In this document: one piece after another, positions 1-40,531 of the stretch
Layout of the letters: the number at the start of each line of letters is the position of its first letter
Numbering within the stretch: the stretch's first letter is position 1
NCBI GenBank assembly: GCA_001824555.1
Contig: MHXU01000095.1
Coordinates: 1-40,531 of the forward strand
Length of the DNA: 40,531 nt
From: Planctomycetes bacterium GWC2_45_44
GTDB taxonomy: Bacteria > Planctomycetota > Phycisphaerae > Sedimentisphaerales > UBA12454
Direction of reading: 5' to 3'
The notes under the pieces: generated by a model
Told to the model about the DNA's origin: nothing
Databases searched by the model: none
What the model saw: only the letters and a program-made list of their open reading frames with translations
Program-made: the position numbers and the translations under genes

Positions 1-588
1 ATAGTTTCGCTCATAATTATATCTCCGAATAACACTATGAGCCGATTATCAACTTTTCAAAGAACCTCGCAAGATGCAGTTGGCCGGAAAGTTACTTGTA
101 ATCAACAAGCAACCCCAAAATATTCTTGCATACGCAATTTTTGAAGAAATTGCAACAATGGTGGACACACCACTTTTTCATCACATACTGGAGATAGCTT
201 TGCCAAAGGCAAACGGTTATATAAAACCTTAGACCTTTTTTTAAATTTTATAACTGCTTAATTTAAAACCACTTACAAAATGACCATTTTTAAGAAACTA
301 GCAGATATTGTGCCCTTTGGTTGTAGGGTGGTTGTATTAGATTGTGTCGCTGCATTTTTGAACATGGACAGCCACTACAAACACTTTAACACCATCTGCA
401 ACTACAATCATTTTAGTATCCTGCCAAGATGTAAACTTGATTTTATATCTTTTGCGCAGGCCTGCTGTCATCCATGAGGATGCCAGACAGCATCTGCTCG
501 ATTTCCTTGAACACAATATCGTTGATGTTTTTAATATACGTTGCCTTCATCTTGATAATCTCAACATAGGACGATATGTGGGGATATT
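1..588. other. Left-end region without a convincing gene
   Basis: No confident gene is visible here. On the minus strand, just downstream of the large hydrolase-like gene, two short overlapping frames at 443-550 (35 codons) and 337-471 (44 codons) could be one small reading frame broken by a frameshift. The first begins MKATYIKNINDIVF and has a weak GAG upstream. The second contains KMIVVADGVKVFVV. On the plus strand a 53-codon frame lies at about 71-232. None matches a family I recognise, and none is backed by a strong ribosome binding site. The region may hold decayed coding sequence or only a spacer. Confidence 0.3.
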
Positions 589-2817
589 TTATTTACCAAC
601 AAATATTTTCCTGAACAAGTTACGCAGAGCCGGCTGCTGCATAATTATTTTCCCGTCGGCAGTACCCTTTATAACCGCATAACATTCATAAAACTGATAG
701 CCATCACAACCGCAGTTACGAGCTATCTTGATCATATCTTCAATTATATTACAGCTATCCATGGATTGAACGAAAAAGGGTAATACACAAGGATTAAAAA
801 TAACAGGAATATTTCTGGGTCGTGTGTGAGAAAAAATCTCCTGGGCAAGATGTGAATTCGGCCAGACGTCTTTCAGTGTAATACTATCTGCCAGACCTTC
901 TTTAAGCCAGGTGCGCCAATCCCAATGAATATTCATAGCTGAACCCTGCTCCGGGTCTGTATCCATGGTGCCAGAAATATGTAAGCCCAAATGTTTGCCA
1001 TAGGCAGTAACAAGTTGTTTGGCTTCACGATAAAACTGTGTATATGCCTCTCCTCTAAGCCTGCGAAAAGCAGCCATGTCAAAATCATCCGTCTTCAATA
1101 TATCAACTCCATAAAGCTGCTTAAAAGAGTTTACTACCGGTATCTCAAAACCATATTCTCCCCAGGCAAGATGTGAGTGATGATTACGTACGCGCAGTTC
1201 AATGCCATCTGCCCCTGCCTCTAAAATTTCGCGCACCCATGACAACCACCATTGACGAGTCTCCGGAAAAGAGGGTGAAAGAGCCGCCAGGGTTCCCGCT
1301 TCTTTGCCGCGAGCAATAGCAATAACCCCATCGCAAGAATCTAAAATGAAAGTTGAACGCACGGCATCAAAACCACCTGCAAAAACAGCGGTGGGAGTGC
1401 CGGGGTATTTGTCAAATTCAAATCCGTTCAGTTGAAACGGCATTGATATTTCAGAATCATCCTCTCGTAACCTCAAACCAAAAGTAAGAAATTTTTCTTC
1501 GCCTGTCTCACCAAAAACATGAATAAGATTGACCAGACTGTTGGCAAAGGACCTCTGTCGGCCAGATATTGAAATAGCAATATATTTGTTTTTAATCTCC
1601 AGATTAAACAATCTGATAATGCGTGACTTTCGAGTTCTATCTGTTCGTCGCTGACCTGACGGGGTATGAGTATAAACAGGATAACTCTCAATGGTGTCCT
1701 GTCTGTTAATGGGACCATTATACAAACAATATGTCGTGTTGTCATCACTGATAAAAAGTTTTATATCATCTGCAGACAAATCACAGGATAAATCATCTTC
1801 CTTAACTAAATCTATTCGTGTAAAAATTTTATTTTTTGATGGGCCATAAGCATCTGGTCTGCGGGACATTATCAACTCTCTATGTTCAGCCGGGAAATTT
1901 GCTATCCAGCCAACCGGTCCACCTATTCGCTGGAGTTTTCCTTTACTTTTTGCTTCAGGCGCAGCCTCCCCATAACTCCATTGTAATCCCATATCAAAAG
2001 GTTTAATTAATCCATATATTTCGATGTTATGTTCATGTGCCGCTTGTACCGCAGCATTAAATATCTCACCTGCATTTTCATAAGTTTTTAATGCATTTTC
2101 GCCAGACCCCAGTGCCGCAAAATCCCACCATCCATCAGACATCTTGCCATAATAAATCCAGTGAACACGGTTAACGCCCCAGCTTCTAAATTCAGCAAAT
2201 AGATCTCTGAACATATCGCTTGTAAATGGTGCGTTAATCAAATCATCTACAAAGTCAACACATACTTCAAGGCTGAAATTATCCCTTATTCGTGAAGGAG
2301 CAACATGACTGGAAATGTCAGATTTGCAATCACCTAATATTCTTATTTTATGCAATAAGCAGCCATTGCAAAATTCAAAGCATAGAGTACCTGCCAATGG
2401 TTGGCAAGATTGATCAATTGCTGAAATAATTTCCTGTTTATCGACGAAAGCCCGCAAAGACTTACTGTCAAATTCAAATCGAACCAGCCGTGGTCCGGAT
2501 TTATTAGGAATAGGTTTCACACTTTGTTCAAGCACCTGTTGACGTCTGGATGCAGTATGGCGGGGATATTTATTGTCGAACATTAAAAAAAGCAGTTGCA
2601 CACCGTCCACAGAACACCATATTCCCGAGTTGTCTGAAACTTCAACCTCTATTTCCACATTCAATTGTCTATATGTATTTTCTGGCAGCGGCACAATAAT
2701 CCCAACAGTACCCGTACATCTTAAACCAGCATTTTCAAAACTATACTGATTCGGAGCTATAAACCAATTTTCCGGCAAACATTTATTTTTAAAATCTTCT
2801 ACAATTATTTCTCGCAT
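589..2817 (-). CDS. Large TIM-barrel glycoside-hydrolase-like protein, family unassigned
   Basis: This predicted protein of about 742 residues has no signal peptide and is probably cytoplasmic. Residues 1-165 look like a beta-sandwich, resembling concanavalin-like carbohydrate-binding or DUF1080 folds. From about residue 180 the sequence looks like a TIM barrel: an early strand with SLEVCVDFVDD, a WGVNRVHWIYYG segment, then GADGIELRVRNHH and later HISGTMDTDPEQG and CGCDGYQFYECY. This layout recalls glycosyl-hydrolase-like families such as GHL10, but I cannot place it in a CAZy family. A carbohydrate-active role is inferred from fold and neighbours. ATG at 2817 was chosen; GTG at 2820 is also possible, since AAGGGA lies 6 to 9 nt upstream of both. 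It is the last gene of the minus-strand run, and a copy of the TTGGG-N7-CCCAA element lies 42 nt upstream. Confidence 0.7.
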   Translation of the reverse strand: MREIIVEDFKNKCLPENWFIAPNQYSFENAGLRCTGTVGIIVPLPENTYRQLNVEIEVEVSDNSGIWCSVDGVQLLFLMFDNKYPRHTASRRQQVLEQSVKPIPNKSGPRLVRFEFDSKSLRAFVDKQEIISAIDQSCQPLAGTLCFEFCNGCLLHKIRILGDCKSDISSHVAPSRIRDNFSLEVCVDFVDDLINAPFTSDMFRDLFAEFRSWGVNRVHWIYYGKMSDGWWDFAALGSGENALKTYENAGEIFNAAVQAAHEHNIEIYGLIKPFDMGLQWSYGEAAPEAKSKGKLQRIGGPVGWIANFPAEHRELIMSRRPDAYGPSKNKIFTRIDLVKEDDLSCDLSADDIKLFISDDNTTYCLYNGPINRQDTIESYPVYTHTPSGQRRTDRTRKSRIIRLFNLEIKNKYIAISISGRQRSFANSLVNLIHVFGETGEEKFLTFGLRLREDDSEISMPFQLNGFEFDKYPGTPTAVFAGGFDAVRSTFILDSCDGVIAIARGKEAGTLAALSPSFPETRQWWLSWVREILEAGADGIELRVRNHHSHLAWGEYGFEIPVVNSFKQLYGVDILKTDDFDMAAFRRLRGEAYTQFYREAKQLVTAYGKHLGLHISGTMDTDPEQGSAMNIHWDWRTWLKEGLADSITLKDVWPNSHLAQEIFSHTRPRNIPVIFNPCVLPFFVQSMDSCNIIEDMIKIARNCGCDGYQFYECYAVIKGTADGKIIMQQPALRNLFRKIFVGK

Positions 2818-2850
2818 CACAGCTTTTCCCTTCGTAACCGTTCACGGGTA

Positions 2851-2888
2851 TTTTGACGGTTTTGGGCAACACACCCAATATCACAAAC
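2851..2888 (-). repeat. Palindromic element copy 1 (TTGGG-N7-CCCAA core)
   Basis: The core is TTGGG at 2862-2866, CAACACA, then CCCAA at 2874-2878, flanked by TTTTGA on the left and CACAAA on the right. It lies 42 nt upstream of the large hydrolase-like gene. It shares with copy 2 a further conserved block on the coding strand, GTCAAAATAyCyGTGAACGG, next to the palindrome. It could be an operator, a leader hairpin or a small dispersed repeat. Confidence 0.6.
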
Positions 2889-2934
2889 CAAATAACTGGT
2901 TTTTTTCAAGCGGATTCTCGCATTCGTATGATAA

Positions 2935-4071
2935 TCAATACTGGCCATATCGCCGCAAAATGTTCAAGGCATTCAAGTAGTTTTCTGTTTTAGCGCCAAA
3001 TTGTACACTATTGGTTGAACCAAAAATAAAACCTCCGCCAAGCATGCAGATTCTCAACGATTCCCTAACTTCTTCTTCTACCTGTTGCAATGTTCCCTGA
3101 ATAAGTGTTTCGCACTGAATTCCAGCCCAAATTGTTAATTTCTCACCATATTGTTTTTTAACTGTCGTAAGATCCATACCTGCACTTACTTGTACTGACT
3201 GATATCCTTTTAAGCCTGCATCAATCCAGTCACCAAGGATGTCCCATATTTTACCACAGCAATGAAATAATATCGTAATACCGAGATTTTCGGCTGCTTC
3301 AACAATTTTCTTGTTAACCGGCATGAATAGCTCCCTAATCGTTTTAGGAGAAAGAATACAACCTGTTGTAGAACCATAATCGTGCCCCATCATAACTATC
3401 TTGACACCTTTTCCTGCACAATACTCCAATAATCGACGATTATATTCTATCGTAACATCATACAGCTTCCTTATTTCTTCTGGAGCAATAATTGTCATCA
3501 TGAGTTGGTGAGCCTCATCTCCGCCAAATGGAGCTATAAGTGGGCCATAAGTATCGAGGTCGCGAAAAACAACTGCTCGCTTTTCTGCAAAACGATCAAC
3601 AATGTGGTCAAGTAATTCAAACTGGGAGTAATCTATATTTAACAGTCGCTCGCTGTATGCATCTATCTCACTCAATGTCAGAGCTTCCTTTGCAGGTGAG
3701 GGTGTCATGCATACAATGGAATCGTTGGAAGCACAATATTTGTACACAAACCCAACAGAGTCTCGCCAGATGTCATCTTCAATTTTCCGAGGCGGATCTG
3801 GCGTAATTGTTTTCTCCGGCACTAATCCCACAGTAACTACATCGTAATCCAATGTCTCAATAAGCTCTGAATAATCCCGCTTCATACTCTCAACAGCTTC
3901 ATCTCTTCGCCCCTGCCATACGGCAAGTGTTGTGTCTTTTCGGTTTCGATGATAGGTATGTCGTCCGAGAATATTGCTAATGTGATCATGGTCAATCCCC
4001 CATTCCCCAACAGGGACACGATCCGGCTCTTCATGTGCAATAGTTTTAAAAACACGCTCTATGCTATTCAT
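2935..4071 (-). CDS. URO-D/MtaA-like methyltransferase family protein
   Basis: This 378-residue protein belongs to the uroporphyrinogen decarboxylase superfamily, judged by the N-terminal MNSIERVFKTIAHEEPDRVPVGEW segment (shown here in part) and the C-terminal barrel. In the MtaA/MtbA/CmuA branch, zinc is bound by an HxC motif plus a later Cys. Here H270-C271-C272-G273 and C320 (in GIQCET) fit that pattern, so methyl transfer from a corrinoid or methylated compound is more likely than haem synthesis. No other haem gene is nearby. The ATG has AAGG upstream. It lies 27 nt after the TIGR04076 gene. The actual substrate is unknown. Confidence 0.8.
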   Translation of the reverse strand: MNSIERVFKTIAHEEPDRVPVGEWGIDHDHISNILGRHTYHRNRKDTTLAVWQGRRDEAVESMKRDYSELIETLDYDVVTVGLVPEKTITPDPPRKIEDDIWRDSVGFVYKYCASNDSIVCMTPSPAKEALTLSEIDAYSERLLNIDYSQFELLDHIVDRFAEKRAVVFRDLDTYGPLIAPFGGDEAHQLMMTIIAPEEIRKLYDVTIEYNRRLLEYCAGKGVKIVMMGHDYGSTTGCILSPKTIRELFMPVNKKIVEAAENLGITILFHCCGKIWDILGDWIDAGLKGYQSVQVSAGMDLTTVKKQYGEKLTIWAGIQCETLIQGTLQQVEEEVRESLRICMLGGGFIFGSTNSVQFGAKTENYLNALNILRRYGQY

Positions 4072-4098
4072 TTTCAGCCTTAATGTATATCGAACAGA

Positions 4099-4401
4099 TT
4101 ATGAGCCATTTATTCTTTCCAGTTTGAAAATAACAGGTCTGTAACCATCTGTACAACAAGTGATAAATAATCCAGGTTTTGTTCCTCTAAAATTTCCTCC
4201 ACGAGCCAGTGTCATGACGTATTTTTGTATGTCAGTCCACGCCCAACTGCAAAATCCGTCCGGCATATTGACATTTTCGGAAATAAATTCCTGGTTTTCA
4301 CTTAGTCTTTCACATGGCGGCCAAACAGACTCGGCAAATTTTTCAAGAAACTCTTTATGCACCAGTCGTTTCAGTACCGTTATTTTTACTTTCGCATTCA
4401 T
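4099..4401 (-). CDS. TIGR04076 family small protein
   Basis: This protein of 100 residues matches the TIGR04076 pattern: an N-terminal KVKITVLKR strand, a central GFCSWAWTDIQKYVM segment, and a C-terminal TCCTDGYRPVIFKLER segment. The family is small, cysteine-containing and of unknown function. It often sits near anaerobic metabolism genes, which is recalled family knowledge and not seen here. The ATG at 4401 has AAGGAAAG about 8 nt upstream. It lies between the amidohydrolase and a URO-D-like gene in the same orientation, so it is probably co-transcribed with them. Confidence 0.8.
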   Translation of the reverse strand: MNAKVKITVLKRLVHKEFLEKFAESVWPPCERLSENQEFISENVNMPDGFCSWAWTDIQKYVMTLARGGNFRGTKPGLFITCCTDGYRPVIFKLERINGS

Positions 4402-4461
4402 CGCGGATACTTTCCTTATTAAAAATCTGATTAGTTATTTGGATAAATTAAATCAGGGTAA

Positions 4462-5304
4462 TTAGCTTTTAGCCATTTCATAATTTTTACCAATCTGAAA
4501 ATGAAAAATTTTCATAGCATTATCACTGAGTATTTGCTTCTTGGCTTTATAACTAAGATGAGCATTATCAATTCGTGCCCGCTGCATTGGGGCAAAATAG
4601 AACGGCGTATCTGTGCCATACAACAATCGCTCAGAACCTATTTCCTTAACTGCCCATTCAATTAGTCCGGGAAAAATGTTTTTTGCACTTGATGTATCAA
4701 CATAAACATTACCATATTTCGACTTTTGTATAGCACATACCTGATGGCTGGGCTCACCATCCCATCCACAACCAAGATGGGCGAGAATGAGTACTGCCTC
4801 CGAAAATTTATTGGCAAATGCGACTAAATCAGCAGGCATGCTGTTTTTCTCGCCGCTGTGACTCAAAACAATTGCGTGATGCTTTGCCGCAAATTCAAAT
4901 ATCTCTCTGCCCCACTTTTTAATTGAGTAACCATGTTCTTCGGGATGGATTTTAATTCCTGCACATTTTGGTGATTTTAACATTTCTCTGGCTTGTTCAT
5001 ACGTTTGTGGTTTGCGGGGATCAATAATTACCCACTGAAGCAGCCTTTCAGCTTTCTTAGTAACACGAGCCGAATCATCATTCCCTGCAACAGGATCATT
5101 GTTCAATCTTGGCAAAAGTCCCAGTAACGGAGAAACAATGGTCAAACGAGTATTGGATAATCGAGCTCGCTCAACTACGATTTTTTCATCACCTGTCATA
5201 AATTCATTAAGCAGCTTTGATTTGTCGCCATGATAAATACCATAGTGGCCATGAACATCTATGGCCTGTACTTCCCGGATATCCTGTTTTATTCTCGTGC
5301 CCAT
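4462..5304 (-). CDS. Amidohydrolase family 2 metal-dependent hydrolase
   Basis: This 280-residue protein fits the amidohydrolase-2 family (PF04909), which are TIM-barrel hydrolases or decarboxylases. Visible metal or active-site candidates are H18-G-H20 (DVHGHY), the KIH segment at 118-120, H149 (LSHSG), H176 (LAHLGCG) and D232 (GTDTPF). The start at ATG 5304 was chosen over an upstream TTG because AGGA lies about 9 nt before it and the gene then follows the isomerase stop with a 1-nt gap. No signal peptide is present. With the isomerase it probably forms a translationally linked pair acting on a small carboxylic or sugar-derived substrate; the substrate is not predictable. Confidence 0.85.
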   Translation of the reverse strand: MGTRIKQDIREVQAIDVHGHYGIYHGDKSKLLNEFMTGDEKIVVERARLSNTRLTIVSPLLGLLPRLNNDPVAGNDDSARVTKKAERLLQWVIIDPRKPQTYEQAREMLKSPKCAGIKIHPEEHGYSIKKWGREIFEFAAKHHAIVLSHSGEKNSMPADLVAFANKFSEAVLILAHLGCGWDGEPSHQVCAIQKSKYGNVYVDTSSAKNIFPGLIEWAVKEIGSERLLYGTDTPFYFAPMQRARIDNAHLSYKAKKQILSDNAMKIFHFQIGKNYEMAKS

Positions 5305-5305
5305 T

Positions 5306-6178
5306 TTATATATTCCTGCCAATGTTCTTTTTCACATTTGCAGGAAGTTCCCAACCTGCGATTTCAAGGTATTGCAACCCATTATCATATTCCTTCTCTA
5401 TTGCATTAAATGTCATATCACGGTATTCAAGTTCAACCGTGACATCACCCTTGTAGCCAACCTTATCTAAAGCTTGTGCAAACTTCTTAAAATCTACTTT
5501 TCCGGTTCCAGGGGTGAGTTCCAAATCCTGCTTACCATCAGCGGTGTCAGGACCGGCTGAATCACGCAAATGAATATGCCAAAGCCTGTCTCCGAGCGCT
5601 GAAAAAAATGAATCAGGGTCGTATCCAATTATACCCCAATGACTTGAATCAACCAGAGCTCCAATGTTAGGGCTTTCAAGACGGTCAAATACCCACAAAA
5701 CCTGTTCTGTTCGTGGCATTAGACCGTATAAATGGGGCACCTCTAACAGCATCCGCACCCCATACTTAGAAGCAATCCTGCCTACTCTATTATACGCCTT
5801 AATGGCATTTGACAGTTGATATTCCTGGTCATGACGACTATTTCGTACACCGAATCCCATAGTCATCATCGGTATCCCAACCTCGCCAAGTTGCACAATT
5901 TTCTTTTCCCATTCATGGACAAATTCATCTATCTCCTGCGGTATCCAGGCATTATGAAAATCAGTAAAATAATTTAAACCAATCGGCTGTAAACCGAAGC
6001 CATCCAGCATTTTCTTAAGCTCGGAAGGTATTGGATTTCCGAAGTTAAAATGAAAACAGTAAGTGCCAAAGCTGGCAAATTCCACCCGTTTAAATCCACG
6101 TGCCGCAATTTTTGGTAACGCTTCATAAAGAGTATAATGCGCCCAGCCTAAAGATGAAATTGCAGTTATTTTTGCCAT
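5306..6178 (-). CDS. Sugar phosphate isomerase/epimerase (xylose isomerase-like TIM barrel)
   Basis: This 290-residue protein fits the AP-endonuclease-2/xylose-isomerase-like fold (PF01261). Metal-binding candidates are E146 (LLEVPH), D177 and H180 (VDSSHWG), H203 and D206 (WHIHLRD) and E249 (VTVELEY), the expected order for these isomerases and epimerases. The ATG at 6178 has a good AAGGAAAG upstream. It heads a tight group with the amidohydrolase, TIGR04076 and URO-D-like genes. A 397-bp gap with a strong hairpin separates it from the large secreted protein, so it may have its own promoter. Conversion of a ketose, aldose or inositol-like compound is inferred. Confidence 0.87.
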   Translation of the reverse strand: MAKITAISSLGWAHYTLYEALPKIAARGFKRVEFASFGTYCFHFNFGNPIPSELKKMLDGFGLQPIGLNYFTDFHNAWIPQEIDEFVHEWEKKIVQLGEVGIPMMTMGFGVRNSRHDQEYQLSNAIKAYNRVGRIASKYGVRMLLEVPHLYGLMPRTEQVLWVFDRLESPNIGALVDSSHWGIIGYDPDSFFSALGDRLWHIHLRDSAGPDTADGKQDLELTPGTGKVDFKKFAQALDKVGYKGDVTVELEYRDMTFNAIEKEYDNGLQYLEIAGWELPANVKKNIGRNI

Positions 6179-6575
6179 ACTAACTTTCCTTTTATTATTT
6201 GTCTTAAATTTTCTTATTAGTATTTATAGTTATACGCCACCGCTATCATTCTTACTGACATATCCACATGATCCGATGCACCGGATGATTATCCAATTCT
6301 ACCGTTTGTTGAGTTGCAGAACTATTGCACTAAACTATAATGTCCTAAGATATTTGAGCAACCCCTTGGATAGCTCACCACTAACCAATGGAAAGTCTGG
6401 CTTTCATCTGTCAACTTTCGCTGGCATCCCTGTACATTTGCACTATACTTTAGAGGATTTTCATCTCCAAGCAGATGTGCCATGTTAGACACACCTATCT
6501 ATAGGCATAGCGGCCATAAGCCGCTATGCCCAAATTAAACATCTTCCATAAAACTAATTAACTAATTTTCACCTA
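6179..6575. other. Spacer with one strong hairpin, no convincing gene
   Basis: A 397-bp gap between two minus-strand genes. It contains the hairpin at 6504-6530. A 53-codon minus-strand frame at 6322-6483 starts with ATG but has no recognised domain or clear ribosome binding site, so I do not call it. A promoter for the isomerase gene is expected here, but I cannot place one with confidence. Confidence 0.5.
6504..6530 (-). terminator. Hairpin after the large secreted protein gene
   Basis: A perfect 10-bp inverted repeat, GGCATAGCGG and CCGCTATGCC, with a 7-nt loop (CCATAAG), lies 45 nt past the stop of the 1218-residue protein gene. No U tract follows on the minus strand, so it is not a textbook intrinsic terminator. 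It may block exonucleases or act with Rho. Confidence 0.55.
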
Positions 6576-9500
6576 TTAAGGTTTAATCGCGATGCTCATC
6601 ATACCTTTGTACGCTGCATTCACAAGTGTAACAGCAGTGTTGCCGTAAGCCCCGGTTGCCGCCCTAATGCCTGTGGCTACACCGAGGCCGCCGCCGTTGC
6701 CAGCGGTTACGGAATTGTCGGTACGCTCGGTAACACTTGTCAGGTTGGCGTTTGTCCATGCCGAGAACTTTGCCGTGCTGCTCGCATCAGGGAGACTGGT
6801 GGCAATAGCCGTTACGACAAGAGTATTAGCAACCGTTGTAGTCGCTCCCGGAATGGAGCCGCTGGTGTCTGATACAGCCTCAACACCGCCCGCTGTAACA
6901 TCCCAGGGGTTGCCAGTGCTAATTGCACCACGAATAGCTATCATCCTGCCAAGCTGATGGTCACCTGAATCAGATGTGGTTGGAGCGCCCTGTGTCCCGT
7001 TATACCTCGACCAGAATACCGTAAGTCTGGCACCGGTAGTGCCGGCGGCTGTTCCGCAGTACTGCGGCGAGTTGGTAACCTGTGTCCACGTCCCGCCGTT
7101 TTGATTAGAAATCGAGATGGCCTGATTGGATGTCTCAAGAAACAGCAGCAAAATATCGTTTATGGCGATGCCTGCTGGAAGCGCTGGCGTTATCGTTCCT
7201 GTGCCAGATGTGACTGCTCCGGCTGCGACGAATGTTGGCATAAGGGTGGTAAAGCTCCAAACCGTACCTGTTGTAGTACCACCGGGACCAACCTCATCAA
7301 TACGCCAATAATATGTTGTAAGACTACTCAGCGTGCCGGGGGCATAAGTTGTGCCAGCCTGGTTGCCAATATATTCGGTTTCATCCGGCGTGGAATCAGT
7401 GCCGAAATAGACGTTATGTGAGGACGCACCGTTACCAGCCGTCCAGCTCAGAGTTGGGGTAAGACTGACACCTGTTGCGCCGTTGGCAGGACTTGGACTG
7501 CTTGCCGCCAAAGGAACAGCTGGTCCAGCTCCCATATAGCTGCCATCACAGGCACCTTGCCTGATAGCAGTGGGACAGGTTGTTGACAAATACATATAAT
7601 ATGGACTGTTAATATCCGTTGACACAAAAATCGGATTAACAGCCGTTAAGCAACCTGTGCCTCTGGTAATATTGTAACTTATCCCTTGGATGTTACCGTA
7701 AAAAGCGGTATATGTAACCGTCGTCAGGCTTCCAGTTGCCAACTGATACATCCCATATCCATAATTATTGACAATCAGATTGTCCTTAATTATCCAATTA
7801 GGGAGGTAATGACTCGTAAAGATTCCATACCCATCATATGTCGCGCCATTGCTAATAATCGTACAGTTCTCTATGGTGCCGCTGGTTTCTGTGGAGGGAT
7901 TAGTCAACATCTGTAGAGGTAACGCAATGCCATGATCAACATTACTCTCAAAAATGCTGTAGCGCACGGTACAATTGACAATCTTGTCAGTGTCACCGTT
8001 TGGCTCAAAATCGAGGCCGCACATGGGAGCAAGACCCGAGGTCGTCCGCAAAATACAGTTTTCTATAAGCAGCTTTATAACACTGACAACACTGATGCCA
8101 TTTCGAGCATTATCTTCACAGACAACATCTTTGATTGTAATATTCTGACAAGGTGAAGGGTTTTGGCCTATGTAGACACCATCACCACCGGTATTTTCAA
8201 TCCGCATTCCACGGATGTTCACGTTGCTACAAGTACGGAGCCAGACACCCATTCGCCACTCACCAGATAGCCCCACATAGTCTTCTTTCCGCATTCGGAA
8301 TCTTGCCCCATATCCTGTGAGCGTGATATTAGTCTTTCCCTCGGCCTTAAACAGACAATCTGTTTCGCCAGTGAAGAACCCCTTCTTGGCTTGAACAAGA
8401 ACACCATCCTCAAAAATGATCTCCTGGTTCGAGACCAGGAATATCGGGGTGACATTCCAAGGGATTCCCATATTGGGGACATACACTGTGCGGGCTCCAC
8501 TATTTATCGCTGCCTGCAGTGCGGTGGTTGCGTCAACCTCATCATACCCGAATGTTGAAGCATCTACCGTGTTGGGCACTGTCAAGATGATCGCTGAGGG
8601 AACATATGCAAGCGAAAGAAAAGGTGATGTCCCTGCCGAGCGAGTTACCTGTGAAGCTGCTTCTGCCGCATACACAACATCGCAGGGTGAACTTTGTATA
8701 TCATATGTTCCGGATCCCGCGTAAGACCCCGGTAGATTAATGGTGTCAATATATGCCCCAGTCGTCATGTTATAACGCTGGATATCATTATTGGCCATGT
8801 TGCTGACATACAGATATTCTCTAAACATTATAGCAGCAGCCTGTTGACCAAGTGAACCGGCTGGAACAAAATCATCAATATACGCACCCGTTGTTCCATC
8901 ATAACGCTTGACACAATAATTTGACATGGCTGCTACATAAATATTTCCGTCTGGACCAAACTTAATATCACGAGGGTTAGCAAGCCCGCCGCTACCAGCT
9001 GTCACAAAATCACCAATATATGCCCCTGTCGAACCATTATATTTCTTCACGGAGGAATTAGTAAAATCGGCAATGTATAGGTTGTTATCTGGACCGAAAG
9101 TCATGCCAACAATATTTGCCAATCCACCACTACCAGTAGTGACGAAGTTGCTATCGTATGCACCTGTCGAACCGTTATATTTTTTTACATTTCCATAATA
9201 ACTGGCGACATAAACATAGTTCGCATCTGGTCCATAGCATATGTCTTCAGGCATACTCAACCCACCGCTTCCGGCAGCAATAAATGCTCCTAAAGCTGCT
9301 CCAGTTATCCCGTCATAACGCAGAACACTGTTTCCACTCTCGTTGGCCACTAAAAGGTCTGGCACGGCTGTTGCGGGCATCATCCACGTAATCGCCGAGG
9401 GAATATATGCAAGCGAAAGAAAAGGTGATGCCCCCGTTGAGCGAGTTACCCGCGCAGCTGCTTCTGCCGCATACAGAACACCGTCAGATGAACTTCGGAG

Positions 9501-10232
9501 ATCATATGTCCCGGCTCCCGCATAAGACCCCGGCAATGTAAATGTGTCAACATATGCCCCAGTCGTCGAGTTATAACGCCGGATATTATTATCAGCCATA
9601 TTACTGACATACAAATATTGTTCATCAAACATTATAGCAGCCGGCTGTTGACCAAATGAGGGTACAAAATCACCCATATATGCACCGGTAGTGCCATTAT
9701 AGCGTTTGACCGTGTAATTTGACATGGCTGCTACATAAATATTTCCGTCTGGACCAAACTTAATGTCGCGAGGGTTAGCGAGACCTCCACTGCCAGCCGC
9801 CACAAAGTCGCCTATGTATGCACCAGTAGAACCATTATATTTCTTCACAGAAGAATTGCCAAAATCCGCAACATAGAGATTCTTGTCAGGACCAAAAGTC
9901 ATGCCCACGACATTTGCCAACCCGCCACTGCCAGCCGCCACAAAGTCGCCTATGTACGCACCTGTTTTACAACTGTACTTTTTTACACTGCCATAATAGC
10001 CGGCGACATAAACATAGCTTGCATCCGGTCCATAGCATATGTCTTCAGGTGAACTCAACCCACCGCTTCCGGCAGTAATAAATGCACCCAAATCTGCCCC
10101 GGTTACCCCGTCATAACGCTCAACAAGGTTTCCAGCCTCGTTGGCCACTAAAAGGTCTTGTACAGCTGCATTCGCCTGACTCGCTAACAAAACCAAAACT
10201 ATTACAATTGATACAATTTTTAATTTGCACAT
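6576..10232 (-). CDS. Secreted protein: two beta-propellers, beta-helix, FN3-like and C-terminal domain
   Basis: This predicted extracellular protein of 1218 residues has a signal peptide at 1-22 (hydrophobic core, QANA end). Residues 24-285 and 290-550 are two NHL-like beta-propeller units, built from repeats such as FGPDxNLYVADF and VKKYNGSTGAYIGDF. Residues 556-900 are a right-handed beta-helix of the pectate-lyase-3 type (ALQAAINSGARTVYVP, then NITI-type rungs). Residues about 908-996 look like a fibronectin-III or Ig-like domain (SPANGATGVSLTPTLSWTAG). Residues 1000-1218 form a Thr/Gly/Ala-rich domain of unknown role. It has neither a dockerin nor a PEP-CTERM tail, unlike its paralogues. 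ATG 10232 has AAGGAG about 8 nt upstream. It appears to be a fusion of modules encoded separately at 17890-20213. Polysaccharide binding or cleavage is inferred. Confidence 0.88.
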   Translation of the reverse strand: MCKLKIVSIVIVLVLLASQANAAVQDLLVANEAGNLVERYDGVTGADLGAFITAGSGGLSSPEDICYGPDASYVYVAGYYGSVKKYSCKTGAYIGDFVAAGSGGLANVVGMTFGPDKNLYVADFGNSSVKKYNGSTGAYIGDFVAAGSGGLANPRDIKFGPDGNIYVAAMSNYTVKRYNGTTGAYMGDFVPSFGQQPAAIMFDEQYLYVSNMADNNIRRYNSTTGAYVDTFTLPGSYAGAGTYDLRSSSDGVLYAAEAAARVTRSTGASPFLSLAYIPSAITWMMPATAVPDLLVANESGNSVLRYDGITGAALGAFIAAGSGGLSMPEDICYGPDANYVYVASYYGNVKKYNGSTGAYDSNFVTTGSGGLANIVGMTFGPDNNLYIADFTNSSVKKYNGSTGAYIGDFVTAGSGGLANPRDIKFGPDGNIYVAAMSNYCVKRYDGTTGAYIDDFVPAGSLGQQAAAIMFREYLYVSNMANNDIQRYNMTTGAYIDTINLPGSYAGSGTYDIQSSPCDVVYAAEAASQVTRSAGTSPFLSLAYVPSAIILTVPNTVDASTFGYDEVDATTALQAAINSGARTVYVPNMGIPWNVTPIFLVSNQEIIFEDGVLVQAKKGFFTGETDCLFKAEGKTNITLTGYGARFRMRKEDYVGLSGEWRMGVWLRTCSNVNIRGMRIENTGGDGVYIGQNPSPCQNITIKDVVCEDNARNGISVVSVIKLLIENCILRTTSGLAPMCGLDFEPNGDTDKIVNCTVRYSIFESNVDHGIALPLQMLTNPSTETSGTIENCTIISNGATYDGYGIFTSHYLPNWIIKDNLIVNNYGYGMYQLATGSLTTVTYTAFYGNIQGISYNITRGTGCLTAVNPIFVSTDINSPYYMYLSTTCPTAIRQGACDGSYMGAGPAVPLAASSPSPANGATGVSLTPTLSWTAGNGASSHNVYFGTDSTPDETEYIGNQAGTTYAPGTLSSLTTYYWRIDEVGPGGTTTGTVWSFTTLMPTFVAAGAVTSGTGTITPALPAGIAINDILLLFLETSNQAISISNQNGGTWTQVTNSPQYCGTAAGTTGARLTVFWSRYNGTQGAPTTSDSGDHQLGRMIAIRGAISTGNPWDVTAGGVEAVSDTSGSIPGATTTVANTLVVTAIATSLPDASSTAKFSAWTNANLTSVTERTDNSVTAGNGGGLGVATGIRAATGAYGNTAVTLVNAAYKGMMSIAIKP
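7516..8567 (-). repeat. Beta-helix module shared with the gene at 17890-19212
   Basis: Residues 556-905 of the large protein align almost throughout with residues 40-397 of the separate beta-helix protein, sharing for example DATTALQAAINSGARTVYVP and GLAPMCG, and the DNA is clearly related as well. The other copy is at about 18022-19095. This indicates an in-locus duplication. Confidence 0.8.
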
Positions 10233-10276
10233 TGTCTTAGCTCCTTAAAACTTGAATAATTTGCCGTTCACAGATA

Positions 10277-10312
10277 TTTTGACTACATTGGGCTACGCAC
10301 CCAATTCCAAAA
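10277..10312 (-). repeat. Palindromic element copy 2
   Basis: Core TTGGG at 10288-10292, CTACGCA, CCCAA at 10300-10304, with TTTTGA to the left and CCAAAA to the right. It lies 56 nt upstream of the start of the large secreted protein, in the same relative position as copies 1 and 4. Confidence 0.6.
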
Positions 10313-10518
10313 TACATAATTTAATTAGTTACAAAAAAGTACTTGCTTAATACTGAACATCAAAGGCTTCAGTACTTTTAAACGAGGTTGCTTAAGTAAT
10401 ATAAAAAAGATAACTCTATGGTAAACTAAGAATTAGTCGAGGCAGCGTCAACAAAGATGTACCCAATTATATTCTTATTAAAAATCTATTCCATAAGCAC
10501 CTCACTCAGTTAATTATA

Positions 10519-10553
10519 GTTTGATATATTGGGCAACGCACCCAATCTTAAAA
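10519..10553 (-). repeat. Palindromic element copy 3
   Basis: Core TTGGG at 10529-10533, CAACGCA, CCCAA at 10541-10545, with TTTGA to the left and TTAAAA to the right. It lies 34 nt past the MFS transporter stop and about 297 nt before the next start. Its position differs from the other three copies. Confidence 0.6.
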
Positions 10554-10578
10554 TGCCCAGTTATTCAATTATTAACTT

Positions 10579-11946
10579 TTATATATGGGGTGGAACATAT
10601 CCCTTTATTCCTCCGCGACGCGACCACTCCCGATATACAAAAAACATCGGAATAAGGGATAGAAATCCGAAGAAGGCGACCCAAATGTATAAATAACGAT
10701 AGTTACCAATTATGTCAAAAAACTTACCTGCAAGGAAACTGCCCAAAATAATGCCCAAAGAATTGACAATTGCGTTTGCAGAACTAAATTGGCCATATTT
10801 TTCTCTTGGTACCAATGCAATAAACATAGGAACATTACTGACCGCAAAAAACAGATACAAAGCTGTCGTGATTAAGGAATACACAAAATAGGTAGATTTG
10901 TCATGAATGGCAAAAAAGGAAACGGTCATCCCAACAACAAAAATAGCAACGCCTATAATGTATATTCGCAAAGGATGTAATTTGTCAGAAAGATAACCCA
11001 TCGGTATCATTAAGCAAAATGATAAAAGCATACACCAACTTTGAATTTTTCCGATTTCGTCCAAGCTCAATCCAAGAGTATCGCGTGCGAAAAGTAAGCC
11101 GAAGGCACTGGTTGAGACGACAGCAACCATGAAAGTGGCTGTACCCAAGAAAATCCAGATGTATAGAGAATGACCAAAACATTCATGTAAGTAAACTTTA
11201 ACTGATCCTATGATGCTTTTACCATGAGCGTGTTCCGGAGGCGGAGGATATTCCCCTTCCTTGACCCGCCAGCACATAAATAGGAAAGAAATCAAATATA
11301 CTAAACCGATAACAAAATAGATTTCTCTCATGTGAGTTTTTGAAAAACCAAGAATATATCGATAAAACAGAAATCCAGAAGCCGTACCCACAACCTGGAA
11401 CCAAGCCATAAACCGCCCCATAAACTGTTCAGGAACAACATCGGCAAATAAATAATAGTAAATAGAAGATATAAACATATTAAAAAATTGGAAGCAAACT
11501 GAAAAAATACAAATAAGTGCAATCATTAGGCTGATGCTAGAAATATTGCAGGAATACAAAATGTGTGAGTGCAGCCATATACCAATGGCATCACTGTAGC
11601 CAATCAGAATTAAAAATAAGGCAACAAAAGGGGTCGCTATGAAAAGAAAGGGAATACGACGTCCAAAACGACTTCGATATCGATCACTTCTTACACTGAT
11701 AATTGGATTTACTATCATATTCATTAAGCTTGGAATACTCCCGATAACAACACCCATCAAAAGGTTCGATGCTCCCAAATCTTTTAGTGCAAGGGGCAAT
11801 AAATTGGGTATAACTGCTCTCATAAGCGTAAAGCAGAAATCGCCCCACAACAGCCATAGGAAAAGAGTAATCAAGCCTAATCGAGTATACGTCAACGTCC
11901 CTGCCCGATATGGTTTTATAGCTTTTAAATCCACCGCATTATTCAT
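10579..11946 (-). CDS. MFS/GPH-type sugar transporter
   Basis: This 455-residue, strongly hydrophobic protein has about 12 predicted membrane segments. The loop between helices 2 and 3 carries SDRYRSRFGRRIP at 87-99, which fits the MFS/GPH cation-sugar symporter signature, and the second half carries the related GYLSDKL loop. The expected role is import of a mono- or oligosaccharide across the inner membrane. The ATG at 11946 lies 36 nt after the sialidase-like stop and has only a weak GTGAG ribosome binding site. Its place between catabolic enzymes and secreted binding proteins suggests it carries the product of polymer breakdown. The substrate cannot be read from sequence. Confidence 0.87.
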   Translation of the reverse strand: MNNAVDLKAIKPYRAGTLTYTRLGLITLFLWLLWGDFCFTLMRAVIPNLLPLALKDLGASNLLMGVVIGSIPSLMNMIVNPIISVRSDRYRSRFGRRIPFLFIATPFVALFLILIGYSDAIGIWLHSHILYSCNISSISLMIALICIFSVCFQFFNMFISSIYYYLFADVVPEQFMGRFMAWFQVVGTASGFLFYRYILGFSKTHMREIYFVIGLVYLISFLFMCWRVKEGEYPPPPEHAHGKSIIGSVKVYLHECFGHSLYIWIFLGTATFMVAVVSTSAFGLLFARDTLGLSLDEIGKIQSWCMLLSFCLMIPMGYLSDKLHPLRIYIIGVAIFVVGMTVSFFAIHDKSTYFVYSLITTALYLFFAVSNVPMFIALVPREKYGQFSSANAIVNSLGIILGSFLAGKFFDIIGNYRYLYIWVAFFGFLSLIPMFFVYREWSRRGGIKGYVPPHI

Positions 11947-11982
11947 AAATACTCACAATATATCAAAATTTCTCTCATGTAC

Positions 11983-13278
11983 TCATTGGCTATCAGACTG
12001 AGAACTGCCCGCTTTCTCAATCCAAACGCCCCTTATAACTTTTTGAGGGCAGGCACCAGGATATTCAATATAATTTTGAAGGTCATATACAAGCAGTATT
12101 CTCCCAGGCTGCACTTCTACAAAAGTAACATTTTCCCAACTGCAAAAGTAACCTGAAAGCAAATTCTGACGAGCCCATTTAAGTTGCTCTTTTGGCACTG
12201 CTATACAAGACATATAATCTCTAACATCAACACGCGACGTAACAGGTTTGGCATTCGTAGTGAGAGTCAATTGCTCTACATCCCAGATATCAAGGCGGTC
12301 ATCAACTTCCCAATCACAACCATTTTCGCCAGAGTCAAACATTAAATATATCCCTGGTCTGCCATGACACATCGCAAAAGAACCATCAGACAATCTCACT
12401 ATTTTGGGCCAGACACCTCTTACTTTATCATTAATTGGCTTAAGTTCTTCCCATGACCGGCCATAATCTTTCGAGATTGTTTGCATAATCGGCCACCCGC
12501 CGCCGCCATGTCTCATCGCTACATATATATCACCATTATTCAGCATCACTGCTGAACCTTCTGCATATCCTTCGTCCGCTTCGCTATGAGGAGGATTCAA
12601 TTGGGACAAATAACGCCAATGAATGCCGCCATCTGTTGAAAATGCGGCCATTAAGTCGTATATATAAGGTTTACCTGTAAATTGTCTGTCGCAATAGGAA
12701 TAGAGAATGTTAAGCAAAGAGCCATCGGGTAATTGTAAGTATGTTTGGGGAGCTGGGCCATGGTTTCCTGACTCAATATCATCCCATTCATCCCTCTTCC
12801 ATCCTGCTGCCGTAAGGACATTTTCCCAATACGTCAGATTATCGTAAAGCAAATGGATTTTATTAAGACTTCCTATTTTACGAACATGTTCTCCATCATG
12901 CTCATAAAAACTAAAGCATTTGGGTCCAAATGTCCTGCCGCCATCAAATGAATCACAATACTGAAAAACGTACTGGGTTGGAGAAGAATCTTTCACCAGG
13001 AAAGTATTTTGATCATACATGCGTACAACATTACCAAGCTTCATAACACAACTAACACTCGGAATAGGACATTCTTCAGGTCTCCATGTGATACCTTGGT
13101 CAATAGATCTGATCATTTTTGTTCTGGAAAAGTAAAAATCTCCCTGGTCGTAATAAATAATTATCAAATCACCACAGGGCAATGAATACAATGAAGGGCA
13201 ACATAGTTCTCCCGCAAGTTCCTTTTTTGCCAATATCGTAAACGGCTTTCCTAATTTCCACTTACGCGAGTATGACAT
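11983..13278 (-). CDS. Sialidase-like (BNR/Asp-box) protein
   Basis: This 431-residue protein has four Asp boxes of the form SxDxGxxW/F: SIDQGITW (58-65), SFDGGRTF (110-117), STDGGIHW (214-221) and SKDYGRSW (269-276). These mark a six-bladed sialidase-like propeller. EGYAEGSAV at 236-244 and conserved arginines could belong to an active site, but an arginine triad cannot be assigned by eye. No signal peptide is seen, so it is probably cytoplasmic. Members annotated as exo-alpha-sialidase in planctomycetes often act on other sugars or are uncharacterised, so true sialic acid cleavage is not assumed. It lies 17 nt after the glutamine-amidotransferase-like gene. ATG 13278 has GGAGAA about 11 nt upstream. 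Confidence 0.83.
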   Translation of the reverse strand: MSYSRKWKLGKPFTILAKKELAGELCCPSLYSLPCGDLIIIYYDQGDFYFSRTKMIRSIDQGITWRPEECPIPSVSCVMKLGNVVRMYDQNTFLVKDSSPTQYVFQYCDSFDGGRTFGPKCFSFYEHDGEHVRKIGSLNKIHLLYDNLTYWENVLTAAGWKRDEWDDIESGNHGPAPQTYLQLPDGSLLNILYSYCDRQFTGKPYIYDLMAAFSTDGGIHWRYLSQLNPPHSEADEGYAEGSAVMLNNGDIYVAMRHGGGGWPIMQTISKDYGRSWEELKPINDKVRGVWPKIVRLSDGSFAMCHGRPGIYLMFDSGENGCDWEVDDRLDIWDVEQLTLTTNAKPVTSRVDVRDYMSCIAVPKEQLKWARQNLLSGYFCSWENVTFVEVQPGRILLVYDLQNYIEYPGACPQKVIRGVWIEKAGSSQSDSQ

Positions 13279-13295
13279 AATTTTAGATTCTCCGT

Positions 13296-14627
13296 TTATT
13301 GTACAGCTCTCGGCGAAATCACACCACTCCTACTGCAAAGGATGATCTCGTGGCCATAATGGTCATTTTGGGGGTTTCGTGCATATAAAATCTGTCCCTG
13401 GCTCCAGCGGGCACTTAACGGCTGTCCTTCTTTATTCAATACAACTTTCATCTCATAAACCATGTGCACCTGTTCAATTTCTCCTGCAACTTTGAATTGT
13501 TTAGTATTCAGAATATCTTCCCAGACAAGTTTATCAGATTTCGTCCTTCCTATGATATGCAAATCTGTTGACTCCTGCCCACTAACAGAGTTGATGACGA
13601 CATCCAGTTGAACCTTAGGTCCAAACATGTTTTCACACAATGGCAACCAGTTGAGCGGTATCGAGGTCTTTGACTGAGTTTTTATTTTGCTTATTTCAAC
13701 AGGAATATCGTTCCAAATTGTTCCGGAAACAGCCGTCAAAGGACTTTCTTCCCAGGTCATGTGACGATAATGATGGTCTTTTATCCAGGCAGCATCAGGA
13801 CGCATGCTTCTTAACATATTCTCGTTTATCCCGTTAAGATTCGGTGCAGCACTCATGTGAGAATATGAACGATAATCCCAGCAATCAGGCTGGATGGTTT
13901 TCCATTTAGGTGAAAGTTTTTGAAAAATATTTTTAAAAAATGCCGCATTATCAAAACCTGGAAAACAAATCAAACCATTACTTATCATGCCTGTGTCGCC
14001 GATAACCACCAGGGACCCTGCCCCAATTTGTGTCTGAAAACCATAGATATTATCATTATAGGTAATTAGCGGCGTAATTCCTTTAGGCAATGATGCTCTT
14101 AAAACACGGCCTCCCTGGCCATATCCAACTTGTAATTCGCCTGATTTCGCACGTTCTATAGTTTTGTCATCTGACATATAATTAGGGTCCCATTGAACAC
14201 CAAGTCTGTCAAAAAGCAGACTTACGCGTTCAAGGTCAAAATTTTCTTCCCAAAAATCAGAACGAGATAAGAACGAGTTGACAAGTAACAACACTCCACC
14301 ACCACGATTAACAAATCTTAGCAACGCATCAACATCCTGTGGTGCCCACCGATATGGAGATGCCCCATTATAAAGCGGGTAGTCGGGATTTGCAATCAAC
14401 AGAATATCTGCATCAAAAAATGCGGCATCGCTGTAAGGCTGCGTAAGCAGGCGAATATCGTATTCCCCAGCCAAATCTGCATTCAGAAAAGAAAGCCCGT
14501 TTGGATGAAAACAATCACCCGGCGTGTAACGACCGAAATTCTCCTGATAGCCCCCTACGGAGATGTCATTTCCGATGCGATGTCCCGGCATCATATGATA
14601 GAAAGCATCGAATAGCACTCGAATCAT
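13296..14627 (-). CDS. Glutamine-amidotransferase/ThuA-like domain protein of unknown function
   Basis: This is a 443-residue protein without a signal peptide. Residues 1 to about 235 look like a class I glutamine-amidotransferase-like flavodoxin fold, as in ThuA or beta-galactosidase trimerisation domains: MIRVLFDAFYH, then FFDADILLIANPDYPLY, FVNRGGGVLLLVNSF and GAGSLVVIGDTGM. No catalytic Cys in a GxCxG nucleophile elbow is visible, so glutaminase activity is unlikely. Residues about 260-443 are beta-rich and may be a separate sandwich domain. ATG 14627 has AGGAG with 8-nt spacing. It sits between URO-D-like and sialidase-like genes in a tight run. A sugar-binding or structural role is possible, but the function is unknown. 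Confidence 0.72.
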   Translation of the reverse strand: MIRVLFDAFYHMMPGHRIGNDISVGGYQENFGRYTPGDCFHPNGLSFLNADLAGEYDIRLLTQPYSDAAFFDADILLIANPDYPLYNGASPYRWAPQDVDALLRFVNRGGGVLLLVNSFLSRSDFWEENFDLERVSLLFDRLGVQWDPNYMSDDKTIERAKSGELQVGYGQGGRVLRASLPKGITPLITYNDNIYGFQTQIGAGSLVVIGDTGMISNGLICFPGFDNAAFFKNIFQKLSPKWKTIQPDCWDYRSYSHMSAAPNLNGINENMLRSMRPDAAWIKDHHYRHMTWEESPLTAVSGTIWNDIPVEISKIKTQSKTSIPLNWLPLCENMFGPKVQLDVVINSVSGQESTDLHIIGRTKSDKLVWEDILNTKQFKVAGEIEQVHMVYEMKVVLNKEGQPLSARWSQGQILYARNPQNDHYGHEIILCSRSGVISPRAVQ

Positions 14628-14669
14628 TTAGTAGCTCCTGTTGAAATCTCTTATATTAAGTTTTTACAA

Positions 14670-15650
14670 TTATTCCGCGGCTTTTTGACTATACTCTTTC
14701 AATAATGAAACATAGCACTGATAATTGTGGAGAGATACATCTGGCGGAGTCTGGTGATCAACAGATGGTATAAAACCACCCTGTCTCATAATTGGCAACA
14801 GACGGTCAAATTCAGTACGCATCGCAGTTTCACCATTTTTCATTACCATTTTGTCAAAAGCGCCAATCATTCTAAATCGAGGGTGTTTTGAACGAATTTC
14901 CTGAATGTCAATTCCCGAAGCACGTTCCAACGGAAGTATGCCCTGAATTCCAACTTTCTCAAGCCAGGGGATTAACTCGCTGACATTGCCATCAGAATCA
15001 ACAAAAGGAATAATACCCAATTGCTTTAAAATCGGGACAATGCGTCGATAATATGGTGCAATAAACTCCTCAAAACATGTCTCGGAGAGCATCGGGCCAT
15101 GGTTGTAAGACATATCTTCTGCAAACGTCATAAAATCGGGTATGCAATAATGACTAATTTGTTCTAATAGATATACATAATAATCTGCTAAGTCATTATT
15201 GATTTCATGCATAAGCTCAGGCTCATCATAGAAAGAATATAGATGACGCTCAATTCCAAACAGTGTACGAGGAAACCAGAAAAATCCCTCCAACGTAATC
15301 CAGAAAACGCTTTGGCCGCACTGATGCCTATGTGCAATTTTTCTCAGTTCGTCGTCATGACCATAATCAGAATACAAAAACGGTTTAATGCTATGATAAT
15401 CGTTTTTATTTTTGATAAAAACATTATCGGGTAGAGGGTATTGCGTATGTCGCGGCGATGTCCAGAGATGATCGTATGCATCAAGACCAAAATAACTACG
15501 CAGGTTGGAGGCGCCAACCAGATCAGTGGGAAGCCCTTCCCCATGCCAACGCGCAACTGTCTTATCCCAATACTCAGCCCATTCTATGCATGGAACTCGG
15601 TCAACAGGTCGAAAGGACATCACTGCTTTGAAACGTTCTACATTATTCAT
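14670..15650 (-). CDS. URO-D-like family protein lacking the HxC zinc motif
   Basis: This 326-residue member of the uroporphyrinogen decarboxylase superfamily starts MNNVERFKAVMSFRPVDRVP, typical of the methyltransferase-like branches. Where the MtaA-type proteins have HxCG, this one has FVDSDGN (D218 and D220), so the zinc site for thiol methyl transfer seems absent. The rest of the barrel is intact, including LERASGIDI and the MIGAFDK segment in the place of the usual GNVD. Its reaction is unknown; other ligands or substrates are likely. It is co-directional with neighbours at 42-66 nt spacing. The other two URO-D-like proteins in the window keep HxC. Confidence 0.8.
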   Translation of the reverse strand: MNNVERFKAVMSFRPVDRVPCIEWAEYWDKTVARWHGEGLPTDLVGASNLRSYFGLDAYDHLWTSPRHTQYPLPDNVFIKNKNDYHSIKPFLYSDYGHDDELRKIAHRHQCGQSVFWITLEGFFWFPRTLFGIERHLYSFYDEPELMHEINNDLADYYVYLLEQISHYCIPDFMTFAEDMSYNHGPMLSETCFEEFIAPYYRRIVPILKQLGIIPFVDSDGNVSELIPWLEKVGIQGILPLERASGIDIQEIRSKHPRFRMIGAFDKMVMKNGETAMRTEFDRLLPIMRQGGFIPSVDHQTPPDVSLHNYQCYVSLLKEYSQKAAE

Positions 15651-15716
15651 ATTTAACAGATATCAAGCCAACTGTTTTGAAAAAGTGACATATGATTCAA
15701 AAAAATTTTTGAGCAT

Positions 15717-17714
15717 CTATTTTGCTTTTGAATCAGAATTCAAAAGCTTACGATCCCATCGTGAATCTTCCAGCCATGCGAGAAATCCCATATTGGCAAC
15801 ATTTTCATTTTCTATACTATTGCGATAGTCATGCAACTTCTGAAATGCAGCAATAAATTCCTGAGGATTCTTTGTCTTCAGCTGCGTATCATAAGCGTTT
15901 TGGGTGGTAAGAATGAGATTGGCGTGTTGCAATCCTTTTTTAAGGAAATCAACTCGCTGTTGTGATACGACATTTTTGCCGGCGGCAAGGTAAGCCTTTT
16001 TCAGCAACATTTCCCCCTCTGCTATGACTTCCGGTGCAAATAATGGTACGCTTTCCGAGTCATCTATCCTCGCTGACTTGGAGGCATTTTCCCAGAATAG
16101 GAAGTATGTCTTCACCTCCGATTTCGCCGGTCCGAATCCGGCATAATATTCATCAAGAATCTTCTCCACTGGCCAATCGGGGTGGATATTCATACGCCCC
16201 ATAACATAGAGGTCGGCCCCCTGAGTAGCCCATTGGCCAAAGATACTGTCAAAGTCTGTGGCAATCATTCCCCGCTTGGCCGCAAACGCAAAGCTCTCTC
16301 CAAGCTTCCGGGCATAGTTAAGAGGCATGCCGTGTCCATATATCGTATAATTAGGCCGCAGGAAGAGCCGGGCTCCCGTAGCCGCCCAACCATCCCACTG
16401 ATCTCTAAAGTTCTTCAATTGCTTGTCCGGCCACGGGGGTTGTATATCCGGGACAATCCCGATATAAACCCTGTCATTCAGTTTGGTGTGGATGGGGGCA
16501 CGGGAGTAATTTGCGTAGGCGTAGGCACAAACAACAACATTCGGATCTATTTTTGATGCTTCATTTTGAACAGCCAAATAGAACTTGGCATACCGATCAG
16601 AAAGCGACCCCAACCAAAGCGCAGCAGCACGACGATCGTATATTGTTTTTCCTTTCTCCCAGGCTTCTTTCATTTTTGCTACCCTGTTCGGAAAATCCAG
16701 CGAATTTGTTTCGGCCGGCAGATCACTGTTCTGATCCAATGCATCCCAGGACAGACATTTTTCACATACACATTTACCCATCGTGTCATTTTCACAAACA
16801 TTAACCTGTGGACGGGTGGATGTGCGGGTCTCCTGCCAGTCTTTAACGATTTGTTTCCAAAGCTCTGGCTGCGAAACGCACATCGCGACTAAATCAGCTC
16901 GGTTGTTCAACGTAGGATCAGGCCGACGAGTTCCGTCAGGTAGAAGACTGAAAAAATCACCATGGGTGCCGGAGAAACGGTCCCAGTAGTTTGAGAAAGC
17001 ATGGCCGATATTGATATCTACAGACATCGCAAATCGATGCCTCCGTAACCACACGGACTGATTATTCAGGAATTCAGTCCGATGCTCCGCCGCTGCCCAG
17101 GCATCCTGTTTTTCGTAGTCGTTTTCTGCATCGCGGAAACGGGAGCGAATAAATTTGGGTGCCCACGATCGGCTTTCTGTTTTGACCTTCAGAATCGAAA
17201 TTTTCGGGATCACCTCGCCCAACTTACCCGGCCAAAGCCAGTGAATATCCATTTCGTTTTCAAGAAACTCATAGACAGCAAAAAGGGTACCCACCCGGGT
17301 ATAGTTATTAATCAATATTCCCAATACCGGCCCATCGGTGTCGTTACCGACCAGATAAAGATTGTTATTGACTAATTTTATTACACATCCATTTGGCGGG
17401 AATTTCTGCGTTTCTATACCGGCTTCGAATGTTTTTTTACATAATCCCAGGTAAATTAACCCTGCCTCAACAGGCTTTTGGCTCTCTTTTACAACCGGCA
17501 CGCAGGCTCCTGTGGATTCCTTAATGTGATACTGCAATTCCTGGGCGGCATATGAGACCACAGCCAGTTCCTGGTCTGGTATGACAATACTGGTAGCAGG
17601 CTTCCCATCGAGAACGATATCAAAAGCCTTTGCACTTTGCCATGACAAGATTAAATTTGTAAAGATAAAAAAATAAAAAATAGAACATTTACAAAAATTG
17701 TTAACAAGACTCAT
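15717..17714 (-). CDS. Secreted DUF4838 domain protein
   Basis: This 665-residue protein has an N-terminal signal peptide (about 1-30, ending SAKA). Residues 30-180 resemble the N-terminal domain seen before DUF4838 and GH67-like enzymes (SYAAQELQYHIKESTG, then GTLFAVYEFLE). The DUF4838 region spans about 225-500, with a Cys cluster at C307 and C315-C320 (GKCVCEKC) and DLYVMGRM near its end. DUF4838 proteins are common in planctomycetes and Bacteroidota polysaccharide loci; the chemistry is not established, and a glucuronidase-like fold is recalled, not shown. The start at ATG 17714 has AGGA 7 nt upstream and places the signal peptide directly at the N-terminus. An upstream in-frame start at 17756 would add a non-signal-like tail. 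Confidence 0.85.
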   Translation of the reverse strand: MSLVNNFCKCSIFYFFIFTNLILSWQSAKAFDIVLDGKPATSIVIPDQELAVVSYAAQELQYHIKESTGACVPVVKESQKPVEAGLIYLGLCKKTFEAGIETQKFPPNGCVIKLVNNNLYLVGNDTDGPVLGILINNYTRVGTLFAVYEFLENEMDIHWLWPGKLGEVIPKISILKVKTESRSWAPKFIRSRFRDAENDYEKQDAWAAAEHRTEFLNNQSVWLRRHRFAMSVDINIGHAFSNYWDRFSGTHGDFFSLLPDGTRRPDPTLNNRADLVAMCVSQPELWKQIVKDWQETRTSTRPQVNVCENDTMGKCVCEKCLSWDALDQNSDLPAETNSLDFPNRVAKMKEAWEKGKTIYDRRAAALWLGSLSDRYAKFYLAVQNEASKIDPNVVVCAYAYANYSRAPIHTKLNDRVYIGIVPDIQPPWPDKQLKNFRDQWDGWAATGARLFLRPNYTIYGHGMPLNYARKLGESFAFAAKRGMIATDFDSIFGQWATQGADLYVMGRMNIHPDWPVEKILDEYYAGFGPAKSEVKTYFLFWENASKSARIDDSESVPLFAPEVIAEGEMLLKKAYLAAGKNVVSQQRVDFLKKGLQHANLILTTQNAYDTQLKTKNPQEFIAAFQKLHDYRNSIENENVANMGFLAWLEDSRWDRKLLNSDSKAK

Positions 17715-17889
17715 CTCACAATCCTTTCTTTGGGGGGTTAAACATTTCTTCTGCAAAATAGCCCGTTTGCTGAATATTCCTATCTTACAACAATATTGTT
17801 CTTGTGCTTTTCTCCTGCATACCGCGCTGTCCTAATATGTTTTACTTGCAGCGTCAAAAATCCGATGTAAAACTATCAAGGAACAAGTG

Positions 17890-19212
17890 CTAAGGCGTTG
17901 GATTATTGGAAACAAGCCAGTCATTGGCTATCATGACAACGTCAAGGAAATTTACAACGCAATCGTGATTAAAATCGGCAGGCATACCCTTGCCAAATTG
18001 CCATATATTCGCACACGCCTGAGCATCAGATGCCATCGGTCGAGCTCCCAAATAGCCGCCATTGGAGGCACCGCTTAGTAGTATAGCGGGAACATTCACC
18101 TTCGCCAAATACATATAATCGGAACTGCTAATGTCTGCCGAGGCAAATAACGGAGCGACAGTCGTTAGGCAACCCGTGCCTCTGGTAACATGGTAAGTTA
18201 TCCCACCGATGTTTCCATAGAAAGCGGTATACGTAACCGTTGTTTGCAATCCAGCCATGTTCTGATACATCCCATAGCCATAATTATTGACAATCAGATT
18301 GTCCCTAATTGTCCAATTGGGCAGGTAATGACTTAGGTAGATTCCATATGCGTTATATAGCGAGCCATTACTAATAATCGTACAATTCGTTATACTGCCG
18401 CTAGTTTGCCCAGAGGGGTCGGTCAACTGCTGTAGAGGTAACGCAATGCCGTGATCAACATTGCCCTCAATAATGCTGTAGCGTACGATACAATTGACTA
18501 TCTTGTCTGTGTTATAGTTCGGCTCGAAATCTATGCCGCACATGGGGGCAAGACCCGAGGTAGTTCGTAAAATACAATTATCAATAAGTAAATTTACAAC
18601 ACTTACAACACTGATAGCATTACGAGCACAGTCTTCACAGGTAACGTCTTTGATTGTGATGTTCTGGCATGGAGTTGAAGATTCAGGAATTTCACCGATG
18701 TAGACACCATCACCGCCAGTGTTTTCAATCCGCATTCCACGGATATTCACATTGGTGCAACTACGGAGCCAAATACCCATTCGCCACTCACCCGGCAAAG
18801 ACAGGTAATCTTCCTTCCGCATTCGGAACCTTGCTCCATACCCAGTGAGTGTGATATTGGACTTTCCCTCGGCCTTAAACAGACAATCCTGTTGGCCTAT
18901 GAAAGAACCAGCCTTGGCCTGAATAAGAACACCACTCTCAAAAATTATCTCCTGGTTCGAGGCTAGGAAAATAGGAGTCACAATCCACGGAGTTCCCATA
19001 TTTGGCACGTACACTGTGCGGGCTCCGCTGTTGATCGCTGCTTGCAGTGCAGTAGTTGCGTCAACTGCATTATATCCGAATGCCGAAGCATCAACCCATG
19101 GTTGCCACACCGGCACTTCCGCTACTGAAGGACTACACGGCAGCACCACACACAGCAGTACAAAAGCAATTGAGTGTATTTTTGCCAAAATTGTCATATT
19201 TATTTTCATCAT
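17890..19212 (-). CDS. Secreted beta-helix (pectate-lyase-3-like) protein with dockerin tail
   Basis: This protein of about 440 residues has a signal peptide at 1-31. The right-handed beta-helix covers about 40-397 and begins with VDASAFGYNAVDATTALQAA, the glycosidic-bond lyase or GH28-like start of the pectate lyase superfamily. The C-terminal 38 residues carry one dockerin-like repeat, ADFNHDCVVNFLDVVMIAND, followed by WLV. The beta-helix is a close copy of the middle of the 1218-residue protein. The start at ATG 19212 was chosen since it gives a proper signal peptide and an 11-nt gap to the propeller gene before it. Polysaccharide cleavage or binding at the surface is inferred; a catalytic triad is not evident. 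Confidence 0.86.
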   Translation of the reverse strand: MMKINMTILAKIHSIAFVLLCVVLPCSPSVAEVPVWQPWVDASAFGYNAVDATTALQAAINSGARTVYVPNMGTPWIVTPIFLASNQEIIFESGVLIQAKAGSFIGQQDCLFKAEGKSNITLTGYGARFRMRKEDYLSLPGEWRMGIWLRSCTNVNIRGMRIENTGGDGVYIGEIPESSTPCQNITIKDVTCEDCARNAISVVSVVNLLIDNCILRTTSGLAPMCGIDFEPNYNTDKIVNCIVRYSIIEGNVDHGIALPLQQLTDPSGQTSGSITNCTIISNGSLYNAYGIYLSHYLPNWTIRDNLIVNNYGYGMYQNMAGLQTTVTYTAFYGNIGGITYHVTRGTGCLTTVAPLFASADISSSDYMYLAKVNVPAILLSGASNGGYLGARPMASDAQACANIWQFGKGMPADFNHDCVVNFLDVVMIANDWLVSNNPTP

Positions 19213-19223
19213 TCTACTTTCAT

Positions 19224-20213
19224 TCAATTGGAAACAAGCCAATTCTGTGCCATAACGGCAAAGTCAAGGAAATCAACAACGCAATCTTCATTCAGGTCGG
19301 TCGCCATTCCCATGTTCAGCAGCCATATATCCTCACAAGTCTGGGGGACGAACGGTGTCCAGACAATCGCTGAGGGGACGAACGAGAGAGAAAGAAAAGG
19401 TGATGTCCCTGCAGATCGAGTTACTCTGGCAGCAGCTTCCACTGCATACAGCAAGCCATCCGGACCATTACCAAGATCGTATGTTCCGGCTCCTGCGTAA
19501 GACCCCGGTAGAGTAAAGGTGTCAATATATGTACCATCGAAGCCATAACGCTTGATCTGATTATTGGCCATGTTACTGACATACAGAGCTTCTCTAAACA
19601 TTATGGCAGATGCCTGTTGACCGAGTGAAGTGATGGGGACAAAATCATCAATATAAGCACCGGTTGTCCCATTATAGCGTTTGACCGAATATGTTGACAT
19701 GGAAGCAATATAAAGATTCCCGTCCGGACCAAACTTAATGTCGCGAGGATTAGTAAGTCCGCCGCTGCCGGTAGCCACAAAATCACCCATGTATGCTCCC
19801 GTCGAACCGTTATATTTTTTGACAGAGGAACCAATAAAATCGGCGACATATAAATTATTGTCTGGACCGAAAGCCATGCCAATAATATTCGCCAATCCAC
19901 CACTGCCGGCAGTAACAAAGTTGCCAATGTATGCGCCTGTCGTGCCATTATATTTTTTTATAGTTCCAGAGTAGCAGGCTACATATAGATTACCGTCCGA
20001 ACCAAATTTAATGTCTTCAGGCGAAGTAAGCCCGCCGCTTCCGGCAGCAACAAATGCTCCTAAAGCTGCTCCGGTTATCCCGTCATAACGCAGAACACTG
20101 TTTCCGGCCTCATTGGCCACCAATAGGTCTTGTACTGCCGCATTTGATTGACTTGTTAAGCCTATCAACAAAACTAAAACTATTGCGACTGACACAACTT
20201 TTAATTTTAACAT
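19224..20213 (-). CDS. Secreted beta-propeller protein with dockerin tail (1)
   Basis: This 329-residue protein has a signal peptide (about 1-25, ending SNA). One NHL-like beta-propeller spans about 26-285, with blades of the form FGPDNNLYVADF and VKKYNGSTGAYMGDF and the conserved block SLGQQASAIMFREALYVSNM. The tail (about 291-329) is dockerin-like: ATDLNEDCVVDFLDFAVMAQ then NWLVSN, with a single calcium-loop repeat. The gene shares 165 identical bases with the next paralogue. It is followed after 11 nt by the beta-helix gene, so the two probably form a pair whose domains reappear fused in the 1218-residue protein. ATG 20213 has a weak GAGAG upstream. Ligand and partner are unknown. Confidence 0.87.
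   Translation of the reverse strand: MLKLKVVSVAIVLVLLIGLTSQSNAAVQDLLVANEAGNSVLRYDGITGAALGAFVAAGSGGLTSPEDIKFGSDGNLYVACYSGTIKKYNGTTGAYIGNFVTAGSGGLANIIGMAFGPDNNLYVADFIGSSVKKYNGSTGAYMGDFVATGSGGLTNPRDIKFGPDGNLYIASMSTYSVKRYNGTTGAYIDDFVPITSLGQQASAIMFREALYVSNMANNQIKRYGFDGTYIDTFTLPGSYAGAGTYDLGNGPDGLLYAVEAAARVTRSAGTSPFLSLSFVPSAIVWTPFVPQTCEDIWLLNMGMATDLNEDCVVDFLDFAVMAQNWLVSN
19458..19622. repeat. 165-bp stretch identical to 20573-20737
   Basis: By direct comparison every base from 19458 to 19622 matches 20573 to 20737, while the flanks on both sides diverge. The block encodes the last propeller blades of two neighbouring paralogues. Such a sharply bounded patch suggests recent gene conversion or unequal crossover. 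Confidence 0.85.
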
Positions 20214-20264
20214 TGTCTCTCTATTTCTTAAAAACTGAAGAACCGCTTCGAAACAAGCCTAATA

Positions 20265-20292
20265 CGGTGGCTCACTATTGAGCGAGCCACCG
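20265..20292 (-). terminator. Hairpin after propeller gene 2
   Basis: A 9-bp inverted repeat, CGGTGGCTC and GAGCCACCG with a 10-nt loop, lies 47 nt past the stop of the gene at 20339-21325 and upstream of the next propeller gene. There is no U tract, so its role as terminator or processing hairpin is uncertain. Confidence 0.5.
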
Positions 20293-20338
20293 CGATAAAG
20301 AAAGGCAAATCTATTTTTGACAGCCCTGTAAACAATCT

Positions 20339-21325
20339 CTATTTAGTGGAAACAAGCCAGTTTTGCGCTATGATGGCAATATCAAGGAAATTTACGACGC
20401 AATCCTGATTCAGGTCGCCTTGCGAAAGTGGCAACGGCGAACAAGCCGGGACATAAGGCGGTAGTGGCGGTAACCAGGCAATCGCTGAGGGAGAAAAACC
20501 GAGTGAAACAAAAGGCGATGGCGTTATCGAACGAGTTATCCGCGCAGCTGCTTCTGCGGCATACAGTCTATTATCCGGACCATTACCAAGATCGTATGTT
20601 CCGGCTCCTGCGTAAGACCCCGGTAGAGTAAAGGTGTCAATATATGTACCATCGAAGCCATAACGCTTGATCTGATTATTGGCCATGTTACTGACATACA
20701 GAGCTTCTCTAAACATTATGGCAGATGCCTGTTGACCAAGCGAAGAGGCGGGAACAAAGTCATCAATATATTCCCCCGTAGTCCCATTATAGCGTTTGAC
20801 TGCATAATTCGACAGACCAGCTACATAAACATTACCGTCGTAGCCAAATTTAATGTCGCGAGGATTAGCAAGCCCGCCGCTTCCAGCCGTCACAAAGTCG
20901 CCCATGTACGCCCCTGTCAAACCATTGTATTTTTTTACAGAAGAATTAATAAAATCGGCTACATAGAGATTCTTGTCAGGACCAAAGGTCATGCCGATAA
21001 TATTGGATACTCCACCACTGCCCTCAGCGACGAAGTCACCAATATACGCACCCGTCGTGCCGTTATATTTTTTTACACTGCCATAATAGCTGGCAACATA
21101 AAGGTAGTTCGGGTCCGGCCCAAAACATATATCTTCAGGTGAAGTCAGCCCGCCTGATCCAGCAGTAATAAATGCACCCAAATCTGCTCCGGTGTCCCCG
21201 TCATAACGCATAACAAGGTTTCCGCCCTCGTTGACCACCAACAGGTCGTGCGCAGCCGCATTTAATTTACCGGCCACACCCATCAATAAAACTAAAACTA
21301 ATAGAATTAAAGTTCTCTTTTTCAT
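20339..21325 (-). CDS. Secreted beta-propeller protein with dockerin tail (2)
   Basis: This protein is 328 residues long from ATG 21325. That start is preceded by GGAG (7-8 nt) and begins the signal peptide MKKRTLILLVLVLLMGVAGK; an upstream start at 21370 would add 15 unlikely residues. The propeller follows the same blade plan as its paralogues (AGSGGL, FGPDKNLYVADF, KYNGTTGAYIGDF). The C-terminal 35 residues form a dockerin-like tail with GDLNQDCVVNFLDIAIIAQN then WLVSTK. It contains the second copy of the 165-bp identical stretch. It lies between the pseudopilin and propeller 1 with gaps of about 125 nt. A surface or exported binding role is inferred. Confidence 0.87.
   Translation of the reverse strand: MKKRTLILLVLVLLMGVAGKLNAAAHDLLVVNEGGNLVMRYDGDTGADLGAFITAGSGGLTSPEDICFGPDPNYLYVASYYGSVKKYNGTTGAYIGDFVAEGSGGVSNIIGMTFGPDKNLYVADFINSSVKKYNGLTGAYMGDFVTAGSGGLANPRDIKFGYDGNVYVAGLSNYAVKRYNGTTGEYIDDFVPASSLGQQASAIMFREALYVSNMANNQIKRYGFDGTYIDTFTLPGSYAGAGTYDLGNGPDNRLYAAEAAARITRSITPSPFVSLGFSPSAIAWLPPLPPYVPACSPLPLSQGDLNQDCVVNFLDIAIIAQNWLVSTK
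20573..20737. repeat. 165-bp stretch identical to 19458-19622
   Basis: Second copy of the perfectly matching block described at 19458. It sits in the same place within the paralogous gene and encodes the same part of the propeller, including ASAIMFREALYVSNMANN. Confidence 0.85.
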
Positions 21326-21417
21326 GTGTTTCGCTCCAAAATAAATTACTTGTTTCTGCAAATTACACAAACATACTTAATAATTGCTTTCATATTGATT
21401 TTTTGCTTCGTTCCGCA

Positions 21418-21437
21418 TTGTCCCAACTTTGGGACAA
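21418..21437. promoter_or_regulatory. 20-bp palindrome between pseudopilin and propeller 2
   Basis: TTGTCCCAACTTTGGGACAA has 9-bp perfect arms and a 2-nt centre. It lies 93 nt upstream of the propeller 2 start and 17 nt past the pseudopilin stop. The right part plus flank (TTTGGGACAACTCACACC) resembles TTTGGGCAACACACCC of the dispersed element, so it may be a diverged fifth copy, an operator, or a terminator stem without a U tract. Confidence 0.4.
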
Positions 21438-21453
21438 CTCACACCGGGCATCG

Positions 21454-22224
21454 TTACCACAAACTTCGCGGCAGCATCGTGTATTTATCGAAAAAGGAAT
21501 TTCGATTCGACTCAACATGGCCATCCCATGCAAGAACATTTACACCTGTATTACTGTTATGATAATAGTCGATAATCCAAAAAGCAGGATATGTTTTGGC
21601 GTATTTCAGGTCCCAATATATCGGAGTTGTAGCCGGGGCATGAAAGTGTCGTCCCTCCGCTACATCCGGGATACTTGCCGGACTACGCATTCTACCGACA
21701 CGAATAGGAGTATTGTTAGCAGACTCGCCATACCAACCAACACTAAGAGGGTCGAAAGAGTTACGAGTGTAAGACAGTTCGGACAAATAACGTTGGGTTA
21801 AAATGCCCCCAACAACAGGCCCATCTGACCAAGTCGTTTTTTTTAAACTTATGGAAGTGGGACATCTCAGCCACGCCCCCTTGACAGGCTGTACATTGCG
21901 TAAAAGTGGATCTGCCGGAGTTGAAACAGGCACTTTCCCCATCATACTCCATAAAGATATTGCCCAAAATCTGGATGAGTTACTCTTCCCTGGCGTCTCC
22001 AAGTATGTCCAGGCCGCGACACCGTTGTTACTTTCGTGGTACATCACCTCCAACTGACCCATGGCACGCAGATTCGCTTTACAGACCACCGATCTCGCAG
22101 ATTCCCTTGCCTTTCCCAAAGCCGGCATGAGCACCGCAAGAAGTAAGGCTATAATAGAAATCACGACCAATAGTTCTACAAGTGTAAAAGCTTTTTTTGT
22201 CTTCATAAAAAATCTTTTTCTCAT
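21454..22224 (-). CDS. Prepilin-like protein with N-terminal methylation motif (H-X9-DG-like)
   Basis: This 256-residue protein has a type IV/type II-secretion prepilin leader. MRKRFFMKTKKA is followed by FTLVELLVVISIIALLLAVL, with Ala rather than Gly before the cleavage Phe and Glu at +5. The tail has YYHNSNTGVNVLAWDGHVE, close to the H-X9-DG motif of planctomycete DUF1559-like prepilins. These proteins are abundant in planctomycetes and their role is mostly unknown; a pseudopilus or secretion-linked role is inferred. ATG 22224 is preferred (GAG at 8 nt); ATG 22206 is also possible. An upstream start at 22302 is unlikely, as it would translate through the hairpin at 22266-22293. It lies between propeller genes, suggesting co-expression with exported proteins. 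Confidence 0.82.
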   Translation of the reverse strand: MRKRFFMKTKKAFTLVELLVVISIIALLLAVLMPALGKARESARSVVCKANLRAMGQLEVMYHESNNGVAAWTYLETPGKSNSSRFWAISLWSMMGKVPVSTPADPLLRNVQPVKGAWLRCPTSISLKKTTWSDGPVVGGILTQRYLSELSYTRNSFDPLSVGWYGESANNTPIRVGRMRSPASIPDVAEGRHFHAPATTPIYWDLKYAKTYPAFWIIDYYHNSNTGVNVLAWDGHVESNRNSFFDKYTMLPRSLW

Positions 22225-22265
22225 GTCATAACTCGTTAGCAACGAATACATCCATCGTGACAAGA

Positions 22266-22293
22266 TGGCAGCCCGCAATTGAGCAGGCTGCCA
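22266..22293 (-). terminator. Hairpin after PEP-CTERM propeller gene
   Basis: An 8-bp inverted repeat, TGGCAGCC and GGCTGCCA, with a 12-nt loop, lies 17 nt past the stop of the gene at 22310-23257. It falls between that gene and the pseudopilin. It could partly terminate transcription or stabilise the upstream message. Confidence 0.5.
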
Positions 22294-22309
22294 CAGGTTC
22301 ACTATATTT

Positions 22310-23257
22310 TTATTTTCTGCGTCGAAGCAACATCATCACGGCACCGGAGACCAGTAAACTCATAGTCATCGGCTCTGGCACAGGTGTCCAGGCAATTGCT
22401 GATGGTACGTATCCGAGCGAAAGAAAAGGTGATGGCAATATTGAGCGAGTTACCCGCGCAGCTGCTTCTGCTGCATACAGCCTGCCGTCAGGTGATTCGA
22501 TCATGTCATATGTTCCGGCTCCAGCGTAAGATCCAGGCAGAGTAAAAGTGTCAACATAACCCGTAGTTACGTCATAACGCTGGATGTCATTATTGGCCAT
22601 ATTACTTACATAGAGAACATTTCCTCTAAACAATACAGCAGCAGCCTGTTGACCAAGATAAGATGCTGGAACAAAATCATCAATATAAGCTCCTGTTGTC
22701 CCATCATAGCGTTTGACTGCATAATTCGACAGACCGGCTACATAAAGCTTCCCATCCGGACCAAACTTAAGATCACGCGGATTAGCAAGACCGCCGCTGC
22801 CGTTCGTCACCAAGTCGCCCATGTAAGCTCCTGTCGAACCATTATATTTTTTGACAGAAGAACCACCGGTTCCGGCAAAATTGGCAATATACAGATTGTT
22901 ATCGGGGCCAAAGGTCATGCCGATAATATTTGATACCCCGCCGCTGCCGGAAGTAACGAAGTCGCCAATATATGCGCCCGTCGAACCGTTATATTTTTTT
23001 ACAGTTCCAAAATAGCCAGCGACATATAAACTCCCATCCGGACCAAACTTAATGTCTTCAGGCGAACTAAGCCCGCCGCTCCCGGCGGCGACAAACGCAC
23101 CCAACGATGCCCCGGTTACTCCGTCATAACGCATAACAGCGTTTCCGGCCTCGTTAGCCACCAACAGATCTTGCGCAGCCGCATTTGCCAGACTCGCCAA
23201 GCCCGCTAACACAAGAACCATTACAACAACACTCAACACAATTCTAAACTTCGACAT
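22310..23257 (-). CDS. Secreted beta-propeller protein with PEP-CTERM sorting tail
   Basis: This 315-residue protein has a signal peptide (MSKFRIVLSVVVMVLVLAGL..., ending SLANA at about 26). The NHL-like propeller spans about 28-290 and follows the blade plan of the other paralogues. The C-terminus is a PEP-CTERM signal: VPEPMTMSLLVSGAVMMLLR followed by RRK, i.e. a PEP box, a membrane helix and a basic end. Such proteins are sorted and cleaved by an exosortase; no exosortase gene is in this window. ATG 23257 has an excellent GGGAGGT 5 nt upstream. It is the first gene of the minus-strand run, facing the LacI spacer, and copy 4 of the palindromic element is 51 nt upstream. Confidence 0.9.
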   Translation of the reverse strand: MSKFRIVLSVVVMVLVLAGLASLANAAAQDLLVANEAGNAVMRYDGVTGASLGAFVAAGSGGLSSPEDIKFGPDGSLYVAGYFGTVKKYNGSTGAYIGDFVTSGSGGVSNIIGMTFGPDNNLYIANFAGTGGSSVKKYNGSTGAYMGDLVTNGSGGLANPRDLKFGPDGKLYVAGLSNYAVKRYDGTTGAYIDDFVPASYLGQQAAAVLFRGNVLYVSNMANNDIQRYDVTTGYVDTFTLPGSYAGAGTYDMIESPDGRLYAAEAAARVTRSILPSPFLSLGYVPSAIAWTPVPEPMTMSLLVSGAVMMLLRRRK

Positions 23258-23295
23258 TTTTCTACCTCCCTAAAAAATACGACTATTCTGGAGTG

Positions 23296-23332
23296 TTTTG
23301 ATTACATTTGGGCAACACACCCAATTTCAAAA
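23296..23332 (-). repeat. Palindromic element copy 4
   Basis: Core TTGGG at 23308-23312, CAACACA, CCCAA at 23320-23324, with TTTTGA and TTCAAAA as longer imperfect arms. It lies 51 nt upstream of the PEP-CTERM propeller start. Confidence 0.6.
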
Positions 23333-23546
23333 ACACCCCTTGCTCAATTACATTCTTTCTTCCATATTACTTTCTCATCTCACTATGAAACATTAACAAA
23401 AGCATTTTCATTATGCCGTGATTGTAACTGAACCAATTTAATCTGTCAATATATTTTTTTTAAAAAATTTATTTTTTTAAAAGTAATTTTCAAAATTTCA
23501 AATTAAAGCGTAGTCTTGTCCTGTTTTGACCAAAAACTACCTTTGA

Positions 23547-23563
23547 ATTGCTTATTAAGCAAT
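23547..23563. promoter_or_regulatory. 17-bp palindrome, candidate LacI operator
   Basis: ATTGCTTATTAAGCAAT is a perfect inverted repeat of 8-bp arms around one T. Size and symmetry fit a dimeric helix-turn-helix regulator site. It lies 142 nt upstream of the LacI gene and about 290 nt upstream of the PEP-CTERM propeller gene. Binding by the adjacent LacI protein is inferred. The centre lacks the CG pair common in LacI-family operators. Confidence 0.4.
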
Positions 23564-23668
23564 GTAGTATATTGGCAATAGTAGACCCTTAAAATCGCAC
23601 TTATGCCGGTAATTAAATCACTTTTTCAATTTAATTCTAATTAAATTTGAAAATTTGAAAATTTATGC

Positions 23669-23696
23669 TTTACTTTTCTTCAAGTTTGTTTATAAT
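23669..23696 (+). promoter_or_regulatory. Candidate promoter of the LacI gene
   Basis: TATAAT at 23691-23696 is a perfect -10 box, with TTTACT (23669-23674) 16 bp upstream as a weak -35. Transcription would begin within a few bases of the ATG at 23705, and there is no Shine-Dalgarno sequence. The message may therefore be leaderless or nearly so. Confidence 0.4.
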
Positions 23697-23704
23697 CCAC
23701 TCAT

Positions 23705-24745
23705 ATGATAAAAACACAAAAAATTAGATTAGCTGACTTAGCAAAAGCAGCCGACGTATCAGTGGCCACAGTGTCGATGGCACTGGCGGACCATCCTGAC
23801 ATAAATCAGGAAACCAAGCTTCGCGTTCAGTTGCTTGGTCATAAGCTCGGGTATCGAAATCGGGCCGAACAACAAAAACAGTTCGCGACCAACCTTGAAA
23901 AACATCTCCCTGAACGTTTTGGATTTATGCTTATTGGCAGAAAATTACAGGATGAAGATCGTGTTGCATTTCTACATGCTTTAACAGTAGTTTCTGCGCA
24001 AAACGGCATACGGCTGGAAATTTCTGCCCTTGAACCGAACAAGAATTCTTCGGAATTAGAAGATCATGTACTAACCTATGCAAAAGGGGTCGATGGTTTG
24101 TTGCTTTCCGGTCTCGTTGAGCATGAATTGCTCAACAAACTCCGAACTGCCGGGGTACCTTATGTAGTACTCGGACATAGTATTGAAGATCCTTATGAAA
24201 CGGCTGTGGAGAATGAGCAGCTTGTGCTTTTTGACAATATCAAAATGGGAAGATTAGCTACAAATTATTTGCTCTCTTTAGGCCATAAACGCATTGGGTT
24301 TATTTGCGAAACCATAGTTAAGGGGTTATGCAATGATCTTTGGTTAACAGGATATAAAATTGCACATATTGATAAAGGATTAGTTCCAGATCCGGAGTTG
24401 ATTCATGTGGCAGGAAAAGTATTTGCCGGCGGAGCAACTGCTGCGCGTGCCGTGCATGCACTCGCAAATCATCCAACTGCCTATGTAATACCTGATGCCA
24501 GAACCGCATGTTCCTTTATGCAGGAGATGCGAGCTAATGGAATTAAAATTGGTCCTCGCGATATAGTCATTGGCTGCGTACCTGAGATGGAAAAAAGATA
24601 TGATATTGAAGATTATCCAGTACTTATAGAAGATTATGACATGATGGCTAAAGTTGCAGTTCGCCATCTCATTGAACTCTGCACAAAACCTATGCCTTGC
24701 AGAACCGAAATTGCTATACCATTTGTGGCAAAAAACTTTTCCTGA
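23705..24745 (+). CDS. LacI-family transcriptional regulator
   Basis: This 346-residue protein has a LacI-type helix-turn-helix at about 6-52 (RLADLAKAADVSVATVSMAL then ADHPDINQETKLRV). A periplasmic-binding-protein-like effector domain runs from about 70 to the end, with the typical NIKMGRLATNYLLSLGHKRI segment. Such proteins bind DNA as dimers and respond to a sugar or sugar-derived ligand. It is the first gene of the plus-strand run and faces the propeller run, so control of both directions is plausible. The start at ATG 23705 has no clear ribosome binding site, but the HTH begins right after it. The effector cannot be named. Confidence 0.92.
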   Translation: MIKTQKIRLADLAKAADVSVATVSMALADHPDINQETKLRVQLLGHKLGYRNRAEQQKQFATNLEKHLPERFGFMLIGRKLQDEDRVAFLHALTVVSAQNGIRLEISALEPNKNSSELEDHVLTYAKGVDGLLLSGLVEHELLNKLRTAGVPYVVLGHSIEDPYETAVENEQLVLFDNIKMGRLATNYLLSLGHKRIGFICETIVKGLCNDLWLTGYKIAHIDKGLVPDPELIHVAGKVFAGGATAARAVHALANHPTAYVIPDARTACSFMQEMRANGIKIGPRDIVIGCVPEMEKRYDIEDYPVLIEDYDMMAKVAVRHLIELCTKPMPCRTEIAIPFVAKNFS

Positions 24746-24777
24746 ACGCCACTGCTATTCGAAACAGGAGTTATAAC

Positions 24778-27700
24778 GTGCTTTCACAATCAATATCTTC
24801 ATCGCGAAAAACCGACTCTCACGGGCCTGTAGGCTTTTGGTTTTTTAATGATGGTCTCAATCTGGCGGAAATAGATTATCAGTTAGACCAGTTTGTTAAA
24901 CAAAAATTTTCAGGTGTTGTTGTGCATCCTCGGGACGGGTTATCTATCCCCTGGCAATCAGAGACATGGTTTGAAGTGCTTGAATACATAATTGGAGCCT
25001 GTAGCCATCGAAATTTGAAAGTCTGGTACTATGATGACGCTCCATATCCAAGCGGATCGGCAGGAGGACGTCTTATCCAACAATCCCCGGAACTGGCCGG
25101 CAAAAGCTTACTATTTGTTGATAAGGTCGCGATGCCTGTTCAAGGGGTCATTCGAATACCATTTTCTGTAACTGGCTGTTTGCTGAAAGTTTATGCCGCT
25201 GCAATAAATTCCGACAATGACTTGACTGACGTATTTAAAGATATTACGCATTATGCAGGTTTGGTGGGCGATCGCTGGTTTGTCCAGGGAGAGAGAACAG
25301 TAGGTTACGGTCCAATGTTCATAAACGATAACAACCACCCGCATTGGCGTGCATTTATCGAGCATGAAAATTGGGTGTTACACTGGCCTGTTAACAATGA
25401 TCAGCAATACCGTATTCTCGCTGTCTTTAAAACTGAAGCCGGGGACACAAGGCATGGCAAATACGTGGATCTCCTGAACCCAGAGACAACTGAACGATTT
25501 ATTGAACTAAGTTACAACACTACATTGAAGCGACTTGGAGCTTCTCGCTTCAAAAACTTTGCTGCTGCATTTACAGATGAACCAAGATTGTGTTCGCCCT
25601 ATCCGTGGACAGATACATTACCGGATGATTATTACAGGGCTTATAATGAGGATATATTTCAAATTTTGCCGCACTTAGCCATTCAGATAAGTGATTACAG
25701 CTATGAGGCGAGGTATCGATACAGACGACTTCTTGGCCAACTATGGGAAGAGCGATTCATGAAACCTTTGGCCCAATGGTGTCAGCAAAATGGATTACCG
25801 TTAACGGGTCATATTTCTCCGGAAGAGGACCCCATTCTTCAAACACTCGGGAGTCCGGGGCTTACCCGATTGATTACCCATATGCAATGGCTTGGCTATG
25901 ATTTGGTTCTCAAGCCATTTGGTTCAAGCGAGCAGGCCAAGCTTGTAGGCCCCAAACTTATAAGCTCAATAGCACATCAAAAAGCCAAGCCGCATTTGGT
26001 AACCGAAACTATGGGATGTTGCGGAGAAAATCTGACCATAAACGAAATGTTCAAATTAATAAATTGGCTGGCTGTTTGCAGTTATGATACCTTCATCCTG
26101 CACGGTCAGTATATGAGTTTGGATGGGCATCGAAAACGCGAAGCCCCTCCTTCCATATTTTTTCAAAGCCCCTATTGGAACCATTTTCATAAACTTTCAG
26201 AATATATTTCAGAATTGAGTCAATGGAATTCTCAGGGGAAACCAGTCCGCCCGATTGCGGTACTTTATCCAACCGCAGCCTTTGAAGCATTGGTACCAGT
26301 CGATAATAATCGCGCAACAGCCTTAGCAGTGAATCTTGCTGAGCTAACGGGTGGACTGACATCTGCCGCGCTGGAGTTTGACTTTGTAGCGGATCACGAT
26401 TTAGTTGAAACGAATATTGTGGGCAGCAAAGGAAATAACTACTTTCAAATTGGAGATGCTGTCTATGAGACGCTTATACTGCCAGATGTTTCTATTTTGG
26501 ATGATGCAACCATAAAAACAATAGAACAGTTACGGGATGCTAAAATAACCATCTTCTCGCTTACGAAGAAAATTGGCTCAATAAATTCGCAACGTAATGT
26601 TGATTTCTTATCTATGGACAAACAACATGTGATTCTTCAATTAGTTCAACTTTATCGCTCATGGGTTAGTTTCCCCTCAGACCGCAGACTTTATGTTCAA
26701 ACACGTACTGTCAACGATAAAAACCAAAGAATGCTCTGGAATCCAGAAGATCATCCAATAGCAATAACTATCAGGGGTGGTGAAGATATCACTTTCGCAG
26801 TTTCCAGCACTTTGCCATTTCCAAATGTAAAAAAGAATAAAAACAGTGAGAATATTTTAAATCTTGAGCCGTTTCAACTGATTATTATTACTGACCGAAC
26901 CCCCTCCGCCAACTCAGTAGACACGTTGATGCGACCCGCGGACGACGATGTGGCAAAATGGGAAGACCTGTGGCATTTTGCTCCTCAAGAAGTTAACACA
27001 TTATTACTTTCACACTGGAATCTCGAATTGTCAGACAGCATTCATGCAGTTCAATTGCCTGCTCGCAGCGGGGTCTTACCGTGGAATCTTGCCGGCCAAA
27101 CTGTCAAAATGTGGTGCGAAATTATTATTGATGATATATTTAAAGATGCTGAGCTTTGGTGGGAAAAATCAACATTTGGCGGCCCTTATGAGCTTTCTAT
27201 AAATGGTAAAAAAATCTCTCCCCTTGAAAGAGCTCACGAACACAGTTCGTATGAGATGCATGCAAACCTCAATGAATTTATTGTATCCGGAGTCAATCGT
27301 GTAGAGGTTGTTGTGGGTCCCATCCAGCGTTATGAGCCCGCAATGTTAGAACCGCTGCAATTAAAAGGCTGGTTCAGGGTGCTTCGTCTCAATGACAAAG
27401 ATGGCGGCCTCACAGCTGATCTGAGACCCGACTGGTACAAAAAATTGTTGGACGATGATCCGACTTTATCACGAATTGGACCATTGAATAAAATTAAATC
27501 TATCACCGAACCCACAGACTGGACTAAGTTAGGTTTTCCGCAATACTCTGGAACTATTTCATATCAGAACAAATTACACATAAAGAACACCTCAAACCGC
27601 ATATTTCTGGAAGCCGACCCGAATCAGGTTGATGCTTTTGAGTTGTTTGTGAATGGTTTGTCCGCCGGTGTTTGCTGTTGGTCGCCATTCCGTCTGGAAA

Positions 27701-27885
27701 TCTCCGAATTTGTCAAAAAGGGTATAAATGTGATTGAAGTGCGGGTAAGCAATACTTCCATTAATCGAACCGAAGGAAAAGCACAACCCAGCGGCCTTAA
27801 TGGAAACTTACGAATATTGATTAGTGCCTGTACTGAAAAACAGGACACGATAAACATTCCCCAGGTAAGTGTTAGGCAATCATAA
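24778..27885 (+). CDS. GH106-like glycoside hydrolase (alpha-L-rhamnosidase-like) 1
   Basis: This protein is 1035 residues from GTG 24778, which has CAGGAG 7 nt upstream. An ATG at 24697 would lie inside the LacI gene and lacks support. The sequence fits the GH106 group: an N-terminal GFWFFNDGLNLAEIDYQLDQ segment, VWYYDDAPYPSGSAGG, FTDEP at about 265-269, TGHISPEEDP, and TETMG at about 409-413. The Glu residues in TDEP and TETMG are catalytic candidates. The C-terminal part (from about 740) contains beta-sandwich domains of the galactose-binding type (WWEKSTFGGPYELSINGKKI). No signal peptide is seen, so cytoplasmic cleavage of an imported oligosaccharide is likely. Rhamnosidase activity is the family's known activity, not proven here. 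Confidence 0.82.
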   Translation: MLSQSISSSRKTDSHGPVGFWFFNDGLNLAEIDYQLDQFVKQKFSGVVVHPRDGLSIPWQSETWFEVLEYIIGACSHRNLKVWYYDDAPYPSGSAGGRLIQQSPELAGKSLLFVDKVAMPVQGVIRIPFSVTGCLLKVYAAAINSDNDLTDVFKDITHYAGLVGDRWFVQGERTVGYGPMFINDNNHPHWRAFIEHENWVLHWPVNNDQQYRILAVFKTEAGDTRHGKYVDLLNPETTERFIELSYNTTLKRLGASRFKNFAAAFTDEPRLCSPYPWTDTLPDDYYRAYNEDIFQILPHLAIQISDYSYEARYRYRRLLGQLWEERFMKPLAQWCQQNGLPLTGHISPEEDPILQTLGSPGLTRLITHMQWLGYDLVLKPFGSSEQAKLVGPKLISSIAHQKAKPHLVTETMGCCGENLTINEMFKLINWLAVCSYDTFILHGQYMSLDGHRKREAPPSIFFQSPYWNHFHKLSEYISELSQWNSQGKPVRPIAVLYPTAAFEALVPVDNNRATALAVNLAELTGGLTSAALEFDFVADHDLVETNIVGSKGNNYFQIGDAVYETLILPDVSILDDATIKTIEQLRDAKITIFSLTKKIGSINSQRNVDFLSMDKQHVILQLVQLYRSWVSFPSDRRLYVQTRTVNDKNQRMLWNPEDHPIAITIRGGEDITFAVSSTLPFPNVKKNKNSENILNLEPFQLIIITDRTPSANSVDTLMRPADDDVAKWEDLWHFAPQEVNTLLLSHWNLELSDSIHAVQLPARSGVLPWNLAGQTVKMWCEIIIDDIFKDAELWWEKSTFGGPYELSINGKKISPLERAHEHSSYEMHANLNEFIVSGVNRVEVVVGPIQRYEPAMLEPLQLKGWFRVLRLNDKDGGLTADLRPDWYKKLLDDDPTLSRIGPLNKIKSITEPTDWTKLGFPQYSGTISYQNKLHIKNTSNRIFLEADPNQVDAFELFVNGLSAGVCCWSPFRLEISEFVKKGINVIEVRVSNTSINRTEGKAQPSGLNGNLRILISACTEKQDTINIPQVSVRQS

Positions 27886-30800
27886 TGCCACCTCTTTGGT
27901 TAAAAGATTTTGCGAATCCACCGGTTTCGTTTAGACCAGTTCCATTCTGGAGTTGGAATGAACGCATGGAACCTGCCGAAGTCCGCCGGCAAATTGACAA
28001 AATAGCAGAAGCAGGTTGGGGAGGTATAATGATTCATAGTCGAATAGGGTTGATAACGCCTTATCTTGGTAATGAATGGTTCGATGCGGTCGATGCGGCA
28101 ATCGAACAGTGTCGTAAATATCAGCTTAATGTATGGCTTTACGATGAAGACAAGTGGCCCAGCGGATTCAGTGGTGGAACTGTCCCGCTTGCCAATGAAT
28201 CATTTCATATGAAAACCCTTATTGCCAGGTCAGTACACTCAGCTATACCTGAAAATGTCAGCCCAATAGGCTCGCCTGTCAACGATTTGCAGATTTATAA
28301 ATGGACAGCCCCCTTGGGACATGCCTTTTTCAATGGTACCTGTTTTCCTGACCATATGAGTCGACCGGCGATGCAAAAATTTATTGAAGAAGCCTATGAA
28401 TCGTATTATCAAAGATACAGAGATGATTACGGCCAACTTATTGTGGCCGAATTCACAGACGAGCCCTGCACTATTTTTCGACGAAGGCTGCCAATTGGGT
28501 CCGTTCCGTACACGGATGAATTACTGGAAGCTTTTGAACAAGAGTACAGTTATAACCCAATTAATAAATTGCATCTATTATTTGTGAATTCTGTAGACGC
28601 CCAACAATTCCGAATTCATTATTTTAGAATCATTAACAAGCTTTTTGAAAAAAACTATTCCGCACAAATAGGTGAATGGTGCCGTTCACATAATATTCAT
28701 TTGACTGGACATTATATACTTGAGGGTGGCTTGTATGACCAGCAGTGCTGGGGTGTAAACATCATGCCCAACTATCGTCACATGGGCATACCCGGGATAG
28801 ACCATCTTTGTCGGCAAATTGAAGAACGTGTTTCTGCAAAACAGTGTCAGAGTGTTGCAAATCAGTATGGCCAAAAAAGATTAATTAGCGAAATGTATGG
28901 TTGCGCCGGTCAGTCACTAACATTTGAAGACCGCCTTTGGATTGCTTCACAGCAAATGGCTCTTGGCGTCAACATGCTCAATTATCATTTGTCGCTCTAC
29001 ACGATGGCAGGCTGCCGCAAACGCGATTGTCCTCCCAATATTTTCTATCAACAACCATGGTGGCCGGTAAACAAAGCAATCGATGAACCTCTTAGTCGTA
29101 CATGCTTTGCATTAAGCCAGGGTCAGTTCCATGCCGAAATGCTTATAATACATCCTCAGGAATCAACCTTTGCTTTGTGGCAATCAAAAGCGATATATAC
29201 CCCTACTCAAGAAGATTTCACTTTGGCAGAGTATGACGAGGAACCAACTGCAAAGGGGATTAAACAAACAATCACCAGTATTGAAAAGGAGTTTTTGTCA
29301 CTTATTAATGTGATGCTCAGCTCCCAGCGTACCTTTGATTTTGGCGCCGAAGCGATTCTTGCGGACATTGGCAAAGTCGAATTTGTGGATGGCCAGCCTG
29401 TAATCTGCATGGGACAGATGCGTTACGCACTTGTGATTTTACCAGGCATGCTTACGATAGCGACTACTACGCTTGATCTTTTGGAAGAGTTTCATCGGAA
29501 AGGTGGACAAATTATTCGTTGTGGCCAGGCACCACAATTATTAGACGGCATACCTTCTTCACGATTAGCCAAATGGCTTGAGGCTATTCCGTCTGTTACT
29601 ATCGATGATGTGCCTATCCGCATCAAAACAGTGATTCCTCCTGCCGTAGAATTAGTAGATGCCAATAGTGAAGATGCACGAATGCTATATGTTCATATAC
29701 GCAATCTTGGAAACGACCGTTTGATTTATCTGGTCAATCTGCATCGTACGAGAGCATTTAATGCAAGTATAAAACTTCATGGTCAGTTTAACTCTGTTCA
29801 CCAACTTGATACAATAACAGGTGAACAAACAGAATTAAAAGCAATTGTCGATAGCAACGGACTCATGGTAGAATTGCCATTTGCCCAAACACAATCTCAT
29901 CTCCTTTTGCTCTCGCCAAAATCTGCAGATAACAAACAGATTTCACCTATAGTCAACAATCCAAAACGCAAGTCGAGTTTTGCTCCCGAAGAAATAAAAG
30001 TTGAGCGACTTGATGATAATGCGATCACGCTCGATTATGCCTCTTGGCGAGAAGGAACAAATGATTGGGCATCTATGCCTATGCCAGTCATTGCGATTCA
30101 AGAACGACTTAATATTATTCAATATAATGGAGTCCTTGCACTGCGTTATCCCGTACATATTCAATCATTGGACAAAAATCGCAAAGTTCATCTTGTAATC
30201 GAATATCCAGACAAATATGAAATTCGAGTCAATCAATACCCTGTCAAATATAACGGCCTGCCCTTCCATATTGATTTTCGATGGATGCCTATCGACATTA
30301 CAGGTTTATTACATGAGGGCAGAAATACAATCGAACTATTATGCAATAACTTTCAATATGGCGATTTAAAAATCATAAAAGATCAAGCATCTCGTTATGG
30401 GACCGAAATCGAAGCGATTTATCTCGTGGGCGATTTTGCCGTCCAGGGCACCCCGACAAATGCAAAACCTGCATCGGCGCGATGGCATGCCTATGGATTG
30501 CCACCGATTGATGTTCAATGCTTTGCAGGCGATTCATTTTATCTAACCAATCCTATTGATCTGAAATTTGGTGACACCACTGTCCAGGGATTGCCATTTT
30601 ATGCCGGAAGACTAAAGCTTTCAGCAAAGATACCAAATGTCGACCTTGATGGATGCAAAACATTTATTGAAATCGACAAATTGGACGTTGCTTGCGGAGA
30701 AGTGATAGTTAACGCTAAGACTTCAGGATATTTTATCTCCCATCCATTTCGAGTAGAACTCAAAGACATTAGTGTCGATAACAGTAAACAATTTTCGATT

Positions 30801-31040
30801 ATCCTTTATAGCACCTTGAGAAATCTGTTAGGTCCTCACCATCATGCGGAAGGCGAACTTACCGATACCGGCCCAAATTGCTTTAAGCCGTGGCATGGTA
30901 CCCAATATGAGGAGTCTCCTGAAGTGGCGAAACTGTTAATTGATTGGACGAAAGGGAAACATGTCCCGTCAAAATGGAAAGATGACTATTGCATGGTCAG
31001 TTTTGGAAATCTGGGTCAAATACGAATTGTAAACTATTAG
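27885..31040 (+). CDS. GH106-like glycoside hydrolase (alpha-L-rhamnosidase-like) 2
   Basis: This 1051-residue protein overlaps the stop of the first GH106-like gene as TAATG, so translation is probably coupled. It follows the same plan: FWSWNERMEPAEVRRQIDKI, VWLYDEDKWPSGFSGG, FTDEP (190-194), TGHYILEGG, and LISEMYG with E336. A beta-rich C-terminus from about 680 includes LVIEYPDKYEIRVNQYPV. The two proteins resemble each other in motifs but are clearly diverged, suggesting different linkages or sugars in one substrate. No signal peptide is present. The activity is inferred from family; the exact sugar is unknown. Confidence 0.83.
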   Translation: MPPLWLKDFANPPVSFRPVPFWSWNERMEPAEVRRQIDKIAEAGWGGIMIHSRIGLITPYLGNEWFDAVDAAIEQCRKYQLNVWLYDEDKWPSGFSGGTVPLANESFHMKTLIARSVHSAIPENVSPIGSPVNDLQIYKWTAPLGHAFFNGTCFPDHMSRPAMQKFIEEAYESYYQRYRDDYGQLIVAEFTDEPCTIFRRRLPIGSVPYTDELLEAFEQEYSYNPINKLHLLFVNSVDAQQFRIHYFRIINKLFEKNYSAQIGEWCRSHNIHLTGHYILEGGLYDQQCWGVNIMPNYRHMGIPGIDHLCRQIEERVSAKQCQSVANQYGQKRLISEMYGCAGQSLTFEDRLWIASQQMALGVNMLNYHLSLYTMAGCRKRDCPPNIFYQQPWWPVNKAIDEPLSRTCFALSQGQFHAEMLIIHPQESTFALWQSKAIYTPTQEDFTLAEYDEEPTAKGIKQTITSIEKEFLSLINVMLSSQRTFDFGAEAILADIGKVEFVDGQPVICMGQMRYALVILPGMLTIATTTLDLLEEFHRKGGQIIRCGQAPQLLDGIPSSRLAKWLEAIPSVTIDDVPIRIKTVIPPAVELVDANSEDARMLYVHIRNLGNDRLIYLVNLHRTRAFNASIKLHGQFNSVHQLDTITGEQTELKAIVDSNGLMVELPFAQTQSHLLLLSPKSADNKQISPIVNNPKRKSSFAPEEIKVERLDDNAITLDYASWREGTNDWASMPMPVIAIQERLNIIQYNGVLALRYPVHIQSLDKNRKVHLVIEYPDKYEIRVNQYPVKYNGLPFHIDFRWMPIDITGLLHEGRNTIELLCNNFQYGDLKIIKDQASRYGTEIEAIYLVGDFAVQGTPTNAKPASARWHAYGLPPIDVQCFAGDSFYLTNPIDLKFGDTTVQGLPFYAGRLKLSAKIPNVDLDGCKTFIEIDKLDVACGEVIVNAKTSGYFISHPFRVELKDISVDNSKQFSIILYSTLRNLLGPHHHAEGELTDTGPNCFKPWHGTQYEESPEVAKLLIDWTKGKHVPSKWKDDYCMVSFGNLGQIRIVNY

Positions 31041-31068
31041 CTGATTTTTAAATTCTCGAAAGAACTTT

Positions 31069-32418
31069 ATGAAAGTTGCAATTATTGGAGCTGGAAGCTA
31101 CACATGGTCGCTTGGATTCGTTCGCCAGTTTGTCCATTCTGAGAATCTGAGCGACTTAACACTGGCAATGATGGATATAAATCCTGAAAGGCTTAAGACA
31201 CTTAGCACTGCAGCACGCATTTATAATAAGTGCCATAGCTCCCCAATTAGAATTGAAGATATGCAAAATCTCGATGCGGCTCTTGACGGTTCAGATTTTG
31301 TAATTGTCTGTATCTCAACAGGTGGATTGGAAGCAATGAGGTTTGATATTGAAATACCCGAAAAATACGGTATTTGGCATACCGTTGGCGATACAGTCGG
31401 CCCTGGTGGATGGTCGAGAGCAACAAGAAATATTCCAGTTTTCAACGACCTGGCCGCCAGAATGAAAAGATATTGTCCTGATGCATGGCTAATTAATGTA
31501 ACCAATCCGCTCACCGTACTTACAAGGCTGCCTCAACGAGATTACGGCATTAAGACCATAGGTATGTGTCCGGGGGTAGAAGAGCAGGCCAGAGCAATGG
31601 CATCCGCCGTTGGCATTAGGAAAGAGAATATCGAACTTTCTTTTAGGGTGGCAGGGATCGACCATTGTTCATATTTCCTGGATTTGTTCGCCAATGGGAT
31701 CGATGTCTTAAACAAACTTAAAGAAATCGGATGTTTTCGGAATGACAATTTATTGTCTAAGCAAATTAAAACTGATGACCCTATGGCTCAAGGCGTGATG
31801 AATAACATTATATTTATGTTATGGTACAACCTTGGATACCTTCCCGCAATATCCGATCGGCACGCTGTTGAAAATTACCCGCAATTTCAAGTTAGCAAAA
31901 GCGGCAATCTCCCGTATGGTGTTGAGCGAACCAATATTGCCCAACGGCAAACCAGGCTCGATAAATGTCAGGCTCTGATAGAGGATTACATTAAAAGTCA
32001 GGATGACAAATCGCTTGGTGCCTTAGGGCATGGCGATGACCCGGTTGTACAAGTAATAGAATCACTTTCTGGAAAACGTACTTTCCTGTGGTGTTCAAAT
32101 TATATGAACATAGGACAATTGCCAGGTTTTCCAGAAGGAGCAGTGGTTGAAACACGATGCATGTTTGACAAAGCCGGCGTTCATCCACTTTGTTCAAAAA
32201 TGCCCGATATACTCAAGCCGATCGTCTTACCGCACGTTTTAAGGCAGGAGAATAGTATTGATATCATTCTGCACGGCACTTTTAAGGAATTAGTCGCTTT
32301 GATAATGACTGACCCTATGTGCTGCCAGCTTTCACCGCATGAGTGCCGCCAAATGGTAAGAGAACTGTTAGAAGCTAATAAATCATTTATTAAGAACCCG
32401 GAACTTTTGGAATTTTGA
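31069..32418 (+). CDS. Glycoside hydrolase family 4 enzyme
   Basis: This 449-residue protein fits GH4, which cleave alpha- or beta-glycosides through an NAD+ and Mn2+ dependent oxidation-elimination route. Seen are the Rossmann loop GAGS (7-10), NVTNP (143-147), the metal Cys in GMCPG (C167), H199 (AGIDHC) and SDRHAVENYP (D263-H265). GH4 includes alpha-galactosidases, alpha-glucosidases, 6-phospho-glycosidases and alpha-galacturonidases; I cannot choose among them. It is cytoplasmic. A weak AAAGAA lies before the ATG. The gene follows the second GH106-like gene by 28 nt and precedes the MttB-like gene by 14 nt. Confidence 0.88.
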   Translation: MKVAIIGAGSYTWSLGFVRQFVHSENLSDLTLAMMDINPERLKTLSTAARIYNKCHSSPIRIEDMQNLDAALDGSDFVIVCISTGGLEAMRFDIEIPEKYGIWHTVGDTVGPGGWSRATRNIPVFNDLAARMKRYCPDAWLINVTNPLTVLTRLPQRDYGIKTIGMCPGVEEQARAMASAVGIRKENIELSFRVAGIDHCSYFLDLFANGIDVLNKLKEIGCFRNDNLLSKQIKTDDPMAQGVMNNIIFMLWYNLGYLPAISDRHAVENYPQFQVSKSGNLPYGVERTNIAQRQTRLDKCQALIEDYIKSQDDKSLGALGHGDDPVVQVIESLSGKRTFLWCSNYMNIGQLPGFPEGAVVETRCMFDKAGVHPLCSKMPDILKPIVLPHVLRQENSIDIILHGTFKELVALIMTDPMCCQLSPHECRQMVRELLEANKSFIKNPELLEF

Positions 32419-32432
32419 AGAAAGAACATTTA

Positions 32433-33923
32433 ATGAAAACACTTAGAGAGCCAATTAGATTTCTCAACCGCGAGGAAATGGAGACTATTCATCGGAACGC
32501 ATTACGCATTCTGGCGGAAATTGGCATGAAGATTGATCATGATGAGGCTTTGGACTATTTGCAGGCGGCTGGATGTAAAATTGATCATTGTAAGAAAATT
32601 GTCAAGTTTCCTTCTGATGTGGTACAAAAGTTCGTTGATAAGATGAAGTCTGATTTTAAGAGCCGCAATGAACCCGGTAAAATGGCTGTGAGATATTCAC
32701 ACGTGAGATTTCGACGCGAGAATTTTTGCGTTCATGAGGACTTCACGGCTAGTGCTGGAGGATTTTGTGTGCACATATTTGATTTACATGGCATTCGTCG
32801 ATCTGGAACTTTGCAGGATACGCGAGATTCACTTAAATTGGTAGCGCAACTCGACCAAATTACTTATTCCGGGATTCCGATAGCGGCTCAGGATATTCCT
32901 GTAGCTCTGCGACCGATTACTATGGCTGCAGAACTAGTAAAACATACTGATAAACTTGGCGGTATAGAAGCATTTAATACTTTTGATATTGAATATATAT
33001 GCAGAATTGCTGAAGTTGCCCGTGGCGGCCGTGAAGAACTAAAAAAAAATCCTATTCTGGTTGGCTATGCCGAAGCAAGAACTCCGCTTGCCATCGATAG
33101 GAATATGTGTGAAATAATGATTGAGTATATTAAACGCGGCATGCCGCAATCACTTGATACGATGCCTAATGCCGGTGCGACCGCTCCCATGAACCCTGCC
33201 GGCGCTCTGACCCTGGGAATAGCGGAAACACTCGGAGGACTCGTGCTTGGCTATACTATTGATAAAGATGCCTGCATGACTATTGATGTTACACCTTCTT
33301 TTTCTGACATGGGTACTGGAATTTTTAAATATGCCGGTGCAGAGCGAGCTCCCCTGATTGGAGCACGAATTCAGATGATTAGTGAGTATTATGGTTGTCC
33401 CAGCGGTGTCCATGGCGGAAAAACAGACACCTGCGTTCCTGATATTCGCTGCGGCGTTGAAAAAGCTGTATCTATGATAATGCCAATTCTCTGTGGTGCT
33501 GTGGGTTTCGGGACATTGGGACAACTTGAAAACGGTGCGACATTTTCACCAATTCAACTGGTAATGGATAACGAAATTGTTCGATATGTTCGAAGAGCTA
33601 TTACAGGGTTTGAAGTTACCGACAAGTCAATCAATGTGGATATTATAAAAGAGATAGGCATAGGTGGTAACTATTTACAAACCGAAGACACTCTCAACCA
33701 GTTTCGTGAATTCCTCAATTTATCACCATTCTTCAAAGTGCAGCCGTGGGGCATCAGAAACGAATTAGACGAGGTCAATCGTTGGGAGAGAATGGCACAT
33801 AAAAAAACTCAGGAGCTACTGAAGAACGAGTTTATGTCGCCATTAAATCGCGACCAAATTTTGGAAATCGACAAAATAGTCGATGAAGCTGCAAAAAAGT
33901 TGCATGAACAAGGTCAAATCTAA
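32433..33923 (+). CDS. MttB-family (trimethylamine methyltransferase-like) corrinoid-dependent methyltransferase
   Basis: This 496-residue member of the MttB superfamily has an N-terminus (MKTLREPIRFLNREEMETIH) and later segments GGKTDTCVPDIRCGVEKAVS (328-347) and MDNEIVRYVRRAITGFEV (378-395) that match the family. There is no in-frame stop, so it is a non-pyrrolysine homologue; known members such as MtgB and MtpB demethylate quaternary amines and pass the methyl group to a corrinoid protein. Here the setting among glycosidases suggests another methylated compound. The ATG at 32433 has GAAGAAAG about 8 nt upstream; a TTG at 32415 overlaps the GH4 stop. No corrinoid-binding protein is in the window. 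Confidence 0.85.
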   Translation: MKTLREPIRFLNREEMETIHRNALRILAEIGMKIDHDEALDYLQAAGCKIDHCKKIVKFPSDVVQKFVDKMKSDFKSRNEPGKMAVRYSHVRFRRENFCVHEDFTASAGGFCVHIFDLHGIRRSGTLQDTRDSLKLVAQLDQITYSGIPIAAQDIPVALRPITMAAELVKHTDKLGGIEAFNTFDIEYICRIAEVARGGREELKKNPILVGYAEARTPLAIDRNMCEIMIEYIKRGMPQSLDTMPNAGATAPMNPAGALTLGIAETLGGLVLGYTIDKDACMTIDVTPSFSDMGTGIFKYAGAERAPLIGARIQMISEYYGCPSGVHGGKTDTCVPDIRCGVEKAVSMIMPILCGAVGFGTLGQLENGATFSPIQLVMDNEIVRYVRRAITGFEVTDKSINVDIIKEIGIGGNYLQTEDTLNQFREFLNLSPFFKVQPWGIRNELDEVNRWERMAHKKTQELLKNEFMSPLNRDQILEIDKIVDEAAKKLHEQGQI

Positions 33924-33973
33924 CTTACTGACTACAAATCAAATTTTATTTATTCATTGGAGTCAACTTAGCC

Positions 33974-35062
33974 GTGAACAGTAAAGAACGAGTTTGTATA
34001 GCAATGACAGGTGGAATACCAGATATGGTTCCCGTAATTCCTCAAATTTGTCACCCTCATGCCATCAAGGCATTAGGGTTAGATTACAGGGAAACAATTA
34101 TTGAATGTCTCCGAAATCCTTTGCTGATAAATGAACTCGACCTTAAATGTGTTAAGATGTATGGGGTGGATGGGATACGGCTTTGGGTTCCATCCGATCC
34201 CATAACAGCTATCGAAGATGATGGAAATGATGTCTGGCAAATAGACGCAAAAACTGGTCAGCGAATTGGCAGAATCGATTTTATGGGTGGGGGTTGGGTT
34301 GAGCCATTGGAAGAAAAACCTTTGGTGGAAACCTTTGCAGATATCGAACAATTAAAAGTCGTTTCGGCTGACGAACTTCTTAAAACAGAAAAATTTCAAT
34401 CTGTAAAACAAATCATAGATGAGAATGGTGCAAACCTTTTTATGATAGGTGGAGTACCAGCGTTATCTTTTGAGTACGTCACCATTTTACGCGGCAAACA
34501 GCAGGCATTGATGGATATAATTGAAAAGCCGGAATTTGTCAAAGCTATTATTGAGCGGGGGCTGCAGATTTCTATCGAAGTGTCCATTGCATTTGCGAAA
34601 ATGGGAATTGATGCCTTATATATTGGTGAGACATTCGGCGGTCTCATCGGACCTAATCTTTTCGAAGAATTTTGCGTGCCTGCCTTTCGGCGTTTTACTG
34701 CCACCCTCAAAAAATACAACGTATTGATATATTTACATGTGTGCGGAAACAGCACACAGCTATTTGAACTGATGGCCGACACTGGCGTGGACTGTATAGA
34801 ACCGCTGGATTCATTGGGAGGTGTTAGTGTAGCAGATGCCAAGAAACGAGTGGGAAATCGTGTTGCGCTTATGGGCGGTGTGAATACCGCATTACTTGCT
34901 CATGGTTCTTTAGATGAGGTCGTAATAGATTGCCACCGTTGCCTTGATGAAGGTGCACCAAATGGCGGTTATATTCTTGCGGCAGGAGATATGCTGCCGA
35001 CAGAAACCTCAAAAGAAAAAGTTAAAGCTATGATAAATGCTGCTAAAAACTACCAATATTGA
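33974..35062 (+). CDS. URO-D/MtaA-like methyltransferase family protein
   Basis: This 362-residue protein starts with GTG (GGAG about 11 nt upstream) and belongs to the uroporphyrinogen decarboxylase superfamily. It keeps HVCGN at 255-259 (H255, C257), the zinc-ligand pattern of the MtaA-type methylcobamide:thiol methyltransferases, and GVDCIEPLDS and MGGVNTALLA in the C-terminal half. Next to the MttB-like gene it is a candidate second methyltransferase that takes methyl from a corrinoid protein to a thiol or folate. That is inference from the pair; haem biosynthesis is less likely. It lies 50 nt after the MttB-like gene and 13 nt before the sialidase-like gene. Confidence 0.82.
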   Translation: MNSKERVCIAMTGGIPDMVPVIPQICHPHAIKALGLDYRETIIECLRNPLLINELDLKCVKMYGVDGIRLWVPSDPITAIEDDGNDVWQIDAKTGQRIGRIDFMGGGWVEPLEEKPLVETFADIEQLKVVSADELLKTEKFQSVKQIIDENGANLFMIGGVPALSFEYVTILRGKQQALMDIIEKPEFVKAIIERGLQISIEVSIAFAKMGIDALYIGETFGGLIGPNLFEEFCVPAFRRFTATLKKYNVLIYLHVCGNSTQLFELMADTGVDCIEPLDSLGGVSVADAKKRVGNRVALMGGVNTALLAHGSLDEVVIDCHRCLDEGAPNGGYILAAGDMLPTETSKEKVKAMINAAKNYQY

Positions 35063-35075
35063 AAGGAAATAGTCG

Positions 35076-36179
35076 ATGAAATTTGAAATTATCGAAACCG
35101 GTTATGTTTACAAGACGGCGATTGATTGTACAGATAAAGTTGCTGTGGGTTCACGATGTGCAGTAAGCTCCAGAGAAGAGATACTTTGTACGTTCATGAT
35201 ACAAAAAAAACTGGGTGGCAATGATTTTAAACCTGTGCTCTGTCGATCTTTTGATCATGGCAAAACCTGGACAAAACCGAATCTTATATGGCCCGACCTG
35301 CAAGATAAATTTTCAATTTTCGGCTCGATAAGTAAAGGAACTAATGGCGAATATCTATTTTTCGGTCAACGTACCGTAATTGATAAGGTCGGCGAATCAT
35401 TCTGGTGTGAGGCAACAAGCGGATTAAAAGCAAATGAACTTATCTGGGCCAAGTCCTGTGATAACGGAGCTACATGGAGCAAATTTACAGTTATACCAAT
35501 GCCTGTGCCAGGCGCAGCCGAAGCGCCGGGTGCAATGTGTGTTGCCAGAGATGGGAGTTGGTATTGCTGTTATAGTCCTTACAAAACATTCAACCCTGAC
35601 ATCGCCGTAAAAATTAATCAGGTGATTATGTTACGCAGCAGGGATGAAGGGAATACATGGGAACACAAGCAGATGTTGACTTTCGATGAGCCTGATTCAG
35701 GAGGTGCCGAATCATGGATTACCGAGTTAGGTAACAGTACACTTTTGGGTATGTCGTGGCATTTCAACCGAACCAGCGGTGCTGATTACCCAAATGCCTA
35801 CTCATTATCATTTGACGGTGGTAGTAGTTGGCAGCCGACTCAAGCAAGCGGACTTAAGGGGCAATCGCTGGCACTGACTCCGGTCATTGATGATTATGCA
35901 CTCGTTGTGTATAATCAGCGAAAAAATCCGCCGATAGGAATCTGGCTTGCATTGTTAAAGTCAAACAGAAAAGAGTTTTTGATTGACGCAAATGAAATTA
36001 TCTGGACTGCCGCTATCCCAGGCCGAAATAATACTGATACTGACCATCGACAGTGGACAAATTTTGCTTTTGGAGAGCCTTCAGTGACTATGCTTCAACA
36101 CAACATTATCTTAATTACATTTTGGTGTATCCAGCCAGATGCCCAGGGCATTGGCTTTGTTAAAATAAGAATGAAGTGA
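35076..36179 (+). CDS. Sialidase-like (BNR/Asp-box) protein
   Basis: This 367-residue protein has four Asp boxes: SFDHGKTW (58-65), SCDNGATW (127-134), SRDEGNTW (188-195) and SFDGGSSW (245-252). It therefore has a sialidase-like beta-propeller fold. No signal peptide is seen. It is distinct from the 431-residue paralogue on the minus strand. Glycoside cleavage or sugar binding is inferred, and true sialidase activity is not assured. The ATG has AAAGGAAA about 8 nt upstream. It follows the URO-D-like gene by 13 nt. Confidence 0.83.
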   Translation: MKFEIIETGYVYKTAIDCTDKVAVGSRCAVSSREEILCTFMIQKKLGGNDFKPVLCRSFDHGKTWTKPNLIWPDLQDKFSIFGSISKGTNGEYLFFGQRTVIDKVGESFWCEATSGLKANELIWAKSCDNGATWSKFTVIPMPVPGAAEAPGAMCVARDGSWYCCYSPYKTFNPDIAVKINQVIMLRSRDEGNTWEHKQMLTFDEPDSGGAESWITELGNSTLLGMSWHFNRTSGADYPNAYSLSFDGGSSWQPTQASGLKGQSLALTPVIDDYALVVYNQRKNPPIGIWLALLKSNRKEFLIDANEIIWTAAIPGRNNTDTDHRQWTNFAFGEPSVTMLQHNIILITFWCIQPDAQGIGFVKIRMK

Positions 36180-36232
36180 TTGCGAAAGACCTAAACTTAT
36201 AAAATTAATACTGTATGGACACAGGTATGAAC

Positions 36233-37177
36233 ATGCGTAATCTTGGAGCAACAGGCCTGAAAGTTTCAGAAATCGCATTTGGTGGTGCAGAGATAGGTTT
36301 ATCTTATGGTGCGAACAAAGATTGTTTACTTTCTGAGTCAGATGCCATGACCCTTTTACATGCTGCTGTCGATAGAGGTATAAATTTCTTTGACACAGCA
36401 CGCATGTATGGTTGTTCGGAAGAGCGCATGGGTAAAGCATTCAAAGGCATTCGTGACAATATTGTTATTGCTACCAAATGCCCGTATCTACGCAATAATG
36501 ACAAACAAATACTAACCGGCCATGTGTTGCAAAGCTATATCGAAACATCTCTGTACGCAAGCTTGAAAGCGCTTCAGACTGATTATATCGATGTATATCT
36601 TGCCCACAGTGTCGATACTGAGATACTAAAGTGTGACGAAGTTGCCCATGCATTCGAAGATTGCAGACGCAAAGGTTTAGTCCGCTTTATCGGGGTTTCA
36701 ACATACGGTTTCAGTGATGTAAAACTCGCTATCGAGGATGGAAGATGGAATGTCATACAGCTTGCACTTAACCTCATGGATCAAAGCTGCGAAGATCTGC
36801 TTCCGATTGCCCAACAACGTGGGATTGGCATTATGATTAGATCCGTTCTAATGCGAGGCATTCTGACGGATAAAGGTGTTGATCTTAGTCATGAAAAACT
36901 TCGCTCAGTTTCCGAGCACCGCAGAAAATATTTTGAATTGCTCGATAATAACGGTCTATCACTCTCGGATTTAGCAATGAAATTTGTGCTCTCATTCAAG
37001 GATATTTCCTCAGCTTTAGTTGGTATAGATAAAATTGAATTTCTCAATAAAGCGGTCGCCTTGGCGAATGGGGAATGTCTTGCCCCCGAATTATTGTCCC
37101 GAGCAAGGAAATTGGCTTATCCCGAACCGGAATTTCTGAATTTGGGTGTTTGGGATAGGAATGGATGGACTAAATAG
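36233..37177 (+). CDS. Aldo/keto reductase
   Basis: This protein of about 314 residues from ATG 36233 was given that start because AGG lies 7 nt upstream (ACAGG); ATG 36215 and 36227 are possible alternatives. The AKR tetrad is visible: D54 (FFDTARMYG), Y59, K82 (ATKCP) and H125 (LAHSVD). NAD(P)H-dependent reduction of a sugar aldehyde or ketone, or the reverse oxidation, is expected. It is the last gene of the plus-strand run before a 353-bp gap, so it probably works with the glycosidases. The substrate is unknown. Confidence 0.88.
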   Translation: MRNLGATGLKVSEIAFGGAEIGLSYGANKDCLLSESDAMTLLHAAVDRGINFFDTARMYGCSEERMGKAFKGIRDNIVIATKCPYLRNNDKQILTGHVLQSYIETSLYASLKALQTDYIDVYLAHSVDTEILKCDEVAHAFEDCRRKGLVRFIGVSTYGFSDVKLAIEDGRWNVIQLALNLMDQSCEDLLPIAQQRGIGIMIRSVLMRGILTDKGVDLSHEKLRSVSEHRRKYFELLDNNGLSLSDLAMKFVLSFKDISSALVGIDKIEFLNKAVALANGECLAPELLSRARKLAYPEPEFLNLGVWDRNGWTK

Positions 37178-37530
37178 CAAAAATATGACCTTTCCACTTT
37201 TGATAATTTTTTGCTGATATAACACTACAACGCTATATTTTAATAACCCAGATTAATATAAGTTTTTATTTTATAAGTATTTGTATGAAATTTTAAGCAT
37301 TTTTCTATGACCAAGTAAGAAAAATAACATAAAAGCCGTAAATACGTATTAAACAATGACATATGGTTTAATATCAATAGTCATAGTAGCGTTGTAGTAA
37401 TAAGCAACCTCTTGTCATTGACTAATCACCCTAACAGATGTGGACATGAATTGGTTGGCAAAGAAACATTACAGTGGTTTCCAGTCGCTTGATTTAGCTG
37501 CCATTTATTTGTAGAAAGGTTTAATTTATT
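37178..37530. other. AT-rich spacer with a 12-bp inverted repeat pair
   Basis: A 353-bp gap with no gene. ACTACAACGCTA at 37224-37235 and its exact inverse TAGCGTTGTAGT at 37387-37398 bound 175 bp of AT-rich sequence. No target-site duplication is evident. A weak 8-bp pair, AGCAAAAA and TTTTTGCT (37176-37215, 24-nt loop), follows the reductase stop and may help terminate. TTGCTTATTA on the minus strand (about 37400-37409) resembles half of the palindrome at 23547. Confidence 0.5.
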
Positions 37531-38292
37531 GTGAGCAGATTTGATGATTTACAGAACGGCGTTGTACTTGCCGAGCTTGCTGGCTATGGTAATGGATATT
37601 ACTGCGCTAAGCACGGCAAGGGCGCAGCGATGGTAATTTTAGGTTCGTACATAATCGACGACGCGGACAATGTCCCCTATCCGGTAGAGTTTGTGTTTAA
37701 GTCAGATATGGAAGATTACAAGCGATATATTGCAGAGCACGTGCTGGCAGCAGCCCTAAGCGGTGCAAAGATTTGTGTAAGCTCGCTTAGCACTGATACC
37801 AACAAAACTATCGAATCGTTTATAGCCGCCCAAAATGCCGGTGCCGATTACGTTTCCTATTGTGCATATTCCGAGATGGAGATGTTCACAAGCAAGGGGC
37901 TTGGCGTTGAGCTTTGCAAAAAACACAACCATCCAACACTGAAAACTCTGGCACGTCAGATTTTGGATAACGTCAATATCCCTTGTATCTTCAAACTGGA
38001 AATCCTCCACAGTCCTGATGCCACTCGGACAGTAGAATTGCTTGCCGACCTGGGGGTTGCGATGATTCATGTCGTCACTGGCTCACAGCCCGACTCTGAC
38101 GGCCTTAAAATACTCAGTGAGCTTGCCGACAAATGTGAATTTCTTATCGGCGGAGGAGGCGTAACTGATGTTAAAGGTGCAAGACGGATTCTGTCTGCCG
38201 GAGCAAATGCCGTTTCGGTTGGTAAAGCAGCAATGAAAGACCCATGTTTTTTGCAAAACCTACAAACACAATTATTCAGTTCCTCCGGTTAA
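37531..38292 (+). CDS. FMN-type TIM-barrel protein (DHOD/Dus-like)
   Basis: This 253-residue protein starts with GTG (AGAAAGG about 11 nt upstream). It looks like a TIM barrel of the dihydroorotate dehydrogenase or tRNA-dihydrouridine synthase type: SELAGY-like opening (VVLAELAGYGNG), IFKLE near 153-157, and a phosphate-binding end GGGGVTDVKGARRILSAGAN (207-226) followed by AVSVGKAAMKDP. It is short compared with full enzymes of either family, with no Dus C-terminal helical domain. Similar short archaeal-type proteins exist, but I cannot name the family. It has its own spacer and does not obviously belong to the glycosidase run. Confidence 0.7.
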   Translation: MSRFDDLQNGVVLAELAGYGNGYYCAKHGKGAAMVILGSYIIDDADNVPYPVEFVFKSDMEDYKRYIAEHVLAAALSGAKICVSSLSTDTNKTIESFIAAQNAGADYVSYCAYSEMEMFTSKGLGVELCKKHNHPTLKTLARQILDNVNIPCIFKLEILHSPDATRTVELLADLGVAMIHVVTGSQPDSDGLKILSELADKCEFLIGGGGVTDVKGARRILSAGANAVSVGKAAMKDPCFLQNLQTQLFSSSG

Positions 38293-38382
38293 TGCATAGA
38301 TGGCGTAGCGGAGATAAGTGTGGTATCTGATTTTGCTACGAAGCATTGTAGCATTCACTTGCAATATATCGCCGCATAGAGC

Positions 38383-38793
38383 TTAGAGAAGATTATCAAT
38401 AAAATGTCTCGGAGTTACGATGGTTGTGTCAAGAAATGTGCCTATTTTAAGCAAATGCTTGTCGCCGCTTATGATATATTTACTTTTTGATGCAATCGCA
38501 CAGGCTATGAATTTATCATCGTCCGAGTCCTCACAGACAGGCTTTTCAAAGGAATATGAGGGAACAAGCTCTGCCTCGATAAGAAGCAGTTCCATGATAG
38601 AATCAAGATCGATGCGATCAAATTTCGCTGAAAGGATATCAATGACTCGTCTGTACTCATCGATTATTTCCTCGGATACGGCAATCTGAAGTTGCCCCTC
38701 CTGCCATGCCCTGAGAATTCGGTACGGCGGTCCACTAAAAAAGATGCCGGATACAAGCACATTTGTATCAATCACAACTTTAGTTGCTTTCAC
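38383..38793 (-). CDS. PIN-domain toxin (TIGR00305-like, VapC-type)
   Basis: This 136-residue protein has a PIN-domain RNase plan: VVIDTNVLVSG with D9, EEIIDEYRRV, the acidic cluster CEDSDDDKFIACA and SGDKHLL. This matches the 'putative toxin, PIN family' group. The expected activity is Mg2+-dependent RNA cleavage, blocked by the partner antitoxin. It overlaps the AbrB-type gene by 4 nt, so it is translated with it. The pair may be a stabilising element near the integrase. Intact acidic residues suggest an active toxin. Confidence 0.88.
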   Translation of the reverse strand: MKATKVVIDTNVLVSGIFFSGPPYRILRAWQEGQLQIAVSEEIIDEYRRVIDILSAKFDRIDLDSIMELLLIEAELVPSYSFEKPVCEDSDDDKFIACAIASKSKYIISGDKHLLKIGTFLDTTIVTPRHFIDNLL

Positions 38794-39056
38794 TTCTTGC
38801 CCCGAACTTTTGCAATAGCACCGGAGATATCTTTGTGTTCTAAACCAGCTTTTTTGGCCGCTTTCCGGGCATTAGAAATCAAACTGCTAAATTCTTTCTT
38901 CGAAGGGGAAGAAATTGACTTCAGAATAACTGCGTCGTTTTCCCATAATACAAGAAATTGGCACCCGTTAACTAAACCAAGTGTTTTCCGAATAATCTCA
39001 GGAATCACGACCTGCCCTTTAGAAGACATTTTTGTTGTGGCCAAATTTGCTATCAT
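38790..39056 (-). CDS. AbrB/MazE-type antitoxin
   Basis: This 88-residue protein has the SpoVT-AbrB swapped-hairpin DNA-binding motif near the N-terminus (TKMSSKGQVVIPEIIRKTLG, then CQFLVLWENDAVILK). The C-terminal tail is basic and likely binds the PIN toxin. The ATG at 39056 has AAGGTG about 6 nt upstream. A promoter and palindrome directly upstream support autoregulation. Confidence 0.87.
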   Translation of the reverse strand: MIANLATTKMSSKGQVVIPEIIRKTLGLVNGCQFLVLWENDAVILKSISSPSKKEFSSLISNARKAAKKAGLEHKDISGAIAKVRGKK

Positions 39057-39082
39057 ATATACACCTTTTAAAAAAAAAGCAC

Positions 39083-39126
39083 AATCTTACCGGTAAGATT
39101 ATATAATGAGATCAGTGTTTATGCAA
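39083..39126 (-). promoter_or_regulatory. Promoter and palindromic operator of the toxin-antitoxin pair
   Basis: On the minus strand, TTGCAT (39121-39126), a 17-bp spacer and TATAAT (39098-39103) form a near-consensus promoter. A perfect 18-bp palindrome, AATCTTACCGGTAAGATT at 39083-39100, overlaps the -10 and the expected start site 27 nt before the antitoxin gene. This fits repression by the AbrB-type protein. Confidence 0.7.
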
Positions 39127-39323
39127 ACGGAAAATTAAACAAGTTGTTCAAAACATTCAGCAATCATAAGAAATTTATGGTAGAAAAGACGCAAGTAGCA
39201 TGCCTAAAGCCGAAATATCCTGCACGGCAAATAATCATAACTTCTTAAAAAACAACTACTTGCGATTTTAGCTCACCTTTGAGAGCAGAAGTCTGGCACA
39301 TACCAGCCTATAGCTTGTTCACA

Positions 39324-40442
39324 TCAGCTTTGCTTTGTGCACACGTATTTCCTACTGTTTTCAATCACACGGTCAGTCTGCGCAGAAACATCCTGCACAT
39401 ATCTGGTCGCCATTTGAAGATCTGCATGACCAAGAAGCCTTTGGACTGCAAATGGATCGCCGGAGCGAGCTGCAATAGTTGCTGCTGTTCTCCGGAGGCT
39501 ATAAAAACCAGTTCCTTTGGGAACATCAAAACCTGACTTTTTAATCAGCCTTGAAAATTTTGTGGTTATTGTATTTAGGGTTGTGTATTTCACGCTGCCA
39601 TCACCATCAGCCTTCAATAGTGTTTGTATATACGGGTTACCTCTGGAAGTATAGAAAACCAGATGACCTTTTCTTGGAGTTTTTTTAAGTGCGGCAATAG
39701 TCTCTGGCCATAATGGTAGATCTCTGAGAATGCCTGTCTTTTTTCGTGGCAATTTAACTCTACTATTTACCATATCCACATCTGCCCACATAAGTCCTGC
39801 GCAATCGGTACATCCGAAACCACAATTTAATCCAAGCCATATCATGGCTCTCATTTTTACATCAGCAACAGATAGCAATTTGTTAATCTGCTCAGTATCG
39901 AAAGTAAATTTGTCCTGATGAATAATCTTGCCTCTTGAGACCGCATCAATATTTGGGATGTTCACAAGAACATCGTTCTTTCTTGCCCAGTGGAATACCG
40001 CCTTCATAATGCTTATATGCAGGTTTAACCTGCAAACGGACACATGGCTTTTCTGTATCTTTCTTTTGTAGTTCTGTAAATCTAGGGTTGAGATGTTATT
40101 GATTTCTATATTCTGACCCAGAGAAGCCATTAACTTGTTAAGGCTGCCAATTTGTTCGTTATGGTGGCTTGCAGTAAGATCGTTTGCCTGGAGTTTTGAA
40201 TACTGATACTTCAAATACATATCACAAAGTTGTTTGAGTGTCATGTGATCCTTTGTTGGTTTCGGTAAATCCTCTTGATGCCCATGCAGATAAGTTGACT
40301 GATCCAGATATTTTTGAAGTGCCTCTTTCCTGTCGGAGCCAAAATAATACATTTTGCCTTTGACTTTCTTGCAGTATTGTCCTGTCCTATGAAGTGTAAG
40401 CGGAAATTTGTCGGAACGAGTTTTTCTTTTTAACGTTTTCAT
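39324..40442 (-). CDS. Tyrosine-type site-specific recombinase/integrase
   Basis: This protein of about 372 residues from ATG 40442 (GTG 40454 possible) has an N-terminal helical SAM-like core-binding domain (about 65-160) and a C-terminal catalytic domain (about 175-360). The end carries SLRRTAATIAARSGDPFAVQ and LLGHADLQMATRYV, giving the box II Arg, His and the Tyr nucleophile. The usual first Arg, in a TGxR-like site, is replaced by GFGCTDCAGL; the His of the usual HxLR is Tyr (FYSLRR). I recall this GFGxTDC form in planctomycete integrases, so it may be a lineage variant and not a dead enzyme. The role in DNA integration is inferred. No tRNA or att site is visible. Confidence 0.83.
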   Translation of the reverse strand: MKTLKRKTRSDKFPLTLHRTGQYCKKVKGKMYYFGSDRKEALQKYLDQSTYLHGHQEDLPKPTKDHMTLKQLCDMYLKYQYSKLQANDLTASHHNEQIGSLNKLMASLGQNIEINNISTLDLQNYKRKIQKSHVSVCRLNLHISIMKAVFHWARKNDVLVNIPNIDAVSRGKIIHQDKFTFDTEQINKLLSVADVKMRAMIWLGLNCGFGCTDCAGLMWADVDMVNSRVKLPRKKTGILRDLPLWPETIAALKKTPRKGHLVFYTSRGNPYIQTLLKADGDGSVKYTTLNTITTKFSRLIKKSGFDVPKGTGFYSLRRTAATIAARSGDPFAVQRLLGHADLQMATRYVQDVSAQTDRVIENSRKYVCTKQS

Positions 40443-40531
40443 GTAACCATTCACAGAAAATCTTATAAAAACCTCAAAATGTTAAAATAGATAATTTGCG
40501 CTTTTGCAAATAATATGCTACAAAACGGGCA

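Follow-up and report, generated by a model that had tools for sequence, protein, structure and literature searches.

An MttB-family protein with lysine at the pyrrolysine position among glycosidase genes of a planctomycete: a candidate locus for demethylation of methylated glycosides

Thousands of proteins in the MttB superfamily have no assigned substrate, and in all of the cases that have been solved the substrate is an amine. Plant and algal polysaccharides commonly contain methylated sugars, for whose demethylation no corrinoid-dependent enzyme is known to us. A literature search for corrinoid-dependent demethylation of methylated sugars found no such enzyme, and one for MttB proteins associated with glycosidases, methylated sugars or a lysine at the pyrrolysine site found nothing relevant.

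The described systems closest to the locus considered here supply residues and partners with which it can be compared. In MttB, Tyr364 assists the pyrrolysine (PMC9842639), and in the betaine enzyme MtgB the proposed betaine-binding residues are Y94, N199, R309, H345 and F353 (PMC6855144). Several MttB-type enzymes can share one corrinoid protein encoded elsewhere, as they do MtqC (PMC8604678), and a single corrinoid protein, MtgC, can serve both demethylation and methionine synthesis (PMC12478193). Within the UroD superfamily, S-methyltransferases use a His-Cys-Cys set of ligands, and in O-methyltransferases one or both cysteines are exchanged for carboxylates or non-coordinating residues (PMC10418091).

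A lysine clade of MttB-superfamily proteins

The window is the whole stretch of 40,531 nucleotides that we analysed, on one contig of a planctomycete assembly of 2.93 Mb in 180 contigs (93% complete). Its MttB gene and its UroD-superfamily gene are both confirmed, and they share one strand and one run with genes for GH4, BNR and aldo/keto-reductase proteins:

23705..24745, + strand: LacI-family regulator, first gene of the run (Pfam LacI and Peripla_BP_3)
24697..27885, + strand: large glycosidase-like protein, start position uncertain
27885..31040, + strand: GH106-like protein, alpha-L-rhamnosidase family (Pfam Glyco_hydro_106, 42 bits, cut-off 29)
31069..32418, + strand: GH4 NAD/metal-dependent glycosidase (Pfam Glyco_hydro_4, 157 bits, and 4C; motif GMCPGVE)
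32433..33923, + strand: MttB-superfamily protein of the lysine clade, candidate corrinoid methyltransferase (MT1; Pfam MTTB)
33420..33422, + strand: codon AAA of Lys330, in the motif HGGKTD (alignment to 7xcl)
33974..35062, + strand: UroD-superfamily protein, candidate zinc-dependent O-demethylase (MT1; Pfam URO-D)
35076..36179, + strand: BNR/sialidase-like protein (BNR_2, 39 bits)
36215..37177, + strand: aldo/keto reductase (Aldo_ket_red, 151 bits)

From the GH106-like gene to the aldo/keto-reductase gene the intergenic gaps are 28, 14, 50, 13 and 35 bp, the 14 bp being those between the end of GH4 and the start of MttB, and such short gaps suggest an operon-like arrangement read as one transcript. 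The LacI-family protein is probably a local regulator, its family being sugar-responsive, and the following gene would overlap the end of the LacI gene by 49 bp if its start is a TTG codon. An earlier reading of the window, made from the letters alone (the sequence-only reading), had placed two GH106-like proteins upstream of MttB. The second of these holds up, whereas the profile search gave the 24697..27885 protein no Pfam family above cut-off. The GH4 enzyme upstream and the sialidase-like protein and aldo/keto reductase downstream, which had also been recognised, are all borne out by the profile matches listed above.

The window MttB protein has 496 residues, starts at ATG and contains no in-frame stop. 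It belongs to the MttB superfamily (PF06253, 209 bits against a cut-off of 25, covering profile positions 30-492 of 500) and scores 292 bits against the pyrrolysine-type trimethylamine methyltransferase model TIGR02369, an equivalog model whose cut-off is 525. The earlier description of it as an MttB protein of a non-pyrrolysine type, lacking an amber stop, is thus correct, and where the pyrrolysine type has its in-frame amber codon the window gene has the lysine codon AAA. The nearest solved structures are MttB (7xcl) and MtgB (2qne), to which it is similar over its full length (E about 1e-47 and about 1e-43, respectively), and Lys330 aligns exactly on pyrrolysine 334 of Methanosarcina barkeri MttB. 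The corresponding residue of MtgB is leucine. Leucine also predominates at this position among MttB-family proteins from the window's own order, the rest having cysteine, tryptophan or asparagine. We regard the lysine in the place of pyrrolysine as the protein's most striking feature. The apparent internal stops in the genome's other two MttB genes proved to be normal gene ends, both open frames being intact.

A search of the phylum for relatives of the window protein returned four, at 45-69% identity. Scanning species genomes with the single window sequence as query gave no match, and scanning 84,980 species genomes with an alignment as query gave 11 loci, including those of the four phylum genomes. 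The hosts are Planctomycetota (Brocadiia among them), Verrucomicrobia, Lentisphaerae, Chloroflexi, Glassbacteria and Theseobacter. All 12 proteins, that of the window included, have lysine at the pyrrolysine position, within a motif HG(G/A)KT or HAGKT, and a tree of 46 sequences recovers the 11 full-length ones as monophyletic with support of 100/100. The characterised references in this tree are MttB and MtgB, both of them outside the clade and on long branches; the members are few (n=12) and all of the genomes are metagenome assemblies. The sequence-only reading had proposed a superfamily tree, with tight grouping beside a betaine demethylase as the outcome that would speak against it; the window protein stands apart from the betaine enzyme MtgB, in the 100/100 clade. 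We describe this grouping of MttB-superfamily proteins here, from sequence comparison, as the lysine clade, with lysine at the pyrrolysine site and a link to glycosidases.

Within the clade the five proposed betaine-binding residues of MtgB (in the order given above) are replaced without exception by G, E, G, G and (G or A), and the position of MttB Tyr364 is aligned with glycine in the window protein. Six residues are fixed (E179, Q239, D242, D285, H327 and K330), several of which sit at barrel strand ends in the predicted model; this model has pLDDT under 50 at residues 328-349, around Lys330, and is too weak there for the pocket geometry to be read. Because the betaine residues of MtgB are replaced while polar and acidic residues are fixed, the pocket would appear to argue against betaine, and it may be compatible with a larger polar substrate such as a sugar.

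The neighbouring UroD-superfamily protein

Directly after MttB, as the sequence-only reading had it, comes a UroD-superfamily protein (362 residues, URO-D 145 bits) with HVCGN at residues 255-259. The closest solved structure by both sequence and fold is MtaA (4ay7/4ay8), and a predicted model with pLDDT 88 matches MtaA 4ay8 best and uroporphyrinogen decarboxylases next. At the zinc-ligand positions it has His255, Cys257 and Asp339, compared with His-Cys-Cys in MtaA, and Asp339 is kept in the orthologue (54% identity) from a distant planctomycete, G537. The protein thus lacks the His-x-Cys ... Cys zinc site of the MtaA/MtbA coenzyme M methyltransferases, and it reaches 105 bits against the MtaA/CmuA family TIGR01463, for which the curated cut-off is 235. 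A carboxylate in place of a cysteine zinc ligand, which Asp339 provides, is the pattern described for O-demethylases of the superfamily (PMC10418091). The idea that this protein is an MtaA-like partner of MttB consequently finds little room. Since aspartate replaces the third cysteine as it does in O-methyltransferases, the protein is likelier to be a donor-side O-demethylase working in parallel with MttB than an acceptor-side MtaA.

Orthologues of the window UroD protein (E <= 1e-40) occur in one of 391 other genomes, that of G537, which is one of the four with a lysine-clade MttB. The window genome has 27 UroD genes and 3 MttB genes, and by alignment the full His-Cys-Cys set is found in a single one of the 27 UroD proteins (on contig C36). 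This expansion, mostly without His-Cys-Cys, suggests that the genome may have a broad and so far unrecognised capacity for demethylation. Neither the lysine at the pyrrolysine position nor the aspartate in place of the third MtaA zinc ligand had been remarked on in the sequence-only reading.

Conserved neighbours and a proposed route of the methyl group

In four of the 12 loci a GH4 gene lies immediately beside the lysine-clade MttB gene; these are the window and one locus each from another planctomycete (L136), Verrucomicrobia (L139) and Lentisphaerae (L140), with GH4 proteins 55-59% identical to that of the window. In the Lentisphaerae locus the order of GH4 and MttB is swapped and a LacI gene precedes the pair; this locus has in common with the window a LacI regulator and a DUF4838 protein. 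NAD-dependent sugar oxidoreductases other than GH4 adjoin MttB in two further loci, as a Gfo/Idh oxidoreductase directly before it (L137) and a zinc-type alcohol dehydrogenase, ADH_zinc_N, as direct neighbour (L138), and in another (L142) a sugar-type ABC transporter follows directly. The adjacency of GH4 in three other bacterial lineages supports a glycoside link, the argument being that the pairing recurs across separate lineages although the order of the genes has changed.

The closest lysine-clade MttB to that of the window is found in G537, where orthologues of six window genes form two clusters. One (on its contig C17) has the order MttB2, GH4, MttB, UroD, and the other (on its contig C60) the order 743-aa protein, BNR, UroD, MttB2-type, 443-aa protein. 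In the latter the BNR orthologue (51% identity, L151) directly precedes the orthologue of the window UroD, which thus lies on a different contig from the lysine-clade MttB. From the content of these clusters, genes on the opposite strand in the left arm of the window belong to the same gene set:

589..2820, - strand: 743-aa protein, without a Pfam family in the profile search; orthologue (49%) in the G537 BNR-UroD cluster
2935..4071, - strand: second UroD-superfamily protein, HCC...N (profile match and ligand alignment)
10579..11946, - strand: MFS transporter, sugar type (MFS_1 / MFS_2)
13296..14627, - strand: 443-aa protein, weak DUF4350; orthologue (54%) in the G537 BNR-UroD cluster
14670..15650, - strand: third UroD-superfamily protein, DSD...H (profile match and ligand alignment)

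Relatives of the second UroD protein stand directly after the lysine-clade MttB in L136 and about 5.6 kb away from it in L142.

The sequence-only reading had noted that the window encodes no corrinoid protein, which would have to come from elsewhere, and had proposed a genome search for it and for a reductive activator, counting a genome devoid of corrinoid proteins as an outcome against its inference. Both were found outside the window. The sole PF02607 match in the window genome (on its own contig C60) has no DxHxxG motif. Across the order, a PF02607 match is present in 157 of 161 genomes, mostly as a protein of about 209 residues, and those that were read carry DLHDIGKN. A DNA search with the corrinoid gene of a same-genus genome located its last 103 bases right where contig C46 ends, encoding the last 33 residues, of which 29 (88%) are identical to the complete same-genus protein. 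That protein, encoded in genome G150 at C51:2195-2824, is MtbC/MtgC-like and has GDLHDIGKN, in a region that lies beyond the end of C46. On this match, the window genome has a corrinoid protein gene that is cut by the contig end and known as a 3' fragment, and our first impression that the genome has no working corrinoid protein was overturned by the order-wide survey and this gene end. Four other B12-binding matches (two on C78, one each on C39 and C45) were set aside as longer proteins of about 440-560 residues, whose starts by eye look like B12-dependent radical SAM proteins.

The genome also encodes a RACo-type activator (C32:4308-5906, RACo_C_ter 264 bits) and an 821-residue fusion of MTHFR, DUF5981 and Pterin_bind (C72:11789-14254), the latter likely to be the exit to tetrahydrofolate. 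Between them, the corrinoid protein, RACo and the fusion would carry a methyl group all the way from its donor to methyl-tetrahydrofolate. The order's corrinoid protein is present nearly throughout, with or without MttB, and so may serve mainly methionine synthesis.

Possible functions and likeness to described systems

In the explanation that we put forward, the locus serves to import and degrade a methylated glycoside. Cutting or oxidising the sugar would fall to the GH106-like and GH4 enzymes together with the products of adjacent genes, and the lysine-clade MttB, as first methyltransferase, would pass a methyl group from a methylated sugar, where it sits on an ether oxygen or perhaps on a methylated amine, to Co(I) of the corrinoid protein. 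The His-Cys-Asp UroD protein would act as a separate first methyltransferase onto the same MttC/MtbC-type corrinoid protein, the RACo-type ATPase would re-reduce that protein, and the fused MTHFR/methyl-corrinoid:tetrahydrofolate methyltransferase would move the methyl group to tetrahydrofolate. Lys330 might activate the substrate, either by acting on the leaving oxygen as a general acid or by forming a Schiff base with a keto-sugar. That a working corrinoid-dependent system at this locus demethylates methylated sugars or glycosides we hold only tentatively, our doubts slightly outweighing our confidence. The main inference of the sequence-only reading, that methyl groups are removed from a methylated sugar or glycoside, gains support from the GH4 linkage and the lost betaine residues, and it stays an inference. 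It is weakened by GH4 neighbours in only 4 of 12 loci, by the separation of the UroD orthologue and MttB on different contigs in G537 and by a corrinoid protein that is nearly order-wide regardless of MttB. We also know of no MttB member that acts on an O-methyl group or a sugar, which counts against it. A more specific form starts from a keto-sugar produced by the NAD-dependent partner, be it GH4, Gfo/Idh or an alcohol dehydrogenase. Lys330 would bind the ketone as a Schiff base, and the O-methyl group next to it would then be activated as a leaving group for attack by the corrinoid Co(I). This version seems to us decidedly unlikely; if true, it would to our knowledge be the first ether demethylase of the MttB family and the first corrinoid enzyme on methylated sugars.

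Another way to view the lysine clade is as demethylating a quaternary or tertiary amine in or from a glycoside (a methylated amino sugar, or a choline or betaine glycoside), with the glycosidases freeing the amine and the same corrinoid protein taking part. The characterised enzymes of the MttB superfamily all act on amines (PMC8604678, PMC9842639), the MttB fold and family are clear, and the acidic clade-fixed residues of the pocket would suit a cation. Lys330 and His327 in the pocket would not, however, the five MtgB betaine residues and MttB Tyr364 are lost, and in the loci read around lysine-clade MttB genes neither an amine transporter nor a gene for betaine processing was recognised next to MttB, so that we think this unlikely. 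It also appears improbable that the clade is a repurposed MttB-type TIM barrel, no longer a methyltransferase, which performs lysine Schiff-base sugar chemistry (aldol cleavage, epimerisation or elimination) on GH4 or Gfo/Idh products. A catalytic-type lysine and acidic residues are indeed fixed in the clade, sugar oxidoreductases are frequent neighbours, and the fold of the window model weakly resembles Schiff-base aldolases (E about 0.004-0.02), though this resemblance may reflect the shared barrel alone; but the full-length similarity to MttB and MtgB is strong (about 1e-47 and 1e-43), corrinoid protein, activator and tetrahydrofolate exit are all in the genome, and the next gene encodes a UroD corrinoid-type protein.

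The flow proposed in the sequence-only reading, from MttB through the corrinoid protein and the neighbouring MtaA-like protein to a thiol acceptor, accords with the UroD gene directly after MttB and with MtaA (4ay7/4ay8) as the closest structure. We nevertheless consider it very improbable: the third ligand is aspartate in both the window protein and its orthologue, where S-methyltransferases have His-Cys-Cys (PMC10418091), the score of 105 bits lies far from the 235 of MtaA/CmuA, the tetrahydrofolate exit enzyme is elsewhere in the genome, and the UroD genes beside other lysine-clade MttBs are of different subfamilies. With 27 UroD and 3 MttB genes in the genome, adjacency to a UroD gene is not rare, and the MttB and UroD genes could be chance neighbours of the glycosidases. 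However, the pairing of GH4 and MttB is kept in four lineages, once with the order swapped, and six window genes recur in the two G537 clusters, which makes chance scarcely credible and a reading we disfavour.

A lysine clade tied to glycosidases would extend the MttB family to carbohydrates, and it would be relevant to the question of why pyrrolysine evolved in the place it did. The window protein is homologous to M. barkeri MttB (7xcl, PMC9842639) over its full length and has the same fold, and in both a residue derived from lysine stands above the barrel at position 334; the window protein differs in having lysine itself and not pyrrolysine, glycine for Tyr364 and sugar-enzyme neighbours. 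With the non-pyrrolysine betaine enzymes MtgB, MtpB, MtcB and MtyB it shares the superfamily and the lack of an amber codon; as in the MtqC/MtqA/RamQ model, a common corrinoid protein and its activator are encoded away from the locus. From MtgB, the sole betaine enzyme compared in sequence, it differs in that all of the proposed betaine residues are replaced and lysine stands for leucine. The UroD protein, whose nearest described systems are MtaA/MtbA and the O-demethylases OdmB and VdmB, keeps the His-x-Cys and matches MtaA in fold, but has aspartate for the third cysteine, in line with the pattern given for O-type enzymes, and is too distant from MtaA for membership. Finally, as in the split methionine synthase and glycine betaine demethylase MtgBCDE of Ruegeria (PMC12478193), one corrinoid protein and one pterin-binding methyltransferase could serve both roles, although in the window genome the pterin-binding domain is fused to MTHFR and the corrinoid protein is MtbC/MtgC-like.

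UroD and cobalamin-related proteins of the window's genome

The UroD superfamily is much expanded in the window's own genome, where its 27 loci (L012-L038) carry highly varied ligand triads (HxC..C, found once, together with HxC..D, DxD..H, HCC..N, HxC..K, HxH and others) and several sit within sugar catabolic clusters. At first look, 68 UroD candidates were counted in G537, the planctomycete genome with the closest Lys-clade MttB. Two further proteins of the window's genome lie on other contigs:

C60:6590-7300 (L039), B12-binding_2 plus B12-binding protein, with ETGELG in place of DxHxxG
C72:11789-14254 (L133), 821-aa protein in which MTHFR and DUF5981 are fused to a pterin-binding methyltransferase domain

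Elsewhere in the order, the best PF02607 match of a number of genomes is about as weak as that of the C60 protein.

Neighbourhoods of the corrinoid protein gene

In four loci of family f1 genomes (L119, L120, L121 and L123), EtfAB-like and ETF-QO-like genes, named by eye, lie near the gene for the order-wide corrinoid protein, a proximity hinting that electron transfer flavoproteins are connected with methyl-corrinoid chemistry. A large HTH/sigma-like gene, likewise named by eye, is also nearby in three of the four. At L122 (genome G045, 3831-7509), the corrinoid protein gene follows two MttB-family genes, both of whose products have Cys at the pyrrolysine position.

Repeat proteins and integrase in the window

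6576-10232 and 17890-23257, minus strand, several NHL/Vgb-like beta-propeller and two right-handed beta-helix proteins
39324-40454, minus strand, phage-type tyrosine integrase, close to where the contig ends

The repeat paralogues share near-identical stretches and are probably surface or secreted proteins. No other Lys-clade MttB at this level of identity was found in the window's order and, given this absence and the integrase near the contig end, the window's MttB locus may be a mobile acquisition.
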